From Stigmatella erecta (GTDB taxonomy: Bacteria; Myxococcota; Myxococcia; Myxococcales; Myxococcaceae): a stretch of DNA of 64,000 bases. A program made the position numbers and the translations under genes. Location: assembly GCF_900111745.1 (NCBI RefSeq), contig NZ_FOIJ01000018.1, forward strand, positions 62,001 through 126,000, in the 5' to 3' direction. A model generated the notes under the pieces. It ran no database searches. It saw only the letters and a program-made list of their open reading frames with translations, and was not told the DNA's origin. Each line of letters starts with the position of its first letter. The first letter of the stretch is position 1. Positions 1 to 64,000 of this stretch are shown here, one piece after another.

Positions 1-1146
1 CAGGGGCTCGACGGTGGTGCTGGACGGGTCGCGCAGGTAATTGAAGATGGTCTTGCGCAGGCGCTTGCCCTTGGAGGAACTCAGCGAGCCCAGATCCCCT
101 TCCGCGCCCGCGAAGCTTCCATGGAACGCCTTGGAGGCCTCGGGGTTGTGGACCTGGCGGTGCTGCAGGGCGCGGTCCAGAATGGGGAAGATCTCCTGCC
201 GGAAGGAGGGCAGGTACGTCTTGAAGGACTTGGATGCCTCATCCCAGTCCTTGCGCTGCTTGGCGAGCCGGGAGAACAGGCCCTGGGCGAACAGGCCGTC
301 GGTGTCGAACAGCGGCACCTCGGGGAAGCGCACCGCCACATCCCACAGCGTGTCGATGAGGCGGATGACGTTGCTCGCCGAGGGCGCGAAGTCCGGCGGG
401 CCCACCAGCAGCCAGGCCCCGGTGGCCCCCTCCAGCACCGCCTTCTGGGTCTTCCCGGCCTCGGTGTAGGTGACCTCGGCGCTCACGGGGCCGTCCGACA
501 TGTCATCGAACCAGAAGTCGTTGTTCACGTAGTTGTCGATGAGCTTGCCCTGCGGAAGCTTCTCGGCGCGTCCCAGGCCGCCCAGCACGAGCAGGTTTCC
601 GTTCTCGTCCGTGCGCAGCTCGCCCAGGGTGGGGATGGGAATGTGGCTCTTGGTGTGGGTGAGGGGCACGGGGGGCTGGCTGCGGCCGGAGACCGTCTTG
701 GGCCCCGGGTCGATGACGAGCTGGCGCTCGCGCTCGGCGGCACCCTGGACATGGGCGTTGCGCAGGTTGACCCGCGGCTTGCCCTCCTCGGGCTCCGCGC
801 CCTTCCAGATGCCGTCCACGCCGTCCTGGCCGTCGAAGGTGAAGAAGGCCGCCTTGCGGTTGGCCAGGTGGACCTTCCACTGGATGCTGACAACGCCATT
901 CGTGCCCGCCGTCACCTCGCGCACGGGCACGATCGTGCCGTTCTTCTGCTCGTACTCGAAGATGCGGAAGCGGGCCGCCTGCCGCTTGATGCGGCCCTGG
1001 CTGTCCTTGAACGGCCTGAACTTCTTCTGGGCGATGTCGAAGTTGGGGGGCTCCCCGGGGTGCTCGGGGCCCATGAAGAACTCATCGGGGGAGTTGCCCA
1101 CGCGGGCAACGCCCACGGCGGGGTGGATTCTGAAGAACTTGGGCAT
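1..1146 (-). CDS. LodA/GoxA-family quinoprotein amino-acid oxidase, partial (C-terminus outside window)
   Basis: Translating the minus strand from the ATG at 1146 gives 382 residues running off the left edge without a stop. The N-terminus MPKFFRIHPAVGVARVGNSP and the later stretch NNDFWFDDMSDGPVSAEVT are hallmarks of the LodA/GoxA family, the cysteine tryptophylquinone (CTQ) enzymes that oxidatively deaminate lysine or glycine with release of hydrogen peroxide. The Cys and Trp that form CTQ lie in the C-terminal half, which is not in the window, so activity and substrate cannot be judged. Known LodA proteins need a LodB-type flavoprotein for cofactor formation; such a gene would have to lie beyond position 1. 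The gene starts 17 nt after the diheme cytochrome gene and is probably co-transcribed with it. No export signal is visible. Confidence 0.82.
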   Translation of the reverse strand, partial: MPKFFRIHPAVGVARVGNSPDEFFMGPEHPGEPPNFDIAQKKFRPFKDSQGRIKRQAARFRIFEYEQKNGTIVPVREVTAGTNGVVSIQWKVHLANRKAAFFTFDGQDGVDGIWKGAEPEEGKPRVNLRNAHVQGAAERERQLVIDPGPKTVSGRSQPPVPLTHTKSHIPIPTLGELRTDENGNLLVLGGLGRAEKLPQGKLIDNYVNNDFWFDDMSDGPVSAEVTYTEAGKTQKAVLEGATGAWLLVGPPDFAPSASNVIRLIDTLWDVAVRFPEVPLFDTDGLFAQGLFSRLAKQRKDWDEASKSFKTYLPSFRQEIFPILDRALQHRQVHNPEASKAFHGSFAGAEGDLGSLSSSKGKRLRKTIFNYLRDPSSTTVEPL

Positions 1147-1163
1147 GACACGTCTCTCGGGGG

Positions 1164-3167
1164 TTAGTGGGTCTGGTCGTAAAGCTTTTCAACGAGTTCC
1201 AGCAGGCGCTGCTTGTCCTTGGCGGGCATCTCCCGGTCAGCGGGCATCCGGAAGCCGAGGATTTTTTGCTGTGTGGGATTGGGGTCCACGCGGTCGAGGA
1301 TGGGGCTGCTCTGATCCGCGACCATGTCCTTGCTGTAGAGGTCGAAGCGGATGGCGCCGTGGCAGCGGTAGCAATACTTGTTCATCAGCCCCAGCAGCTC
1401 CCGGTCCTCGGCGTTGGTGGTCCAGTTCAGGGGGCCATTGGTGGGCTTGCGGTCCTTCTTGAGCGGGTGGCCGGTGTTGAAGAAGGAGATGGAGCGCTTG
1501 ACGAGGTCCGGCTCCGGCGCGGCCGACGTCTTGTGCAGCTCCAGCCACTTCTGGGTGGCGGCCAGGTGGAAGGCGCCCGGGTTCGTCCGCTGCTGCGTGG
1601 TGGCGATCTCCTGGTTCAGCCGGCGCAGGATGTTGAAGGCCGCCACGTACTGCGGGCTCTTCGGATCCTTGCCCGCGTCGAAGAGCGGTGCGGGGGCATC
1701 GGGCTTGGCCAGGGCGGGGAAGTCTCCGTCCGTGAGCCGGTCCATCCAGTGGTCCGTGTCCAGGTGGTTGAGCACGGCATTGCCACGCAGCGAGCCATGG
1801 CAGGTGTCACACCCGTTGGGGACGAAGTAGGGGGCCTGGCCGTTGCCGGGCAGGGAGCCCGCATCGAAGAAGGCGTCGAGCTGGTAGGAGAGCTTGGAGC
1901 CCTTGTCCGAGGCGCCGAAGTCCAGCCAGTAGATGCTGTTGAGCGTCAGCTCCTTGCAGGTGGGGTTGGAGGCCGGGCAATGGGTGACGAGCGCCACCTG
2001 CGTGTTGACGGAGCCGTTCTTCTTCGAGGCTGGCACGGTGACCGTCACATCGCCCCAGGGGGAAGGCTTCACCTCCTGGGTGGGGGTGAGGCTGCCGCCA
2101 AAGGGGCTGTGCGTGGGGGGCTTCGTGAAGTGGTTGAAGAGGATCCAGGCGCTCTCCACGAAGTGCTTCTGTGCCTCGGAGCCGGGGCGGGCGTTGATGC
2201 GCACCAGCCGGCGCCAGCCAACCTCCCGCTGCTCGGGCGCCACGGCGTAGTTGACGATCTTCGGTGCGAAGAAGCGGGAGACGAGAAGCTCCCCGGAGCG
2301 CAGTGCGGGGGCGGGGACAGGGGCGGGGGTGCGCGTGACGACGGTCCACTGGGCGGTGACATCGGTCTGGGGCTGGGTGGCGTTGACCGTGACCGTGTCG
2401 GGCACGGTGGTGCTGGAGGAGCACTGCCGGCACCGGTTCAGGTACTTGCCCGTGTCGGCCTTGAGGGCGAGCTTGCCGTTGGGCAGCCGCTCCGGGGTGA
2501 ACCGGGCAAAAGCGGCGGAGGGGTCCGTCGCATGGACCGTGGCGAAGTCCGGGACGCGGCCCCCGATGATGCAGTTGTTGCACCGGGCCACGAACTTGCC
2601 GGTGTCCGCCTTGAGGGCGATCTGCCCGTTGCCGGCGTCCACCACCTCGAACTGGCCGTAGGGCGCGGTGTCCGCGTTGTTGATGTGGGTGGTGATGCTA
2701 TCGGGAGCGCCATTGTTCACGCTGCTCTGGCAATTGTTGCAGCGGGCGAAGAAGAAGCCGGTATCCGCCTGGAGCGACACCTTGCTCCCGGGAGCCAGGG
2801 GCAGCGGGGCGGTGACGGGCTTCTGCACAGAAGCCGCCATCAACGCCTCGGGCGTGGCGAACTCGATGTCGTCGGGGGTGAGGGCGGGATACCCGAGATA
2901 GTCCAGGAGCACCTTCACGGTGGCCTGCGTCTCGATGGTTGCCGGTGTGAGGAAACCCAGCTTCCCGGCGAGCTCCTTGTAGTACTTGGAGGCCTCCTCC
3001 GGGCTGCCGTTGTTGAGGGCGCTCGGCTTGGGGGCTGGCGCGGCGGGTGGGGTGGGGGCTGGGCTCTGGGCGAAACCTGGCTGGGCTTGCAGCACCGCCA
3101 GCAAGGCGCCGAAAGCGAGAAAGGGCGTTCGACGGGGACGTAACGGTGAGGATGGGAAGGGTTTCAT
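1164..3167 (-). CDS. Secreted diheme cytochrome c with three tandem Cys-pair repeats
   Basis: The 667-residue product begins with a positively charged, hydrophobic export signal ending near GFAQ (about residue 34), followed by a Pro/Ala linker. Residues about 125-290 hold three similar units, each with a [LQ]-[KA]-ADTG core followed by RC-x-x-C (FFARCNNC, FVARCNNC, YLNRCRQC), resembling beta-trefoil/fascin-like modules. Two c-type heme motifs follow, CDTCH near residue 435 and CYRCH near 605. I start at the ATG at 3167; an upstream in-frame start at 3203 would put 12 residues before the signal. It lies directly upstream of the LodA-like gene, so it may act as its periplasmic electron partner; this is inference, since characterised LodA enzymes use oxygen. 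Confidence 0.8.
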   Translation of the reverse strand: MKPFPSSPLRPRRTPFLAFGALLAVLQAQPGFAQSPAPTPPAAPAPKPSALNNGSPEEASKYYKELAGKLGFLTPATIETQATVKVLLDYLGYPALTPDDIEFATPEALMAASVQKPVTAPLPLAPGSKVSLQADTGFFFARCNNCQSSVNNGAPDSITTHINNADTAPYGQFEVVDAGNGQIALKADTGKFVARCNNCIIGGRVPDFATVHATDPSAAFARFTPERLPNGKLALKADTGKYLNRCRQCSSSTTVPDTVTVNATQPQTDVTAQWTVVTRTPAPVPAPALRSGELLVSRFFAPKIVNYAVAPEQREVGWRRLVRINARPGSEAQKHFVESAWILFNHFTKPPTHSPFGGSLTPTQEVKPSPWGDVTVTVPASKKNGSVNTQVALVTHCPASNPTCKELTLNSIYWLDFGASDKGSKLSYQLDAFFDAGSLPGNGQAPYFVPNGCDTCHGSLRGNAVLNHLDTDHWMDRLTDGDFPALAKPDAPAPLFDAGKDPKSPQYVAAFNILRRLNQEIATTQQRTNPGAFHLAATQKWLELHKTSAAPEPDLVKRSISFFNTGHPLKKDRKPTNGPLNWTTNAEDRELLGLMNKYCYRCHGAIRFDLYSKDMVADQSSPILDRVDPNPTQQKILGFRMPADREMPAKDKQRLLELVEKLYDQTH

Positions 3168-3332
3168 CAGGGTTCCGGGTGGTTGCAACCCCTGACTCAG
3201 CAACGGCCGTGCCGATGTTTGGCCAAGCGCTGCGCGAGGATGGAGCCCGGAGCGTGCGTGTCCAAGGGCACCGCTGACATGTCAACGGGCCGCTTTGACA
3301 TGGCGGAGCGGGGGCGAGGTAGAACGCCCGTC

Positions 3333-3824
3333 ATGAAGCCCAAGTCACCGAAGCCCAAGCCGCCGAGGGCCCCGCGCGGTCAGCCTCCGGACAGCGTCGA
3401 TGCCTTCATGGAGGGCCTCAGCCATCCCCTCAAGGCGGAGATTGAAGCCGTCAGGGCCATCATCCGGGGCGCCGACAAGCGGATCGGCGAGGCCATCAAG
3501 TGGAACGCGCCCAGCTTTCTCACCCAGGAGCACTTCGCCACCCTCAAGCTGCACCCACCGAAGGCCGTCCAGGTCGTCTTCCACACGGGGGCCAAGGTGA
3601 AGGCCGATGCCAGGCCCCTGAAAATCGACGATCCCTCCGGCCTGCTGAAGTGGGCCGCCCCGGACCGGGCCGTGGCCACCTTCGCCAGCATGAAGGACAT
3701 CCAGGCGCACAAGGCGGCCCTGGTGGCGCTCGTCCGGCAGTGGCTGGCGCAAACCAGTATGACATCTCCCGGAGCCTGCGTGACGTCTATGAAGCCACCC
3801 AGGAGCCCGGCATCCGGGCGCTGA
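3333..3824 (+). CDS. DUF1801 (YdhG-like) protein with an abnormal C-terminal tail
   Basis: The 163-residue protein matches the DUF1801 fold: after a basic Pro-rich N-terminus come PDSVDAFMEGLSHPLKAEIE, then KWNAPSF and the core LKLHPPKAVQVVFHTGAKVK. These small alpha/beta proteins are cytoplasmic and of unknown biochemical role. The domain should end near VALVRQWLAQ. The last ~22 residues (TSMTSPGACVTSM and on) are of odd composition and are read from DNA that encodes a better protein in another frame (3755-3901), so they are probably junction artefact. The start is the ATG at 3333; upstream in-frame extension to 3183 overlaps the promoter region of the divergent cytochrome gene and looks non-coding. 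Confidence 0.75.
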   Translation: MKPKSPKPKPPRAPRGQPPDSVDAFMEGLSHPLKAEIEAVRAIIRGADKRIGEAIKWNAPSFLTQEHFATLKLHPPKAVQVVFHTGAKVKADARPLKIDDPSGLLKWAAPDRAVATFASMKDIQAHKAALVALVRQWLAQTSMTSPGACVTSMKPPRSPASGR

Positions 3825-3901
3825 CCCTGCGGCTCATCGAGACCGAAGAGGACCTCAAGTACCGCAAGAAGTACGGTACCGTCTGGAAGAAGACGGGGTG
3901 A
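3755..3901 (+). pseudogene. 5'-truncated gene remnant fused to the end of the DUF1801 gene
   Basis: In the frame shifted relative to DUF1801, codons from 3755 to the TGA at 3899-3901 read QYDISRSLRDVYEATQEPGI and then about 28 further residues ending KYGTVWKKTG. The stretch is hydrophilic, has normal amino-acid composition and GC-rich third positions like a true C-terminus, but has no start codon or ribosome-binding site and merges upstream into the DUF1801 coding sequence. I read this as the tail of a lost gene left by a deletion or recombination at about 3755. The family is not recognised. Confidence 0.5.
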
Positions 3902-3919
3902 GAGGGTTGAGAGAACGAT

Positions 3920-5080
3920 ATGGTGATTCGAAGCATCGGAAGCCGCGTGCTGCGTGCGGGGCGGTGGAGCGTGTTGGTGGGGATGGTGTTGATGGGCTGT
4001 TCCTCCGAGGAGTCCAAGCCTCCTGAGGTGGAGAACCCGGAACCCACCCTGCCCGAGGGGTGTACGGAAATCACGCTGGGGACGCTGGTCAATGGCATTC
4101 AAATCTCTCCGGTGAAGTACGGGGGCCAGCCGACCTTCCAGGGAACGTTTGGCGCGTTTGGGGATCCGGCGGTGGCGGACACCGCCTTCATCCGGTTGGA
4201 TGCGAACACGGTGCCGGGCGCGTATGACCTGGCCACGGGGGGCTCCAACCTCTTCACGTGTGAGCAGTGCGTGTATGGCTATCAGGACGCGGGCTCGGCG
4301 GGCCAGAAGCTGTTCGTCGCGGTCTCGGGCTCGCTGACCGTGGTGAACCAGGTGTCGCTGGAGCAGGTGCAGGGCGTCATTGAGAACGTGACGCTGCGCG
4401 AGTCGGTGAACGCGGCGCCGCTCAGCGCGCCGTACCGGGGCAGCGCGGTGGTGTCCGGGGGCGAGTGCAAGTGGATCCGCCGCGCGGAGTGGAGCACGGT
4501 GCGCCCGGGTGGGTGTGATCCCCGCCAGGGCTCGCCCACCGCGAACTTGCCTGGGCAGACGTGCGTGGCGGTGAGCTACGCGGCGAACGACGGCACGCTG
4601 GAGAACTCGCAGGGCACCAAGACCCAGGGCGAGGCCTGCACCTCCACGCCGCCCGCGAGCGCCGAGGGGCTGGCCACGACGGACTGTGCGCAGGGCTATG
4701 CGTGCTCGAAGCGGTTCACGGCCGAGGGCCAGTGCCTGAAGGTGTGCGATCCGCTGGCCGCGGTGCCCGGGTGCCCAGGCGGCACCGTCTGCGGCGTCTA
4801 CGGCCTGTGCATCGAGCAGTCGGTCTTGGAGCCCATTGGCTTCGCGTTCGACTCGGCCCTCATCGGTCAGACGTGCACCGATAGCTTCGCCGAGTTCTGT
4901 GGCGTGGAGGGCGCGCGTGGCATCTGCGCCGACCTGGGCGGCGGGGCTCCCGCGCTCTGCTACCCCTATGCGCGCGCCCGGTCGGACTGTGGCCCGGGCG
5001 AGGAGCTGGGCTACGTCAGCTATCCGCTCTCCGGCGGCTACGATCGCACCTTCGGGTGGTGCTACCCCGACGGCCTCTGA
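3920..5080 (+). CDS. Cys-rich lipoprotein, unknown function
   Basis: The 386-residue product has a type II signal: basic start, hydrophobic run VLVGMVLMGC and a lipobox Cys near residue 27. The first ~170 mature residues resemble a beta-rich secreted domain. The C-terminal half is rich in paired cysteines (CAQGYACSKRF, CDPLAAVPGCPGGTVCGVYG), an arrangement common in myxobacterial surface lipoproteins with small disulfide-bonded knots. No catalytic motif was seen. It probably sits in the inner or outer leaflet of the cell envelope. It follows the gene remnant by 18 nt and ends 69 nt before the zinc-ribbon gene. Confidence 0.7.
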   Translation: MVIRSIGSRVLRAGRWSVLVGMVLMGCSSEESKPPEVENPEPTLPEGCTEITLGTLVNGIQISPVKYGGQPTFQGTFGAFGDPAVADTAFIRLDANTVPGAYDLATGGSNLFTCEQCVYGYQDAGSAGQKLFVAVSGSLTVVNQVSLEQVQGVIENVTLRESVNAAPLSAPYRGSAVVSGGECKWIRRAEWSTVRPGGCDPRQGSPTANLPGQTCVAVSYAANDGTLENSQGTKTQGEACTSTPPASAEGLATTDCAQGYACSKRFTAEGQCLKVCDPLAAVPGCPGGTVCGVYGLCIEQSVLEPIGFAFDSALIGQTCTDSFAEFCGVEGARGICADLGGGAPALCYPYARARSDCGPGEELGYVSYPLSGGYDRTFGWCYPDGL

Positions 5081-5149
5081 GCCGGGGGCTGCCTCGCGCG
5101 GCCCGTGCTAACCTCAGGGGCGCTTCGACGCTCCTGAGGTCCGCGCGCC

Positions 5150-5797
5150 ATGGCGATGATTCCTTTCACCCGCAACTACACCGACCGCTCCAACAACTTC
5201 GGGTTCCAGTTCGAGTTCCAGTGCGACAAGTGCCGTAACGGCCACATGTCGCCCTTCATCGCCAGCAAGGTGGGCATGGCCACGGGCCTGCTCAAGGCAG
5301 CGGGGACGCTCTTCGGGGGCACCCTGTCGCGCGCCGCCTACGCCGGGGAGCACGTGAAGGATGCCCTGCGGGGCAACGCGTGGGACGAGGCCTACGGCGA
5401 GGCGGTGGCCGAGGCCAAGCAACACTTCCGGCACTGCTCGCGCTGCGGGCACTGGGTGTGCCCCCAGGCGTGCTGGAACGAGGCGCGGGAGCTGTGTGAG
5501 GACTGCGCGCCGGACCTCCACGAGGAGGCCGCGCACATCCAGGCCCGGGTGGCGGTGGAGCAGGCCTGGGACAAGGCGCGCAAGGTGGACCAGGTGGCCT
5601 CGCTGGACATGAAGGCCCCGCGCTCGGCGGCGGTCTCCGCCTGTCCGCATTGCCAGGCGCGAATCTCCGGCGGCAAGTTCTGCTCGGAGTGCGGCAAGCC
5701 CCTGGCGGCCGCCCAGGTGAACTGCACGGAGTGCGGCGTGGCGCTGAAGCCCCGGGCCCGCTTCTGCTCCGAGTGCGGCACGCCCCAGGGCCCGTGA
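5150..5797 (+). CDS. Multi-zinc-ribbon protein
   Basis: The 215-residue protein has an N-terminal CDKC pair, a Gly/Ala-rich middle (about residues 40-70) that could associate with a membrane, a CSRCGHWVC...CEDC cluster around 100-125, and a C-terminal double zinc ribbon (CPHCQARISGGKFCSECG and CTECGVALKPRARFCSECG). The last part matches the DZANK/zinc-ribbon type found at the ends of many bacterial regulatory or scaffold proteins. No enzyme domain is present, so a role in protein-protein or nucleic-acid contacts is likely but unspecified. The start MAMIPFTRNY is at 5150. A hairpin between this gene and the convergent porin gene probably ends its transcript. Confidence 0.72.
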   Translation: MAMIPFTRNYTDRSNNFGFQFEFQCDKCRNGHMSPFIASKVGMATGLLKAAGTLFGGTLSRAAYAGEHVKDALRGNAWDEAYGEAVAEAKQHFRHCSRCGHWVCPQACWNEARELCEDCAPDLHEEAAHIQARVAVEQAWDKARKVDQVASLDMKAPRSAAVSACPHCQARISGGKFCSECGKPLAAAQVNCTECGVALKPRARFCSECGTPQGP

Positions 5798-5802
5798 AGA
5801 CA

Positions 5803-5834
5803 CAGGGCACCTTCCCCGGAAGGAAGATGCCCTG
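5803..5834. terminator. Hairpin between convergent genes
   Basis: CAGGGCA (5803-5809) pairs with TGCCCTG (5828-5834), and an inner CCTTCC/GGAAGG stem closes a two-base loop, leaving a small AAGA bulge. It starts 6 nt after the zinc-ribbon stop codon and 21 nt beyond the stop of the opposing gene. It lacks a long T-run, so it is a likely but not classical terminator for either direction. Confidence 0.5.
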
Positions 5835-5854
5835 GTTCACTCGGCAGAGGCGCT

Positions 5855-7192
5855 TTAGAAGGTCAGCAGCGCGCCCGTCTCGATGCCCAGCGTGGTGCGC
5901 ACTGGCTCGGCGCGGGGCACATCCAGCGCCTGGAGCCGGAAGTGCGAGTGGAAGAGGAAGCCCTCCAGCACCAGGGCGAGCTGGCGGGAGTGCCGGAACT
6001 CGTAGCCCACGCGCACCGAGCCGTTGTGCAGCATGCCCGGGCCGGTGCCGGAGAGGGCCGCGGTGCTGAAGGCGGGCGCCTCGCCGTTGGCCGGCGGGGT
6101 GCCGTAGCCGTAGCTGGGCAGCACCTTCTCGGAGTCCAGCACCTTCTGGTAGCCGCCCATGCCGTAGACGGCGTGCTTGGGCGTCAGGCTCTGGCGCACG
6201 GAGATGAAGCCGCCCAGCTCCTGAATGTCATCGGTGGCGCGGCCCGTGGCCAGGGTCAGCAGGCCCAGGTTGGCGGAGTTCTGGCCGTAGTTGAACTCCA
6301 CGCGCACGTTGGTGTCCGGGGTGGGCGCCAGCTCGGTGAAGGCCGCGGCGGCGTAGGCGGTGCGGAACGTCTCGTCCGGCGTCTCCAGGTTGAAGGGCAG
6401 CCGCGTGGCGATGGCCGAGGCGCCCACCCGGCTCTTGCCGAACTTGTAGGCGCCGCGCGCCGCGAAGGTGGGCAGGAAGCCCAGCTCGAACGAGGCGTCC
6501 TTGGCCGTGTTGTTGGGCGTGGGGAAGCCGAGCGCCACGCCCAGCTCCAGCGACGGGGTGCTGTAGAGGTACTTCAGCTGTTGGCGCATGAAGGCGGAGT
6601 TGCCGCCCACGAAGAGGGCGCCCACCAGGTTGATGCCGTGCGGGTTGAGGGGCGCGTGGAGATCCCAGTCCTGGCCCAGCGACAGGGTGTGGCCGGGGTG
6701 GAAGGCGTAGTCCACGTGGGCGATGCGCACGCGCGGCAGGCTGGCGACGGTGGGCGTGGCCTTGGCGAAGTCGATGAAGTCCAGCTCGAGCTGCGCGCGC
6801 GCCTGGCCCTTCTCGTTGAGCCAGAAGCCGACGCGGGACTGGGCCACCTGGAAGCTGAAGCGGGAGCGGTCCGGCAGGTTGGAGAAGACGGGGTTGCCCG
6901 CGGCGGTGATGGCCGAGGCGTTCGGCTGGCTGTAGGACTCCACCGCGCCGGAGGCGGCGATGATGCGCGGGTTGAAGGTGCCGTAGAAGCGGAAGATGTT
7001 CTCCTCGCCCGCCGCGGCGGCGGGGGGCGCGGGAGGAGGCGGGGGCGGCGGTGCATCCGCCGGGGCCGGGGGGGGAAGCGGTGAGGCTACCGGCGCGGTG
7101 ACTTCTCCAGCGGCGGGGGACTGGGCCAGCGCGGGGGTGGCAGCGCAGAGTCCTCCAGAGACGAGCAGTGCGGCGAGTCGAGCAGAGGTCAT
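5855..7192 (-). CDS. Outer-membrane beta-barrel (porin-like) protein
   Basis: The 445-residue product starts at the ATG at 7192, preceded by AGGAGAAGAC, and has a signal peptide ending at PALAQ. A long Pro/Ala linker (residues about 25-65, including a run of prolines) leads into a repeating amphipathic pattern typical of a beta-barrel, with FRFYGTFNPRIIAASG at its start, then strands such as FSFQVAQSRVGFWLNEKG and LELDFIDF. The terminal residues TLGIETGALLTF end in Phe, the usual signal for BAM-mediated insertion. It resembles porins assigned to DcaP-like or uncharacterised families; the substrate is unknown. The Pro-rich linker could span part of the periplasm or peptidoglycan. Confidence 0.75.
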   Translation of the reverse strand: MTSARLAALLVSGGLCAATPALAQSPAAGEVTAPVASPLPPPAPADAPPPPPPPAPPAAAAGEENIFRFYGTFNPRIIAASGAVESYSQPNASAITAAGNPVFSNLPDRSRFSFQVAQSRVGFWLNEKGQARAQLELDFIDFAKATPTVASLPRVRIAHVDYAFHPGHTLSLGQDWDLHAPLNPHGINLVGALFVGGNSAFMRQQLKYLYSTPSLELGVALGFPTPNNTAKDASFELGFLPTFAARGAYKFGKSRVGASAIATRLPFNLETPDETFRTAYAAAAFTELAPTPDTNVRVEFNYGQNSANLGLLTLATGRATDDIQELGGFISVRQSLTPKHAVYGMGGYQKVLDSEKVLPSYGYGTPPANGEAPAFSTAALSGTGPGMLHNGSVRVGYEFRHSRQLALVLEGFLFHSHFRLQALDVPRAEPVRTTLGIETGALLTF

Positions 7193-7465
7193 GTCTTCTC
7201 CTGGGGCACGGGCACAATGGCGCCCTGCCGGGGTGCTGGCAAGAAGCTGCCTCGTGCCTCCGGCCGCGCGGGCGCACCGGGTCCTGGCGCATGACACGCC
7301 GAGTCAGCCGTTGACGGTGCAAGGTTCACACGCCCCGCGCAAAAGCCTGGGAGCCGGCAGATGCCACGTCCTGGGGTCGAGGGCCCCCTCCCGTCCTGGC
7401 CAGCACTCCTTACCTCATGGCCGCGCACGGCATCCCGCCTGCCGCTTTCGAGCTGGAGCACCGCC

Positions 7466-7795
7466 ATGAATCGACGCTCACTGCTGCTGCCGGCCTGTGC
7501 CGTCCTGCTCCTGCTCTTGCCGGGGTGTGGCGAGGCCCTGGCCGCGTGGACTCCCGCGGACGGCGCGTTTCCGGGCGAAGAGGACGTGGCCGGGAGCGCG
7601 TTCGACACGCGATGCCAGGCGGCCTGTTCGGTGTCCAAGACGGGCGCGGGGATGTGTCCGTACACCTCCGGGGGCCGGGGCAGCGCCTCGTTCCTGGAGG
7701 GCTGCGCGAAGGCCTGCGGCAAGGCCAAGGAAGAGGCCGGGGTGAAGATTCCCCCGGGGTGCGCGGTTCAGACGTGTGAGTACTCGGGCTGCTGA
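7466..7795 (+). CDS. Small Cys-rich lipoprotein
   Basis: The 109-residue product begins at the ATG at 7466, eight bases after GGAGCA. Its lipoprotein signal is MNRRSLLLPACAVLLLLLPG followed by the lipobox Cys at about 21. The mature part has seven or more cysteines, including C-Q-A-A-C, a C-A-K-A-C pair and the C-terminal C-E-Y-S-G-C, which should form several disulfides. No family is recognised. It stands alone between the divergent porin gene and the EcsC-like gene. Confidence 0.65.
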   Translation: MNRRSLLLPACAVLLLLLPGCGEALAAWTPADGAFPGEEDVAGSAFDTRCQAACSVSKTGAGMCPYTSGGRGSASFLEGCAKACGKAKEEAGVKIPPGCAVQTCEYSGC

Positions 7796-7896
7796 GCCCC
7801 GCGCCCGGGCGTGGCTTGACAGCCCTGGCGATGTCGACAAGCGTCCCTGACTCTCCCGGAGCCCACACGCACCGGGATTTCCCGTCAGGGGGCCAC

Positions 7897-8631
7897 ATGC
7901 CGGAGTCCGAGGAGCAGAGCCAGGGAAGCCAGCTGCTGACGGCGGTCGAGCGGATCCTCGCGAGCACGGACAGCCTGGTGGCCCTGGCCCAGGAGCACCT
8001 GCGCCGGGCCCAGGCGCGCGCGGGGGAGGATGGGCCCGCCACGCGCGATGCGGCCGCCGAGTCGGTGGTCCAGCACTTCTCCCTGCGCACGGCCATCACC
8101 GGAGGCCTGACGGCCGCCCCGGCGATGCTGCCCGGGGCCGGGACGTTGCTGGCCGTGGCGGGCGGAGCCCTGGCGGACATGGGGCTGATGCTCAAGTACG
8201 AGGTGGAGATGGCGCTGGTGCTCAGCCATGTGTATGGCTTTGACATCACCCAGCAGGAAGAGCGCCAGCTGGCGTTCCTCCTGGCCTCCGTGAGCGCGTA
8301 TGACGCCAAGAGCGGGGGCAACTTCTTCGTGGACGTGGCCCAGGCCGAGAGCGTCGCCGTCTGGCGCTACACGCCGCGCCAGGTGTCCAAGCTGCTGGTG
8401 AGCGTGATGGCGAAGCTCGCGCTCTTCAAGGTCTCCAAGGGGCTCCTGCGGGCCCTGCCGCTGGTGGGCATCGCGGTGGGCTCCTCCCTGAACAAGGTGC
8501 TCACCCAGCGCGTGGGGGAGCGGTGCATCCGCGAGCTCAAGACGCGGCGTCAGCTCGTGAAGCGGCCCTCCCCCGCCAAGAAGGCCGCGAAGCCTCCTCC
8601 CGCGAAGAAGGCCCGCAAGAAGGCGGTTTGA
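7897..8631 (+). CDS. EcsC-like protein with Lys/Pro-rich tail
   Basis: The 244-residue product starts at the ATG at 7897, seven bases after a GGGGG element; an in-frame TTG at 7816 would add 27 poorly conserved-looking residues. Residues 60-105 are Gly/Ala-rich and hydrophobic (AITGGLTAAPAMLPGAGTLL, then GGALADMGLMLKYEVEMAL), the pattern of the EcsC family, membrane-associated proteins of uncertain function encoded near ABC transporters in Firmicutes. A second hydrophobic segment occurs near ALPLVGIAVGSSLNK. The last ~25 residues are a histone-like KRPSPAKKAAKPPPAKK tail that may bind acidic lipid or nucleic acid. Neighbours give no operon context. Confidence 0.65.
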   Translation: MPESEEQSQGSQLLTAVERILASTDSLVALAQEHLRRAQARAGEDGPATRDAAAESVVQHFSLRTAITGGLTAAPAMLPGAGTLLAVAGGALADMGLMLKYEVEMALVLSHVYGFDITQQEERQLAFLLASVSAYDAKSGGNFFVDVAQAESVAVWRYTPRQVSKLLVSVMAKLALFKVSKGLLRALPLVGIAVGSSLNKVLTQRVGERCIRELKTRRQLVKRPSPAKKAAKPPPAKKARKKAV

Positions 8632-8650
8632 GCGCCATTCCGATTAGACG

Positions 8651-8674
8651 TTGATTCACGTGAAATCGTGATTT
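8651..8674. promoter_or_regulatory. Overlapping short palindromes upstream of the GH43-like gene
   Basis: TTCACGTGAA (8655-8664) is a perfect 10-bp palindrome, and AAATC-GT-GATTT (8663-8674) is a second inverted repeat overlapping it. They lie 51-70 nt before the start codon at 8725 in a locally AT-rich patch, where a promoter or operator would be expected. TTGATT at 8651 could be a -35 element but no good -10 hexamer follows. Confidence 0.3.
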
Positions 8675-8724
8675 GATGGAGGCTCGCCGGAACCTCTGTT
8701 GTGTCGCGGCGTGGGAGACGTCGA

Positions 8725-10383
8725 ATGCATTCGAGACGGTCGTGGCAGTCCCTTTCCTTCTTCGCGCTCACGGCGCTCCTGGGGTGCGCGGGGGCCGAGG
8801 AATCCCTGGAACCCGCTCCGGCAGCGCCCGCCCCTCCGGTGGCGGAGGCCGCGCTGGCCGCCAGCGGCTGGGAGCGCACGCTCGTCCAGGCAGGCCTGGC
8901 GGACCCGGAGGTCTACAAGGAGAACGATGACCTGTTCTTCCTCACGGGCACGGGCGACTCCCGGTCCATCCCCATCTACGAGACGAATGACCTGACGGCC
9001 TTCCGTTTCAAGCTGGGCTACAACCCGTCGGTGGTCGATCCCGTCTACGACTACTGCCTGCTCTGGGCACCGGACCTCAACAAGTCCAACGGGGCGTACA
9101 CCCTGACCTTCTCGGGCCAGCGCGTGGCCAACGGCGCGGCGTGCCCGGCGGCGGGGCTGGAGGTGACGACCTTCTCGGCCTCGGCGCCCGACCTGAACCT
9201 GCGCTTCGGCGTGCCCCAGCCCATCAACCCGGGAACGACGTATCCGCGCAGCCTCATCACCACCGGGTGCGTTGCGGAGGGCTGCAACCGGACCGTGCGC
9301 ATCGACGCGGCCACGTACAACGACCCGACGGGCCGCTGGTTCTTCTACGTGTGGTTCGACCGGGGCAACAACATCTCCGCGTTCAATACCGCCGCGCCGG
9401 GCACCGTCTACAACGTCACCGGCCCCGCGCTGAACGCGCTGCCCGCGATGGAGGAGGGCATCAACGAGGCCCCGGAGATCATCAAGCGCAACGGCATCTA
9501 CTACCTGCTCTTCAGCCACGGTTGGTACAACAGCCAGTACGCCATGAGCTACATCATGGCGGACTCGCTGCCGCAGCTCACCCGGGCGCGCGCGGTGCGG
9601 CGGCTCTCGCAGGCCATGCGCAACGCCTCCGGCCAGCTCATCCAGAGCCATGGCCACAACGCCATCGTCGAGCGGCGCGGCGAGTACTTCAACTTCTTCC
9701 ACGTGGGCGCCTTCCAGCCCGCGGGCACCTTCACCTCGCGCAGCACCTACAAGCAGAAGGTGGGCTTCAAGCCGGATGGCACGATGCACTCGCTCAACCA
9801 GGTCACCGTGCGCTGGCCGCACAAGGCCGGGTACAGCTACTCGTTGGATCTCGTCCTGCGTGACGGCTCGGTGGTGGGCCCCTGCCTCGACGTGAACCGG
9901 CTGGGCACCGCGAACAAGGTGACCTTCGACGGGGTGTGCTTCAGCGCGGGCAACCGCATGGTGAACAAGGGCGACATCGCCGCCATGCGCATCTACTACG
10001 CGAACAACGGCGTCTGGGGCCCCTTCGCGGAGGCGGCCTATGACGGCATCTCCGACGACGTCCTCGTGTCCCTGCCCGGGGGAGCCCCCGCGTTCGTGGA
10101 CCTGACGTGGAACGAGAAGCAGACCGGGGCGCAGTACTCCATCGATGTGCAGCGCCGCGACACGGGGGCGTGGATCGGCCCCTGCATCGGCGTCAACTCC
10201 GTCAACAAGTCCCTGGCCTGGACGTACAGCGGCCAGTGCACCACGCCGGGCATCAACGTGCCCCTGTCCAACATCAGCACGTTCCGCATCTGCTCGGCGG
10301 TGAATGGGGACTGGTCCCGCGCCACCTGTGGCGCCACGGCCTATGACGGCCAGGGCATGCACGTGCCCGTCCTCATTCCCTGA
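8725..10383 (+). CDS. GH43-like secreted glycoside hydrolase (lipoprotein) with duplicated C-terminal module
   Basis: The 552-residue product has a lipobox (LTALLGC, Cys about 21) and starts at the ATG at 8725 behind GGGAGACG. Residues about 50-360 look like a five-bladed propeller of the GH43/GH32 superfamily: LADPEVYKENDDLFFLTG supplies a candidate base Asp60, LLWAPDLN the pKa-tuning Asp117, and INEAPEIIKRNGIYYLLFS the acid Glu (about 248). Residues about 365-552 are two similar 85-residue units (YSLDLVLRDGSVVGPCLDV and YSIDVQRRDTGAWIGPCIGV) with conserved disulfide-type Cys. It likely trims arabinose/xylose-type side chains outside the cell. The next gene, a multi-discoidin amylase-like protein 34 nt downstream, is probably in the same operon. 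Confidence 0.72.
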   Translation: MHSRRSWQSLSFFALTALLGCAGAEESLEPAPAAPAPPVAEAALAASGWERTLVQAGLADPEVYKENDDLFFLTGTGDSRSIPIYETNDLTAFRFKLGYNPSVVDPVYDYCLLWAPDLNKSNGAYTLTFSGQRVANGAACPAAGLEVTTFSASAPDLNLRFGVPQPINPGTTYPRSLITTGCVAEGCNRTVRIDAATYNDPTGRWFFYVWFDRGNNISAFNTAAPGTVYNVTGPALNALPAMEEGINEAPEIIKRNGIYYLLFSHGWYNSQYAMSYIMADSLPQLTRARAVRRLSQAMRNASGQLIQSHGHNAIVERRGEYFNFFHVGAFQPAGTFTSRSTYKQKVGFKPDGTMHSLNQVTVRWPHKAGYSYSLDLVLRDGSVVGPCLDVNRLGTANKVTFDGVCFSAGNRMVNKGDIAAMRIYYANNGVWGPFAEAAYDGISDDVLVSLPGGAPAFVDLTWNEKQTGAQYSIDVQRRDTGAWIGPCIGVNSVNKSLAWTYSGQCTTPGINVPLSNISTFRICSAVNGDWSRATCGATAYDGQGMHVPVLIP

Positions 10384-10417
10384 TGTGGCGGCTCCCGGAC
10401 TCCAGCGAGGCATGGCG

Positions 10418-13375
10418 ATGACGAGCGGCATCACGCGGCTGTTGTGGGTTCTCGCGGTGGTGGGCGGCGTGTGGGCCCCCGCCGCGAGGGCGGCGAGTGG
10501 CAACCTGGCCCTGGCGGGCATCGCCACGGCCTCGTCTTCGCAAGCCGATGCGGCCAAGGCCCGGGATGGGAGCCTGACGACGGCCTGGACGGCCAGCGGC
10601 ACGGCCGTGCCGCAGTGGCTCCAGCTCGACCTGGGCGCGCTGTACACGCTGAGCCGGGTGGAGCAGTCCTTCGCCCAGTCCGGGACGTGGCGCTTCAAGG
10701 TCGAGGCCTCCCTCGACGGGACGAGCTGGGCCACCGTGGTGGACCGGAGCACGGGCGTGGCGGGCCAGGTGTTCGGCGAGAGCCTCCACGGCACCTTCCG
10801 CTACGTGAAGCTGACCGTGACGGGCTCGCGGGAGGGCCTGCCCGCCTCCAGCCGCGAGTTCCGCGTCTTCGGCACGGACGAGGGGGACAACCTCGCGGTG
10901 GGCAGGCCCCTGTCCGCCTCCACGAGCCTCGCGGGCTATGAGCCCCGGAAGGCGGCGGACGCGAACACCTCCACGTACTGGGTGGCGGGCGCCGCGGGCC
11001 TGCCGCAGTGGCTGAAGGTGGACCTGGGCTCGCCGAGCCTCGTCACGGGCGTGGAGCAGCACTTCAAGGACGTCGACACCTACCGCTTCAAGATCGAAGG
11101 CTCTCTGGACGATGTGAGCTGGGCGGTGCTGCTGGACGGTGGGGCGGGCCTCGCGGGCCAGGCCTTCACCCAGAAGGTGAGCGGCACCTACCGGTACGTG
11201 CGGCTGACCGTCCAGGGCTCGGCGTCCGCGTACTGGGCGAGCAGCACCGAGTTCAAGGTGCATGGCTTCGCCAACCTGGCCCTGGGCCGCTCGGGCACGG
11301 CCTCGTCCGTGTCGCCGGGCTACGACATCACCCGGGCCACGGACTCCAACCCCGCCACCTACTGGTGCGCCACCAGCGCGGCCATGCCCCAGTGGATGAT
11401 CATCGATCTGGGCGGCCTGTCCGCTGTGCGGCGGGTGGAGCAGACCTTCGTGGATGTGGACACCTACAAGTTCAAGGTGGAGGGCTCCGTGGATCAGTCC
11501 GCATGGACCTTGCTCCTGGACAAGACGGCGGGCGCCACGGGCCAGGCGTTTGGCCAGGCCGTCACGGGCAACTACCGGTACCTGCGGCTCACCGTGCTCT
11601 CGTCCGCCGCCGGGCACTGGGCCAGCAGCCAGGAGTTCCGCGTGTTCGGCACGCCGCTGGAGCGCAACCTCGCCCTGGGTGTGTCCGCGTCCTCCTCGTC
11701 CCTGGCGCCGGGCTATGAGCCCTCCCGCGCGGTGGATGGCGATGGCGTGTCGTACTGGTGCGCCAGCAGCCCCAGCATGCCCGAGTGGCTCAAGCTGGAC
11801 CTGGGCCACCTGAGCCTCATCCAGCGCATCGAGCAGTCCTTCGTGGACAACGACACCCACCGCTTCACGCTGGAGGGCTCGAAGGACAACAGCACCTGGA
11901 CGGTGCTCCTGGACCGGAACTCAGGGGCCTCGGGCAAGACGTTCATCCAGACCGTGAATGGCGCCTACCGGTACATCCGCCTCACCGTGTACGGCTCGGC
12001 CGCCGGGCACTGGGCCAGCAGCCAGGAGCTGAAGGTGATGGGGGTGGGCGCGCCGCTGCGGAGCCGGTGGTGGGAGGAGTCGGCGGGGGTGATGCGGTAC
12101 TACCCGAAGTATTACGGCATCACGCTGAACACCATCGCCAGCGAACTGGACGCGCTGCGGGCCCAGGGCTACGGGGCCATCGAGCTGATGGCGCCCTACA
12201 TGGGGCCCGCCGATGTGTGGGCGGGGCTGGGGGCCACGGACAACTACAGCATCGATCCGTCCATCGGGACGATGGCGGACTTCCAGAACCTGCTCATCCA
12301 GGCGCACGCCCGGGGCATGCGCGTGCTCATGTTCGGCAACGTCGGGTATGCGCGCGACACGGCGCCGTTCTTCCTCAAGGCCCAGGACGACAACCGCAAC
12401 AACGTCTACAGCCAGGAGCGCATGTGGTTTCACTTCCGCGCGACGGGCGGCGAGCGCTGGTACTGGAGCAGCCGCGCGGGGGCCTACTACTACGCGTTCT
12501 GGGGACAGAACATCCCGTCCTACAACTTCAACACCCAGGAGTGGCGGGACGAGACGCGCAAGTACATCCGCTTCTGGATGGACAAGGGGCTGGATGGCTT
12601 CGCCCTGGACGCGCCCGCTGTCTACGACGGCATCACCCCGGCCATCAACAATGCCCACATCACCGATGTGCTGCGAAGCTATGACACCTGGGCCAACTCC
12701 GAGGGGGCGCCCGGGCCGGGCTACGTGACGGACTGGCACTACAACAGCATCCAGGACTACACGCTGACCAACTGGGGCGGAGACGGCTTCAGCACCCTCA
12801 TCCCCGCCATCAACGGCCAGAATCCGGACGGGCTGGAGAACATCCTCAAGGGCAACCGGGACGCCATCACCGCCGCGGGCGGCATCACCCAGACGCCGCC
12901 AAGCTGGGAGGTGGCCGGGGTGCCCGCCAACAAGCGGCTGCTGGAGATCGCCACGCTGACCACGCTGGGCACGCTGTTCTACCTGCACAACGGCCAGCAC
13001 ACGCTCCTGCCCCACGAGACCGTCATCCCCGATTGGTCCCAGGCGGATCAGCACCGGCTCTGGAGCCTGATGCGGGCCCAGGGGGCCTACAAGGCCCTGG
13101 CCCCCGCGGGCGCCCGGGTGAAGCTCAACACCCAGGACAACCGCCGCTTCTACGCGTTCAAGCGCACGAACAAGGACGGCGCCCTCCAGGCGCTGGTGAT
13201 TCTCAACTACCAGGCGAGCTCCCAGGCCATCACCGTCAACCTGGCGAACACGGGCATCCAGACGTCCCAGACGCCCGTGGACCTGCTGACCGGCGGCGCG
13301 GGGCCCGCCATCACCTCGGCGAGCTACACCGTCACCCTGCCCGCATACGGCTACACCGTGCTCGGGGTGGACTGA
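10418..13375 (+). CDS. Secreted protein with four discoidin (F5/8C, CBM32-like) domains and an amylase-like barrel
   Basis: The 985-residue protein begins at the ATG at 10418, seven bases after GCGAGG (an ATG at 10412 is an alternative), with a signal peptide ending at PAARA. Four tandem F5/8 type C domains start with the NLA motif near residues 29, 158, 286 and 417; each is about 128 residues and the DNA of the four copies is clearly related. From about 547 to the end lies a TIM-barrel with GH13-like features: GYGAIELMAPYMGP, GMRVLMFGNVGYAR and LDGFALDAPA, whose Asp731 would be the nucleophile. The usual His of region I is absent. The discoidin domains should tether the enzyme to carbohydrate. 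The closing ~80 residues form a beta-sandwich as in amylases. Confidence 0.75.
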   Translation: MTSGITRLLWVLAVVGGVWAPAARAASGNLALAGIATASSSQADAAKARDGSLTTAWTASGTAVPQWLQLDLGALYTLSRVEQSFAQSGTWRFKVEASLDGTSWATVVDRSTGVAGQVFGESLHGTFRYVKLTVTGSREGLPASSREFRVFGTDEGDNLAVGRPLSASTSLAGYEPRKAADANTSTYWVAGAAGLPQWLKVDLGSPSLVTGVEQHFKDVDTYRFKIEGSLDDVSWAVLLDGGAGLAGQAFTQKVSGTYRYVRLTVQGSASAYWASSTEFKVHGFANLALGRSGTASSVSPGYDITRATDSNPATYWCATSAAMPQWMIIDLGGLSAVRRVEQTFVDVDTYKFKVEGSVDQSAWTLLLDKTAGATGQAFGQAVTGNYRYLRLTVLSSAAGHWASSQEFRVFGTPLERNLALGVSASSSSLAPGYEPSRAVDGDGVSYWCASSPSMPEWLKLDLGHLSLIQRIEQSFVDNDTHRFTLEGSKDNSTWTVLLDRNSGASGKTFIQTVNGAYRYIRLTVYGSAAGHWASSQELKVMGVGAPLRSRWWEESAGVMRYYPKYYGITLNTIASELDALRAQGYGAIELMAPYMGPADVWAGLGATDNYSIDPSIGTMADFQNLLIQAHARGMRVLMFGNVGYARDTAPFFLKAQDDNRNNVYSQERMWFHFRATGGERWYWSSRAGAYYYAFWGQNIPSYNFNTQEWRDETRKYIRFWMDKGLDGFALDAPAVYDGITPAINNAHITDVLRSYDTWANSEGAPGPGYVTDWHYNSIQDYTLTNWGGDGFSTLIPAINGQNPDGLENILKGNRDAITAAGGITQTPPSWEVAGVPANKRLLEIATLTTLGTLFYLHNGQHTLLPHETVIPDWSQADQHRLWSLMRAQGAYKALAPAGARVKLNTQDNRRFYAFKRTNKDGALQALVILNYQASSQAITVNLANTGIQTSQTPVDLLTGGAGPAITSASYTVTLPAYGYTVLGVD

Positions 13376-13384
13376 GCCGCCGGC

Positions 13385-14473
13385 TCACGGCGCGGTGAGC
13401 ACCTCCAGCAGCCGCCCGGTCATGTCCGAGAGGCTCCCGGACTCCGTGTTGACGAGGATGGCGATGGCCGCTTGCGGCTCGGGAAAGTAGGCGGCATCCG
13501 CGGAGTAGCCGGGGAAGCTCCCGCTGTGGCCGTGCCCCGGCCCCACGGGAGTGGTGCGGCGCATGAGGGCCAGGCCGTACTCGGGCACCTTGGGCTCCTG
13601 CGTTTGAATCCACGCCATCATCTCCGCGCGCTGTGCGGGGGCGAGCAGCGGGCGCTCGAACAGCGACTGGTAGAACAGGCTGATGTCGTCCGCGCTGGAG
13701 ACCAGGGCGCCCGCCGCCCACGCCGCGGAGGGGTGGAGCGCCCCGGTGACATCGCTCCAGGGTTCGGCTTGCGTGGGCCGCTCGTAGCCGTGCACGGTGA
13801 TGGGCAAGAGCACCTCGTCGCCATCGAGCCCCGTGCTTCGCAGGCCCAGCGGCTCGATGATGCGCTCGCGGAGCTGCTCCGCGAGCGGCGTACCCACCAC
13901 GCGCTCGAGGATGAAGCCCACGAGCAGGTAGTTGGTGTTGGAGTAGTTCCAGCCCGTGCCCGGCGGGAGCGCGGGGGACTCGCTGGCCCCCAGCGCCACC
14001 AGCTCATCGAACGTCCACGTCCGGCCCAGGTGGGAGTTGGACTCGGCGCGAAACGCCGGGTGCGTGGTGTAGTTGGCCACGCCGCTCGTGTGGTTGAGCA
14101 GCTGGCGCACGGTGATGTGGCCCGCGTTGGGAAAGCCGGGCAGGTACTCCGCCAGCGTGGCGTCCAGGGACAGCCGGCCCTCCGCCTGGAGCTGCAGCGC
14201 CACCGTCGCGACGAAGGTCTTGGTGATGCTCCCCACGCGCAGCCGGCTCTCGGCCCGCATCTCGGTGTCCGGCTCCACCAGGGCTTCCCCGGCCGCCCCA
14301 TGCCAGTGGCACCCCGGCAGGCGGACCGACGCCGTCACGCCCGGCAGATCCTTCTCCCGCGCCAGCGCCTCCGTCAGCGCCACGCCCAGCGCGAGCTTCG
14401 GGAGTCCTGGATGCCCCTCCCGGAAGAAGGTGTCCCGTGACGCGTGCCGCCTGTGGTCTGCCGTGGTCTCCAT
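13385..14473 (-). CDS. Class C beta-lactamase-fold serine hydrolase
   Basis: The 362-residue product starts at the ATG at 14473 behind AAAGGTG. It carries the three motifs of the class C/DD-peptidase/esterase superfamily: S-x-x-K in RVGSITKTFVA (about residue 88), Y-x-N in WNYSNTNYLLVG, and H-S-G in GHGHSGSFPGY. The motif set fits the AmpC-like and D-aminopeptidase (Pfam Beta-lactamase) group, which includes esterases and peptidases, so antibiotic hydrolysis is not implied. No export signal is visible, which points to a cytoplasmic enzyme. It ends 9 nt after the preceding convergent gene. Confidence 0.78.
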   Translation of the reverse strand: METTADHRRHASRDTFFREGHPGLPKLALGVALTEALAREKDLPGVTASVRLPGCHWHGAAGEALVEPDTEMRAESRLRVGSITKTFVATVALQLQAEGRLSLDATLAEYLPGFPNAGHITVRQLLNHTSGVANYTTHPAFRAESNSHLGRTWTFDELVALGASESPALPPGTGWNYSNTNYLLVGFILERVVGTPLAEQLRERIIEPLGLRSTGLDGDEVLLPITVHGYERPTQAEPWSDVTGALHPSAAWAAGALVSSADDISLFYQSLFERPLLAPAQRAEMMAWIQTQEPKVPEYGLALMRRTTPVGPGHGHSGSFPGYSADAAYFPEPQAAIAILVNTESGSLSDMTGRLLEVLTAP

Positions 14474-14729
14474 GACACCTTTCACCTCTTCGTGGCCCCC
14501 GACGTGGATCCGGCCGGCAGTGCTTGTAACGCGTGCCCGCGGCGCCCGGAGCTGTCCTCCGGGAGGCCATGAGTAGAGCGGCGTCAACAATCGCGTATTC
14601 CGTGCAAATACAGTCCAGTCTGTTTTCAAGGGAATGAGGCGCTGCGGCCGGGAGGCAAGCGTTCCGGGCACCACATCTGTCCAGGAACGTCCTGCGAGGG
14701 GCTCCGGGGACGCGCCATGATGGCGTCAC

Positions 14730-15320
14730 ATGAAACCTCCCTCGTCTTATGTCGTCCTGGTCCGGCACGGAGAGACCGCCTGGAGCCGCAGTGGCCAGCA
14801 CACGGGCCGCACGGACATTCCCCTCCTGGAGGACGGGCGCCGGATGGGCATGGCCCTGGGCGCGCCCTTGAAGGGCTGGAGCTTCGCCGCGGTGTGGACC
14901 AGTCCCCTGAGCCGCGCCCGGGAGACCTGCCACCTCGCCGGCTATGGCCCGGCCGCCGAGCCGCGCGATGAGCTGATGGAGTGGGACTACGGGGCCTACG
15001 AGGGCAAGACGGGGGTGGAGATCCGCTCCCTGCTCCCGGACTGGAAGATCTGGCGCGATGGCGTTCCCCAGGGCGAGACGCTGGACCAGGTGCGCGCCCG
15101 GGCCGACCAGGTCATCGCCGCGGCCCGCCAGGTGGACGGCAACGTGCTGATGTTCTCCCATGGCCACTTCCTGCGCGTGCTCGCCGCGCGCTGGCTGGAG
15201 CTGCCCGCCTCCGAAGGGCGCCTCTTCTCGCTGAGCACCGCCTCCATCAGCGTGCTGGGCTGGGACGGCCAGCAGCCCCTCCTCATGAGCTGGAACGACA
15301 CCACCCACCTCCGGGAGTGA
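14730..15320 (+). CDS. Histidine phosphatase (phosphoglycerate mutase-like)
   Basis: The 196-residue protein has the catalytic RHGE motif (VVLVRHGETAWSRSGQHTGR) at residues 12-15, the phosphate-pocket TSPLSRARETC, the acid-base Glu in MEWDYGAYEG and the second catalytic His in MFSHGHFLRVLAARWL. This order and length match the branch 1 histidine phosphatases of the SixA/GpmB/CobC type. Those enzymes dephosphorylate small metabolites or protein histidines; the exact substrate cannot be read from the sequence. It is cytoplasmic and transcribed divergently from the class C-like hydrolase. Confidence 0.85.
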   Translation: MKPPSSYVVLVRHGETAWSRSGQHTGRTDIPLLEDGRRMGMALGAPLKGWSFAAVWTSPLSRARETCHLAGYGPAAEPRDELMEWDYGAYEGKTGVEIRSLLPDWKIWRDGVPQGETLDQVRARADQVIAAARQVDGNVLMFSHGHFLRVLAARWLELPASEGRLFSLSTASISVLGWDGQQPLLMSWNDTTHLRE

Positions 15321-15461
15321 GCCGGGAGCCCCGCCAAGGTCTCGATTTCTCATGGGGCGACAATGTAGGTGTTTTGGGTTATTTGTGCGCACGGGTGGCA
15401 ACTCGCCGCGTCACGGGCCGATAACTGTTTATCCCCCCGCTGAAACATCGAGTTCACCGCC

Positions 15462-16691
15462 ATGACGACGCTCTCCAAGCTCTCCCCCGCCGCCCCCCGC
15501 GCCACCCCCACCGCCCGCCCCGAGGCGGACGCTTCCCGCGTGCCCCCGGCGGCCGCGCCTGCGCGCGCGGAGGCCCGCTCCCCGGCGGATGGCTTCGAGG
15601 GGGCGAAGGCGGCCCGCTCGAACTTCGTGGACCGGCCGGGCCAGAACACCTTCGTGGACCGGCCCACGGGCCTGCGCCCGGCCGCGACGCTGCTCTCCTC
15701 GCCGGAGCGCGCCCCCGTGGCCCCGCTGGCGCGCACCTCCAGCGTGGATGGGCAGCCGCCGGTGAAGCCCTCCGGTCCGCCCGTGATCGCCATCTTCGAC
15801 GGCGGCGTGGACACGAAGCACACGGACCTGGACGGCGCCCTGTGGACCAACCCGGGTGAGGTGGCCGGCGACGGCCTCGACAACGACGGCAACGGCATCA
15901 AGGACGACCTCCACGGCTTCAACGTGGGCTTCAACTCGGGCGACCCGATGCAGGGCGCTGGCACGGACCACGGCACGCACGTGGCGGGCATCATCGCCGC
16001 CGAGGACAACGGCGAGGGCAACACCGGCGTGGCCGCGGGCAAGGCGCAGGTGCTCTCGGTGGGCGGCCTGTACGACGGCAACGACTTGCTGACGAACTTC
16101 GAGCGCTCGGTGGACTACGTGGTGGACCTGAAGAACAAGGGCGCCAACATCCGCGCGGTGAACGCCAGCTTCGGGGACGAGTACCGGGATGCCGCCTCGC
16201 AGAAGCGCTGGAACGCCGCCGTGCAGAAGCTGGCCGGCGCGGACATCCTCCTGGTGGCCGCCACCGCCAACGGCAACGGCAGCAACATGAACAAGGTGAA
16301 GGATTTCCCGGCCAACGTGGACCTGCCCAACGTCATCACCGTGGCCTCCATGGACAAGAAGAACGACAAGCTGGCGAGCTTCTCCTCGCACGGTGACAAG
16401 GTCGTCGAGCTGGCCGCCGTGGGCGAGGACGTGCTCAGCACCGTGCCCGGCAACAAGTGGGAGGAGATGAGCGGCACCTCCATGGCCACCCCGCGCGTGG
16501 CGGCCACCGCTGCCCTGATGTTCGCGGAAAACCCGGATCTCACCGCGGCCCAGGTGCGCGACATGCTGGTGAAGACGGTGGAGGTGGATCCGGATCTCAA
16601 GGGCAAGGTGAGCACCGGCGGCAAGCTGGACATCGAGGCGGCCGTGGCCGCGGCGCGCGCCTCGGCGGCCGCTGCCTTCGCCGCCCGCTGA
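15462..16691 (+). CDS. S8 family subtilisin-like protease without a visible export signal
   Basis: The 409-residue protein has the full subtilase triad: Asp113 in IAIFDGGVDTKHTDLDG, His170 in TDHGTHVAGIIAAEDN and Ser340 in EEMSGTSMATPRVAA, with oxyanion Asn in AATANGNGSN. The N-terminal ~105 residues are low-complexity (Ala, Pro, Arg) and include a repeated FVDRP motif (NFVDRPGQNTFVDRPTG). They do not look like a Sec signal and lack a pro-domain hydrophobic core. The catalytic domain contains an acidic DGLDNDGNGIKDD loop likely to bind calcium, as in thermitase-type enzymes. The ending VAAARASAAAAFAAR is Ala-rich. Calcium-binding serine proteases of this kind are usually secreted, so the export route is an open question. 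Confidence 0.85.
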   Translation: MTTLSKLSPAAPRATPTARPEADASRVPPAAAPARAEARSPADGFEGAKAARSNFVDRPGQNTFVDRPTGLRPAATLLSSPERAPVAPLARTSSVDGQPPVKPSGPPVIAIFDGGVDTKHTDLDGALWTNPGEVAGDGLDNDGNGIKDDLHGFNVGFNSGDPMQGAGTDHGTHVAGIIAAEDNGEGNTGVAAGKAQVLSVGGLYDGNDLLTNFERSVDYVVDLKNKGANIRAVNASFGDEYRDAASQKRWNAAVQKLAGADILLVAATANGNGSNMNKVKDFPANVDLPNVITVASMDKKNDKLASFSSHGDKVVELAAVGEDVLSTVPGNKWEEMSGTSMATPRVAATAALMFAENPDLTAAQVRDMLVKTVEVDPDLKGKVSTGGKLDIEAAVAAARASAAAAFAAR

Positions 16692-16745
16692 GCAACTGTT
16701 CACGAGTCGATGGGCTATCTTCCGCTCGCTTTCGGACGCCCATGT

Positions 16746-16767
16746 GTGTTCGTGGTTCCGCGAACAC
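16746..16767. promoter_or_regulatory. Inverted repeat between the subtilase and BoxB genes
   Basis: GTGTTCG (16746-16752) and CGAACAC (16761-16767) form 7-bp arms around an 8-nt spacer. It lies 55 nt after the subtilase stop and about 120 nt before the BoxB-type start, with no T-run after it. It could be a weak terminator or an operator. TTGTACAA at 16791-16798 is a further 8-bp palindrome in the same gap. Confidence 0.3.
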
Positions 16768-16888
16768 TTCCTGGGCGCCGGGGCGTGGCATTGTACAAAC
16801 GGCGGATCCCTTCCAGCCCGTGCTGAGCAACTACAAGCACGCGGCACCCTCGGCCCCGGGGTGATACGCGACTGGAGGAGTCCTCACC

Positions 16889-18313
16889 GTGCAACACATC
16901 CGCAGCGAGCCCATCCCCAACAACGTGGACCTGGACAGCGCACCCGGCATGGTGCGAGCGATGTCTCACTGGCAGTCCCGATTCAAGAGCTGGTGGATGG
17001 AGCGCGGCCCCTCCGGATTTCAGTCTCACGAGGTGTATCTGCGCACGGCGGTCAGCGTGGAGCCGGATGGCTGGGCCCGGTACGAGCACGTGCGGATGCC
17101 GGAGTACCGCTGGGGCATCTTCCTGGCCCCCTCGGTGCGGGAGCGCACCATCGGCTTCGGGGACATGCAGGGCAAGCCCGTGTGGCAGGAGCCCCCCGAG
17201 GAGCACCGGGACACGCTGCGCTGGCTCATCGCGATGCAGGGCGACGCGGAGCCCGCGTCCGTGGAGCAGCAGCGGCTGCTGGGGAGTACCTGCCCCTCGC
17301 TGTACGACTTGCGCAACCTGCTGCAGGTGAACGTGGAGGAAGCCCGCCACCTGTGGGGCATGTCCTACCTGCTGCTGCGCTACTTCGGCACCGAGGGCTG
17401 GACCGCGGCCGAGGAGCTGCTCGACCGGAGCAGCGGCGACACCCAGCGGCCGCGCGTGCTGGATGCCTTCAACGCCCCGGTGCGCGACTGGCTGCACTTC
17501 TTCATGTACACGGCCTTCACCGACCGGGTGGGCAAGGTGCAGCTCCAGGCGGCGGCCGAATCCGCGTTTGATCCGCTGGCCCGCACGGCGCGCTTCATGG
17601 CCACCGAGGAGGCCCACCACCTGTTCGTGGGCGAGACGGGCGTGGGGCGGGTGCTCCAGCGCACCGCGGAGCTGATGAAGGCCTCGCCCAACGGCAGCGC
17701 CAGCGAGGCGGGCGGCATCGACCTGCACGTCATCCAGCGCTACCTCAACCTCTGGTATTCGCTGACCATGGACCTGTTCGGCGCGGAGATGTCGCGCAAG
17801 GCGGGCGCCATCTTCGCCAGCGGCGTGAAGGGCCGGCCCCGGGAGGCGATGTTCGAGGACCACTGCGAGCGCGACCGCACGCTCCGCGTGGAGTCCTGGG
17901 ACAGGGCGGCGGGCGCGCTCCACTACCAGGACGTGCCGGTGCGTTTGGCGATGAACGAGGTGCTCCGGGGACTGTTCACGCTCGACTGCCGGGGCGTGGT
18001 GGAGCGCTGGAACAAGGTGCTGGCCTCCCAGGGACTTCAGGAGCGGTTGCAGTTGCCGTCCCGACGCTTCCACCGCCAGCAGGGACTGCTGTCTTCCGGC
18101 CACTTCGCGCCGGACGGAACCCCCGTGTCCGAGGAGGAGTGGGCGCGGCGCAAGGACACGTGGCTGCCCACGGAGGCGGACGAGGTGGCGGTGCGCCAGG
18201 TTCAGGCCCGGGCGGTGCTGTCGCGGGGGGAGATGGCGAACTGGATCGCCCCGCCGGCCCGGGGCATTCACGGCCGGCCGCTCGATTTCGAGTACGTGCG
18301 CACGGAGACGTAG
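16889..18313 (+). CDS. boxB: BoxB-like benzoyl-CoA 2,3-epoxidase subunit (diiron)
   Basis: The 474-residue product starts at the GTG at 16889 after GGAGGAG. It closely follows the BoxB pattern from the N-terminus (IPNNVDL, SRFKSWWMERGPSGFQ, VYLRTAVSVEPDGWARYEHV, MPEYRWGIFLAP). BoxB is the diiron oxygenase that with reductase BoxA epoxidises benzoyl-CoA in the aerobic box pathway. Two ExxH iron-binding motifs are present: Glu151 to His154 in VEEARHLWGM and Glu241 to His244 in TEEAHHLFVG, matching the ligand spacing known for BoxB. The length fits the family. No boxA, boxC lyase or CoA ligase is near it here, so it may work on another aryl-CoA or use partners encoded elsewhere. Confidence 0.85.
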   Translation: MQHIRSEPIPNNVDLDSAPGMVRAMSHWQSRFKSWWMERGPSGFQSHEVYLRTAVSVEPDGWARYEHVRMPEYRWGIFLAPSVRERTIGFGDMQGKPVWQEPPEEHRDTLRWLIAMQGDAEPASVEQQRLLGSTCPSLYDLRNLLQVNVEEARHLWGMSYLLLRYFGTEGWTAAEELLDRSSGDTQRPRVLDAFNAPVRDWLHFFMYTAFTDRVGKVQLQAAAESAFDPLARTARFMATEEAHHLFVGETGVGRVLQRTAELMKASPNGSASEAGGIDLHVIQRYLNLWYSLTMDLFGAEMSRKAGAIFASGVKGRPREAMFEDHCERDRTLRVESWDRAAGALHYQDVPVRLAMNEVLRGLFTLDCRGVVERWNKVLASQGLQERLQLPSRRFHRQQGLLSSGHFAPDGTPVSEEEWARRKDTWLPTEADEVAVRQVQARAVLSRGEMANWIAPPARGIHGRPLDFEYVRTET

Positions 18314-18412
18314 CACCCGCCGGGAGGGAGGCCCGGGGTCCGGGGGCGCACGCTGGGCTCGTCCCAATGTGAGCCTTCAGGACGCTGGGGCGGGTTACAA
18401 CACTCCGGCCCC

Positions 18413-19624
18413 ATGGCCTCCTCCTTTCCCAAGCGCCTTCTGGCGCGCACGCTCATCCCCCTGCTGTTCATCGGGTGTGCCCGCGTCATCCTGGGGCCAC
18501 CCGGGCAGCAGCCCCTCCGCGAGCGCATCGCGGCGGACCACCCGCTCATCCGCTACACGGGCCGGTTCGACTTCACCGCGCCCCAGGCCCCGGTGTTCGA
18601 CTGGCCCGGGGTGAGCATCGAGGCCGCGTTCGAGGGCACCTCGTGCGCCGTGCGGCTGGAGGACGGCAACAACAACTACAACGTCTCGGTGGATGGGCAG
18701 CCGCCCACGGTGCTGCGCACCTCCGCGCGCGACACGTATGTGCTGGCCCAGGGGCTCGCGGAGGGGCCGCACACGGTGCGGCTCACGCGGCGCACGGAGT
18801 CCGGCTTCGGGCCGGGCACCTTCCACGGCTTCCTCCTGGACAAGGGCCACACGCTGGTGCCGCTGCCGCCCGCGCCGGGCCGGCGGCTGCTCTTCATCGG
18901 GGACTCGTTCACCGCGGGCTATGGCAACGAGGGGCAGCTGGGCTGCCAGTTCTCGCGGGGCACGGAGAACGTGGAGCGGGCCTATGCGGCGCTGGTGGCC
19001 AGCGAGCTGGGCGCGGAGTACTCCATCCTCGCCAAGTCCGGGCGGGGCGTGGTGCGCAACTACGCCGAGCCGGCCCCCGTCTCCGAAAAGCCCATGCCCG
19101 CGTACTTCGCCCAGGCGCGGGCCGAGCAGGCGCAGCCGCCCTGGGACTTCCGCCGGTGGGTGCCCGACGCGGTCATCATCAACCTGGGCACCAATGACTT
19201 CTCCACGCTGCCGCACCCGCCCCGGGAGGTGTTCCTCGCGGGGTACGAGGCGCTCATCGCGGCGGTGCGCGAGGTGTACCCGGATGTGCCCGTGCTGTGC
19301 GTGGCGGGGCCGCGCATGAAGGAGCCCGGCACGGAGCTCATCGAGACCCTGGTGGCGCGGCAGCACGCGCGGGATGGGGGCCGCACGCACCTGGCCCTCA
19401 TCCACGACACGCTGGAGGTGCCCCAGGACTACGGCTGCGACATGCACCCGAACCTGAGCGGCCACCGGAAGATCGCCGGCCAGCTCAAGCCCATCCTCGC
19501 CTCGGTGCTGGGGTGGAGGAAGGAAGTCAGTCTGGGCGACAGTTTCCCGGGGATTCCGTTGCAAGCCGGGCGGTTGCCCATTACGCCGGGGCCGCCTGCT
19601 TGGCTGGTACCCCACCCGAAGTGA
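18413..19624 (+). CDS. Carbohydrate esterase family 2-like SGNH lipoprotein
   Basis: The 403-residue lipoprotein has a hydrophobic signal and lipobox LLFIGC (Cys about 22). Residues about 45-150 form a jelly-roll-like region (FDFTAPQAPVFDWPGVSIEA, NNYNVSVDGQPPTVLRT), followed by an SGNH hydrolase domain: GDSFTAGYG (nucleophile Ser), the GTND block NLGTNDFSTL and the DMHPNLSGH C-terminal dyad. This two-domain order is that of CE2 acetylesterases, which remove acetyl groups from xylan or glucomannan. It would act at the cell surface on plant or bacterial polysaccharide. The C-terminal ~30 residues after the dyad lie beyond the usual domain end. Confidence 0.8.
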   Translation: MASSFPKRLLARTLIPLLFIGCARVILGPPGQQPLRERIAADHPLIRYTGRFDFTAPQAPVFDWPGVSIEAAFEGTSCAVRLEDGNNNYNVSVDGQPPTVLRTSARDTYVLAQGLAEGPHTVRLTRRTESGFGPGTFHGFLLDKGHTLVPLPPAPGRRLLFIGDSFTAGYGNEGQLGCQFSRGTENVERAYAALVASELGAEYSILAKSGRGVVRNYAEPAPVSEKPMPAYFAQARAEQAQPPWDFRRWVPDAVIINLGTNDFSTLPHPPREVFLAGYEALIAAVREVYPDVPVLCVAGPRMKEPGTELIETLVARQHARDGGRTHLALIHDTLEVPQDYGCDMHPNLSGHRKIAGQLKPILASVLGWRKEVSLGDSFPGIPLQAGRLPITPGPPAWLVPHPK

Positions 19625-19638
19625 CGCGAGGACGCTCC

Positions 19639-20073
19639 ATGGCTCCCATCTCCATCAGCCCGCTGTACACCGCCACCGCCACCGCCCAGGGAGGCCGCAA
19701 TGGCCGCGTCCGCTCGACGGATGGGGTGCTGGACCTGGCGCTCTCCATGCCCAAGGAGCTGGGCGGCGCGGGCGGCGCCAGCACCAACCCCGAGCAGCTC
19801 TTCGCGGCCGGCTACGCCGCGTGCTTCGAGAGCGCGCTGCGGCTGGTGGCGGGCAAGGCGGGCAAGAACGTGAAGGAGGCGGCCATCACCGGCTCGGCCA
19901 CCATCGGCAAGACGCCGGATGGCGGCTTCGGGCTGGCGGTGGAGCTCAAGGGCAAGCTGCCGGGCCTGTCCCAGGAGGAGGCCCAGCAGCTCATGCACGC
20001 CGCGCACGAGGTGTGCCCCTACTCGAAGGCCACGCGCGGTAACATCGACGTGAAGCTCTCCGTGGAGACCTGA
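19639..20073 (+). CDS. ohr: Organic hydroperoxide resistance protein Ohr
   Basis: The 144-residue protein fits Ohr in length and in its two redox cysteines: the peroxidatic Cys in AGYAACFESAL and the resolving Cys in HEVCPYSKATRGNIDVKL. Ohr reduces fatty-acid and lipid hydroperoxides with lipoyl groups and acts as a cytoplasmic dimer. The conserved QLFAAGYAAC and PYSKAT stretches separate it from OsmC, whose motifs differ. It starts 14 nt after the esterase stop codon. No OhrR-type regulator gene is adjacent, so its control is not visible here. Confidence 0.92.
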   Translation: MAPISISPLYTATATAQGGRNGRVRSTDGVLDLALSMPKELGGAGGASTNPEQLFAAGYAACFESALRLVAGKAGKNVKEAAITGSATIGKTPDGGFGLAVELKGKLPGLSQEEAQQLMHAAHEVCPYSKATRGNIDVKLSVET

Positions 20074-20076
20074 GGT

Positions 20077-21246
20077 CTACTTCGCGCCCTCCACCCAGGT
20101 GCCCCAGCCCGTGAGCTGGGTGAAGTCCTGGGGCTTGCGCTTGCCCTGGGCGTCCAGCGTGTCCACGCCCTCGGTGAGGTAGCGGAAGCGGGCGTCATAG
20201 GGGAGCCCCGCGAGCGAGGCATCCCACGGGTCCGCCGCGTAGGTCTCGAAGCGGATCCGGCGCACGCCGCCCTCGTTCTCCGGCGTCTCGACGGTGACCG
20301 AGGGCACCGCGCGGCCCTGGAGGCGGAAGGTGCCCCGCGTGGGGGAGTTGCCCGCCAGCGGCGGCCAGCCCTCGGTGGGGAGCGCGCCGGTGACGAGCCG
20401 CATCAGCCACTCCTCCAGCGGCGCCACCGAGGCCTCGGCGAAGCCCGGGCAGGCGGGGCCCTGGGAGGGGGCGGGCCCGTCCGCCTGGAGGATGTAGCCG
20501 CGCTCGGCGGTGACGCACGTGCGCAGGGTGGTGTCCTCGCCGCCCACCTTCGCGCGGAAGTCGAACCACGTGCCGGGCCCCAGCGGCCGCTCCAGCGAGG
20601 GGGCCGGGGACGAGCCGCCCTCGGCGCCCTGGCGGACCTCGAGGAGGGTGAGCTGGGTGCCGCCGCTGGCGCCAAAGCCCGACAGCGTGACGCTGAGGCT
20701 CAGCAGCCCCCGGGTGAGGTACAGCGGCCCGGGCTCGGCCGCGTAGAGCGAGTTGACCAGGTTGCCATCCACCGGCCGCTGGTCGTCGAGGTAGCGCCGG
20801 GCCTCCCACTGCCGGCCCGCGGCGGAGAGCTGCTCGAGGCTCTCGGTGCCCCGGGGCGTCACCTCCAGGTCCCGCGAGGTCTCCATGCTCACCGGCAGCG
20901 TCAGGTCCCGGGCCAGCCACGGGTGGGTGAGGGGCTTGCCCGCGTCATCGGTGAAGGAGAGCGTCAGCCACACCCACGGCGCCTGGACGGCGGTCACCTC
21001 CACCTGGAGCCGGCCCGCGAGCGCCCGGGGGGGAAGGGGCCGGCGGCCGGGGCCTTGGTTGGTGGAGAAAGCATAGATGGCGCGGTCCCCCACCCGGGCC
21101 TGGCCCCAGGGGGTGTGGCGCGGCGTGGAGGGGGGCTGGGCGGGAGGCTCCGGCGGAGCCCCGGGCACGGGCTGCCGCGTGCTCGCGCAGTGGGTGAGCA
21201 GGGACAGGGCGGCACTGCCGACGAGGAATGCGGTGGTGGGACGCAT
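20077..21246 (-). CDS. Secreted or lipoprotein-like protein of unknown function
   Basis: The 389-residue product starts at the ATG at 21246 behind GGAGAGC. The N-terminus MRPTTAFLVGSAALSLLTHC has a hydrophobic stretch ending in Cys20, which could be a lipobox although the residue before it is His. The mature part starts Pro-rich, then is beta-rich, for example YLTRGLLSLSVTLSGFGASG and GYILQADGPAPSQGPACPG; two cysteines probably form one disulfide. No family is recognised. It converges on ohr with a 3-nt gap. Confidence 0.55.
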   Translation of the reverse strand: MRPTTAFLVGSAALSLLTHCASTRQPVPGAPPEPPAQPPSTPRHTPWGQARVGDRAIYAFSTNQGPGRRPLPPRALAGRLQVEVTAVQAPWVWLTLSFTDDAGKPLTHPWLARDLTLPVSMETSRDLEVTPRGTESLEQLSAAGRQWEARRYLDDQRPVDGNLVNSLYAAEPGPLYLTRGLLSLSVTLSGFGASGGTQLTLLEVRQGAEGGSSPAPSLERPLGPGTWFDFRAKVGGEDTTLRTCVTAERGYILQADGPAPSQGPACPGFAEASVAPLEEWLMRLVTGALPTEGWPPLAGNSPTRGTFRLQGRAVPSVTVETPENEGGVRRIRFETYAADPWDASLAGLPYDARFRYLTEGVDTLDAQGKRKPQDFTQLTGWGTWVEGAK

Positions 21247-21336
21247 CGGAGCTCTCCAGGAGGGACGCAGGGTGTTTTCCCCGCCGGGGGTTGATACACC
21301 GGAGGCCCGCAAGTCCCCAATCTTCCGGAGCAGTCC

Positions 21337-23340
21337 ATGTCCTCCGTCCTGCCCATCCGCCGCGTCGTCCTCTACAAGCACGGAGTCGGTTACTTCGAGC
21401 GGAAGGGGACGGTGAGCGGCAACGAGGCGCTGCACCTCGACTTCAAGGCGCGCGACATGAACGACGTGCTCAAGTCGATGACGGTGCTGGACCTGTCGGG
21501 CGGCTCCGTGTCGGCGGTGAGCTACGACTCGACAAAGCCCCTGGAGCAGCTCCTCCAGGAGGCCACCATCCGGATTCCCGAGTCCGGCAGCCTCACGGCC
21601 CTGCTGGGGCAAATCAAGGGCGCGCGGGTGCGGGTGCGCCTGGGGGGCAAGGAGCCCCTGGAGGGCCTCATCGTGGGGCTGGAGCCGCTCGCGGTGGTGG
21701 AGGGGAAGACGTCGGTGATGCGGCCCTTCCTGTCGCTGCTGGTGGGCGCCTCGCTGCGCACCTTCGACTTGCTGGAAATCACGGAGCTGGAGTTCCTGGA
21801 CGATGCGGTGCGCAAGGACCTGGAGTTCTACCTGGCCACGGTGCTCTCCTCGTACAAGAAGGACAGCAAGCGCATGTCCATCATCACCTCGGGCACGGGC
21901 GAGCGAGAGCTGTTCGTCAGCTACGTGGTGGAAGCGCCCGTGTGGAAGACGAGCTACCGCATCCTCCTGGACGAGCAGAAGCCGCCGCTGCTCCAGGGCT
22001 GGGCGCTGGTGGACAACGTGGGGGACGAGGACTGGATGAACGTGGACCTGGCGCTCATCGCCGGGCTGCCCGTGTCCTTCGTGCACGACCTGTACAACCC
22101 CCGCTACATGAAGCGCCCGGTGGTGCAGGTGCGCACGGAGGCGGCCGCCGCGCCCGTCATCCCCGAGGAGGCCTTTGGCCAGGCCTATGGCGGGGACGAT
22201 GACGGGGAGAGCGAGAAGGCCTTCTTTCCCCCTCCGGCGCCCGCGCCGGCCGCGGCCCCCATGCGGACCATGGTGGGAGGAGGGGGCCCGCTGGCCCGGA
22301 AGGGCGGGCGGATGCGCGAGGTGGCCGAGAAGAGCGTGGAGGTGAAGACGCTCACCAAGGAAGTGGGGGACCTGTTCGAGTACCGGGTGGACCACCCGGT
22401 GACGGTGCACCGCAACCAGAGCGCGCTGGTGCCCATCCTGCAGCGGCCGTTCGAGGGCCGGCGCGTGCTGCTCTACAACCGGACCACGCGCGAGAAGAAC
22501 CCGATGGCGTGCATCGAGATGAAGAACACGGCGGGGCTCACGCTGGAGGGCGGGCCCGTGACGGTGATGGAGTCGGACACGTACGTGGGCGAGGCGATGC
22601 TCGACACCATGAAGCCGGAGGACCGGCGCTTCGTGCCGTACGCGGTGGAGCTCAGCTGTGCGGTGTCGGTGGAGGACCGGGTGGAGGATGGGCCCGTGTT
22701 CCGCGCGGTGGTGAGCCGGGGCGTGCTGTCCGTGGAGTACTACCACCTGCGCCGCACGAAGTACTTCGTGCGCAACAAGGCCCCGCGTCCGGCGGTGCTC
22801 TTCCTGGAGCACCCGCGCACGGGCTGGGAGCTGCGGGAGACGCCGGAGCCGGCCGAGACGACGGACGGCTTCTGGCGCTTCAAGCTGGAGCTGGCCGCCG
22901 GCGCCACCCCCGAGCTGATGGTGACGGAGCGCTCGCGCGGCATCCGCCAGTACGCCTTCAGCAGCATCAACCTGGACGAGGTCGCCTTCTTCCTGAGCTC
23001 GCATTATATCGATGCGGGGCTCGCCGAGTCGCTGCGGGAGATCATCGCCCTGCGCGACCGCGTCACCACGCTGGCGCGCGAGGCCCAGCAGTTGACCGAG
23101 GAGCGCGAGCAGGTCTTCAAGGACCAGGAGCGCATCCGCTCGAACATCGATTCGCTCAAGACGGGGGCCTCGCAGCGCGACCTGGCCGAGCGCTTCGTGA
23201 CGAAGCTGAGCGAGCAGGAGAACCGGCTGGATGCCATTGGCGAGGCCCTGGAGCGGCTCGCCGAGGAGCGCACGGTGGCGAGCGAGGAGGTGGCCCGCCG
23301 CCTCTATGCGCTCAGCTACTCCGCGGACCTGGAGACCTGA
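21337..23340 (+). CDS. DUF4139 domain protein
   Basis: The 667-residue protein has the DUF4139 layout: an N-terminal beta-rich region (RRVVLYKHGVGYFERKGTVSG), a central part with ELFVSYVVEAPVWKTSYRIL followed by WALVDNVGDEDWMNVDLALI, an Ala/Pro-rich disordered linker near residues 265-325, then more beta-sandwich and a C-terminal coiled coil (about 560-650, for example EREQVFKDQERIRSNIDSLK). DUF4139 proteins include mucoidy inhibitor A-like proteins and others of unknown activity. No signal peptide is visible, so a cytoplasmic location is likely. Its last 25 nt overlap the stop end of the convergent class A-like gene. Confidence 0.75.
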   Translation: MSSVLPIRRVVLYKHGVGYFERKGTVSGNEALHLDFKARDMNDVLKSMTVLDLSGGSVSAVSYDSTKPLEQLLQEATIRIPESGSLTALLGQIKGARVRVRLGGKEPLEGLIVGLEPLAVVEGKTSVMRPFLSLLVGASLRTFDLLEITELEFLDDAVRKDLEFYLATVLSSYKKDSKRMSIITSGTGERELFVSYVVEAPVWKTSYRILLDEQKPPLLQGWALVDNVGDEDWMNVDLALIAGLPVSFVHDLYNPRYMKRPVVQVRTEAAAAPVIPEEAFGQAYGGDDDGESEKAFFPPPAPAPAAAPMRTMVGGGGPLARKGGRMREVAEKSVEVKTLTKEVGDLFEYRVDHPVTVHRNQSALVPILQRPFEGRRVLLYNRTTREKNPMACIEMKNTAGLTLEGGPVTVMESDTYVGEAMLDTMKPEDRRFVPYAVELSCAVSVEDRVEDGPVFRAVVSRGVLSVEYYHLRRTKYFVRNKAPRPAVLFLEHPRTGWELRETPEPAETTDGFWRFKLELAAGATPELMVTERSRGIRQYAFSSINLDEVAFFLSSHYIDAGLAESLREIIALRDRVTTLAREAQQLTEEREQVFKDQERIRSNIDSLKTGASQRDLAERFVTKLSEQENRLDAIGEALERLAEERTVASEEVARRLYALSYSADLET

Positions 23341-24386
23341 GCGTCCGCCGTGCCCAGGGTGCGCCAGACGCTCTCGCCCAGGAAGGCGAACAGCCGCTCC
23401 GCGTCCGCGACGCGCCAGAAGTTCCGGGTGCAGGCCGCGATGACGGCGGGCTGGCCGGAGGGGAGCGTCAGGAAGCCCAGGTCACAGGCCCGCCGGTGCT
23501 GGGTGCCCGTCTTGTGCGCCCAGGCCGCCGTCGCGGGCAACCCGGCGGCGACGCGCCCGCGCCCCGTCTGGCAGGCCCGCATCAGCGTGTGGGCCCGGGT
23601 GCAGCTCGCCGCGCTCAGCCCCTCGCAGCGGGCCACCTGCCGGAGGAGCTGGCCCATCCCCCGCATGGAGGCGGAGTTCACCTGCTCCGCGTAGAAGGCC
23701 CCGAACGCCTGATCCAGGTCCTGGCCCGACCAGGCGGTGCGGGGCGCCAGCATCCGTGAGAGCTCCTGGGCCCGGGACGCCGGGGAGTCATACCGGCCCA
23801 GGGTACGGATCTGCTCCGGGGTGAAGGCGAGCGCCTTCGGATCCAGCTGGGCGTAGATGCGGCGGCGCTCGTCCAGGAGGGACACGACCGGGCCCGTCTG
23901 GACGCCCCGGGTTGCGAGCTGGGCCTTCACGGCGTCCACGCCCACGCGTTTCATGAGGAGGTCCGCGGCGGCGTTGTCGCTGTCCACCATCATGTACTCC
24001 AGCAGGGCCGAGACGGGCAGCGCGTCTCCCGGCCGGGCCCGGTGGAGCCGGTGCATCCCATCGCGGAGGGAGTCCGAGGTGAACGCCAGCGGCTCGTCCC
24101 AGGAGAGCCGTCCTGCATCCACCTGGTGCATCACCTCCAGCATCACCCCGAGCTTGATGGCGGAGGAGAGGTAGGTGAGGCGATCGGCGTCGTAGGCGTA
24201 TTCCTCGCCGGACTCGACATCGAGCACGTAGAGCGAGAGCTCCCCGTCGAAGTTCCGGGCGGCCGTCTCCACGAGCCCGTTCAGCTCGGCCGTCCAGCGC
24301 GGCGCTTCGGGGGGACCGAGCGCTTCCGCGGAGGCGGTGACGAGCCCGGTGACCAGGAAGGCACAGAGGCAGGCGGCCCTGGTCAT
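23316..24386 (-). CDS. Class A beta-lactamase-like serine hydrolase lacking the Glu166 motif
   Basis: The 356-residue protein starts at the ATG at 24386, preceded by the strong GGAGGTGAT, and has a signal peptide (CAFLVTGLVTASAEALG). The class A signatures are present: S-x-x-K in YLSSAIKLG, S-D-N in MMVDSDNAAADLL and K-T-G in WAHKTGTQHRR. The omega-loop ExxLN motif that supplies the deacylating Glu is not found where expected; the region reads AWSGQDLDQAFGAFYAEQVN. It may therefore be a slow or repurposed hydrolase or DD-peptidase-like enzyme rather than a true lactamase. It is 31 nt downstream of the repeat lipoprotein, with a GAGCGC-TT-GCGCTC hairpin (24406-24419) at the junction. Confidence 0.72.
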   Translation of the reverse strand: MTRAACLCAFLVTGLVTASAEALGPPEAPRWTAELNGLVETAARNFDGELSLYVLDVESGEEYAYDADRLTYLSSAIKLGVMLEVMHQVDAGRLSWDEPLAFTSDSLRDGMHRLHRARPGDALPVSALLEYMMVDSDNAAADLLMKRVGVDAVKAQLATRGVQTGPVVSLLDERRRIYAQLDPKALAFTPEQIRTLGRYDSPASRAQELSRMLAPRTAWSGQDLDQAFGAFYAEQVNSASMRGMGQLLRQVARCEGLSAASCTRAHTLMRACQTGRGRVAAGLPATAAWAHKTGTQHRRACDLGFLTLPSGQPAVIAACTRNFWRVADAERLFAFLGESVWRTLGTADAQVSRSAE

Positions 24387-24417
24387 CGTGTCATCACCTC
24401 CCTGGGAGCGCTTGCGC

Positions 24418-25437
24418 TCACCCCCCACCGCCCCCCGCGCCGCCCATTCCGGTGTCCTGGAACTGGCTGTCCACGGGGGCTGGCTCACGCGCGGGTGCTA
24501 CCTGGGTGTCCGCGGGAGCGCGGTTGGGCGTCGCGGCCCCACCGATGGCATCCCGCCCGGCCGGTGCTGGCGCGACGTTGACGTCCTCATCCGTGTTGCC
24601 CGCGCTGCCGGCGCTCATGTCCGTGTTGCCCGCGCCGCCGGTGCCCTGGTCCGGGGCTGGCTCCTTCGCGGGCGCCGCCTGGGTGTCCGCGGGAGCGGGG
24701 GCTGGCGAAGCGGAGCCTCCGATGGCGTCCTGCCCGGCCGGTGCTGGCGCGACGTTGACGTCCTCATCCGTGTTGCCCGCGCCGCCGGTGCCCTGGTCCG
24801 GGGGGGGATTGCCGATGGCATCCAACCCGGAGGGCGCAGGCGCGGCGTTGATGTCCGCGTCCATGTTGCCCGCGCCGCCGGTGCCCAGCTCCTCGGACGG
24901 CATGTCGTCCGACATGATGTCCGGGGGCGCGATGTCCCGCTCGCTGCGCGTCGCGGGCGGGATGATGGCGCTGTCCTGCTGGAGGGCGCTTCCAATGCTC
25001 TGCTCGCCGGGCTGCATGGGCGCGGGGTTGTCATCCACCTCCGTGTTGCCCGCACCGCCCACGCCCGTGTCCGTGTCCAAGGGCTGGGACTCGGTGCTCT
25101 CCAGGGCCGAGCTGCTGGTGCCCAGGTTGCTCTGGCCGAGGTGGGGGCTTGAGTCCGTCTCGGACGGGACGCATTCCGCACCGGCCGAGCCACCGGTTCC
25201 AGAGTCCTCCTGGAGAGACTGCGAGCGCTGGGTGGTGGAGGCGCCCGGGCGAACCACGGTGCAGGAGAGGACAGGCGAGCCCTGCGAGGACGTCATGCCT
25301 CCTGCTTGTGCCTGCTGCGCGGCGGGGCTCGTGTCCTGGGCGTCAGGCACCTCGGCCCGGGCTTGCCCCTTTTGCCCGTGCGCGCAGCCGATGCCGAGCA
25401 AGGCCGCGGCGGCGATGGATCCAAGAATCTCTTTCAT
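24418..25437 (-). CDS. Repeat-rich lipoprotein
   Basis: The 339-residue product starts at the ATG at 25437 with the signal MKEILGSIAAAALLGIGC (lipobox Cys18). The rest is low-complexity, built of imperfect copies of a GTGGAGNTDEDVNVAPAPAG unit followed by D-A-I-G, with Ser/Pro/Gln-rich spacers. It ends in a Gly run. The repeats are visible in DNA: a CCGATGG-anchored block recurs at 24542, 24719 and 24812. Such Asp/Gly/Asn repeats without cysteine suggest an extended, possibly calcium-binding surface fibre; this is inference. No enzyme motif is present. The gene is probably co-transcribed with the serine hydrolase downstream. Confidence 0.7.
   Translation of the reverse strand: MKEILGSIAAAALLGIGCAHGQKGQARAEVPDAQDTSPAAQQAQAGGMTSSQGSPVLSCTVVRPGASTTQRSQSLQEDSGTGGSAGAECVPSETDSSPHLGQSNLGTSSSALESTESQPLDTDTGVGGAGNTEVDDNPAPMQPGEQSIGSALQQDSAIIPPATRSERDIAPPDIMSDDMPSEELGTGGAGNMDADINAAPAPSGLDAIGNPPPDQGTGGAGNTDEDVNVAPAPAGQDAIGGSASPAPAPADTQAAPAKEPAPDQGTGGAGNTDMSAGSAGNTDEDVNVAPAPAGRDAIGGAATPNRAPADTQVAPAREPAPVDSQFQDTGMGGAGGGGG
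24542..24870. repeat. Imperfect tandem coding repeats within the repeat lipoprotein
   Basis: A block beginning CCGATGGC (on the plus strand) and containing CGACGTTGACGTCCTCATCC and GTGTTGCCCGCG occurs at 24542 and 24719 (offset 177 nt, 59 codons), with a more diverged copy from 24812 (93 nt later). Offsets are multiples of three, so copy-number change would keep the reading frame. Confidence 0.6.
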
Positions 25438-25449
25438 GATGCCCTCGAT

Positions 25450-25472
25450 CGTTCACGTGGCTCATGTGAACG
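25450..25472. promoter_or_regulatory. Inverted repeat upstream of the repeat lipoprotein
   Basis: CGTTCAC (25450-25456) and GTGAACG (25466-25472) form 7-bp arms around 9 nt, 13 nt upstream of the lipoprotein start codon. The position in the short leader suits an operator or a structured RNA leader. The remaining 25473-25677 gap between the divergent genes shows a GGGGG ribosome-binding site for the gene at 25678 and no other clear element. Confidence 0.4.
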
Positions 25473-25677
25473 GTGAGGACCGCCCCCCTTGACGACAACG
25501 TGTCGGAATCCGGACACCGGTGGATTCCCGAGGGCTGGTGGGACCCACGGCGGACGCCGAAGGGCCTGCTTGCCCGTGAGGTCTCCCCTGCGAGTCTCAT
25601 GCAAGGGGAAATAAGTTGTTACAGCGCCCGCACACGGTGCTTGACCCGGTGCGTTCATCCCTTTTTAGAAGGGGGGG

Positions 25678-27984
25678 ATGCTATCCGCACGAGCGCTCTC
25701 CTTCGCAGCGTTGATGGTGGCCGGCCTTGCCGCCGCGGCCCCCACACGGCAAGTGCCCGAGGGCGGACGTGCCATCGAAGCCGTCTCCCGGGGCGTCATC
25801 TGCGGTCCGGTCCGTGGCGGGTGGACCCTGTCCTCCGATGGGCGGTCCATCCGGCCTCCCGCGAAGGCCGACGAGAACTCGCGGACGCTCGAGCTCAAGG
25901 TCGCCGACGACGAGGCCCTGTGCAACACCAGCCAGGAGACCGTCACGGTGATCGCCACCGGGCCCTTTCCCCGCCTCGATGCCGGCGCCACCCTCTTCTA
26001 CCCGGACGATGGACGCCTGGAGCTCCGGGGCACGAACCTCCAGGGGGTGGCCATCGCTTGGTCGGGCGTCTCCCGGGCCGATCCCGCCCGGGGCCCCATG
26101 GAGGGGCAGGACCTCTGCCTCATCCCCAACCCGGGCAACAAGCCCTCCGACTGTGCCGTGCCCGTGACGCAGGGGCTGCCCACGGATGCGGCGTTCTTCT
26201 GGATTCCGCCCTACGGCAAGCGCGGGCCGGACGTGACGACCTATGACGCGGCCGGCAACGTGGTGGATCCCGAGACCTTCCGCATCCGTCCCGGCCGCAT
26301 CGTCCTGACGCAGCCGCTCGTCCAGTCCAGCGGCATCGATCTGTCCAAGGGGCCCGAGGGCTCGCTGGCCGTGAGCCACCCCGAGGCGGTGGTCTCCGCG
26401 GACTGCGGAATCGCTCGCTGCGAGGTCAACGACGGCTCCGTCGCCATCCGCAACGTGCCCGGGGTGGACGTGAGCGTGACGCTGCGGCTGCGCCTGGCGG
26501 CCCGTGTCTTCTTCGCGCGGGGGGAGGCGCTCGAACAGAGCGTCTCCGCGACGCTGCCCGTCCTGGCCTGTCCGCTGACCGCCGTGGAGGGCACGGTGCT
26601 GCGCGACGTCGATGACTCGGCGCTCGTGCTGCGGCTGGACCCCTCGTGCGCGCTGGAGCCCCGGGCCCTGGTCTGGACGGTCAACGGCGAGCGGGCCCGC
26701 GTGGAGCGCGTGGTGAAGACGGCGGAGGGCATCTACGGCGTGCTGCGCACCCGGGGCACCTCCAACCCCCAGGTGACCATCACCGCGACGACGTCCCGGC
26801 TGGATGGGACCGTGGTGGCCTCCACGACGGCGGAGACGGTGCCGCTGCCCGCGCCCCGGGCCATGCTGGAGCTGAAGGACGCGGGGACCATCGACTTCAT
26901 CCCCACCAACCGTCCCGCCGAGGTGAGGGTGGCGGGCCTGGGCGGGGCCGGGCGCTTCGTGCTGCGGCCCCTGGACGGCATCTACTCCGTCACGGTGGAG
27001 GGCCATACCACGCTGCTCCAGGGCGACGAGACGGCCGGCGGGTTCGTGTCGCTGCGCTTTGGCTACCGGGTGCCGTCCCTGCCGGCGGAGCTGGCCACGA
27101 CGGACCTGGTCTCCGTGCACGAGCGCATCCAGCGCGTGGTGCGCGAGGCCAGCGTGCCCGTGGACATCTCCAGCATGGTGGACTTCGTCTGCTCGGACAA
27201 ACACGGCCAGGACCAGCTGCTGCCGCCGAGCCGGCCGCACCGCATCGAGTACAAGATGCGCAACTCCTGCCGCGTCATCGTGCACCGCGAGCGCCTGACG
27301 CCCGAGCAGGGCAACCAGGAAGTGGTCCTGCGCATCACCGTCAACAAGTCCAACGGCTCCGTGCGCGGCGAGAGCTCGCTCGAGCAGCGGATGATCCTCC
27401 GGCCCCGCGGAGAGCAGCGCATCATCCCCATCTCGGGCAGCTTGGACCAGTACGACCGGATCCTCATCCAGGTGTCTCACGTGGCGGATGAGTCGCGCTA
27501 CGCCCTGAACACGACGGACCGCCCCGGGCTGCCCTCCGCGCAGTGGACGGCCATCGTCGAGGGCGGCCTCCTGCGGCTCTACACGATGGCCACCATCCCC
27601 GCGGGCCTCTTCCGGGCCACCGCGCCGAGCGGCCAGCTCGCCATCAACTTCGGTGTGCTCTCGCGCCTGGCCGTGTTGAACAGCGAGGGGCAGGAGCGCC
27701 TGGTGGGCATCGAGCTGGGGCTGATGGGGCTGGGGCTCGTGCCCCAGTCGGGCGACATCCAGTTTCCCCCGACGCTGGCCATGGTCGCGGGCCTGGGCCT
27801 GCGCGTCCCCATCGGCCCGGGCGCCGCCGTGGGCGCCCAGGCGTGGGTGGCCCGCGAGTTCCGAGGCGACATCACCCGGAGGACCAATGGGGACCCGGCG
27901 ACGGACCGGGTGGTGCCCTCCAGCAAGTGGTCCTTCATCTTCGGACCGAGCATCTCCATCGGCAACGTGGGCTTCAACCTCTGA
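25678..27984 (+). CDS. Large secreted beta-rich envelope protein, unknown function
   Basis: The 768-residue product starts at the ATG at 25678 directly after a run of G and has a signal peptide (SFAALMVAGLAAAAPTR). The bulk is beta-sandwich-like repeats of Ig type with few cysteines. The last ~140 residues, including LAINFGVLSRLAVLNSEGQE and VAGLGLRVPIGPGAAVGAQA and the end GPSISIGNVGFNL, have the alternating pattern of an outer-membrane barrel edge. No known family was recognised. It could be a surface adhesin or secretion accessory. Its end overlaps the stop end of the convergent protease gene by 11 nt. Confidence 0.55.
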   Translation: MLSARALSFAALMVAGLAAAAPTRQVPEGGRAIEAVSRGVICGPVRGGWTLSSDGRSIRPPAKADENSRTLELKVADDEALCNTSQETVTVIATGPFPRLDAGATLFYPDDGRLELRGTNLQGVAIAWSGVSRADPARGPMEGQDLCLIPNPGNKPSDCAVPVTQGLPTDAAFFWIPPYGKRGPDVTTYDAAGNVVDPETFRIRPGRIVLTQPLVQSSGIDLSKGPEGSLAVSHPEAVVSADCGIARCEVNDGSVAIRNVPGVDVSVTLRLRLAARVFFARGEALEQSVSATLPVLACPLTAVEGTVLRDVDDSALVLRLDPSCALEPRALVWTVNGERARVERVVKTAEGIYGVLRTRGTSNPQVTITATTSRLDGTVVASTTAETVPLPAPRAMLELKDAGTIDFIPTNRPAEVRVAGLGGAGRFVLRPLDGIYSVTVEGHTTLLQGDETAGGFVSLRFGYRVPSLPAELATTDLVSVHERIQRVVREASVPVDISSMVDFVCSDKHGQDQLLPPSRPHRIEYKMRNSCRVIVHRERLTPEQGNQEVVLRITVNKSNGSVRGESSLEQRMILRPRGEQRIIPISGSLDQYDRILIQVSHVADESRYALNTTDRPGLPSAQWTAIVEGGLLRLYTMATIPAGLFRATAPSGQLAINFGVLSRLAVLNSEGQERLVGIELGLMGLGLVPQSGDIQFPPTLAMVAGLGLRVPIGPGAAVGAQAWVAREFRGDITRRTNGDPATDRVVPSSKWSFIFGPSISIGNVGFNL

Positions 27985-29110
27985 GCCGCGGGCGCCTTCG
28001 CACCGCGAGCCAGCCGAGCAGCGCGGGCAGCAGGACCGGGCCAGGCAGGCCGGCACAGCCGCCCGCCTCCCTGGGGGGCGCCGGGGCGGTGCACGGGGTG
28101 AAGCAGCGGCAGGCGTCCGCGCCCTCGGGTTCGAGCCGGGCGCACAGCCCTCCCGCGCCGCACGCCGCGTCCTCCGTGCAGGCCGTGCCGTAGTTTCCTT
28201 CCTGAAGGGCGGGCAGCAGGCAGCGCCCGGGGCCGCCATCGAGGGACTCGCACGTGAGGCCCGAGGGGCAGTCCGCAGCCTGGGTGCAGGGGGCTTGGCA
28301 CAGGGCCTCGGCGGGGAGCACGGGCGGGGCGGGGGCCGGAGGCTCCTGCAAGAAGGGCTGAAGGAAGGTGTCCCACAGGGCATCGGCGCGGACGTGGAGC
28401 GCCTCCGTGCGGCAGGCGACGTCTCCGCTCACCGTGATGCCCGCGAGCACCTCGCGCGCGCCCTCGTTCACCAGCACCGGGCCGCCGCTGTCCCCCACGC
28501 AGCTCATGGCCGGCGCGGGCCCGGCCCGGAACGCGCTGGCGCTGACCTCCTGAACGGAGAGGGTCCCCTGCCGGCGGCGGCCCGGGGGAAGCAGCGGGTC
28601 CCGGGTGTCTCCGAAGCCCACGGCCCGGAGCGCCGTTCCCACCGGGAGGGGCAGGGTGCCCGGCGTGGGCAGGGGAAGGGGGGCCGTGCTCACGGGCATG
28701 GCCAGGCGCAGCAGGGCCGCGTCGAACGCGTGGCTCTTCGGGTCATAGTCCGGGTGGCGCACCGCACGGGTGACCCGGACGAACCGGCCCCGGGGCTCCG
28801 GCAGCAGCTCCGGGCCGAAGAAGACTTCGTACGGCCCTTCCGGGCCGAAGATGTCCAGGCAGTGGGCCGCCGTGAGCACCACGTCCGGGGCGATGAGCGC
28901 CCCCGAGCACAGCAGCGTCAGGGGCTCCCCCGTGCACCGCGTCCGCCGGGCCACCAGCGCGGCCGTGGCCTCGTCTCCGGGCGCGTCCGTGCCGTTCACC
29001 ACCGGCTGGGTCCCCGTGGCGAGGGAGGGCTGCTCCTCGACGGGCAGGCAGCCCGCGAGGCCCGTCAGGAGGAGCACCCCGAGGCGGGCCGCCGTGTGGC
29101 GTGGCCTCAT
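27974..29110 (-). CDS. Trypsin-fold serine protease with MYXO-CTERM-like tail
   Basis: The 378-residue protein has a lipoprotein-type signal (LGVLLLTGLAGC). The chymotrypsin triad is complete: His in LTAAHCLDIF, Asp in HAFDAALLRLAM and Ser in CVGDSGGPVLV. The C-terminal ~110 residues form a Cys-rich region, then a MYXO-CTERM-like signal: a GGC motif, a hydrophobic stretch (GPVLLPALLGWLAV) and an Arg-rich end RRRPRLRG. That combination is used by Myxococcota to sort proteins to the cell surface. Having both a lipobox and MYXO-CTERM is worth checking. It overlaps the upstream gene by 4 nt and is the last gene of a three-gene operon. Confidence 0.82.
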   Translation of the reverse strand: MRPRHTAARLGVLLLTGLAGCLPVEEQPSLATGTQPVVNGTDAPGDEATAALVARRTRCTGEPLTLLCSGALIAPDVVLTAAHCLDIFGPEGPYEVFFGPELLPEPRGRFVRVTRAVRHPDYDPKSHAFDAALLRLAMPVSTAPLPLPTPGTLPLPVGTALRAVGFGDTRDPLLPPGRRRQGTLSVQEVSASAFRAGPAPAMSCVGDSGGPVLVNEGAREVLAGITVSGDVACRTEALHVRADALWDTFLQPFLQEPPAPAPPVLPAEALCQAPCTQAADCPSGLTCESLDGGPGRCLLPALQEGNYGTACTEDAACGAGGLCARLEPEGADACRCFTPCTAPAPPREAGGCAGLPGPVLLPALLGWLAVRRRPRLRG

Positions 29111-29670
29111 GGCTCGGGCGGTTCGCTCGCCGCTTGGGCCGCCAGCTTCTCGATTTCCTCCCGGAGCCCCGTCAGCCGGGCCTGCTCGCGGCGGATGAGG
29201 ATGTCGAGCCGCTGGCGTTCACCCGCGTCTCCCCGGGCCCCGGCCTCGTCCCGTTCGTGCTCCAGCCGCCGCACATCCCGTTCGAGGAGCGCGGTGATGC
29301 GCTCGGTCTTGCCCAGCCGCCACCGGGCCGTCTGGGGCTTCTCCGGTTCGATCGGATCATTCTCTTGCGGCAGGGGATTGGAGGACTCCAGCTCGGGGAC
29401 CTCGTCCTCCGGTCCCAGCGGCACCACCGTGGCGTGGGGGTGGGACGCGTGCTCCGCCGTCACGGGGGGCGCGGTGGGGGCCTTCGCTGGGGGCGGGGAC
29501 GCCCGTGCCGCCGGGGCTGCGGGCGGCGGGGGCGCCGGAGCGGCGGGGGGCACCGCGTCCGGCGGAGGGGGCGGAGACCCCGGGAGGAGAATGAACACGG
29601 CCGCCAGGAGGATCGCGGCGCCCCCGAGGGCTCCCGCGATCCTGCGTGCCTGTTTCCGCGGGGGCGCCAT
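29107..29670 (-). CDS. Single-pass membrane protein with Pro-rich linker and coiled coil
   Basis: The 187-residue product has a basic start, one transmembrane segment (residues about 11-30, IAGALGGAAILLAAVFILLP), a long Pro/Ala disordered linker (about 31-85) and a C-terminal coiled coil (about 115-180, LERDVRRLEHERDEAGAR and REEIEKLAAQAA). The architecture suggests a type II membrane protein reaching into the periplasm. It overlaps the protease start by 4 nt (ATGA), so the two are translationally coupled. No enzymatic domain is present. It may scaffold or guide the protease. Confidence 0.65.
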   Translation of the reverse strand: MAPPRKQARRIAGALGGAAILLAAVFILLPGSPPPPPDAVPPAAPAPPPPAAPAARASPPPAKAPTAPPVTAEHASHPHATVVPLGPEDEVPELESSNPLPQENDPIEPEKPQTARWRLGKTERITALLERDVRRLEHERDEAGARGDAGERQRLDILIRREQARLTGLREEIEKLAAQAASEPPEP

Positions 29671-29675
29671 GCCGC

Positions 29676-30587
29676 TCAGTAGCAGTTGGGCGCGAACAGC
29701 TCGTCGTCGCTGGCCGAGACGAACTGATCATCGCAGTACCCGCTGGCCAGCACGTGCCCGTTGCGCACGCAGCCATCGTGGTTGGTGGCATCCAGCGTGT
29801 ACTGGGTGTCCCCGCCACAGCCTCCGCCGCAGCGGCCGAAGCAGTTGCCCATCACCTTGGGCCGGGACCAGTGGTCCGGCTCGCCGCACACCCACGCCCC
29901 GTTGCTCATGTAGAGCTCGTCCCCGTCGCAGGTGCCGTGGTCGCCGAGCTGGGCGAGCTGCTGGTTGAGCGCCGCATCGAAGCCGCCCTTCGAGCAGTCG
30001 TGCTTGGCGTAGGCGTACCAGTTGAAGGAGCTGCCACAGCTCCCGGTGTTCTTGCCGTTGCACTTCGCGTAGCTGCACAGCATGGTGTAGCCGCGCCCCT
30101 GCTCGCCCATCACCGTGCGCTGCATCGCCACCGTGTCCGGGTGCTGCACCCAGAGGCTGACGGTGCGCCGCAGGTACTTGGCCTCGGGCGTGGCCGCATC
30201 CCCCGAGGGCAGCTCCGCGTTCAGCGCGGCCGACAGCCCGGCCAGCACCTGGCGGTCCGCCTCCTGAATGCGCGTGTCCTGGCCCGTCGCCTCGGCGAAG
30301 CCGTCCAGCGTGGACACCCCGTTCTCCGCGTCCAGCAGCACCCGGAACATCGTCCCGTTGAGCCGCAGCTCGATGCGGTACACGCCCGGCTCCACCTGCC
30401 GCGAGGAGAACAGCGCCTCGCCGCCTGTGCCCGTGAACGCGCCTTGCGTGAGCGCCTCCGCCATCGTGAGCGACAGCCCTTCCGCGGGCTGCACCGCGCC
30501 CGGAGTCTCCGGGGTGCCAGATGTGCTGCCCGGGCTTCCACAGGCGAACAGCATTGCTGCGGCGACGGCTCCTAGAAACGTCTTCAT
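29676..30587 (-). CDS. Cys-rich lipoprotein heading the protease operon
   Basis: The 303-residue lipoprotein begins MKTFLGAVAAAMLFAC with lipobox Cys16, behind GGAGGG. Residues about 35-150 are a soluble region, and the C-terminal half is rich in paired cysteines and glycines (CNGKNTGSCGSSFNWYAYAK, CFGRCGGGCGGD), suggesting a disulfide-stabilised extracellular domain. It lies 5 nt upstream of the coiled-coil gene. No family is recognised. The divergent ATPase gene begins 185 nt away. Confidence 0.6.
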   Translation of the reverse strand: MKTFLGAVAAAMLFACGSPGSTSGTPETPGAVQPAEGLSLTMAEALTQGAFTGTGGEALFSSRQVEPGVYRIELRLNGTMFRVLLDAENGVSTLDGFAEATGQDTRIQEADRQVLAGLSAALNAELPSGDAATPEAKYLRRTVSLWVQHPDTVAMQRTVMGEQGRGYTMLCSYAKCNGKNTGSCGSSFNWYAYAKHDCSKGGFDAALNQQLAQLGDHGTCDGDELYMSNGAWVCGEPDHWSRPKVMGNCFGRCGGGCGGDTQYTLDATNHDGCVRNGHVLASGYCDDQFVSASDDELFAPNCY

Positions 30588-30772
30588 GCGGTACGGCCCT
30601 CCGGCCCGGGCCTCCGGTGGTGCCGGGAACCCAATGGCGAAATCTTCCCGGGTGTGTGAAACGTGTTCAAGGCGGGGTGCGTTGTTTTCAATCACATCCC
30701 GCGGAGACATTCGTGACCCGGACAGGGCTCTGCCTCCTGGGCCAGGGGCCCTGTGGTAGGGTTGACCCACCC

Positions 30773-32305
30773 ATGAGCGCGTTGATGAGCAAGGCCGCCC
30801 GCTTTCTATGGAGCTTGGCCGGATTGGTCCTCGTGGCCGGTCTCGGCTGGGGGCTCTCCCGGCACCTCCCCGCGGATGCGGGGGCCGCGTTGCAGCAGGG
30901 ACGGCTCTATCTGGGGGTCGCCGTCACCCCCCTGTTTCTGCTGAGCGTGGGGCTCGCGGTGGCACTGGGGGTGGGGGCGTCGGCCGCTTCCAGACTGGCG
31001 TCGCGCGCGCCGCCTCCCCTGGCGAAGCGCCCGGCGCTGTCGCCCCTGGAGGTGGTCAACGAGGACGTGGCCATCGCCGTGCGCGAGATGCTCGTGGAGC
31101 TGGGCCAGTACCTGCGGGGGCTCGCCTCCCGACCCGAGCCGGACATCATCCTCTTTGTGGACACGCTGATGGATGGGGCCATCCGCCTGGGCGCCAGCGA
31201 CGTCCACATCCATCCCCTGGAGGTGGGCACGCGCATCGCCTTCCGCGTCCACGGGGTGCTGGAGGAGGTGCTGACCATTCCCCGCGAGGTGCACCCGCGC
31301 CTCATCAACCGCATCAAGGTGCTGGGCAAGCTCACCCTCTACAAGGTCGACAAGCCCCAGGACGGGCACTTTCCGTTCTCCACGCAGGAGGGGCCCGCGG
31401 ACATCCGCATCTCCATCCTGCCCACCAACCACGGCGAGGCCGTAGCGCTGCGCATCGCCCGCAGCGGCGTGCGGCTGCCCCGGCTCACCGCGCTGGGCTT
31501 CCCCCCCGCGCTGCACCAGAAGTATCAGCAGCTCTTGGGCCTGCCCCAGGGCGTCATCTTCGTGGCGGGCGCCACCGGCAGCGGCAAGACGACGTCGCTG
31601 TATGCCTCGCTCGGCTACATCAAGGAGTCCCGCGGCGCGCTCACCCGCATCGCCTCCATCGAGGACCCCGTCGAGTTCGACGTGCCCCTCTTCGCGCAGA
31701 CGCAGGTGAACTCCGAGCAGGGCTTCACCTTCGCGCAAGGGCTGCGCTCGGTGCTGCGCCAGGACCCGAACGTCATCATGGTGGGCGAGATTCGAGACCC
31801 CGAGACGGCGCGCACCGCCATCCAGGCGGGCCTGAGCGGCCACCTCATCCTCACCACCATCCACGCCAACTCGGCCGCGGGCGTCTTCAACCGCCTCATC
31901 GAGATGGGGGTGGAGCCGTTCCTGCTGGCCTCCGCCACGGTGGCCACGCTCTCGCAGCGGCTGGTGCGCGCGCTGTGCCCGCACTGCCGCGCCCCCTCGC
32001 CCATCAGCCCCGAGGAGGTGGCCCGGCTGGATGCGGCCGGCCTCGCCAGCGGCACGTTCTACGGTCCGGTGGGCTGCGAGCGCTGCGGCGGCAGCGGGTA
32101 CCTGGGCCGCACCGCCATCTACGAGATGCTGGCCGTCAGCCCCGCCATCCGCGACGGCATCAATGAGAAGCTGCCCTCTCCCCGGCTGCACGCGATTGCC
32201 CAGAGCGAGGGCATGGTGCCGCTCCTGGCGGCGGGGGTGGAGCGCGCGCGCGCGGGGGCCACCACCCTGAGCGAGGTGTTCCGGGTGGTGGGCGGTGGGG
32301 CCTGA
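30773..32305 (+). CDS. Membrane-anchored GspE/PilB-type secretion ATPase
   Basis: The 510-residue protein has the type II/IV pilus ATPase core: Walker A GATGSGKTT, the Asp-box region ASIEDPVEFDVPLF, Walker B NVIMVGEIRDPETARTA, the His-box HLILTTIHANSAAG and a four-Cys zinc site (CPHCRAPSP and CERCGGSGY). The usual cytoplasmic N-terminal domain is replaced by two hydrophobic segments near residues 11-28 and 46-70 (FLWSLAGLVLVAGLGWGL, VTPLFLLSVGLAVALGVG), which would tether it to the inner membrane. It would power assembly or retraction of a pilus or pseudopilus. No GspF-like platform gene is nearby. It leads a two-gene operon with the PEGA protein. Confidence 0.8.
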   Translation: MSALMSKAARFLWSLAGLVLVAGLGWGLSRHLPADAGAALQQGRLYLGVAVTPLFLLSVGLAVALGVGASAASRLASRAPPPLAKRPALSPLEVVNEDVAIAVREMLVELGQYLRGLASRPEPDIILFVDTLMDGAIRLGASDVHIHPLEVGTRIAFRVHGVLEEVLTIPREVHPRLINRIKVLGKLTLYKVDKPQDGHFPFSTQEGPADIRISILPTNHGEAVALRIARSGVRLPRLTALGFPPALHQKYQQLLGLPQGVIFVAGATGSGKTTSLYASLGYIKESRGALTRIASIEDPVEFDVPLFAQTQVNSEQGFTFAQGLRSVLRQDPNVIMVGEIRDPETARTAIQAGLSGHLILTTIHANSAAGVFNRLIEMGVEPFLLASATVATLSQRLVRALCPHCRAPSPISPEEVARLDAAGLASGTFYGPVGCERCGGSGYLGRTAIYEMLAVSPAIRDGINEKLPSPRLHAIAQSEGMVPLLAAGVERARAGATTLSEVFRVVGGGA

Positions 32306-32323
32306 GATGTGGGGAGAGGACTC

Positions 32324-33010
32324 GTGAGCAACTCGCAGCCACCGAAGACGCCCCCGGGCTCCACCGCGGGCTCCGACGGCATGGAGACCGCCGTCCTGCG
32401 GCGTGACCAGGAGATGGCGCACGTGCAGTCGCGCACCGCCTCGGCCTCCTGGCAGGCTCCGCCGGGGGAGGTCTCTCCGGACGCGCCTGCGGGGCGGGGG
32501 GGCACGGGCGGTACGCTCCTGCCGCCCACGGAGAGCGGCGGTGCCAAGCTGGCCGCGGCGTTGCGGCTGGCATCCGCGGTCTGCGGTCTGGGGGCGGCGG
32601 TGCTGTTCGTCCTGCCCGAGCTGACGGGGACGTTCGTGGTGCCTCCGCCCCAGGCGGCCACGCCGGCCGCGCAGAAGGTCAAGGTCATCGCGCCCACCTT
32701 CGATGATCCGGAGCCCGCCGAGGGCCTGGATGGCACGGTGTCCGAGCAAACCTCGGCCTTCGACGGGGCCACGGTCCTGGTCGTCTACTCCAACCCGAGC
32801 GGCGTGGCCGTCGAGGTGGATGGGAACGACCAGGGGGGAACCCCGGTCTCGCTCACGCTCGACTGCCTGCCGGGAAAGCCCATCCGCGTCGAGCTCTTCA
32901 AGCGGGGGTATGAGCGCATCCAGCACACCGCGTTCTGCCGGAAGGACACGATGATCAAGCTCTTCGCCCCCTTGAAGAAGGCGGCGAAGGCCTCCGGCGG
33001 GAAGCGCTGA
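32324..33010 (+). CDS. PEGA-domain membrane protein
   Basis: The 228-residue product starts at the GTG at 32324 behind GGGGAGAGG (GTG at 32309 is an upstream in-frame alternative). Residues about 70-100 are hydrophobic (LASAVCGLGAAVLFVLPELT). The C-terminal part is a PEGA domain: TVLVVYSNPSGVAVEVDGND and then GKPIRVELFKRGYERIQH. PEGA domains are beta-rich modules often attached to Ser/Thr kinase or surface proteins of myxobacteria. It is 18 nt downstream of the ATPase and probably works with it. The N-terminus before the membrane segment is disordered and would be cytoplasmic. Confidence 0.68.
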   Translation: MSNSQPPKTPPGSTAGSDGMETAVLRRDQEMAHVQSRTASASWQAPPGEVSPDAPAGRGGTGGTLLPPTESGGAKLAAALRLASAVCGLGAAVLFVLPELTGTFVVPPPQAATPAAQKVKVIAPTFDDPEPAEGLDGTVSEQTSAFDGATVLVVYSNPSGVAVEVDGNDQGGTPVSLTLDCLPGKPIRVELFKRGYERIQHTAFCRKDTMIKLFAPLKKAAKASGGKR

Positions 33011-33022
33011 GGGCCGGGGGGC

Positions 33023-34705
33023 TCAGGGGGCCCGGTACACCTCGGTCCCCGCCACCACCGTGAGGCGCACCTGGGCGGTGAGCAGGGCCTCGGCCGCGCC
33101 ATCCACCGGATCCACGGACAGCGCGACGAAGTCCGCGTCCATGCCCGGCTTCAGCTGTCCCCGGGCGCCTTCCGCGAACGCGGCGAAGGCCGCGCCCCGG
33201 GTGAAGCCCTCCAGCGCTTCCTCTCCACTGAGGCACTGCGCGGGAAACCAGCCCCCCGGCGGGTGCCCGGCGGCGTCCTGCCGGGTGCGCGCGGCATAGA
33301 GCCCCGCGAGCATGTCCGGCCGCTCCACGGGGAAGTCGCTGCCGAGCGCCAGCGTGGCCCCCGCTTCCTTGAGCCGCTGCCACGCGTAGGCACCCTGGAT
33401 GCGCTCGGGCCCCACGCGCACCTCCGCCCAGGGCATGTCGCTGGTGGCGTGGGTGGGCTGCACGCTGGCGATGAAGCCGTGGGCCCCCAGCGTGCGGATG
33501 TCCTCCAGGCGCATCACCTGGGCGTGCTCCACGCGGTGCCGGCCCGTCCGCACGGCCTCGGGGCCCACCACCTTCAAGAGGGTGTCGAGCACGAGCGTGT
33601 TGGCCCGGTCGCCGATGGCGTGGGTGGCCACCTGGAAGCCCCGCGCGGTGAAGGCCCGCACCCGCGCCTCGTACTGGTCCGGGGTGAGCAGGAGCAGGCC
33701 CCGGTGGCCCGCCTCGTCGCTGTAGGGCGCATGCAGCGCCGCGCCCCGGCTGCCCAGGGCGCCGTCCGCGGAGAGCTTCACCGCGCGCATCGTCAGCCGG
33801 TCCCCCTGGAAGGGGCCCTGGGCGAGGTAGGCCTCATGCTCCGCGCCCTGGCCGTCCGCCATCGCGTAGACGCGCAGGGGCAGCCTCCCCCCGGCATCCC
33901 AGCGCTGGAGCAGGCGGAAGGTGCGCAGGTCCATGCCCGCGTCGTGAACGCCCGTCATGCCCCCTTCGGCGCAGCGGGCGAGCGCCGCCCCGAGCTGGGC
34001 CTCGAGCTGCGCGTCCGTGGGCGGCGGCATCACCGCGTGAATGAGGTCCATGGCGTTGTCCACGAGCACCCCCGTGGGCTCTCCGCCCGGGCCGCGCAGG
34101 ATGCGGCCGCCCGCCGGATCCTTCGTGTCCCGGGTGATGCGCGCGCGCCGCAGCGCCTCGCCGTTCACCCACAGCGCATGGCCATCCACGCGGCCCAGCG
34201 CCACCGGGGTGGAGCCCCAGCGCGCGTCCAGCTCCGTGCGGTCCGGGAAGGCCTTCTCCGGCCAGTCGTTCTGGTCCCACCCGCTGCCGACGAGCCAGTC
34301 CCCCTGGAAGGCGGAAGGAGGGGCGGCCTTCAGGCGCTCCAGGACTTCCGCGCGCGAGCGCGTCTCCTCCAGCCGCACCGTGGCCAGGGCCCGCCCGAGC
34401 GACGCCAGGTGGCCGTGCGCGTCGGTGAGGCCCGGCACCACCGTGGCCCCGCCCAGGTCCACCACCCGGGCGCCGGCGCCCGCGGCGGCGAGCACCTCCT
34501 GCCGGCTGCCCACCGCCAGCACCTTGCCGTCCCGGACGGCGAAGGCCTCGGCCCGGGGCTTCTCCGGGTCCTGCGTGCGCACCGTCTGGGCGGTGTACAC
34601 CGTCACGGGGGAGGCCGCGGTGGAGGGTTCGGCGGCGCGCCGGGCACAGCCGGCCGCGCTGGCCACGAGGAGCACCGCCACCAGGGAACACCGGACACGT
34701 CGCAT
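33023..34705 (-). CDS. Amidohydrolase (YtcJ-like, amidohydrolase_3) lipoprotein
   Basis: The 560-residue protein starts at the ATG at 34705 behind AGGTG and has a lipobox signal (AVLLVASAAGC). The metal-dependent amidohydrolase motifs are present: H-x-H in LTDAHGHLASLG, His in ATHAIGDRANTL, His in HRVEHAQVMRLEDI and Asp in LGSDFPVERPD. This is the pattern of YtcJ-like proteins that hydrolyse N-acyl or formyl substrates. It would act in the periplasm or at the surface. The substrate is unknown. The rhomboid gene lies upstream on the same strand, 98 nt away. Confidence 0.8.
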   Translation of the reverse strand: MRRVRCSLVAVLLVASAAGCARRAAEPSTAASPVTVYTAQTVRTQDPEKPRAEAFAVRDGKVLAVGSRQEVLAAAGAGARVVDLGGATVVPGLTDAHGHLASLGRALATVRLEETRSRAEVLERLKAAPPSAFQGDWLVGSGWDQNDWPEKAFPDRTELDARWGSTPVALGRVDGHALWVNGEALRRARITRDTKDPAGGRILRGPGGEPTGVLVDNAMDLIHAVMPPPTDAQLEAQLGAALARCAEGGMTGVHDAGMDLRTFRLLQRWDAGGRLPLRVYAMADGQGAEHEAYLAQGPFQGDRLTMRAVKLSADGALGSRGAALHAPYSDEAGHRGLLLLTPDQYEARVRAFTARGFQVATHAIGDRANTLVLDTLLKVVGPEAVRTGRHRVEHAQVMRLEDIRTLGAHGFIASVQPTHATSDMPWAEVRVGPERIQGAYAWQRLKEAGATLALGSDFPVERPDMLAGLYAARTRQDAAGHPPGGWFPAQCLSGEEALEGFTRGAAFAAFAEGARGQLKPGMDADFVALSVDPVDGAAEALLTAQVRLTVVAGTEVYRAP

Positions 34706-34803
34706 GGAGACACCTGCCAGGGGCCGCCCCCGGGCACCGGGGCGCGGGCGCGGCACTGTGGCGTACCTGGCGGGCGCTGGCTACGGCCTTGGGCGCGGGC
34801 CTC

Positions 34804-35577
34804 TCAGGGGTGGTCCGGGTGCAGCCGGTGGCGCCACGAGGTGCGCCGGTCCGTGTAGCTCCGGTTCTCGAACAGCTTGATGAGCACCATGCCGGCCACG
34901 AAGCCGCCGATGTGGGCCCACACGGCCACGCCCCCGGACACCTCCGGCCGCAGTGTCATGAGCTGGGGCAGGCCGGTGATGACCTGGAGGACGAACCAGT
35001 AGATGAGCACCACCCAGGCGGGCAGCGAGATGAAGGTGAGGAAGATGAACAGGGGCACGAGCAGCTTCACCCGCACGCGCGGGTAGAGCACCAGGTACGC
35101 GCCGAGCACGCCCGAGATGGCCCCCGAGGCGCCCACCGTGGGCACCGGGGATGTGGGGTCCACCAGCACGTGGGCCCCGGCGGCCACCAGCCCGCACACC
35201 AGGTAGAACACGACGAAGCGCGCCCGCCCCATGCTGTCCTCGACGTTGTTGCCGAAGACCCAGAAGAACAGGCAGTTGCCGAGGATGTGGCCCCAGCCCC
35301 CGTGCAGGAACATGGAGGTGAGCGGGGTGAGCCAGTTGAACGGCTCCCGGTCCACCACGCACGCGAGCCCATCGCCCAGCGGCACCTCGAAGCCCAGAGG
35401 GGCCCGGCCGCTCAGCTCGCCGGGCACCATGCCCCAGTTGCATACGCTCGAGGCCAGGGCGACGGTGTTGAAGCCCGCGCCCTGAACCAGCGCCCAGGCG
35501 GCGATGATGACTCCCAGCAGGCCATACGTCATCACCGGGGTGCGAAGGGTCGGGTTGTCGTCACTGATGGGAAACAT
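34804..35577 (-). CDS. Rhomboid-family intramembrane serine protease
   Basis: The 257-residue membrane protein has the GxSG motif with the catalytic Ser in TVGASGAISGVLGAYL, and the catalytic His in AVWAHIGGFVAGMVLI. The helix 2 sequence FLHGGWGHILGNCLFFWVFG is also typical. Six hydrophobic segments fit a bacterial rhomboid. Rhomboids cleave membrane proteins within the bilayer; the target is not evident. The gene ends in a basic tail RRTSWRHRLHPDHP. It faces the epoxide hydrolase-like gene across a 125-nt divergent region. Confidence 0.87.
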   Translation of the reverse strand: MFPISDDNPTLRTPVMTYGLLGVIIAAWALVQGAGFNTVALASSVCNWGMVPGELSGRAPLGFEVPLGDGLACVVDREPFNWLTPLTSMFLHGGWGHILGNCLFFWVFGNNVEDSMGRARFVVFYLVCGLVAAGAHVLVDPTSPVPTVGASGAISGVLGAYLVLYPRVRVKLLVPLFIFLTFISLPAWVVLIYWFVLQVITGLPQLMTLRPEVSGGVAVWAHIGGFVAGMVLIKLFENRSYTDRRTSWRHRLHPDHP

Positions 35578-35702
35578 GGTGGGACGCCATCATGGGCATT
35601 GGGTTCGGCCGAGGACAGCGCCGAAGCGGTGGCGTGTATGACGCCTGACGTCTGTCCCGGAGTACGCTGTTCCTTCGGGGGCACCTGGTTAGGGTCAGGG
35701 CC

Positions 35703-36596
35703 ATGACCGCCCTTTCCACGCTCTCGTTGCCGTTGCCGTCGCTTCGCATGCAGGCCCTGGAAGCCGGGCCCCCGGATGGACCCCTCGTGCTGCTGCTGCA
35801 CGGCTTTCCCGAGTCCTCGGAGAGCTGGCGCGAGGTGCTGCCCATCCTGGGCCAGGCGGGTTTCCGGGCGGTGGCCCCGGACCTGCGGGGCTACGGCGGC
35901 ACCGACCGGCCGAAGTCCGGGTATGACATCGACACGCTGGCGCGCGACATCCAGCAGCTGGCGCGCCACCTTCAGCCGGACCGGCCCGCGCACGTGGTGG
36001 GGCACGACTGGGGCGGCGCCATCGCCTTCCACCTGGCCGCCTGGCACCCCGGCTCCGTGGACCGGCTGGCCGTCGTCAACGCGCCCCACATGGAGGCCAT
36101 GGTCCGCAACCTGACGAACCCGGTGCAGCTGCTGCGCTCCTCGTACATGTTCTACTTCCAGCTGCCGTGGCTCCCGGAGCGCCAGCTGTCCCGGAAGGGG
36201 GGCGCCGCCGTGGCCCGGCTCATCCGCCGCTCCCTGGTGGACCCCTCGCGCGTGTCCGAGGAGCGCCTGGCGCGCTTCGCCGCGAACTTCTCCCGGCCGG
36301 AGGCGGCGGGCGCGGCGCTGGCGTACTACCGCAAGGCCCTGATTGGCCTGCTCCTCCAGCGCTGGCCCCGGCGCACCCCGCGCATCCGCGCCCCCTTCCG
36401 GCTCATCTGGGGCAAGGAGGACAAGGCCCTGGGCCTCGAGCTGACGAAGGGGCTCGACCCCTGGTTCGAGCAGCCCATCCAGGTGGACTACCTGCCCGGG
36501 GTGGGGCACTTCGCGCCCCTGGAGGCCCCCGAGCAGGTGGCGGCGCTCGTGCGCGAGCACCTGACCGTCAGTCCCGGAGCGGCAGCTCCACGGTGA
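35703..36596 (+). CDS. Alpha/beta hydrolase, epoxide hydrolase-like
   Basis: The 297-residue protein has the oxyanion HGFP motif (LHGFPESSESWREVLPIL), GYGGTDRP, and a nucleophile elbow VVGHDWGGAIAFHLA in which the nucleophile is Asp. Asp in GHDWGG is characteristic of epoxide hydrolases and dehalogenases rather than lipases. The acid/His end of the triad is seen near GVGHFAPLEAPEQV. No signal peptide is present. It is probably cytoplasmic, detoxifying epoxides. Its last 29 nt overlap the convergent rnz gene. Confidence 0.8.
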   Translation: MTALSTLSLPLPSLRMQALEAGPPDGPLVLLLHGFPESSESWREVLPILGQAGFRAVAPDLRGYGGTDRPKSGYDIDTLARDIQQLARHLQPDRPAHVVGHDWGGAIAFHLAAWHPGSVDRLAVVNAPHMEAMVRNLTNPVQLLRSSYMFYFQLPWLPERQLSRKGGAAVARLIRRSLVDPSRVSEERLARFAANFSRPEAAGAALAYYRKALIGLLLQRWPRRTPRIRAPFRLIWGKEDKALGLELTKGLDPWFEQPIQVDYLPGVGHFAPLEAPEQVAALVREHLTVSPGAAAPR

Positions 36597-37491
36597 GCCC
36601 GTCGTGGGCCACCTCCACCGGCCCCGAGAACTCCTCCCGGGCCTGGCCCAGGAGCTTCGAGGGGTCGGTGTCGTGGCGGCTGGACAGGTGCGTGAGGATG
36701 AGGCGCCGCACGCCCGCCTCGCGCGCCACCCGCGCCGCCTCGCGCGCCGTGGAGTGCCGCGTCTCCAGCGCCCGCTCCTGCTCATCGTCGCTGAAGGTGG
36801 ACTCGTGCACCAGCAGGTCCGCGTCCTTCGCGGCGTTGATCAACGAGGCGCAGGGGCGCGTGTCCCCGGAGATGACCAGCCGCCGCCCGGGCCGCGAGGG
36901 GCCCACCACGTCCTCGGGCCGCACGGTGGTGCCATCGGCCAGCGTCACCGCCTCGCCGCGCTGGAGCTTGCCGAAGCTCGGCCCCTCGGGCACGCCCCGC
37001 GCGCGCGCCTGCGCCAGGTTGAAGCGCCCCGGCCGGCTGTCCTCCGCCAGCACGTACCCTAGGGCGTTGATGCGGTGATCCACGCCCACCGCGTGCACGG
37101 TGTAGCCGTCGCGGCGCACCGAGTCCCCGTCCTTCAGCTCGTGGATCTCCACCGGGAAGGCCAGAGCGTCCACGCCCAGGTGCACCGCCTGGTGCAAGAG
37201 CCGCCGCGCCGGGGGCGGGCCGTACAGCCGCAAGGGGTGCTCGCGGCCCATCATGCCCAGCGTGCGCAGAAAGCCGATGATGCCCAGGTAGTGGTCGGCG
37301 TGGAAGTGCGTGAAGAAGGCGGCCTCCACGGTGAAGCCGGTGCCAAAGCGCACCATCTGCCGCTGGCTGCCCTCGCCGCAGTCGAACAGCAGCAGATCCG
37401 AATCCGCCTTCACCGTGAGCCCCGAGAGGTTGCGGTGCAGCGTGGGCTGCGCGGCCGAGGTGCCAAGGAAGGTGAGCCTGAGGAGGGACAT
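36568..37491 (-). CDS. rnz: Ribonuclease Z
   Basis: The 307-residue protein matches RNase Z: the N-terminus LTFLGTSAAQPTLHRNLSG, the metal-binding T-H-F-H-A-D-H motif and the further zinc ligands in VISGDTRPC and the LTHLSSRH segment. RNase Z removes tRNA 3' trailers in the cytoplasm. Length is as expected for the bacterial short form. The ATG at 37491 lacks a strong ribosome-binding site but has the best start context. The insertion (flexible arm) is present around residues 150-185. Confidence 0.9.
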   Translation of the reverse strand: MSLLRLTFLGTSAAQPTLHRNLSGLTVKADSDLLLFDCGEGSQRQMVRFGTGFTVEAAFFTHFHADHYLGIIGFLRTLGMMGREHPLRLYGPPPARRLLHQAVHLGVDALAFPVEIHELKDGDSVRRDGYTVHAVGVDHRINALGYVLAEDSRPGRFNLAQARARGVPEGPSFGKLQRGEAVTLADGTTVRPEDVVGPSRPGRRLVISGDTRPCASLINAAKDADLLVHESTFSDDEQERALETRHSTAREAARVAREAGVRRLILTHLSSRHDTDPSKLLGQAREEFSGPVEVAHDGLTVELPLRD

Positions 37492-37656
37492 GCCGGCGCT
37501 TCCCACGGAACAGTAGTCTCCCACGCCCGCGTCCCGGCCTCCCGGGCAGGGGAGGACTCCACGGGCGCACACGCTGGGGAGGCCCTTTAGCAGGCTTGGG
37601 CGGGGCCGCGCTTCCCTCTCCGGCACGCGGTACGCTATGCAGCCGCGCCCTGTCCC

Positions 37657-38346
37657 ATGCCTGACTCCCTGACGGTTGCCCCCACCCCGGACCCGCGCCG
37701 CGTGCGCGCCCCCGATGGTTCCCTGCTCACCCCCCCCGCCGGCTGGGCCCTGCTGCCCCCCGGGGACGCGGGCCTCACGCGCCGCGTGAAGGCCGCCGGC
37801 CCCAGCTGGACGGTGGTGGAGAAGGTGGGCCGCAAGCTCTTCTCGCGCGGGGTGTGGGCCCCCGAGGCCCACATCCTGGCGGCCCGCGCCGGGCTGGAGG
37901 CCGAGCGCGCCACCCCCGCCTACGCCAAGCGCCGCGCCTCGGACGTGGCCCGCCGCGAGCGCGAGCAGGCCGAGTACGAGGTGGAGTTCGCCAACGCCGT
38001 GCTGCGCTTCCTGCGCTTTTCGCCCGCCTTCGCCGCGCTGGGCAAGCGCCTGGCCGTGGCGGTGACGGCCCACGCCATTCCCGTGGGCAGCGGCACCGTG
38101 GCGCGCACCGAGCGCATTCCCCTGGAGCGCCGGGCCGAGGCCGCCGTCATCGCCTGGCTGCGCCACCAGACGACGGCGTACGACGGCATGCGCATCGCCC
38201 GGGTGAAGGGCGCCCGCCGCGAGGTGCGCCGCGAGCTGGCCGAGGTGTCCCGCGCCCTGCTCGACGTGCACCGCCGGGACGTGCCGCACGCCCCGCCCTC
38301 CTGCACCCTGTGCACCGCCGTGGAGCACCCCCCCCGGCCCCGGTGA
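37657..38346 (+). CDS. DUF2293 domain protein
   Basis: The 229-residue basic protein has the DUF2293 signature in VIAWLRHQTTAYDGMRI and the preceding region TERIPLERRAEAAVIA. DUF2293 proteins are small and of unknown function. Lys/Arg richness in the C-terminal part (ARVKGARREVRRELAEV) and a possible zinc-binding C-T-L-C end suggest nucleic-acid contact, but this is inference. It is divergent from rnz and followed by a hairpin terminator. Confidence 0.7.
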   Translation: MPDSLTVAPTPDPRRVRAPDGSLLTPPAGWALLPPGDAGLTRRVKAAGPSWTVVEKVGRKLFSRGVWAPEAHILAARAGLEAERATPAYAKRRASDVARREREQAEYEVEFANAVLRFLRFSPAFAALGKRLAVAVTAHAIPVGSGTVARTERIPLERRAEAAVIAWLRHQTTAYDGMRIARVKGARREVRRELAEVSRALLDVHRRDVPHAPPSCTLCTAVEHPPRPR

Positions 38347-38356
38347 GGGGTGGCCT

Positions 38357-38386
38357 CAAAAGGGACACCCCCGGGTGTCCTGTTTT
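38357..38386. terminator. Hairpin terminator after the DUF2293 gene
   Basis: GGACACCC (38363-38370) and GGGTGTCC (38373-38380) pair around CC, flanked by AAAA on the left and TGTTTT on the right, giving a hairpin usable in both directions. It starts 16 nt after the DUF2293 stop. The following 38387-38801 holds no gene: I see a mildly AT-richer patch (GAATTTTCAG, 38418-38427) but no clear promoter or riboswitch ahead of purL. Confidence 0.6.
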
Positions 38387-38801
38387 CAGACAGGCCCGGA
38401 GAGGCCTCAAGGCCTTGAATTTTCAGTCTCTTTCCCGCACTCCAAGGACGGAACCGGGAACAGACAGGGAAACCGGTGGAGCATGGCTGCTCCAGTATTG
38501 TGGGGCGCCGGTGCCCGAATCCTGAGTTTACCCGCGTTTGAGGTCTGGCGTGGCCCTTGCTACGGTCGCCGTCACGCTTGGACGGGTTTCAATCCCCCGT
38601 CCGTCCAGGCACGTTGTCCGGAAGTCATCGGCTCAGCCCCCCTGCCGCTGGGGGGGCTCCGCAGTTTCCCGGCGCCTCGCGAAGTGGGACAAGGGTTGCC
38701 TGTCCTGGAGGCGGGCGGGCTGCCCCGAACTCTTCCGGACGGGCCCGCAGGCATCGGTGATAAGCACACCTCGGCCGTTTTCCCCGGTCCTCGCCCTCGC
38801 C

Positions 38802-41800
38802 ATGGCCCACACGAACCTGCTCACCCTGCGCGGCGCCCCCGCCCTTTCCCTGTTCCGCCGGGACAAGTTGCTCGCCCAGTGCCGCGAGCGGGTGTCCGAG
38901 GTCACCTCCGTCTACGCGGAGTTCATGCACTTCGTCGACGTGGACGGGAGCCTGTCGGCCAAGGCGTTCAGCACCCTGCTCCAGCTCCTGGAGTACGGCC
39001 CGAGCATCCCGCGCGGGGACTGGCTGGGCAGCCGCCTGGTCATCCTGCCCCGGCCGGGCACCGTGTCGCCCTGGTCCTCCAAGGCCACGGACATCGCCCA
39101 CAACTGCGGCCTCGGCCAGGTGCGGCGCATGGAGCGCGGCACGGTCTTCTTCGTGGCGGGCGAGGACGGGCTGCCCCTGGAGGACGCGGACCTGGAGCGG
39201 CTCAAGCCCCTGCTGCACGACCGGATGACGCAGGTGGTGCTGGGGCGCATGGAGCAGGCCTCGCTGCTGTTCTCCGCGCAGGCGCCCCGGCCGCTCACCT
39301 CCGTGGACGTGCTGGGCGGCGGGCGCGCGGCGCTGGTGGCGGCGAACCAGGCGCTGGGGCTCGCCCTGGCGGAGGATGAAATCGACTACCTGTGCGCGCG
39401 CTTCGGGGCGCTGGGGCGCAACCCCACGGACACCGAGCTGATGATGTTCGCGCAGGCCAACAGCGAGCACTGCCGGCACAAGATCTTCAACGCGAGCTGG
39501 ACGGTGGACGGCGTGCCCCAGGAGGGCTCGCTCTTCCAGGCCATCCAGAACACCCACGCCGTGAACAGCCAGGGCGTGCTGTCGGCCTACAAGGACAACG
39601 CCTCGGTCATCGAGGGGTTCGAGGCCGAGCGCTTCTTCCCGGATGCCACCACCGGCGAGTGGACCTCGGTGCGCGAGCCCACGCACATCCTCATGAAGGT
39701 GGAGACGCACAACCACCCGACGGCCATCTCGCCGTACCCGGGCGCGGCCACGGGCGCGGGCGGCGAAATCCGCGACGAGGGGGCCACCGGGCGGGGCGCG
39801 AAGCCGAAGGCGGGGCTCACGGGCTTCACCGTGTCGAACCTGCTCATCCCCGGCCGGGAGCAGCCCTGGGAGCAGCCCTATGGGCGGCCCGGGCGCATCG
39901 CCTCCGCGCTGGACATCATGCTGGAGGGGCCCGTGGGCGGGGCGGCCTTCAACAACGAGTTCGGCCGGCCGAACCTCAACGGCTACTTCCGCAGCTTCGA
40001 GGTGCAGGTGCCCACGCCCGAAGGCGTGGAGGTGCGCGGCTACCACAAGCCCATCATGATCGCCGGGGGCCTGGGCAACATCCGCGCCGGGCACGTGCGC
40101 AAGGGCCAGCTCCAGCCGGGCGACAAGATCGTCGTGCTGGGCGGGCCCGCGATGCTCATCGGCCTGGGCGGCGGGGCCGCCTCCTCCATGACGCAGGGCA
40201 CGAGCGCGGCGGACCTCGACTTCGCCTCGGTGCAGCGGGACAACGCGGAGATGGAGCGCCGGTGCCAGGAGGTGATTGACCGGTGCTGGGCCCTGGGCGA
40301 GCAGAACCCCATCCGCTCCATCCACGACGTGGGGGCAGGAGGCCTGTCCAACGCGGTGCCGGAGCTGGTGCACGACAACGGCCTGGGGGGCCGCTTCGAG
40401 CTGCGCGAGGTGCCCAACGCCGAGCCGGGCATGTCCCCGGTGGAGATCTGGTGCAACGAGGCGCAGGAGCGCTACGTGCTCGCCGTGGCGCCGGAGAACC
40501 TGGCGCGCTTCGTGGCGCTGTGCGAGCGCGAGCGCGCCCCGTTCTCGGTGCTGGGCGAGGCCACGGCCGAGCAGGTGCTGAGGCTGGGAGACCGGCTGCT
40601 GGGCGCCGCCCCCATCGACCTGCCCATGGACGTGCTGTTCGGCAAGCCGCCGCGCATGCACCGGGACGTGAAGTCGCGCCCGCTCACCCACGCGCCGCTG
40701 AACCTGGAGGGCGCGGAGCTGGGGGACATGGTGGCGCGGGTGCTGGGCCACCCGACGGTGGCGGACAAGTCCTTCCTCATCACCATCGGGGACCGGACGG
40801 TGTCGGGCCACACGAGCCGCGACCAGATGGTGGGGCCCTGGCAGGTGCCGGTGGCCGACTGCGCGGTGACCACCACCACGCTCACCAGCCACACGGGCGA
40901 GGCCATGGCCATGGGCGAGCGCACGCCGCTGGCGCTCCTCGACGCGGCGGCCTCGGCGCGCATGGCGGTGGGCGAGGCCATTACCAATATCGCCGCGGCG
41001 CGCATCGCCCGGCTCCCGGACGTGAAGCTGTCGGCCAACTGGATGGCGGCGGCGGGCAGCCCCGGCGAGGACGCGAACCTCTTCGCCGCCGTGCGGGCGG
41101 TGGGCCTGGAGCTGTGCCCCGCCCTGGGGCTCACCATCCCCGTGGGCAAGGACTCGCTGTCCATGCGCACCGTGTGGGAGGAGGCGGGGGCGCGCAAGGC
41201 CGTCACCGCGCCGGTGTCGCTCATCGTCTCGGCGTTCGCGCCGGTGCTGGACGTGCGCCAGTCCTTGACGCCCCAGCTCCAGGTGCCCGCCGAGGACACG
41301 CGGCTGCTCTTCATCGACCTGGCGGCCGGCAAGCAGCGGCTGGGCGGCTCGGTGCTCGCGCACGTGTACCGGCAGGTGGGGCACGAGGGGCCGGACGTGG
41401 AGCGCCCCGAGGTGCTCAAGGGCTTCTTCGCGGCGGTGCAGGCGCTGAACGCGGCGGGGCTCCTGCTCGCGTACCACGACCGTTCGGATGGCGGCCTGCT
41501 GGCCACGCTGTGCGAGATGGCCTTCGCGGGCCACTGCGGGCTGGACGTGGACCTGTCCGGGCTGGGCGGGGATGCCACGGCGGCCCTCTTCAACGAGGAG
41601 CTGGGCGCGGTGGTGCAGGTGCGGGCCTCGGACGTGGCGCGCGTGCGCGAGGGGCTGGCCCAGCACGGGCTGGGCGGCCACGCCCACGAGCTGGGGCGGC
41701 CCCGGGCGGAGCTGGAGGTGAGCCTGCGCCACGGGGGGCAGACGCTGCTCGCGGTGCCCACCATGGCGCTGCGGCAGACCTGGTCCCGCGTCAGCTACGA

Positions 41801-42716
41801 GCTGCAGCGGCTGCGCGACAACCCGCGCTGCGCCGACGCGGAGTACGCCGCGAAGTGTGACGTGGCGGACCCCGGGCTCTCGCCGAAGCTCACCTTCAAT
41901 CCTTCCGAGGACGTGGCGGCGCCGTTCATCGCCCGGGGCGCCCGGCCGCGCGTGGGGGTGCTGCGCGAGCAGGGGGTGAACAGCCAGTCGGAGATGGCGG
42001 CGGCGTTCACCCGCGCGGGCTTCACCGCGGTGGACGTGCACATGAGCGACGTGCTCGCCGGGCGCGTGTCGCTGAAGGACTTCGCGGGCGTGCTCGCGTG
42101 CGGCGGCTTCTCCTATGGGGACGTGCTGGGCGCGGGCGGCGGGTGGGCGAAGTCCATCCTCTTCAACGCCCGGGCGCGGGACGAGTTCGCGGCCTTCTTC
42201 GCGCGCCCGGACAGCTTCGGCCTGGGCATCTGCAACGGCTGCCAGATGATGGCGCAGCTCAAGGAGCTCATCCCCGGGGCCGGGCACTTCCCGCGCTTCG
42301 TGCGCAACACCTCCGAGCAGTTCGAGGCGCGGCTGGTCCAGGTGGAGGTGGCGCCCAGCCCCTCGCTGTTCTTCCAGGGCATGGCCGGCAGCCGGATGCT
42401 CATCGTCTCCTCGCACGGCGAGGGGCGGGCGGAGTTCTCCAGCGACGAGGAGGCCGCGCAGGTGAACGGGCTGGGGCTGGTGACGGCGCGCTTCGTGGAC
42501 AACCACGGCCAGGCGACGGAGGCCTACCCCGCCAACCCCAACGGCTCGCCCTTCGGCATCTGCGGGCTGACGACGCCCGAGGGGCGCTTCACGCTGATGA
42601 TGCCGCACCCGGAGCGCGTGCACCGCACGGTGCAGCACTCGTGGCGGCCGGACGGGTGGGGCGAGGACGGGCCGTGGATGCGCCTGTTCCGCAACGCCCG
42701 GGTGGCGCTCGGCTAG
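38802..42716 (+). CDS. purL: Phosphoribosylformylglycinamidine synthase, large single-chain form
   Basis: The 1304-residue protein is the full-length FGAR amidotransferase, equal in size to enterobacterial PurL (about 1295) rather than the split PurLQS form. The FGAM synthase region contains [17 protein letters not shown] and [20 protein letters not shown]; the GATase domain (about 1045-1304) has the nucleophile Cys in GICNGCQMM and the closing PHPERVHR. It makes FGAM from FGAR, ATP and glutamine in purine synthesis. I start at the ATG at 38802; the open frame extends upstream to 38538 without family-like sequence. Its stop touches the stop of the convergent kinase gene with no gap. Confidence 0.95.
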
Positions 42717-45671
42717 TCACCGCGCCAGCGGCAGCTCCACCGTGAAGAGCGTGCGCACGTTGGGCTCGCTCTCCACGCGGATGGTGCCGCCGTGGGCCTG
42801 GACAAGCTCCCGGGTGATGTAGAGCCCCAGCCCCAGGCCCCCGTAGTGGCGCTCGGACACGGCGCGCTCGAACCGCTCGAAGATGCGCGACAGGTGCGCC
42901 GGCTCGATGCCGATGCCCTGGTCCATCACCGCCACCACCGCGCGCCCCGTCTCGGCGCGCACGTGCAGGGACACGGGGCGCCCGAAGCCATACTTCAGCG
43001 CGTTGTCCAGCAGGTTGGTGAGCACCTGCTCGATGCGCGCCGCATCCCACGAGCCCACGCACGCGTGCTCCACCCGCACCGAGAGCGTGGAGCCGGCCAG
43101 GGCCGCCGCGGGCTCGAAGCGGGAGGCCACCTCGCGCGCCAGCGCCCCCAGGTCCACCTCGGTCCGCGCCAGCTGCAGCCGGCCCGCGCCGATGCGCGAC
43201 ACGTCCAGCAGGTCGCCGATGAGCTCCGTCAGCTTGCTGATCTGCTTGCGGCCCGTGTCGATGTAGCCCTGGACCCGCCGGGTGAAGGGCGTGTCGGGCT
43301 GCTGCGCCACCTCGCGCGCGAGCACCTGGAGCTTGATGCTCAGCGGCGTCAGCGGCGTCTTCAGCTCGTGGCTGGCGACCGAGAGGAACTCGTCGCGCAC
43401 CTGGATGGCCTTCTGCAGCGCGGTGTGCAGCCGGGCGTGGTCGATCGCCACGGCGGCGCGCGAGGCCAGCTCCTCCAGCAGCCCCACCTCGTCCGGATGG
43501 AAGGCGCGGTTGGGCGGGGCCACCACCGACATGGTGCCCAGCGTCCGGCCGCGCACGCGCAGCGGGAGGATGCACACGGCGCGGCCCTCGCGGAACACGA
43601 GCGGCCGGTCCGCCTCCAGCGCCTCGCGCCGGCGCTCCAGGGGGGCGCTCAGCGTCCAGTCCCGGTACGGCTCGCGCGCGGAGGCGGGCTTGTGGGGAAT
43701 GGCCACGGCCTGCTCCAGCCGGCCCTCGTCGTCGAGCAGGTCCACCAGGCAGCCCTCGGCGAGCGTCTCCACCATGAGCCGCGCCACCTGCTCGAGCGTC
43801 TCCTTCTCGTCGAGCGAGGCGAACACCCGCTGCCCGGCCTCGGCCAGGAGCGCCAGCTGGCGGCGGGCCTTCACCTGGTCCGTCACCTCGATGAAGGTGG
43901 TGCCCACGCCGGCCACCTCCCCATCCGAGCCCTTCACGGGGAAGTAGCTGGAGAGGTAGTGGCGGATGACGCCCAGGTGGGTGGTGGACTCGGTAGAGCT
44001 CTCCTGGTTGATGAGGGGCTCGCCCGTCTCCAGCACGTGGCGCAGGGGCTTCTCCACCTCGCCCCAGACCATGGGCAGCACCTCGCGCACCGAGTGGCCC
44101 AGGTGCTCCTCCTCGGGCACGCCGTTGAGGCGCGCCAGGGCGGGGTTCACCTTGAGGTAGCGCAGCTGGGTGTCGAGCAGCGCGAAGCTCACGGGGCTGG
44201 CGGCCACCAGCGAGTCCACGAGCGCCAGCGCCCGCTCCGTCTCGCCCCGGGCCTGGCGCTCGCGCTCGGCGCTCTGGCGCAGCGCCTGCTCCACCTCGAT
44301 GCGGGCGGTGATGTCCCGGTGGATGCCAATCCACTCCCGGATGGTGCCATCCTCGTTCTTCACGGGCACCGCGCGCCCCTGCATGTAGCGGTACACGCCG
44401 TCATGGCGCCGCATGCGGTGCTCCACGTGGTAGATGGTGCGGCCGTGCACCGCCTCGTCCCAGGCCCTGCGGGACAGGGCCCGGTCCTCCGGGTGGACGG
44501 CATCGAGCCAGCCCCAGCCCTTGAGCTCCTCGAAGCGCTGGCCGGTGAAGGCGCTCCAGCCGGGCTGCTTGATGGTGAACTGGCCCGAGGGCGGGGTGTT
44601 CCAGACGATCTCCGAGGTGGCCTCCACGAGCGAGCGGTAGCGCTCCTCGCCCTGGCGCAGCTCGGTGGCCATGGCCTCCACCTTGCGGATGGTGCGCACC
44701 TGGGCCGTCACGTCCTGGTGGACGCTCACCCAGTGGCGCGCGCCCTCCAGCTCCGTGGCGGTGATGCGCACCCGCGTCATGACGGAGGTGCCATCCTTGC
44801 GGAGGTTGCTCCACTCCCCGGCCCACTCGTCCTGGGCCGCCAGGGCGTCCCTCACGGCCGCGGCCCGCAGGATGAAGTCCTCCCCGGTGGTGTCGTACAG
44901 GCTGGAGACGTGCTGGCCCAGGAGCTCTCCGGGCGCGTAGCCCAGCAGCCGCTCCAGGGCGGGGTTGGCATAGCGCACGAAGCCCTGCCCATCCGTGACG
45001 CTCACCCCTTCCGCCAGGCTCTCCAGGATGCGGGTGTGCAACGTAGGGTCCTCGGACGGGAGGGGCCGCCGCTCCAGGCGCCCCTCGGCTTTCCTGCGCG
45101 GGTGCTGCGCGGCCTCGAGCTGGCACGCATCGTGGAGCCGGAACGCGGCCCGGTCGGCCAGCTCCTGGAAGAGATCCAGGTCCTCCTCCGTGAGGGGGAC
45201 TTCCCGGCCCACGGCCAGCACGCCCAGCAGGGCGCCCGGCACGCGCAAGGGCACCGCGAGCAGGCTCAGCGGCGGGTGCCGCTCCAGGAGCGCGAGCATC
45301 TCGGCCGGGAGGCGGGCCGTTTCCGGCGCCAGGGCGGTGCCGAGCTGGGCCCGTCCGGTCTGCACGGCCAGGCCGGGAAGGCCTTCACAGGGCCCCAGGC
45401 GGATGGGGGTGGCGCGCACCTGGAGCGCCTCGGTGAGCAGGGGATTGACGTGCTGCGCGGCGCCGAGCACGAGGCTGGCGTCCTCCGCGGGGCGGAACAC
45501 GGCGGCCAGCTCCGCGAAGGGGCCCACGGTGAAGCGCACCAGGGTGCGCAGCAGCGCCTGGGTCTCCAGCCGGGTTTCCATCAACGCGCGCGAGGCGTCC
45601 GAGAGCCACTGGAGCCGCCCAGGGGCATGCCGCACGGGCGTTGCATCCGAGATGAGTGCCGCGAAGCCCAT
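42717..45671 (-). CDS. Multi-sensor histidine kinase (GAF-PAS-PAS-PAS-GAF-HisKA-HATPase)
   Basis: The 984-residue soluble kinase starts at the ATG at 45671 (a GTG sits directly before it). It has a GAF domain (about 40-185), three PAS domains (about 215-330, 345-460 and 480-610; LESLAEGVSVTDGQGFVRYA, LVEATSEIVWNTPPSGQF, and ASPVSFALLDTQLRYLKVNP), a second GAF (about 620-745), HisKA with phospho-acceptor His in FLSVASHELKTPLTPL, and HATPase with N-box LLDNALKYG and G-box GLGLGLYITREL. No receiver domain or transmembrane segment is present. It probably senses a cytoplasmic or redox ligand. No response regulator is adjacent, which is common for orphan kinases in myxobacteria. Confidence 0.88.
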   Translation of the reverse strand: MGFAALISDATPVRHAPGRLQWLSDASRALMETRLETQALLRTLVRFTVGPFAELAAVFRPAEDASLVLGAAQHVNPLLTEALQVRATPIRLGPCEGLPGLAVQTGRAQLGTALAPETARLPAEMLALLERHPPLSLLAVPLRVPGALLGVLAVGREVPLTEEDLDLFQELADRAAFRLHDACQLEAAQHPRRKAEGRLERRPLPSEDPTLHTRILESLAEGVSVTDGQGFVRYANPALERLLGYAPGELLGQHVSSLYDTTGEDFILRAAAVRDALAAQDEWAGEWSNLRKDGTSVMTRVRITATELEGARHWVSVHQDVTAQVRTIRKVEAMATELRQGEERYRSLVEATSEIVWNTPPSGQFTIKQPGWSAFTGQRFEELKGWGWLDAVHPEDRALSRRAWDEAVHGRTIYHVEHRMRRHDGVYRYMQGRAVPVKNEDGTIREWIGIHRDITARIEVEQALRQSAERERQARGETERALALVDSLVAASPVSFALLDTQLRYLKVNPALARLNGVPEEEHLGHSVREVLPMVWGEVEKPLRHVLETGEPLINQESSTESTTHLGVIRHYLSSYFPVKGSDGEVAGVGTTFIEVTDQVKARRQLALLAEAGQRVFASLDEKETLEQVARLMVETLAEGCLVDLLDDEGRLEQAVAIPHKPASAREPYRDWTLSAPLERRREALEADRPLVFREGRAVCILPLRVRGRTLGTMSVVAPPNRAFHPDEVGLLEELASRAAVAIDHARLHTALQKAIQVRDEFLSVASHELKTPLTPLSIKLQVLAREVAQQPDTPFTRRVQGYIDTGRKQISKLTELIGDLLDVSRIGAGRLQLARTEVDLGALAREVASRFEPAAALAGSTLSVRVEHACVGSWDAARIEQVLTNLLDNALKYGFGRPVSLHVRAETGRAVVAVMDQGIGIEPAHLSRIFERFERAVSERHYGGLGLGLYITRELVQAHGGTIRVESEPNVRTLFTVELPLAR

Positions 45672-46058
45672 CACCTTGTCCCCCTGGGTGACATGGGAGT
45701 GTACTTCAGTGTGACGCGGGTGTTGCTGCCGTGGCTGTCACGCATCGAACACTCCGCCCGGTCGGCCGCTCTGTCTTGGAGATTGATAAACCGATACTGC
45801 CCAGCGCTGTGCTCGGACATGGGCAATCCCAGGCAAAGTGACATCCCGCGTGACGCGGCCGCACGGCTTTCGTAGCAGATGGGGACGACAGCCAAACCGT
45901 GTCCGTGGCGCGGGTGTGAACAGGAAGACTCGGAGAACCGGGCCGCGGGGGGGGCCGCCGCCCAGACTGTGACACAGGCCACGGTGCGCGCGGTGGGCCG
46001 TTGGCAACGAGACACTTGGCGGGCGGGACTGCAAGGGATTGCGGCCCGGAAAGACGGA

Positions 46059-46086
46059 AGCCCGGCCTCCGTGAGGAGACCGGGCT
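46059..46086 (-). terminator. Terminator-like hairpin after the cold-shock gene
   Basis: AGCCCGG (46059-46065) pairs with CCGGGCT (46080-46086), and inner CTCC/GGAG pairs around a 4-nt loop. In the minus-strand RNA the mismatch becomes a G-U pair, giving an unbroken 12-bp stem. It begins 26 nt beyond the csp stop and is followed by CCGTCTTTCC. The remaining 45672-46058 contains no convincing gene; I see only the upstream region of the kinase. Confidence 0.55.
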
Positions 46087-46111
46087 CCGGCACTTCACCA
46101 GGAATTCCGAA

Positions 46112-46315
46112 TCAGGCCGCGCGAACGTTCTGCGCCTGGAGCCCCTTGGGGCCGCGCGTCACCTCGAAGGAGACCTTCTGGCCTTCGGCCAGGGTGCGGA
46201 ATCCATCCATGTTGATGGCGGAGTGGTGGCAGAACACGTCCTCGCCGCCCCCGTCCTGCGTGAGGAATCCGAAACCCTTCGCATCGTTGAACCACTTCAC
46301 AGTACCAGTTGCCAT
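46112..46315 (-). CDS. Cold-shock domain protein
   Basis: The 67-residue protein has the RNP1 (KGFGFLTQ) and RNP2 (DVFCHH) motifs of the CspA family and the usual start [15 protein letters not shown]. It binds single-stranded RNA and DNA as an RNA chaperone. Length is typical. A Cys replaces the common Val in DVFCHHS, a frequent variant. It has a structured leader (46338-46353) and a downstream hairpin. Expression under stress or cold is likely but not shown here. Confidence 0.93.
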
Positions 46316-46337
46316 GAGCCTTTTTCTTTCGTTGCGA

Positions 46338-46353
46338 GGTGGCTTTCGCCACC
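46338..46353 (-). promoter_or_regulatory. GNRA-type hairpin in the csp 5' leader
   Basis: The minus-strand RNA contains GGTGGC-GAAA-GCCACC, a perfect 6-bp stem closed by a GAAA tetraloop, 22 nt upstream of the csp start codon. GAAA belongs to the exceptionally stable GNRA class. Cold-shock leaders often control message stability or translation by structure, so it may do so here; that is inference. The rest of the gap up to 46553 (shared with the divergent membrane gene) shows only a GAGGAGC ribosome-binding site. Confidence 0.5.
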
Positions 46354-46553
46354 CTTCTTCTACCCAAAAACGGGCGCCATCGACTTAGCCCGCGTGAAGC
46401 GGAAAGTCGAGCCAGCCCCGGGTAGATGTACCGCGACGGCTATCACCCGGTGGACATTTGGCAGAACGCCGTGGCCAGGGCAGAACATCCCGCCCCATCC
46501 TCTCCGGCCCCGGCCATGCCTAGCTTGGAAGGGCACCTTCCCGAGGAGCTCAC

Positions 46554-47096
46554 ATGGCCGATTCCATTCCTGGCGAACACTCCCACCCGCGAGGCGGCGC
46601 CTCGCACCCCGTGCAGGGCGCCCTGCGCCACCTGTGGGACCGGAGCGCGGCGGCGGGAATTCCCGCCCACCCTCTTCCGGGCGAGCTGCCCTTGCGCCGC
46701 TGGGTGCCTCAGGGCACCCACTCCCTGGTCGATTACGCCGTGGGCCTGGGCGTCGCCGGGGCCGGCTGCCTCTCGTCCGAGCCGTCCGCCCGGCGGGCAG
46801 GCGTGGCCCTGGGCCTGGGGCTCGCGGGCCTGAGCCTGCTCACGGACACCCGGCTGAGCCTCTCGCGGCTGGTGCCCATCGAGCTGCACGCGCTGGCCGA
46901 CTACGGCTGGGGCCTGGCCGCGCTCGCCGCGCCCTTCGTGGGCGGCTATGCCCGCCGCGCGCCCGGGGTGGCCGCGGTGCAGGTGGTGGCGGGCGCCGCG
47001 CTGCTCGTGGCCTCGCTGCTCACGGATTACCGCTGCACCAGCGGCATGCACCTGGGCCGCGAGCGGATGACGGACCTGGGGCCCGTGGGCGCATGA
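46554..47096 (+). CDS. Membrane protein, unknown function
   Basis: The 180-residue product starts at the ATG at 46554 behind GAGGAGC. Residues 1-55 are hydrophilic. Four hydrophobic segments follow: SLVDYAVGLGVAGAGCL, AGVALGLGLAGLSLLTD, HALADYGWGLAALAAPFVGG and VQVVAGAALLVASLLTDY. An internal similarity between the two halves (HSLVDYAVGL and HALADYGWGL) suggests a duplicated two-helix unit, as in SPW-repeat proteins. The following gene overlaps by 4 nt, so they are translationally coupled. Confidence 0.65.
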   Translation: MADSIPGEHSHPRGGASHPVQGALRHLWDRSAAAGIPAHPLPGELPLRRWVPQGTHSLVDYAVGLGVAGAGCLSSEPSARRAGVALGLGLAGLSLLTDTRLSLSRLVPIELHALADYGWGLAALAAPFVGGYARRAPGVAAVQVVAGAALLVASLLTDYRCTSGMHLGRERMTDLGPVGA

Positions 47097-47413
47097 GCGA
47101 GCAGGGCCCCCAGGCACGGACCACCACGGTGCGCGCCGCGCTCGAGGCCGCGCTCGTGGCCGCCCCCGAGGCGGGCCTCACCGCGCGCGAGCTGTCCGCC
47201 GCGGTGGGCATCTCCGAGAAGGACGTGGCCGAGCACCTCGTTCACCTGCAGAAGTCCCTCCAGGCCTCCGGGGGACGGCTGGAGGTGCTGCCCGCGGAGT
47301 GCCTCGCCTGCGGTTTCGTCTTCCGGGACCGCAAGCGCTTCACCCGCCCGGGCGCCTGCCCCCAGTGCCGCGCCACCCGCGTGGACCCGCCCGCCTTCCG
47401 CGCGGAGCGCTGA
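47093..47413 (+). CDS. Helix-turn-helix plus zinc-ribbon regulator
   Basis: The 106-residue protein overlaps the previous stop (ATGA at 47093-47096). Residues 8-65 hold a winged-helix-like N-terminal region (EAALVAAPEAGLTARELSAA, ISEKDVAEHLVHLQKSLQ), and the C-terminal part has two Cys pairs in AECLACGFVFRDRKRF and GACPQCRATR, a zinc ribbon. It resembles small archaeal/bacterial transcription regulators that sense metal or bind DNA. Linkage to the membrane protein may form a sensor-regulator pair. Confidence 0.7.
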   Translation: MSEQGPQARTTTVRAALEAALVAAPEAGLTARELSAAVGISEKDVAEHLVHLQKSLQASGGRLEVLPAECLACGFVFRDRKRFTRPGACPQCRATRVDPPAFRAER

Positions 47414-47437
47414 GCCGTCTCCACCCGCAGGGAGGGT

Positions 47438-48889
47438 TCAGGGCTGCACGGGCAGCAGGAACCCCGCGCGCGAAGGCCGCTGGCCGGGCCCTCGCGCCTG
47501 CACCAGGCTGCCCGCCACGAGCGCCTGCCCGGTGGCATCGATGCCCAACGTGTGGGCCCGGGCCTCACCCCGGCCGGTGTAGCCCCGGGACCACACGGCG
47601 GTGCCGTCCTCGGGCAAAAGTTTACTCACATAGAGGCCCGCGCTTCCCCCGGCCTCCCAATCGCTTCCACCGTCATGCTCGCCGGCCACCAGCACCTGGC
47701 CCGCGCCATCCGTGGCCAGCGCCGTGGCCGAGGCGGCGAAAGAGCGCGCCCAGCGCGAGTGGCCCCGCGTGTCGTACGCGATCAAGAAGCCATCCTGCCA
47801 ATCGGACTGGAACGTCTCGCGCTGGAAGAAGAAGCGGCCGCTGTACGTGCCGGACACGAAGACGCGCTCGGGCCCCACGGCCACCGCGTGGGCGGTGCCC
47901 TCCGCGCCCGTCACGTCATGGCTCCAGCGGTGGTGGCCTTCCGCGGACAGCGCCAGGACGTACGGCGTGCGGGACAGGACGGTGGCGAACGTGGCGCCGC
48001 CGAAGCTCACCGCGCCCGAGTAGCCGCCCGCGACGACGAGCTCCCCTTGCGCGTCCACCGCCACGGCGCGCGCGGAGACATCGCCCCGGGGGCCGCCCAG
48101 CGCGCGGCTCCAGCGCGGCTCGCCCGCGGCGGAGAAGCGCGCCACGAAGGCGCCGAACCGGTCCACCGGCACCGAGAGGGGGCCGGTGCCGAAGTCCCGC
48201 CGGCCGCCGAAGTCCCCCGTCATCACCAGCTCGCCGGAGGTGGGCTCCACCGCCAGCGCCGTCACCGTGAAGGGACCCTCGCCGGCAAAGGAGCGCATCC
48301 AGTCCAGGCGGCCCTCCGGGGACAGCCGGGCCAGAAAGGGCCCCTCGGCGAGCCACGCGCCGCCCAGCTGGAAGCCCGCGGAGGTGCCCGCCAGCACCAC
48401 GCCGCCCTGGGGCTCCGCGGCCACGGCGCCCACCTGGGCGCGCACGGCGCCCTTGCCCGCGGGGACGAGCCCCTGGGCCCAGCGCAGCTCACCTCGAGAG
48501 GACAAACGGGCCACCAGCAGGTGGGGCCCCGAGACTTCACGTTCGAAGGGCAGGGGTTTCCCGCCCAGGCTCACCGGTCCCTCGTAGTCCGCCGCCAGGA
48601 GGACATCCCCATTGGGTGCCACCGCGGCACGAGGCGCCTGGCTGACCCCCAGCGTCAGCGCCCGCCGCCCCTCGGCGCCACCCATGCCCTCACCCGCGAC
48701 CGACCGTACCTCCTCGAGACCCGCTCCTTCCGCCACCGCGGCGGGGGGCGCTTTCTCGCATCCCGCGAGGAGCCACCCCACCGCGAACACCCCGCCCACA
48801 CCCCGAACCCACCCCACCATCCCCAGCCCCCACCCACCCCACCTGCCCGCCCTGCCACCCCTGCCCTTCGAACCTGCGAAGGGTTTCAT
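47438..48889 (-). CDS. Beta-propeller-like lipoprotein
   Basis: The 483-residue product has a Gly-rich N-terminus and lipobox VGWLLAGC. The start could also be the ATG at 48820, which gives a shorter signal and a GGGG element. From residue about 85 it is a run of repeated ~55-residue blades with motifs such as GDVLLAADYEGPVSLGGKPL, GGVVLAGTSAGFQLGGAWLA, ELVVAGGYSGAVSFGGATF and VFVSGTYSGRFFFQRETF, ending FLLPVQP. The pattern fits SBBP/beta-propeller repeats of surface proteins in Deltaproteobacteria-type genomes. It is likely exposed at the cell surface. No enzyme motif is seen. Confidence 0.72.
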   Translation of the reverse strand: MKPFAGSKGRGGRAGRWGGWGLGMVGWVRGVGGVFAVGWLLAGCEKAPPAAVAEGAGLEEVRSVAGEGMGGAEGRRALTLGVSQAPRAAVAPNGDVLLAADYEGPVSLGGKPLPFEREVSGPHLLVARLSSRGELRWAQGLVPAGKGAVRAQVGAVAAEPQGGVVLAGTSAGFQLGGAWLAEGPFLARLSPEGRLDWMRSFAGEGPFTVTALAVEPTSGELVMTGDFGGRRDFGTGPLSVPVDRFGAFVARFSAAGEPRWSRALGGPRGDVSARAVAVDAQGELVVAGGYSGAVSFGGATFATVLSRTPYVLALSAEGHHRWSHDVTGAEGTAHAVAVGPERVFVSGTYSGRFFFQRETFQSDWQDGFLIAYDTRGHSRWARSFAASATALATDGAGQVLVAGEHDGGSDWEAGGSAGLYVSKLLPEDGTAVWSRGYTGRGEARAHTLGIDATGQALVAGSLVQARGPGQRPSRAGFLLPVQP

Positions 48890-49097
48890 TGCAAGGCGAT
48901 TGCCACCCGCCCCGCGCGCGCGCTTCCGCTCGGAAAAGGGAGGCGAAGCCGGCCCGGAGGGCGGGGCTCGAAGTCCGCTGAACCTGCAAAGTTTTCCGCC
49001 CCCCGGGGAGCAAAAAAGAAGGGGTGCCCACCCAGGCAAGCGTCCTGGAGGGCAGGCAGGCGTGGGGCGCCGGACGGCGAGGTCCGGCGACCGTGAC

Positions 49098-49616
49098 TCA
49101 ATTCACTTTGACCTGGATCTCCTGGAGCACTTGATCTCCCCGGAGAATCGCGATCGTCCAGTTTCCCGGTTTGTTCAGCCGAAGGCCGGTCCACTGGCGG
49201 GTGCGCCAGCCCTCGCCCTTGAGCTTCACGTCCTTGGTCTCGCGCACGGTGCTGCCCTGCTTGGTCTGGACCATGATGTCCTCGACCACGGCGCCCTGCG
49301 GGACGAGGTAGGACTGCCACAGCATCAGGCCGGTGGCGTTGGCCTTCACGCCCACGGCGGGGTCCACCTCGACGAGGCAGTCGAACTTGTTGGGGCCGTC
49401 CTTGGCCACCTCGCTGCAAATCTTGGCCTCGACGAGGACCGGGCCCTGGTCCTTGCCCTTGTAGAAGTAGTTCCAGGTGTCCTTCACGGCCTCGGCGCTC
49501 GGCTTGTTCACCGCGGGCGCCTCGGGGGCCGCCGCCGTCTCCGCGTCCTGGGCCAGGGCGCCCGGCGACAGGGCCAGCGCCGCACACACCACGCTCCGGG
49601 TCAGCATCTTCTTCAT
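49098..49616 (-). CDS. Secreted protein of unknown function
   Basis: The 172-residue product has a signal peptide (MLTRSVVCAALALSPGALAQ) and a mature beta-rich domain with a single Cys pair in AKICSEVAKDGPNKFDC. The C-terminal half (VKLKGEGWRTRQWTGLRL, GDQVLQEIQVKVN) resembles a small Ig-like sandwich. No known family. It is transcribed divergently from the export operon at 49716, sharing a ~100-nt promoter region. Confidence 0.6.
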   Translation of the reverse strand: MKKMLTRSVVCAALALSPGALAQDAETAAAPEAPAVNKPSAEAVKDTWNYFYKGKDQGPVLVEAKICSEVAKDGPNKFDCLVEVDPAVGVKANATGLMLWQSYLVPQGAVVEDIMVQTKQGSTVRETKDVKLKGEGWRTRQWTGLRLNKPGNWTIAILRGDQVLQEIQVKVN

Positions 49617-49715
49617 GGGAAACCATCCCCTTTGAGGGTGAGGGGGTGGCTCTTAGCCCACACCCGGACGAACCGGAACTATCATGCGTCCATCCAAGCA
49701 GGGAGCCGGAGCACT

Positions 49716-50624
49716 GTGCGAGGAGGCGTGAGCAGCAAGCTGGCGTGGGGCGGGGCGCTCGCCGTGGCCCTCGGGGTGGCCCTCTGGGCCGGGGCGCGCG
49801 CCTCGCGGCCCCCGGAGGCGCCCCCGGCCTTGACGCACCGGGACGTGCCCGCCGGGCCCGCGCGCCGGGAGACGCAAGGCTTCGTGGGCGTGGCCGTCAG
49901 CGAGAGCGTGGAGATCCGCGCCCCGTTCGAGGGCCGGCTGGAGCAGCTCACCGTGCGGCCCGGCGACGCGGTGGCGGCGGGGGAGGAGCTGGGGCGGCTC
50001 GACCCGCGCCCCGTGCAGCAGGAGGCCACCATGGCGGAGGCGCGGCTGGCGGCGGCCGAGGCGGAGGTGAGCCGGGTGGAGCTGGAGGCCCGCGAGGCGG
50101 GAGAGACGCTGGCGCGCTACCTGCGCTCGCCCGCCGGGGCGTTCTCCGAGCAGGAGCTGGCCACAGCGCGCCACCAGGAGCAGAGCGCGCGGATCCGCCT
50201 CACCGCGGCCCAGGCGCAGGTGCGCGAGCGGCGGGCGGTGCTGGCCCAGTCCCGCCAGCGGCTGGAGGAGGCGACGCTGCGGGCCCCGTGCGCGGGCAAG
50301 GTGGTGGAGCGCCGGGTGGATCCCGGCGGGTGGGTGGGCGGTGGCGTGCTCCTGCTGCGGCTGCTCCGGGAGGGGCCCGTGCAGGTGCGCTTCGCCATTC
50401 CCGAGGAGGCGCTGGGCGAGGTGCGCGTGGGCTCGCCCGTGTGGGTGGAGCTGCCGTCGCTGGGGCGCACGGTGAAGGGGCACGTGCGGGAGGTGGCGCC
50501 CGAGGTGGATGCGGCCTCGCGCATGGTGTTCGCCCAGGCGGTGTTCGAGGCGCAAGGGGAGGTGGAGGGGCTGGTGGTGGGCACCTCGGCGCGCGTGCTG
50601 TCCCCCGGCGCGCAGGCCCGCTGA
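49716..50624 (+). CDS. HlyD/RND-type periplasmic adaptor (first of two)
   Basis: The 302-residue protein starts at the GTG at 49716, close behind GGGAGCCGGAG; a second GTG at 49728 is possible. One N-terminal membrane anchor (AVALGVALWAGARA) precedes a lipoyl half (ESVEIRAPFEGRLEQLTVRP), an alpha-helical hairpin (about 105-185, EAEVSRVELEAREAGETLAR), the second lipoyl half (ATLRAPCAGKVVERRVDPGG) and a beta-barrel. This is the order of membrane fusion proteins that link an inner-membrane exporter to the outside. It is followed by a second adaptor (75 nt) and a C39 ABC exporter. Confidence 0.83.
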   Translation: MRGGVSSKLAWGGALAVALGVALWAGARASRPPEAPPALTHRDVPAGPARRETQGFVGVAVSESVEIRAPFEGRLEQLTVRPGDAVAAGEELGRLDPRPVQQEATMAEARLAAAEAEVSRVELEAREAGETLARYLRSPAGAFSEQELATARHQEQSARIRLTAAQAQVRERRAVLAQSRQRLEEATLRAPCAGKVVERRVDPGGWVGGGVLLLRLLREGPVQVRFAIPEEALGEVRVGSPVWVELPSLGRTVKGHVREVAPEVDAASRMVFAQAVFEAQGEVEGLVVGTSARVLSPGAQAR

Positions 50625-50699
50625 AGGCCCGCGGGCGGGAGATTGCGGGGGCCTCCGGTGGGGGCTACGCTGGGCCTTTCCAGGAGGAGAGAGGCCGCT

Positions 50700-51635
50700 G
50701 TGGAGGACGAGGGCGCGGGGCTGTTCAGGACGGAGGCGCTCCAGCACTACGCGCAGGGCGGCGAGCGCGGCGGGCTGTTGAAGCTCTCCCCCCAATGGAC
50801 GGGCCCGGTGTTCTGGGTGCTGCTCGGGGCGTGCGTCTTCGCGCTCGTCTTCAGTGCCCTCGTCCACGTGTCCGAGTATGCGGAGGGCCCGGCGGTGGTG
50901 CAGCTGGAGGGGCGCATGGACCTGCCCTCGCCCGTGCGCGGCACCGTGGCCTCCGTGGAGGTGCGCTCGGGCGAGCGGGTGGCCGCGGGGCAGGTGCTGG
51001 CCCGGCTGGGCGCGGCGGCCGAACTGGCCGAGCTGGAGCGCTACGAGCGGGAGTTCGAGCAGCTGTTGCGCCAGCGCCTGCGGTCGCCCTCGGACGAGGG
51101 GGTGAGCCAGGCGCTGGCCTCGGTGCGCGCGCAGCGGGAGCTGGCCCGCGCGCGGCTGGAGCAGTGGACGGTGCGCGCGCCCGAGGCGGGCATCGTGAGC
51201 GACGTGCGCATCCGCCGCGGGCAGCACCTCGTGGAGGGCGAGCTGGTGGCCTCGCTGATGCGGGAGGACTCCGCCGCGGTGGTGACGGCCATGCTGCCCG
51301 GGGAGTACCGGCCGCTGCTCGCCGTGGGCAAGCCGCTGCGCCTGGAGCTGCGCGGCTTCCACCACCAGTACCAGGAGCTCACCATCGATGAGGTGGGCGG
51401 CGAGCTGGTGGGCCCCCAGGAGGTGCAGCGGGCCCTGGGCCCCACGCTGTCGGCGAGCCTGGAGGTGAACGGGGCGGTGGTGCTGGTGCGCTCGCGCGTG
51501 GCCTCCCGCTCGTTCCTGGCGGATGGCGAGCGCTTCCCGTACTTCGATGGGATGCTGGGCCAGGCGGATGCCCGCGTGCGCTCGCAGCCCATCCTGTTGA
51601 TGCTCATTCCGGGGCTCCGGGCCGTCTGGCCCTGA
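50700..51635 (+). CDS. HlyD-type adaptor (second), short hairpin
   Basis: The 311-residue product starts at the GTG at 50700 behind AGGAGGAGAGAGG. A transmembrane segment (FWVLLGACVFALVFSALVHV) follows about 40 cytoplasmic residues, then a lipoyl domain (MDLPSPVRGTVASVEVRSGE), a short alpha-hairpin (ELAELERYEREFEQLLRQRL), a second lipoyl half (WTVRAPEAGIVSDVRIRRGQ) and the beta-barrel. The long cytoplasmic N-terminus and the 20-nt gap to the exporter are as in bacteriocin-secretion accessory proteins such as ComB/LcnD-like ones. It presumably pairs with the C39 exporter. Confidence 0.83.
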   Translation: MEDEGAGLFRTEALQHYAQGGERGGLLKLSPQWTGPVFWVLLGACVFALVFSALVHVSEYAEGPAVVQLEGRMDLPSPVRGTVASVEVRSGERVAAGQVLARLGAAAELAELERYEREFEQLLRQRLRSPSDEGVSQALASVRAQRELARARLEQWTVRAPEAGIVSDVRIRRGQHLVEGELVASLMREDSAAVVTAMLPGEYRPLLAVGKPLRLELRGFHHQYQELTIDEVGGELVGPQEVQRALGPTLSASLEVNGAVVLVRSRVASRSFLADGERFPYFDGMLGQADARVRSQPILLMLIPGLRAVWP

Positions 51636-51654
51636 GGCCCGCGCCCCTTCCGTC

Positions 51655-53850
51655 ATGTCCGAGTCCTCCCCGTCCCTCCTCGAACGGTTCCCGGTGCTGA
51701 AGCGGCTGGGCCTGGAGCCCGCCGGGAAGCGCATTCCGCACGTGCAGCAGGTGAGCGTGTCCGAGTGCGGCGCGGCGTGCCTCGCCATGGTGCTGGCCTA
51801 CTTCGGCCGGGACGTCCCCATGGAGGAGGTGCGCGACGTGATGGGGGTGAACGTCAACGGGGTGAGCGCGCTGGACATCCTCGACGCGGCGCACCGGTAT
51901 GGCCTGCGGGGCCGGGGCACGCGCCTGGAGATGGAGGACCTGGAGTACCTGCCCAAGGGCTCCATCCTCCACTGGGACTTCCGCCACTTCGTCGTCTTCG
52001 AGGGGCTGCGCGCGGGGCACGTGGACATCGTGGACCCGGCCATGGGCCGGCGCGCGGTACCGCTGGAGCAGTTCCGCCGGCACTTCACGGGCGTGGCGGT
52101 GCTGCTGGAGCCCTCGGAGTCCTTCGAGCGGGCCGGGCGCGAGGCGCGCTCCTCCTGGCGCTACGTGCGCCACCTGCTGTCGCACCGGGCGCTGCTGGGG
52201 CGCATCCTCGTCACCTCGCTCATGGTGCAGGTGTTCGCGCTGGGCCCGCCGGTGCTCATCGGGCTCGTCACGGACCGGGTGATTCCCCGGGGCGACACGG
52301 CCCTGCTGTGGGTGCTGGGCGCCGGCTCCGTGGGGCTCCTGCTCTTCCAGCTGCTCACCTCGCTGGTGCGCTCGCACCTGCTCCTGCACCTGCGCACCGA
52401 GTTCGATGCGCGGGTGACGCTCGGCTTCATCGAGCACCTGATGGAGCTGCCCTATGCCTTCTTCCAGCAGCGCACCGCCGGAGACCTGAGCAACCGCCTC
52501 AACAGCAATACCACCGTGCGCGAGCTGCTCACCTCGGGGGCGCTGTCCGGCCTGCTGGATGGGGCGATGGTGCTGGGGTACCTGGGCGTGCTGCTCGTGG
52601 CCAGCCCGGCGATGTGCGCGGTGGCGCTGGTGCTGGGGCTCGCCCAGGTGTCCATCTTCCTCGTCTCCCGCCGCAAGCAGCGCGAGCTGATGGCGCGCAA
52701 CCTGGAGACGGAGGCGCGCTCGCAGGCGTACCAGATTGAAGTCCTGGCGGGCATCGAGACGCTCAAGGCCACCGGCTGCGAGCCCCGGGCGCTGGAGCAC
52801 TGGTCCAACCTCTTCGTGGACGTGCTCAACGTGGCACTGGAGCGGGGCCGGCTGTCGCTGCTCACCGAGTCCTTCATGGGCACGCTGCGCCTGGGCTCGC
52901 CGCTGCTCATCCTGTGCTTCGGCGCGAGCCAGGTGCTCCAGGGCGAGCTGAGCCTGGGCGCCATGCTGGCGCTCAACGCGCTGGCGCTGGGGTTCCTGGG
53001 CCCCCTGTCCAACCTGGTCTCCACGGTGATGCAGTTCCAGCTCCTGGGCACCTACCTGGCGCGCATCGACGATGTGCTCGACACGCCCCGGGAGCAGTCC
53101 GCGCGGGTGCGGCCGTGTCCGAAGCTGCAAGGGGGCATCTGCCTGGAGAAGGTGTCCTTCCGCTACGCCCGGCAGGGGCCGCTCATCGTGGAGGACATCT
53201 CGCTCGACATCCGCCCCGGCCAGCTCGTGGCCATCGTCGGGCGCTCCGGCTCCGGCAAGTCCACCCTGGCGCGCCTGCTGCTGGGCATGTACCGGCCGGA
53301 CGCGGGGCGCATCCTCTACGACGGGCAGGACCTGTTCGAGCTGGATTTACGGGGCGTGCGGCGCCAGCTCGGCATCGTCATGCAGAACCCGTACGTGTTC
53401 GGCTCCACCGTGCGCTCCAACATCGCCCTGGCGGACCCCAGCCTGACCCTGGACGCGGTGGTGGAGGCGGCCCGGCTGGCGCAGCTCCACGAGGAGGTGC
53501 TCGCCATGCCCATGGGCTACGAGTCGCCGCTCGTGGACCAGGGCACCTCGCTGTCCGGCGGGCAGCGGCAGCGGCTGGCGCTGGCGCGGGCGCTGGTGCG
53601 CAAGCCCGCCATCCTCCTCTTGGACGAGGCCACGAGCGCCCTGGATGCCATCACCGAGTCCCAGGTGCAGCAGGCGCTCTCGGGCCTGTCCTGCACGCGC
53701 ATCGTCATTGCCCACCGGCTCAGCACCATCATGGACGCCGACCTCATCCTGACGTTGGACGAGGGCCGGCTGGCCGAGTCCGGCCGCCACGAGGAGCTGC
53801 TGGCCCGCGGGGGGCACTACGCCGAGCTGGTGGCGGCCCAACTGCGCTGA
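51655..53850 (+). CDS. C39-peptidase-containing ABC exporter (bacteriocin type)
   Basis: The 731-residue protein is a PCAT. Its N-terminal peptidase C39 domain has Cys38 in VQQVSVSECGAACLAM, His in DFRHFVVFEG and Asp in VDIVDPAMGRRAVPL. Six hydrophobic membrane helices follow (about 165-445), then the ABC domain with Walker A VGRSGSGKSTL, signature LSGGQRQRLALA and Walker B ILLLDEATSALDA. PCATs cut a substrate leader after Gly-Gly and export the peptide. A matching 54-residue double-glycine-leader peptide is at 59029-59193. With the two upstream adaptors it forms an export operon. Confidence 0.92.
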   Translation: MSESSPSLLERFPVLKRLGLEPAGKRIPHVQQVSVSECGAACLAMVLAYFGRDVPMEEVRDVMGVNVNGVSALDILDAAHRYGLRGRGTRLEMEDLEYLPKGSILHWDFRHFVVFEGLRAGHVDIVDPAMGRRAVPLEQFRRHFTGVAVLLEPSESFERAGREARSSWRYVRHLLSHRALLGRILVTSLMVQVFALGPPVLIGLVTDRVIPRGDTALLWVLGAGSVGLLLFQLLTSLVRSHLLLHLRTEFDARVTLGFIEHLMELPYAFFQQRTAGDLSNRLNSNTTVRELLTSGALSGLLDGAMVLGYLGVLLVASPAMCAVALVLGLAQVSIFLVSRRKQRELMARNLETEARSQAYQIEVLAGIETLKATGCEPRALEHWSNLFVDVLNVALERGRLSLLTESFMGTLRLGSPLLILCFGASQVLQGELSLGAMLALNALALGFLGPLSNLVSTVMQFQLLGTYLARIDDVLDTPREQSARVRPCPKLQGGICLEKVSFRYARQGPLIVEDISLDIRPGQLVAIVGRSGSGKSTLARLLLGMYRPDAGRILYDGQDLFELDLRGVRRQLGIVMQNPYVFGSTVRSNIALADPSLTLDAVVEAARLAQLHEEVLAMPMGYESPLVDQGTSLSGGQRQRLALARALVRKPAILLLDEATSALDAITESQVQQALSGLSCTRIVIAHRLSTIMDADLILTLDEGRLAESGRHEELLARGGHYAELVAAQLR

Positions 53851-53854
53851 GCCC

Positions 53855-54865
53855 TCAGCGGCAGATGGCCTCCAGCAAGTCCAGGGGCTGGAGCGGGAAG
53901 GGCGGGTGCGGCGGCTTGCGCGCCTGGATGACCTGCTCGATGAAGCTGTCGCCCCACGTCTGGGCGATGCCGGGGTCCTCGGCGTAGATGGGGTCCTCCA
54001 TCGCCGCGTCGAGGGTGATGAAGCGGACGCCCGCCTTCTCGTAGCTGGTGAGCAGCGCGTCCAGGGTGTCGGCCTGGAAGGAGCCCGCGTGCAGCAGCAG
54101 CACGTGGCGGATGCGGCGGCCGAACACCTGCTGCGCGGCGGCGTCCGCCCAGCGCAGGAAGGAGCGCGCGGTCTTCTGGTAGCCCTTGCGCAGCGACTCT
54201 TGAAGCTGGGGCTTGCCCTGGGCCGCGCAGCGGGCGGCGGCCTCGTTCCAGGCCCAGTCCCCGAAGTCGATGGTCACCTGCGCCACGCGGTAGCCCTTGC
54301 CGGCGAGGTGGGCGCGGATGGCGGTGCGCGACTCCGCGTCCACGCCCTCCTGGAGGAAGGGGTAGCGGAACGTCTTCCACGCGCGCTCCGGGGTGCCCGG
54401 GCCCGCCAGCTCGCGCAGCAGCGGCTCGTTGCGGTCGATGTCCTGGAGGTATGCCGCGAGCCCCACCTTCCCAAGGTCCACATGGGACCAGGTGTGGTTG
54501 CCCAGCAGGTTGCCCGCCGCGAGCCAGGTTTCGAGGACGGCCCGGTCCGCAGGCTGCTGCTCCACGAGCTGGCCGTTGACGTAGCCCACCGCGGACGGCA
54601 CGCCGTGCTTGCGCAGCGTGGCGTTGATGGACTCGATGACGGCCATGCGCGACACGCCGGGGAACGCCGGGCCGTGGCTGGGCAGATCATCGAACGTCAG
54701 CGCCACCTCCAGGGGAGGCGGGGGCGCGGCTTCGGCCGGGGGCGGGGCGGCGGAGGGCGTCATGAGCGGTTCCGGGCGCGCGGTGGCGCAAGCGCAGAAG
54801 GACAGCACCGTGACCGGGGCGAGCCAACCGGCCAGGCGCCGGAGCACGGGGAACAGCAAGGACAT
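53855..54865 (-). CDS. NodB-type polysaccharide deacetylase lipoprotein
   Basis: The 336-residue product has a lipoprotein-type signal (MSLLFPVLRRLAGWLAPVTV, lipobox FCAC), a short Pro/Ala linker, and the NodB motifs: LTFDDLPSHGP (catalytic Asp pair), the zinc-binding N-H-T-W-S-H and the RYPFLQEG motif 3, with HAGSFQADTLDALL near the end. Such CE4 enzymes deacetylate peptidoglycan, chitin or exopolysaccharide at the surface. It faces the export operon tail to tail with a 4-nt gap and is divergent from the glycosyltransferase at 54962. I see no evidence that it acts on the peptide. Confidence 0.85.
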   Translation of the reverse strand: MSLLFPVLRRLAGWLAPVTVLSFCACATARPEPLMTPSAAPPPAEAAPPPPLEVALTFDDLPSHGPAFPGVSRMAVIESINATLRKHGVPSAVGYVNGQLVEQQPADRAVLETWLAAGNLLGNHTWSHVDLGKVGLAAYLQDIDRNEPLLRELAGPGTPERAWKTFRYPFLQEGVDAESRTAIRAHLAGKGYRVAQVTIDFGDWAWNEAAARCAAQGKPQLQESLRKGYQKTARSFLRWADAAAQQVFGRRIRHVLLLHAGSFQADTLDALLTSYEKAGVRFITLDAAMEDPIYAEDPGIAQTWGDSFIEQVIQARKPPHPPFPLQPLDLLEAICR

Positions 54866-54961
54866 GAAGAACCTCGGCGAAGCGGGGCATGCCCGGCAGA
54901 GCCCGCCGAAGATGACACAATGGGGGTTCACGACAAGCACGGCTTGGCCCACTGTGCGGCC

Positions 54962-56398
54962 ATGCGCGTTGCCCTGCTCGGATTCGGTCCTCACCCCTGG
55001 CCCAGCGTGGAGCGGACCCGCCGCTTCTACGAGCGGGCGCTCTCCGCCCGCTTCACCCTGGACGTGGTGGAGGAGGGGACGCCGGTACCCGAGGGCGTGG
55101 ACGCCGTGCTCTCCTTCTCCGGCCGCTGGGGCTGGGAGGAGCGGCCCCGGGTACAGGTGCCGTTCCTCTTCGCGATGCATGGGGGGCCCATCCTGGAGCA
55201 GGAGGCCCTCGCCTCGCGGCTGGGCACGCTGGATCGCTCGGACGTGCTGCTCGTCAACTGCACCTCGGACATCGCCATCTTCCGCGAGGTGTTCGCCGGG
55301 CAGACGCCGCACCTGTGCCAGTTGCCCCTGCCGGGCGATGCGGCGCTCTTTCACCCGCGCGAGAAGACGGAGTGCCGCGAGCTGCTCGGCATCGAGTCCC
55401 ATGAGCTCGTGGTGGGTTTCGTCGGCCGGCTGGTGCCGCAGAAGAACGCGCACCGGTTCCTGCGCATGCTGGCGGAGCTGCGCCGGCGGCTGCACCCGCG
55501 CCGGGTGGCCGGCGTGGTGATTGGCAACTACTGGGTGGACTACCCCGTGCTGAACTACACCCCGGACTACCCGGGGGAGGTGGCCCGCCTCATCTCGGGG
55601 CTCCAGCTCACCGACGACGTGTTCTACTTCCCGGCCAACCTGGCGGACGAGGACCTGGCCTCGGCGTATGCCGCCATGGATGTCCTCATCCACCCCACGC
55701 ACTCCATCGACGAGAACTTCGGCTACGTGCCGGTGGAAGCCATGGCCTGCGGGGTGCCCGTGGTGGGCGCGGCGTATGGCGGGCTAAAGGACACCGTCGT
55801 CCCGGGGGAGACGGGGGAACTCATGCCCACCTGGGTGACGCGCTCCGGCCTGCGCTCGGACTTCCTGCATGGGGTGGACGCGGCGGAGCGGCTGCTCAAG
55901 GACGAGACGCTGCGCCAGCGCTTCTCCGAGGCAGCCGTGAGGCGGGCGCGCGCTCACTATAATGAGGAGACCTGTGCCCGCGTGCTGTGCGAGGCGGTGG
56001 AGGGCGCGGTGAAGGCCCGTAGGGAAGGGCCCGCCCGGCCCCTGGTGCTGGCTCCTCGGCCTCCCACGCCGGAGCCCTCGGGCCTGTTGCCGTCCCTGCC
56101 GGCGCCCTGGGAGTTCTACGCCCGCGAGGTGCGCCACTACGCGAGCGGCCCCGTGCCGGTGCCGGGGCCCCGCTCCCGCCTGTCCCTGGCGGCCCCGCTC
56201 ACCGAGGAGTCCCCGGGGGTGTGGCGGCTGGAGGACGCGGCGTGGCCCGCGCGCTTCCGGCTGGATGCGGCCGGGAGGGCCCTGGCCGAGCGCTGCCGCG
56301 AGCCCGTCACCGTGGCGGGGCTGGAGCGCGAGGGGCTCTGGCACCGCGAGCGGGTGGAGGATTTCCTCCAGCAGGGGCTGCTCCTGTGCGGAGATTGA
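54962..56398 (+). CDS. GT-B glycosyltransferase (GT1/GT4-like) with PqqD/RRE-like C-terminal domain
   Basis: The 478-residue protein has the GT-B core: N-terminal Rossmann (MRVALLGFGPHPWPSVERTR), the GRLVPQKNAHRFLRML sugar-nucleotide side, and the E-x7-E region NFGYVPVEAMACGVPVVGAA. After a Pro-rich linker (about 355-380), residues about 415-478 (PGVWRLEDAAWPARFRL, then AAGRALAERCREPVTVAG and RVEDFLQQGLLL) have the helix-and-strand spacing of PqqD-like RiPP recognition elements. I infer that this domain binds a peptide leader, which would make it a peptide-specific transferase. This is the weakest and most important assignment here; it needs profile comparison. Confidence 0.62.
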   Translation: MRVALLGFGPHPWPSVERTRRFYERALSARFTLDVVEEGTPVPEGVDAVLSFSGRWGWEERPRVQVPFLFAMHGGPILEQEALASRLGTLDRSDVLLVNCTSDIAIFREVFAGQTPHLCQLPLPGDAALFHPREKTECRELLGIESHELVVGFVGRLVPQKNAHRFLRMLAELRRRLHPRRVAGVVIGNYWVDYPVLNYTPDYPGEVARLISGLQLTDDVFYFPANLADEDLASAYAAMDVLIHPTHSIDENFGYVPVEAMACGVPVVGAAYGGLKDTVVPGETGELMPTWVTRSGLRSDFLHGVDAAERLLKDETLRQRFSEAAVRRARAHYNEETCARVLCEAVEGAVKARREGPARPLVLAPRPPTPEPSGLLPSLPAPWEFYAREVRHYASGPVPVPGPRSRLSLAAPLTEESPGVWRLEDAAWPARFRLDAAGRALAERCREPVTVAGLEREGLWHRERVEDFLQQGLLLCGD

Positions 56399-56430
56399 CG
56401 GGGCCGGGGCCCCGTGGCTTTGCTCCCCGG

Positions 56431-57297
56431 GTGAGCGCCCGTCCCGAACTGTCCATCATCATCCCCTGGAAAGACCGTCCCGAGCTGGGCATCACCCTGC
56501 GGCGCAACCGCCGCGTCTTCGTGGCGAATGGCTACGAGGTGCTGGTGGTGAGCTGCGGCGGCGCCCCGAAGCCCTTCCGGGAGCTGCTCAGCGCGCACCG
56601 CTTTCCGGGCCTGCGCGGCGTGGAGCTGCCGGACACCATGTTCAACAAGGGGCTGGCGCTCAACATCGGAGCGTCCCTGGCCCAGGCCGAGCGCCTCTTC
56701 TTCCTCGATGCGGACATCGTGCTGCGCGGCGACTTCCTGGGTGAGTCCATGAAGCGCCTGGGCACGAAGTACTTCCTCACCGTGGACCGCGTCTTCGAGT
56801 CCGAGAAGCCGGAGACCGAGCGCAGCTCGTACCTGCGCGAGCTGTCCTACGCGATGAGCTTCGTGGACAACAAGGGCCGCACCGCCCACGTGGAGACCAA
56901 CCACCTGAACCTGCGCGACGGCAGCCGCAGCGGCCCCGGCATGGTGCTGCTGCGCCGCAAGCACTTCGAGGCGGTGAACGGGATGAACTCGGACCTGTTC
57001 GGCTGGGGCTGGGAGGACCTGGACCTGCTCGTGCGCCTGCAATTGGAGCTGGGCCTGTCGCAGCGCAAGCACGGCAACATCGTCCACCTCTCCCACGGGG
57101 ACGACCGGAGAGACCTCGGCGGCGAGAGCCGGGGCATCAGCGAGCACCGCAACCTCGCCCGCTGCCTGGAGAACTACCAGCGCGGCCACTACTGGGGCAC
57201 GCGCGTGGACGACGTGCAGACGTGGGAAGGGCGCGCCGTCCGGGTCGAGCCCGAGCCCCGCAAGCGGGGCGGCAAGCCCCTCACGCCGGCCGCGTAG
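56431..57297 (+). CDS. GT-A glycosyltransferase (GT2-like, GT7C-type motif)
   Basis: The 288-residue product starts at the GTG at 56431, 32 nt after the GT-B gene. It has the GT-A signature ELSIIIPWKDRPELGITL, a DxD motif in LFFLDADIVLRGDFLG, and the WGWEDLDLLVRLQ sequence of the galactosyltransferase/GT7C C-terminal domain, found also in polypeptide GalNAc transferases. No membrane segment is present. Its position between the putative RRE-bearing transferase and the peptide genes suggests a second sugar addition. Its end overlaps the convergent 558-residue gene by 17 nt. Confidence 0.75.
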   Translation: MSARPELSIIIPWKDRPELGITLRRNRRVFVANGYEVLVVSCGGAPKPFRELLSAHRFPGLRGVELPDTMFNKGLALNIGASLAQAERLFFLDADIVLRGDFLGESMKRLGTKYFLTVDRVFESEKPETERSSYLRELSYAMSFVDNKGRTAHVETNHLNLRDGSRSGPGMVLLRRKHFEAVNGMNSDLFGWGWEDLDLLVRLQLELGLSQRKHGNIVHLSHGDDRRDLGGESRGISEHRNLARCLENYQRGHYWGTRVDDVQTWEGRAVRVEPEPRKRGGKPLTPAA

Positions 57298-58957
57298 GCG
57301 CGGACGCCCAGGGCTCCACGGGCACGGTCAACTGGGTGGCCGCCGTGTCGAGCGCCGAGAAGGTCTCGTCCACGAGCTGCTGGATGCCCTCCGCGACGGC
57401 CTCGGGCGCCAGCCCCTGGGGGAAGAGCACCTTCAGCCGGCCCCGGCCCTTGGACCAGTCTCCATCCCAGCGCACGTCCCGGCCGGGGAAGCGCCGGGCC
57501 ACGCGCTCCACCAGCTCCTTCACGCGCGGGCCCATGGGGCGCACCGCATCGCTCTCCAGGTGGATCTCCGCGCCCACGTCGCCGCCGTAGTCGAGCAGCT
57601 CGTAGTGCATGGCGCGCGGCCAGGACGGGGGGCCCATGCGGCGGAAGTGCGGGAAGCCGCCCCGGGCCTGGAGGTGGGGCGGGGCATGGCGCGAGTAGCG
57701 CGCGACGATGTCCTCGAATGCCGGGCGTCCCCCGGGCGCGGGCGGTGCCAGGGTGTAGAGCCCCTCCTCCACGGGCGAGGGCCCACGCGGCTCCAGGGAG
57801 ACGCCGGCTGGCAGGGGCGGCAGGGCGTCGAAGTCCACGGTGAAGCGCGCGAAGTCCTCCTGGGTGAGGGCCCGGCCCTCGGCGCGGGCGCGCTGCGCCT
57901 CCTGGAGCAGGGTGATGCCGCGGCGGTAGTGGCCGAAGTGCAGGAAGCACTCCTGGAAGTCCGTGTACGGCAGGAAGCGGGGCAGGGTGCGGTTGAGCCG
58001 GTTGGCCACGAAGGCCATGGCGTTCCAGTGCTCGGGCGCGATGGGATAGCCGGCCGCGTGCGCCAGCCCCGCCAGCTCGATGAGGTGCCCGGCGTAGTAG
58101 CAGTGGTTCTCCAGCGGGCTCTCGATGAGGATCGCCTCGCGCAGCTGGGTCAGCAGGGTGCCCGGCCCGGCCCGGCCGCCCGAGGCCGCGAGCACGTCCA
58201 CCTGCTCCAGCACCGCGCCCAGCAGGAAGAGGATGTCGAGCTGGCCCGACAGGAAGCCCTGGGCGTCCTCCCGGAAGCCCTCCATGCCGCGAATGCGCGC
58301 CGCCGCGGCGCAGAGCCCTTCCGTGAGGTGAACCTTGCGGCAGACCTCGAAGCCGCCGTAGTGGTGCGCCTCCACGGCGCATGCCAGCAGGGACTTCACG
58401 TCGTGGACGGCGTCGCCCATGAAGAAGGGCGCCTGGGCGGACTCGGGCTCCAGGTAGGCCAGGGCGAAGAGCAGGTGCCCCAGCTCGATGCCATCCGTCA
58501 CGTTGAGCTGGCGGCTGTTGAGGGCGATCTCCCGGAAGGAGGCGCGCGCGCCGGGCAGCGGGTGGCCCGGGGAGACGCCGGCCATGACCGTGTAGGCGAT
58601 GCCCTGCCAGGGGTGGAACTCGCCCTCGGGGTCTCTCTGGAGGATGAAGGGGCGCCCGGCCTCGTTGCGGTGGACGAAGGGCTCCAAGTGCTCCAGCAGG
58701 GGCCGGCCTCGCAGCCGCGCGTTGCCCCAGCCATTGAGCAGGTGGCCGGTGTGGGGCAGCGAGTCGCGCTCCAGGATTTCATCGATGTGCCGCCCCATCA
58801 TGTGGGCCAGCAGGTCTGACGCCGCCTGGCAGGCGTCCACCTCCAGGGCGCAGGGTTCGCGCCGCATCCGCTCCCGGAAGGCGTCGAACGCCTCTTGCTC
58901 ACGGGGGGACAGCTCGAAGGGCCACCAGAAGCGGTCGTCGGACGGGGATTCGGACAC
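57281..58957 (-). CDS. Protein of unknown family downstream of the peptide gene
   Basis: The 558-residue product starts at the GTG at 58957, behind a weak site, 72 nt after the peptide gene and beyond a hairpin. It is mainly alpha-helical and soluble. Residues 1-380 contain conserved-looking His/Cys clusters (HYGGFEVCRKVHLTEG, NHCYYAGHLIELAGLA, FQECFLHFGHYRRG). Residues 400-558 form a separate alpha/beta part (AMHYELLDYGGDVGAEIHLE, GRLKVLFPQGLAPEAVAEGI). No family is recognised. Its position and the lack of other genes in the transcript suggest a role in handling or modifying the peptide, such as immunity or maturation. This is inference. Confidence 0.55.
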   Translation of the reverse strand: MSESPSDDRFWWPFELSPREQEAFDAFRERMRREPCALEVDACQAASDLLAHMMGRHIDEILERDSLPHTGHLLNGWGNARLRGRPLLEHLEPFVHRNEAGRPFILQRDPEGEFHPWQGIAYTVMAGVSPGHPLPGARASFREIALNSRQLNVTDGIELGHLLFALAYLEPESAQAPFFMGDAVHDVKSLLACAVEAHHYGGFEVCRKVHLTEGLCAAAARIRGMEGFREDAQGFLSGQLDILFLLGAVLEQVDVLAASGGRAGPGTLLTQLREAILIESPLENHCYYAGHLIELAGLAHAAGYPIAPEHWNAMAFVANRLNRTLPRFLPYTDFQECFLHFGHYRRGITLLQEAQRARAEGRALTQEDFARFTVDFDALPPLPAGVSLEPRGPSPVEEGLYTLAPPAPGGRPAFEDIVARYSRHAPPHLQARGGFPHFRRMGPPSWPRAMHYELLDYGGDVGAEIHLESDAVRPMGPRVKELVERVARRFPGRDVRWDGDWSKGRGRLKVLFPQGLAPEAVAEGIQQLVDETFSALDTAATQLTVPVEPWASAPTRPA

Positions 58958-58982
58958 GGGCTCGGCTCGGAAAGGGGCAAGA

Positions 58983-59020
58983 GGGCTTTCGCCCGGGAAA
59001 AGGTCCCCGGGAGAAAGCCC
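58983..59020 (-). promoter_or_regulatory. Long intercistronic hairpin after the peptide gene
   Basis: GGGCTTTC (58983-58990) pairs with GAAAGCCC (59013-59020), and CCCGGG (58992-58997) with CCCGGG (59006-59011), with one mismatch between them and an 8-nt loop. This 14-bp stem stands 9 nt downstream of the peptide stop and 26 nt before the next start. No U-run follows, so it looks like a partial terminator or mRNA-stability element that would raise peptide over downstream protein, as in many bacteriocin operons. Confidence 0.6.
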
Positions 59021-59028
59021 AGGACTGA

Positions 59029-59193
59029 CTACTTGGACACGTCGGGCAGCTGGGGCTGCTCACAGCAGCCCTGGGTGCAGCAGCCACGGATGAGAGCTCC
59101 GCCCACGGTCTTGGACAGATCCTCACGGGTCAGCTTGCGGCCCGGGGTCCGGCCCTGGAACTTCTCGTTCTGTTCGGTCTTCTTGTCGCTCAT
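59029..59193 (-). CDS. Double-glycine-leader, Cys-rich peptide precursor (candidate RiPP)
   Basis: The ATG at 59193 has a perfect AAAGGAGG site (59202-59209) 8 nt before it. The 54-residue peptide starts MSDKKTEQNEKFQGR and its leader ends KLTREDLSKTVGG (residues 20-32). This fits the double-glycine leader: Leu at -12, an acidic residue at -8, Leu at -7 and Gly-Gly at -2/-1. Predicted cleavage after Gly32 leaves a 22-residue core that begins ALIRGCCTQGCCEQPQ, with vicinal cysteine pairs at 38-39 and 43-44. The core has few Ser/Thr for lanthionine, and no radical SAM gene is near. The C39 exporter (51655-53850) and the glycosyltransferases are the likely partners. A small metal-binding protein is the main alternative. 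Confidence 0.8.
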   Translation of the reverse strand: MSDKKTEQNEKFQGRTPGRKLTREDLSKTVGGALIRGCCTQGCCEQPQLPDVSK

Positions 59194-59224
59194 CGCATGC
59201 GCCTCCTTTCAAGGTCGCCTGGTG

Positions 59225-59254
59225 ACGCTAAGGGAAGCTCCTGGAAAGGGTCAA
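59225..59254 (-). promoter_or_regulatory. Putative promoter of the peptide gene
   Basis: On the minus strand TTGACC (59249-59254) resembles a -35 element, followed after 18 nt by TAGCGT (59225-59230), which keeps the T-A---T core of a -10. Transcription would begin near 59217, leaving a ~24-nt leader that includes the ribosome-binding site. The -35 element lies inside a palindrome. Confidence 0.4.
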
Positions 59255-59264
59255 TCCGTTGACC
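59249..59264. promoter_or_regulatory. Palindrome between divergent peptide and transferase genes
   Basis: GGTCAA-TCCG-TTGACC is a perfect inverted repeat (6-bp arms, 4-nt centre). Its two halves supply a TTGACC -35-like element on each strand, pointing to the peptide gene on one side and the GT-A-like gene on the other. It is well placed as an operator controlling both. Confidence 0.5.
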
Positions 59265-59293
59265 TGGAAGGGCAGGCCCGCCGAAATGCTCCC

Positions 59294-60154
59294 ATGGACA
59301 CGGAACGGCGGGACGAGCAAGCGCACCGGGCACCCGGGATGGCCTTCACCATCATGCACGCGGCGTTCGACACGGGCCGCGCGGGAATGTTGCGGCGTCT
59401 GGAGGAAGCACTCCGCGCGGAGCTGGGCGAGCGCGACCAGCTGCACGTGGAGCGTGACACCGTGCGGCGCGGCGTCTGGTCCGTGGCGAGCGCCTGCTGG
59501 GAGTGGGGCATCGCGCGGGCCGCTCAGGGCATCACCCACGTGGTGGTGCTCAACGACGATGCCGAGCCCTGCCCGGGCTTCGTGGAGGCCGTGCGGGGGG
59601 CGCTGGCGGCACGGCCTCTGCACCCGGTGTGCTTTTATTCCAACCACGAGACGGCCCTCCTGGCCTACGAGCAGGGAGATGCGTGGTGGACCTCCGATGA
59701 TGGCCTGGTGGGCGTCACGTGTGCGCTGCCCGTGACGCTGGCCCGGGACTTCCTGGCGTGGGAGCGGGTCTCCCTGGTGGAGCGTCCCTTCCCGGGGATG
59801 CCCGACGATGCGCGCCTGAACATCTGGGCCATGGCCCACGAGCGCCCCATCTGGCACGCCCGCGGGTTGGTGGAGCACGGCGCGCCCGCCACGAGCCTCG
59901 TGGGCAATGATGGCCACGAAGGGCGGCGCTCCCTCACGCCGGTGCCCGCCACGCGAGAGGAGGCGCTGGCCATCGACTGGAGCCAGGGCCTCGAAGCACC
60001 GCTGCATGATTTGGTGTACGGACGCTCGCCCATCCATTTGCTCCACGAGGTGAAGCCCGAGGTGCGCGAGCGCATGGGGCTGGAGCGCATCGTCGACCAG
60101 CTCTGGGGCGAAGAGGCCCCCCAGGCCCGCGCCTTCTACGGACGGAAGCGCTGA
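59294..60154 (+). CDS. GT-A-like protein (third putative glycosyltransferase)
   Basis: The 286-residue product starts at the ATG at 59294, although the in-frame ATG at 59339 (MAFTIMHAAF) is also plausible given the promoter position. It has a GT-A-type core: FTIMHAAFDTGRAGMLRRLE, ITHVVVLNDDAEPCPGFVEA with a DD(A) nucleotide-sugar site, and SDDGLVGVTCALPVTLARDF. Family membership is weaker than for the GT at 56431. It is divergent from the peptide gene and shares the palindrome. It may act on the peptide or on unrelated glycans. Confidence 0.58.
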   Translation: MDTERRDEQAHRAPGMAFTIMHAAFDTGRAGMLRRLEEALRAELGERDQLHVERDTVRRGVWSVASACWEWGIARAAQGITHVVVLNDDAEPCPGFVEAVRGALAARPLHPVCFYSNHETALLAYEQGDAWWTSDDGLVGVTCALPVTLARDFLAWERVSLVERPFPGMPDDARLNIWAMAHERPIWHARGLVEHGAPATSLVGNDGHEGRRSLTPVPATREEALAIDWSQGLEAPLHDLVYGRSPIHLLHEVKPEVRERMGLERIVDQLWGEEAPQARAFYGRKR

Positions 60155-60247
60155 GAGGCGCTGGCCCCTCCATAACGTGACGCGTCCCAGTGTCGCCAGA
60201 AACGGGGCTAGACTGGCCTCTGCCTGAAGCAGCAGGGCGGGATTTTC

Positions 60248-61843
60248 ATGAGACAGCAACCCTTGGTGGACATCTCGACGGTGGACGCGGTGGAGCGCCA
60301 GCGCGGGCAGCCCTCCGCGCCGCTCGTGCCCGCGCTGACCCTCGTGTCTCACCCCGTGGCGGATCGCGCGGGAGAGCGCGTGTTGCTCTCCCCCCTGCGG
60401 GGCGTGGCCCTCTCGCGCAACGAGCCTGCCTTCATGCGCCCGGGCCAGGGGACCGGCATGCACCTGGCGGATCCGTTCCTGAGCCGCAAGCCCGTGACGT
60501 TCTTCGCGCAGCCGGACGGACGTGTCCGGCTGGAGCCGGGCGAGGGCAGCCGCGTGGCCGTGGCGGGGCTCGTGCTCGAAGGGCCGTGGGAGTTCTCCGC
60601 CGAAGAGGTGGCAGCCGGGGTGCCGCTGGAGCTGGCCGGGCGCGTGGTGCTGCTACTGCATCTGGCGGAGCCTGCCTCGGTGGAGGCGCCGGACGCGCTG
60701 GGCATGGTGGGCAGCAGCGTGGGCCTTCAGCGCGTGCGCCGGCTCATCGAGCAGGTGGCGGACCTGAACGTGCCGGTGCTCATCCGGGGAGAAACAGGTT
60801 CGGGCAAGGAGCTGATCGCCCAGGCCATCCACCGGCGAAGCCCCCGCCGCAACAAGCCCTTCGTGAGCGTGAATCTGGGCGCCATCCCCAAGGAGCTGGC
60901 GGCCGTGGAGCTGTTCGGCGCGCGCAAGGGCGCCTTCACGGGCTCGGTGCGGGACCAGGAGGGTTTCTTCCAGGCAGCCCACGGCGGCACGCTCTTCCTG
61001 GACGAGGTGGGTGAGGCTCCGCCCGAGGTTCAGGTGATGCTGCTGCGCGTGCTGGGCACCGGGGAAATCTACCCCGTGGGCGAGCGCTCCCCCGTCACCG
61101 TGGACGTGCGGCTGGTGGCCGCGACGGATGCGCTGCTGGAGCAGCAGATTCAAGAGGGCCGCTTCAAGGCGCCCCTGCTGCACCGGCTCTCGGGGTTCGC
61201 CATCCGCGTGCCGCCCCTGCGGGAGCGGCGTGAGGACGTGGGGGTGCTGTTCCACCACTTCGCCCGCGAGGAGCTGGAGCCGCTCGGCGAGCTCAAGCGC
61301 CTGAGCCCGGAGGAGGCCACGGCCGAGCCCTGGCTGCCCCCGGCGCTGGCGGTGCGGCTGGTGCGCCATGACTGGCCCGGCAACATCCGGCAGCTTCGCA
61401 ACGTGGTGCGGCAGCTCGTCATCGGCAACCGGGGCCAGCCCCGCCTCCAGCTCGATGCCCAGCTCGAAGCGGAGCTGGCCACGCTGAACGCCGCGGCCTC
61501 GGGCCGGCCCAGCGAGAAGCCCGCGGCTCTCGCGGCGAGTGCCTCGCCCCGCCGCAAGCCCTCGGACATCACCTCCCAGGAGCTGCTGGCCGCGCTCCGG
61601 GAGAGTGGCTGGGAGTTCCAGGCCGCCGCGGACCGGCTGGGCATCTTCCGCACGTCCATCTACGACTTGATCGAACGCAGCCCCGGCATCCGCACCGCGG
61701 GCTCGCTGAGCGTGGAGGAGCTGAAGCGCTGCCACCGGGAGTGCGCGGGGGACGTGAACGCCATGGTGCGCAAGCTCGAGGTGTCCAAGCGGGCCCTGGT
61801 CCGCAGGCTCAAGGAGCTGGGACTGGGCGCCCAGGAGGGATGA
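60248..61843 (+). CDS. FHA-like/AAA+ enhancer-binding-type regulator with GAFTGS loop
   Basis: The 531-residue regulator has an N-terminal region (about 1-150) with an FHA-like stretch (GEGSRVAVAGLVLEGPWEFS), then a sigma54-interaction AAA+ domain (about 160-405) with Walker A GETGSGKELIAQ, loop KGAFTGSVRDQEGF, Walker B GGTLFLDEVGE and PLRERREDVGVLFHHF. The C-terminus has two Fis-type helix-turn-helix units: EFQAAADRLGIFRTSIYDLI and GDVNAMVRKLEVSKRALVRR. The activation loop reads GAFTGS rather than GAFTGA. It belongs to the myxobacterial bEBP class; the target is unknown. It starts 93 nt after the GT-A-like gene. Confidence 0.82.
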   Translation: MRQQPLVDISTVDAVERQRGQPSAPLVPALTLVSHPVADRAGERVLLSPLRGVALSRNEPAFMRPGQGTGMHLADPFLSRKPVTFFAQPDGRVRLEPGEGSRVAVAGLVLEGPWEFSAEEVAAGVPLELAGRVVLLLHLAEPASVEAPDALGMVGSSVGLQRVRRLIEQVADLNVPVLIRGETGSGKELIAQAIHRRSPRRNKPFVSVNLGAIPKELAAVELFGARKGAFTGSVRDQEGFFQAAHGGTLFLDEVGEAPPEVQVMLLRVLGTGEIYPVGERSPVTVDVRLVAATDALLEQQIQEGRFKAPLLHRLSGFAIRVPPLRERREDVGVLFHHFAREELEPLGELKRLSPEEATAEPWLPPALAVRLVRHDWPGNIRQLRNVVRQLVIGNRGQPRLQLDAQLEAELATLNAAASGRPSEKPAALAASASPRRKPSDITSQELLAALRESGWEFQAAADRLGIFRTSIYDLIERSPGIRTAGSLSVEELKRCHRECAGDVNAMVRKLEVSKRALVRRLKELGLGAQEG

Positions 61844-61846
61844 GCG

Positions 61847-62392
61847 ATGGAAAGGATGAGCATGCAGCCGAAGTGGGTATCGAAGTGGAATGGGAGCGGT
61901 CTTCGCGCGGGGCGGGTGCTGCTGGGAACGGCCCTCTTCGCGGTGGCGGCGTGCAAGAGCGCGGGCCACTCCAGCGAACAGCGTGCGAGTGAGGCGGCGG
62001 GGGCTTCAATGGAGCGCTGCCAGGGCAACCTGCGCTCCGCCCAGCGGCAGGTGGCCTACCTCGTCGGGTGTGATGGCTTGAGTACGCGAATGCAGTGCGC
62101 CTTCCAGGGCGCCAGGGTCGAGTTCAAGTCGGATTGCGACCAGCACGTCGACATCTACTTCAGTGAGCCCGAGACGCTGTTCACGAGCAAGAAGGCCCAC
62201 ATCGGCCTGAAGAACAAAGGCGATGCGCAGACGGAGACGGTGGGCTCCGACGGCGGGAACCACTGCGTGTGTGTCGGCGAAGCCCTGTGTGACAGCAATG
62301 CCTGCTTCCAGTTCGGCCGCGAGTCCAAGACGGGCAGCCTGGATGTGTACACGAGCGGTCCCGGAGACGACGACGAGCACAAGCCACGGTAG
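61847..62392 (+). CDS. Cys-rich lipoprotein downstream of the regulator
   Basis: The 181-residue product starts at the ATG at 61847, 3 nt after the regulator stop, with GGAGGG in front. It has a basic N-terminus and lipobox-like TALFAVAACKS. The mature region includes about eight cysteines (CQGNL, GCDGLSTRMQCAFQG, SDCDQHVDIY, CVCVGEALCDSNACF), likely disulfide-bonded. No family is recognised. Tight spacing suggests co-expression with the regulator. Confidence 0.62.
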   Translation: MERMSMQPKWVSKWNGSGLRAGRVLLGTALFAVAACKSAGHSSEQRASEAAGASMERCQGNLRSAQRQVAYLVGCDGLSTRMQCAFQGARVEFKSDCDQHVDIYFSEPETLFTSKKAHIGLKNKGDAQTETVGSDGGNHCVCVGEALCDSNACFQFGRESKTGSLDVYTSGPGDDDEHKPR

Positions 62393-62401
62393 GCCGTGAC
62401 G

Positions 62402-64000
62402 TCACGGCCGGGAGTGCCAGCGGTTCCAGCCGTGGGTGAGGTGCGGGTTGGCTTTCAGCGCCGCCTGGATGTCCTTCTGGGCTTGCAGCCGCTCCGGGGC
62501 CTCCCGTTCCAGGCGGAACCCCGCCTGGAGCAGCAGGGCCTCGGGCCAGGCGGGATGGACGGCGAGCAGCTCGCCGGCCAGGGCCAGGCCCCGCGTCAGG
62601 GGCGGCAGCGGATCCCTCCCGGCCTTCTTTCGCCACCGGACCCAGTCCTGGCACAGGTGGCCAAAGGCGGCGCGGTGCTCCGGGCTCCGGGGCAGGAGCA
62701 GGAGGGTCTTCTCGAAGGCTTGCGCTGCTTGCGCGAAGGTCTCGTCCGCGGGGGGAGCAGGCTGCCGGGCCATCCACCGGGCACGGAGCCCCAGCACCTC
62801 GGCCCGGATGCGCCAAGCCTCCGGCTCCTCGGGGTTGAGCCGGAAGGACTGGGCGAGGGCCTCCTCGGCCTTCGCCAGGTCTGGCTCGGGAGTCCTCGCG
62901 CGCTCCAGGGCGAAGGCGGCTCGGAGCGCGCGCCCCTTGGCCACATTCGCCCAGGGGGCCGCCTGGCCTGGAAGCCGCGAGAGGGCTTGTTGGTAGGCGG
63001 CCTCGGCCGCGCGAAGCTCGGGCTCTGGATCTTCCCCCAGGGCAAGCTGGTACGCGGCCCGCGTGGCGTGGATCTCTCCCACGTTGTTCTGGCCCCAGCC
63101 CTGCTGTGGGGCGACGGCGATGGCCCGCGCGTAGGCGGCCTGGGCCTGATCCAGCAGGCGGAAGGGGTCTTCTCCCCGGTCCCAGGCCTCCCGCGCTTGC
63201 CCGGCCAGGGCGATGCCCAGCCCATTGTGGAGGGGGGCCACCTGGGCGTTGATGCCAATGCCCCGCTGGAACAGCTCCGCCGCCGTGGTGAGGTCCGGCC
63301 GGGCATCGCCTCCACTGCTCCGGCGCCGGGAGGCCAGCTCCGTGTGAAGCGTTCCGCCCAGGAACCAGGCCACGAAGTTCTGCGGGTTGAGGGCCCGTGA
63401 TTTCTCGAGCGCGAGCCGGGCCTGCTCCAGGTCGGCGAGGGGGTCCACGGCGCGGGTGCCCGAGGCCCGCTTGAGGTAGGCCTGCCCGAGGTTGATCCAC
63501 GCATCCGGCAGGTTCTCATCGAGCTGGATGGCCTGGCGGTACGCCGCGATGGCCTGGGCCTGATGGGCGGAGGGGTCCGCGCCCGTCTGGTCCTCATGGT
63601 CCGCCCAGACGCGGAAGAGCAGCCCCCGGGTGGCGTGGAACTCGTAGTCCTGGTCCTTCGGCGGCAGGGCGTCGAAGGCCCCGAGCGCGAGCTTCAGGGG
63701 CTCGCCCGGGTCCTCTCCCCGGCCCTGCCGGGCGCGGGCCTGGCGCAGCAGGCTCTGGCCCAGCTCCCTGCGGGCCCGCGAGTCTCCCGGCGCCACGGCC
63801 AGCGCGGCCCGCGCGGAGGCGATCGCCTTCTGGAGGGTCTCCTCCGCGGAGCCCCCCTTGTTGAGCTGATCCTCCGCCAGCCGGTTGTGGAAGCGGGCCT
63901 CCCAGAAGCGCGCCTCGGCGGAGTCCGCGTCGGCCACGAGGGCCCGCGCCACGGCCTCGAGGCCCCGCGTGTACGCGGGCAGGACGTTCCCCCGGCCATA
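62402..64000 (-). CDS. TPR repeat protein, 5'-truncated by window edge (probably C-terminus of a Ser/Thr kinase)
   Basis: The frame is open from position 64000 (TAT, Tyr) to the TGA at 62402, giving 533 residues with no start in the window. It consists of tandem TPR-like repeats with Ala-rich helices: AIAAYRQAIQLDENLPDAWI, ARLALEKSRALNPQNFVAWF, AQAAYARAIAVAPQQGWGQ and AEEALAQSFRLNPEEPEAWR. In myxobacteria this style of repeat often forms the C-terminal half of serine/threonine kinases whose N-terminal kinase would lie beyond 64000; that is inference. The spacing of linkers with GEDP motifs supports a regular solenoid. Confidence 0.75.
   Translation of the reverse strand, partial: YGRGNVLPAYTRGLEAVARALVADADSAEARFWEARFHNRLAEDQLNKGGSAEETLQKAIASARAALAVAPGDSRARRELGQSLLRQARARQGRGEDPGEPLKLALGAFDALPPKDQDYEFHATRGLLFRVWADHEDQTGADPSAHQAQAIAAYRQAIQLDENLPDAWINLGQAYLKRASGTRAVDPLADLEQARLALEKSRALNPQNFVAWFLGGTLHTELASRRRSSGGDARPDLTTAAELFQRGIGINAQVAPLHNGLGIALAGQAREAWDRGEDPFRLLDQAQAAYARAIAVAPQQGWGQNNVGEIHATRAAYQLALGEDPEPELRAAEAAYQQALSRLPGQAAPWANVAKGRALRAAFALERARTPEPDLAKAEEALAQSFRLNPEEPEAWRIRAEVLGLRARWMARQPAPPADETFAQAAQAFEKTLLLLPRSPEHRAAFGHLCQDWVRWRKKAGRDPLPPLTRGLALAGELLAVHPAWPEALLLQAGFRLEREAPERLQAQKDIQAALKANPHLTHGWNRWHSRP

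Follow-up and report, generated by a model that had tools for sequence, protein, structure and literature searches.

In the 64,000-nucleotide stretch of Stigmatella erecta DNA that was analysed here (the window), an open reading frame of 54 codons raises the question whether so short a gene is real and, if it is, what is made of the peptide that it encodes. An earlier note on this DNA had read it as a Gly-Gly-leader peptide with two vicinal cysteine pairs whose pattern fits a substrate of the C39 exporter encoded 5 kb away. The position given there proved exact, with the gene lying on the minus strand (Table 1), and the translation bears out both halves of the description: a leader ending in T-V-G-G, in which the Gly-Gly occupies residues 31-32 and Leu stands at -7 and -12, and a 22-residue core in which two Cys pairs are arranged as CC-x3-CC within GCCTQGCCE. 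The perfect Shine-Dalgarno site that the note had named is also there, the minus-strand sequence upstream of the gene reading CTTGAAAGGAGGCGCATGCG-ATG, and AAGGAGG is likewise found upstream of precursor homologs in three other genomes (G013, G033 and G581, see below). When the window was scanned for open reading frames of 25-130 amino acids with a Shine-Dalgarno sequence of at least 5 nucleotides and a GG-type leader with hydrophobic residues at -12/-7/-4, two were retrieved, and 59029-59193 alone contains a CCx2-4CC motif.

Table 1. Features of the peptide locus (positions in the window; leader and core in residues of the precursor)
Feature	Position	Strand	Remarks
Second HlyD/RND-type adaptor protein	49728..50624	plus	
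HlyD-type adaptor protein	50700..51635	plus	adjoins PCAT
C39-peptidase ABC exporter (PCAT)	51655..53850	plus	full C39 domain
Polysaccharide-deacetylase-family protein	53855..54862	minus	divergent from GT4
GT4 glycosyltransferase	54962..56398	plus	conserved C-terminal extension of ~100 aa
GT2 glycosyltransferase	56431..57297	plus	convergent with 558-aa gene; galactosyltransferase-7C-like C-terminal part
558-aa protein	57281..58957	minus	71 nt downstream of precursor, same strand
GC-rich 16-bp stem-loop	58983..59020 (approximate)	minus	between precursor stop and 558-aa gene
Precursor peptide, 54 aa	59029..59193	minus	ATG start; MSDKKTEQNEKFQGRTPGRKLTREDLSKTVGGALIRGCCTQGCCEQPQLPDVSK
Precursor leader	residues 1-32		MSDKKTEQNEKFQGRTPGRKLTREDLSKTVGG
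Precursor core	residues 33-54		22 aa; ALIRGCCTQGCCEQPQLPDVSK
Shine-Dalgarno sequence of precursor	59202..59209	minus	AAAGGAGG; ends 8 nt before ATG
286-aa protein	59294..60154	plus	divergent from peptide; seen in window genus only
Sigma-54 activator, Fis-type HTH	60248..61843	plus	adjoins peptide in window genome (G000) and congener (G003) only

The relatives of the peptide settle the first part of the question. Precursor relatives occur in four of the 59 related genomes searched, namely the window genome itself (G000), a congener (G003; 96% identity, E = 5.8e-32) and two members of another genus of the same family (G013 and G033; E ~1e-12, with two tandem copies each), and all of these precursors carry GCCTQGCC. 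A search that started from the adjacent 558-aa gene added two carriers, both Acidobacteriota: the MAG L046 (JAIVJI010000023.1), which encodes three tandem precursor peptides, and G581, which encodes one, and in these GC[C/T]TQxCC[E/D] is retained. The note had proposed to look for conservation of the cysteine spacing: all ten peptides, from six genomes and two phyla, share GCxTQxCC without exception. In an alignment of nine of them, RTPxRKL (leader) and IxGCxTQxCC (core) are among the invariant stretches, and the tenth (G581, outside this alignment) has VRKL in the leader and LGCCTQGCCER in the core. Conservation of the leader, also proposed there, holds in part: the Gly-Gly is kept in the window, in G003 and in all four G013/G033 copies, but is absent from the acidobacterial leaders (KDDISSTSVLIRGC; TGNANEFIDMLILGC). 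At the DNA level, the nine core codons of the window and of G581 show five base differences, all synonymous, which points to selection on the peptide, and five of 165 bases differ between the precursor genes of the window and G003, two of them residue-changing, both in the leader, and none in the core. Because the precursor is conserved across relatives, a chance open reading frame is excluded; 59029-59193 is a real, conserved precursor gene of a small cysteine-rich peptide. Searches of plasmid collections returned no match to the precursor peptide or to the 558-aa protein, and a literature search returned no paper with CCTQGCC or CTTQKCC. A separate observation concerns L046, in which GCTTQKCC peptides lie together with genes for LanB, a LanC-domain protein and a radical SAM-SPASM enzyme (14285-14925, 16243-17593, 946-2250): where the second core Cys has become Thr, LanB is present as well, and one idea is that a thioether could then stand where a disulfide would otherwise form.

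Around the precursor gene, scans for sigma-70 promoters and intrinsic terminators returned none. The stem-loop that follows the precursor (-31 kcal/mol, z = -2.1) is also present in G003 and may serve as an attenuator that keeps the level of the downstream enzyme below that of the precursor, and the sigma-54 activator is a possible candidate regulator of the cluster. The 286-aa protein has no Pfam match, and a DDA motif noticed by eye suggests a GT-A fold.

What is made of the peptide is best approached through the genes that travel with it. Full-length genes for the 558-aa protein are found in four of 195 genomes of the phylum set of the window, the same four that have the peptide, and in two of 396 genomes of the L046 phylum, both of which also encode peptides; the peptide lies close by in every one of these six genomes. 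This occurrence of the two genes in exactly the same genomes was counted in favour of a joint system. A GT4 and a GT2 glycosyltransferase are found in the same cluster as the peptide and the 558-aa gene in all six. The peptides thus form a conserved gene family with an invariant GCxTQxCC core, encoded beside 558-aa, GT4 and GT2 genes in six genomes of two phyla. The picture drawn in the earlier note, of a peptide and its exporter, therefore had to be widened to these three always-present partners, the exporter alone being insufficient. Three genomes (G049, G093 and G464) were rejected as carriers of the system, as the C-terminal domain of the 558-aa protein alone matches there; in G049 and G093 (L059 and L060), which belong to another family of the order, relatives of this domain terminate nuclease-like proteins that, judged by eye, resemble PD-(D/E)XK nucleases.

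PCATs require Gly-Gly (or GA/GS) at -2/-1 and hydrophobic residues at -7/-12 of the leader (PMC12457901), a rule that the leaders of the window and of G003 obey and those of the acidobacterial relatives do not. At E<=1e-100 the window genome encodes no second member of the family of the exporter 51655-53850, and in related genomes LanC-domain genes are found a few kb at most from several relatives of this exporter (among them the pairs G013:C1:7968635 with 7973774 and G001:C23:169437 with 166355), which marks it as a RiPP-type exporter. Its linkage to the peptide, together with the two HlyD genes, is seen in G000 and G003 only: in G013 and G033 the surroundings of the peptides, surveyed over about 16-20 kb, contain no exporter, the nearest in G033 being about 41 kb away, and no C39 exporter adjoins the acidobacterial peptides of L046 and G581. 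The exporter, unlinked in G013/G033, was for this reason dropped as a defining partner. The proposal that the peptide is a C39 substrate consequently stands as far as the PCAT-type leader and the full C39 domain go, but the exporter is linked in one genus and the acidobacterial members have no Gly-Gly. Because the leaders there lack this motif, another protease must act in these lineages; the L046 cluster holds a prolyl oligopeptidase gene and genes for two ABC transporters without a C39 domain near the peptides.

One alternative is an unglycosylated bacteriocin or signal peptide of the ordinary double-glycine type, with two disulfides, that the C39 transporter cuts and exports, the glycosyltransferases then belonging to a neighbouring surface-polysaccharide locus. 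The PCAT-type leader agrees with it, as does the location of the exporter and of the HlyD genes 5 kb from the peptide, and glycosyltransferases and deacetylases occur in polysaccharide loci too; the deacetylase gene of the window also adjoins the cluster in G003 and G033, was not seen adjoining it in G013 and is thus optional. Yet in G013, G033 and the acidobacteria, where no exporter is adjacent, the glycosyltransferases and the 558-aa gene stay, and the clustering of GT4 and GT2 in two phyla, with 47-67% identity from one genus or phylum to another, is unlike a chance neighbourhood. We therefore consider this alternative unlikely.

The partner nearest to the peptide, the 558-aa protein, has no Pfam or NCBIfam match and no PDB relative by sequence. 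In an AlphaFold2 model built from two sequences (mean pLDDT 65), residues about 40-360 adopt an alpha/alpha-toroid-like arrangement that matches GH154 (Z 11.8) and the cellulase CelA (11.5), followed by drimenyl diphosphate synthase (11.4) and transcobalamin (about 11), and the fold of residues about 405-540 recalls that of type III secretion chaperones and of YbjN (Z about 7); Foldseek with this model gave no match at E<=0.001. Alpha/alpha toroids are a common fold, and on a mostly helical model such Z values would show arrangement, not function. His and Cys residues that are invariant in six sequences (e.g., C206, H210, C216, H285, C286, H291, H340 and H343) suggest a putative catalytic or metal site, and a peptide-modifying enzyme is proposed. 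LanC is an alpha/alpha toroid as well, and the product could accordingly be imagined as lanthipeptide-like, with Thr-Cys thioether rings and the 558-aa toroid as a LanC-like cyclase. This would suit L046, the only carrier in which LanB lies near the peptides, where the LanC-domain protein and the radical SAM-SPASM enzyme are likewise encoded near its three peptides and where the second core Cys has become Thr, as if a thioether had replaced a disulfide; LanB (PF04738), however, is absent from G000 and G003, the 558-aa family has no sequence-profile relation to LanC, and ahead of its C-terminal tail the window core offers a single Thr and no Ser, all of which makes a lanthipeptide-like product very improbable. 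As a LanC homologue, the 558-aa protein was rejected on an hhalign comparison with a LanC-domain alignment (P = 0.6) and for want of a Pfam LANC_like match; that LanC chains are not among the 50 structure matches listed excludes nothing.

Of the two glycosyltransferases, GT2 has invariant DxD and GWGWED/WGWED motifs and GT4 an invariant E-x7-E region in the five genomes aligned. Profile matches of GT2 in the PDB are of the PglI type and, for its C-terminal half, beta-1,4-galactosyltransferases; no SunS/ThuS chain is named at E<=10, nor is a glycocin glycosyltransferase model found among the NCBIfam matches at E<=1. GT4 is of the MshA/BshA kind, and its C-terminal extension is conserved in all six genomes; an apparent gap and frameshift interrupt it in L046, possibly through a fault of the MAG assembly. 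The extension has no Pfam match and its hydrophobic pattern resembles that of PqqD-like RREs, to which hhalign relates it weakly (P = 0.0017-0.0026, probability 12-16%, with unrelated alignments at P 0.2-0.5), and the structure model of GT4 (pLDDT 40) is too poor to use. Judged by this pattern, the extension is possibly a winged-helix, leader-binding (RRE-like) domain. The constant presence of both enzymes beside the peptide suggests that the products of the family are probably sugar-decorated.

A candidate for the sugar comes from G013 and G033, in which the 558-aa gene is followed directly, within the peptide operon (L033 11440-14878 and L035 11181-14619), by genes for an NTP-transferase/GmhB/kinase fusion, a HddA-like GHMP kinase and a GmhA-like isomerase, which we take to perform steps of GDP-D-glycero-alpha-D-manno-heptose synthesis. 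Because this cassette lies in the peptide operon in two genomes, heptose is a possible sugar. In G581, a GmhA-like isomerase gene stands between the peptide and the 558-aa gene. The cassette is not linked to the peptide in the window genus nor in the LanB-bearing acidobacterium; the window genome has the same cassette (58-69% identity) on another contig, in an O-antigen-type cluster, and G013 and G033 have a single HddA each, so that the cassette of these two genomes could also serve the cell envelope. The C-terminal P-loop kinase (PF00485) of the fusion protein has no obvious role in GDP-heptose synthesis. A literature search returned no paper joining heptose, RiPP, glycosyltransferase and precursor peptide.

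The glycosyltransferases also bear on another alternative, a peptide-derived cofactor or a metal- or thiol-handling peptide whose Cys pairs bind metal or act in redox reactions and which stays in the cell or envelope. Mycofactocin and bufferins are peptide-derived. GT4 and GT2 are weakly similar to the models of mycothiol MshA and mycofactocin MftF, the peptide is single-copy in some genomes, and its nine-residue core is extremely conserved across phyla between variable flanks, a degree of conservation that could also suit a non-exported cofactor with a redox or metal function. So rare and patchy a distribution (4/195 and 2/396 genomes) does not, however, resemble that of cofactors, neither a dehydrogenase partner nor a metal-responsive gene turned up, and members of the window's family have a PCAT-type leader. 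Such a role for the peptide is quite unlikely.

The reading that we favour, and hold to be reasonably probable, is a new RiPP family whose precursor is this peptide: the 558-aa protein and the two glycosyltransferases would modify it, and in the window genus the C39 transporter would cleave it and carry it out of the cell. The pathway that follows is inferred, as are the attachment of a sugar, the identity of that sugar and what the 558-aa protein does chemically. In it, a modification enzyme would hold the precursor by its leader stretch RTPxRKL (or VRKL), perhaps with a C-terminal domain, either that of GT4 or that of the 558-aa protein, and the 558-aa protein would modify the core. The glycosyltransferases would put a sugar, which may be heptose, on the conserved Thr and/or Cys of the core, and the four cysteines would pair to form a compact, doubly bridged core. 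In the window genus, the C39 domain would then cut after the Gly-Gly and the 22-residue product would be exported with the HlyD proteins, its likeliest role being that of a secreted antagonistic or signalling peptide. More tentatively, at somewhat less than even chances, the family may represent a new class of glycosylated RiPPs in Myxococcota and Acidobacteriota, with a doubly bridged core decorated by GT4 and GT2, possibly with heptose, and dependent on a new alpha/alpha-toroid family of peptide-modifying enzymes; should the 558-aa protein turn out to perform a new kind of reaction, a new class is possible. In practice, the 558-aa gene is a handle to the short precursors of the family, which gene callers easily miss. 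A nearly invariant nine-residue core, two different glycosyltransferases and an orphan 558-aa family make up a small, clonable system and a place to look for new peptide chemistry.

Comparison with known systems places the family beside several of them. RREs fused to PF00535 glycosyltransferases have been reported (PMC12710340), and here, too, a peptide cluster encodes a glycosyltransferase that carries a small additional domain; unlike in those fusions, the extension is C-terminal, sits on a GT4 enzyme and resembles RREs weakly. The likeness to NHLP/Nif11 systems with NHLM exporters lies in the C39 exporter, which is nearest to TIGR03796, but its 629.6 bits fall below the curated cut-off of that model (853.3), the leader is short, and no Nif11 or nitrile-hydratase domain was found. 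The class I/II lanthipeptides of Myxococcota and Acidobacteriota share related PCAT exporters, and one acidobacterial cluster has LanB and LanC genes beside the same peptide family; in contrast, the window genome has no LanB, the 558-aa protein is unrelated to LanC by profile, and the core is almost devoid of Ser and Thr. To our knowledge, glycosylated ribosomal peptides are few, and the characterised glycocins have one recognisable glycosyltransferase type. In its working the present family would resemble glycocins or other RiPPs exported by PCATs. With glycocins (sublancin, glycocin F, thermoglycocin/orniglycocin) the family shares a short Cys-rich core behind a leader, a C39-domain PCAT nearby and glycosyltransferases in the cluster, and with sublancin in particular hydrophobic leader residues at -7/-12 (PMC12457901). 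Unlike glycocins, it has no nested-disulfide helix-loop-helix, the 22-residue CCx3CC core being too short and without spaced Cys pairs; it has two glycosyltransferases, GT4 and GT2/GT7C-like, with no SunS/ThuS chain among the PDB matches; it has an additional 558-aa family; and other lineages have no C39 linkage or no Gly-Gly. By the features tested, the family is neither a glycocin nor a lanthipeptide family.
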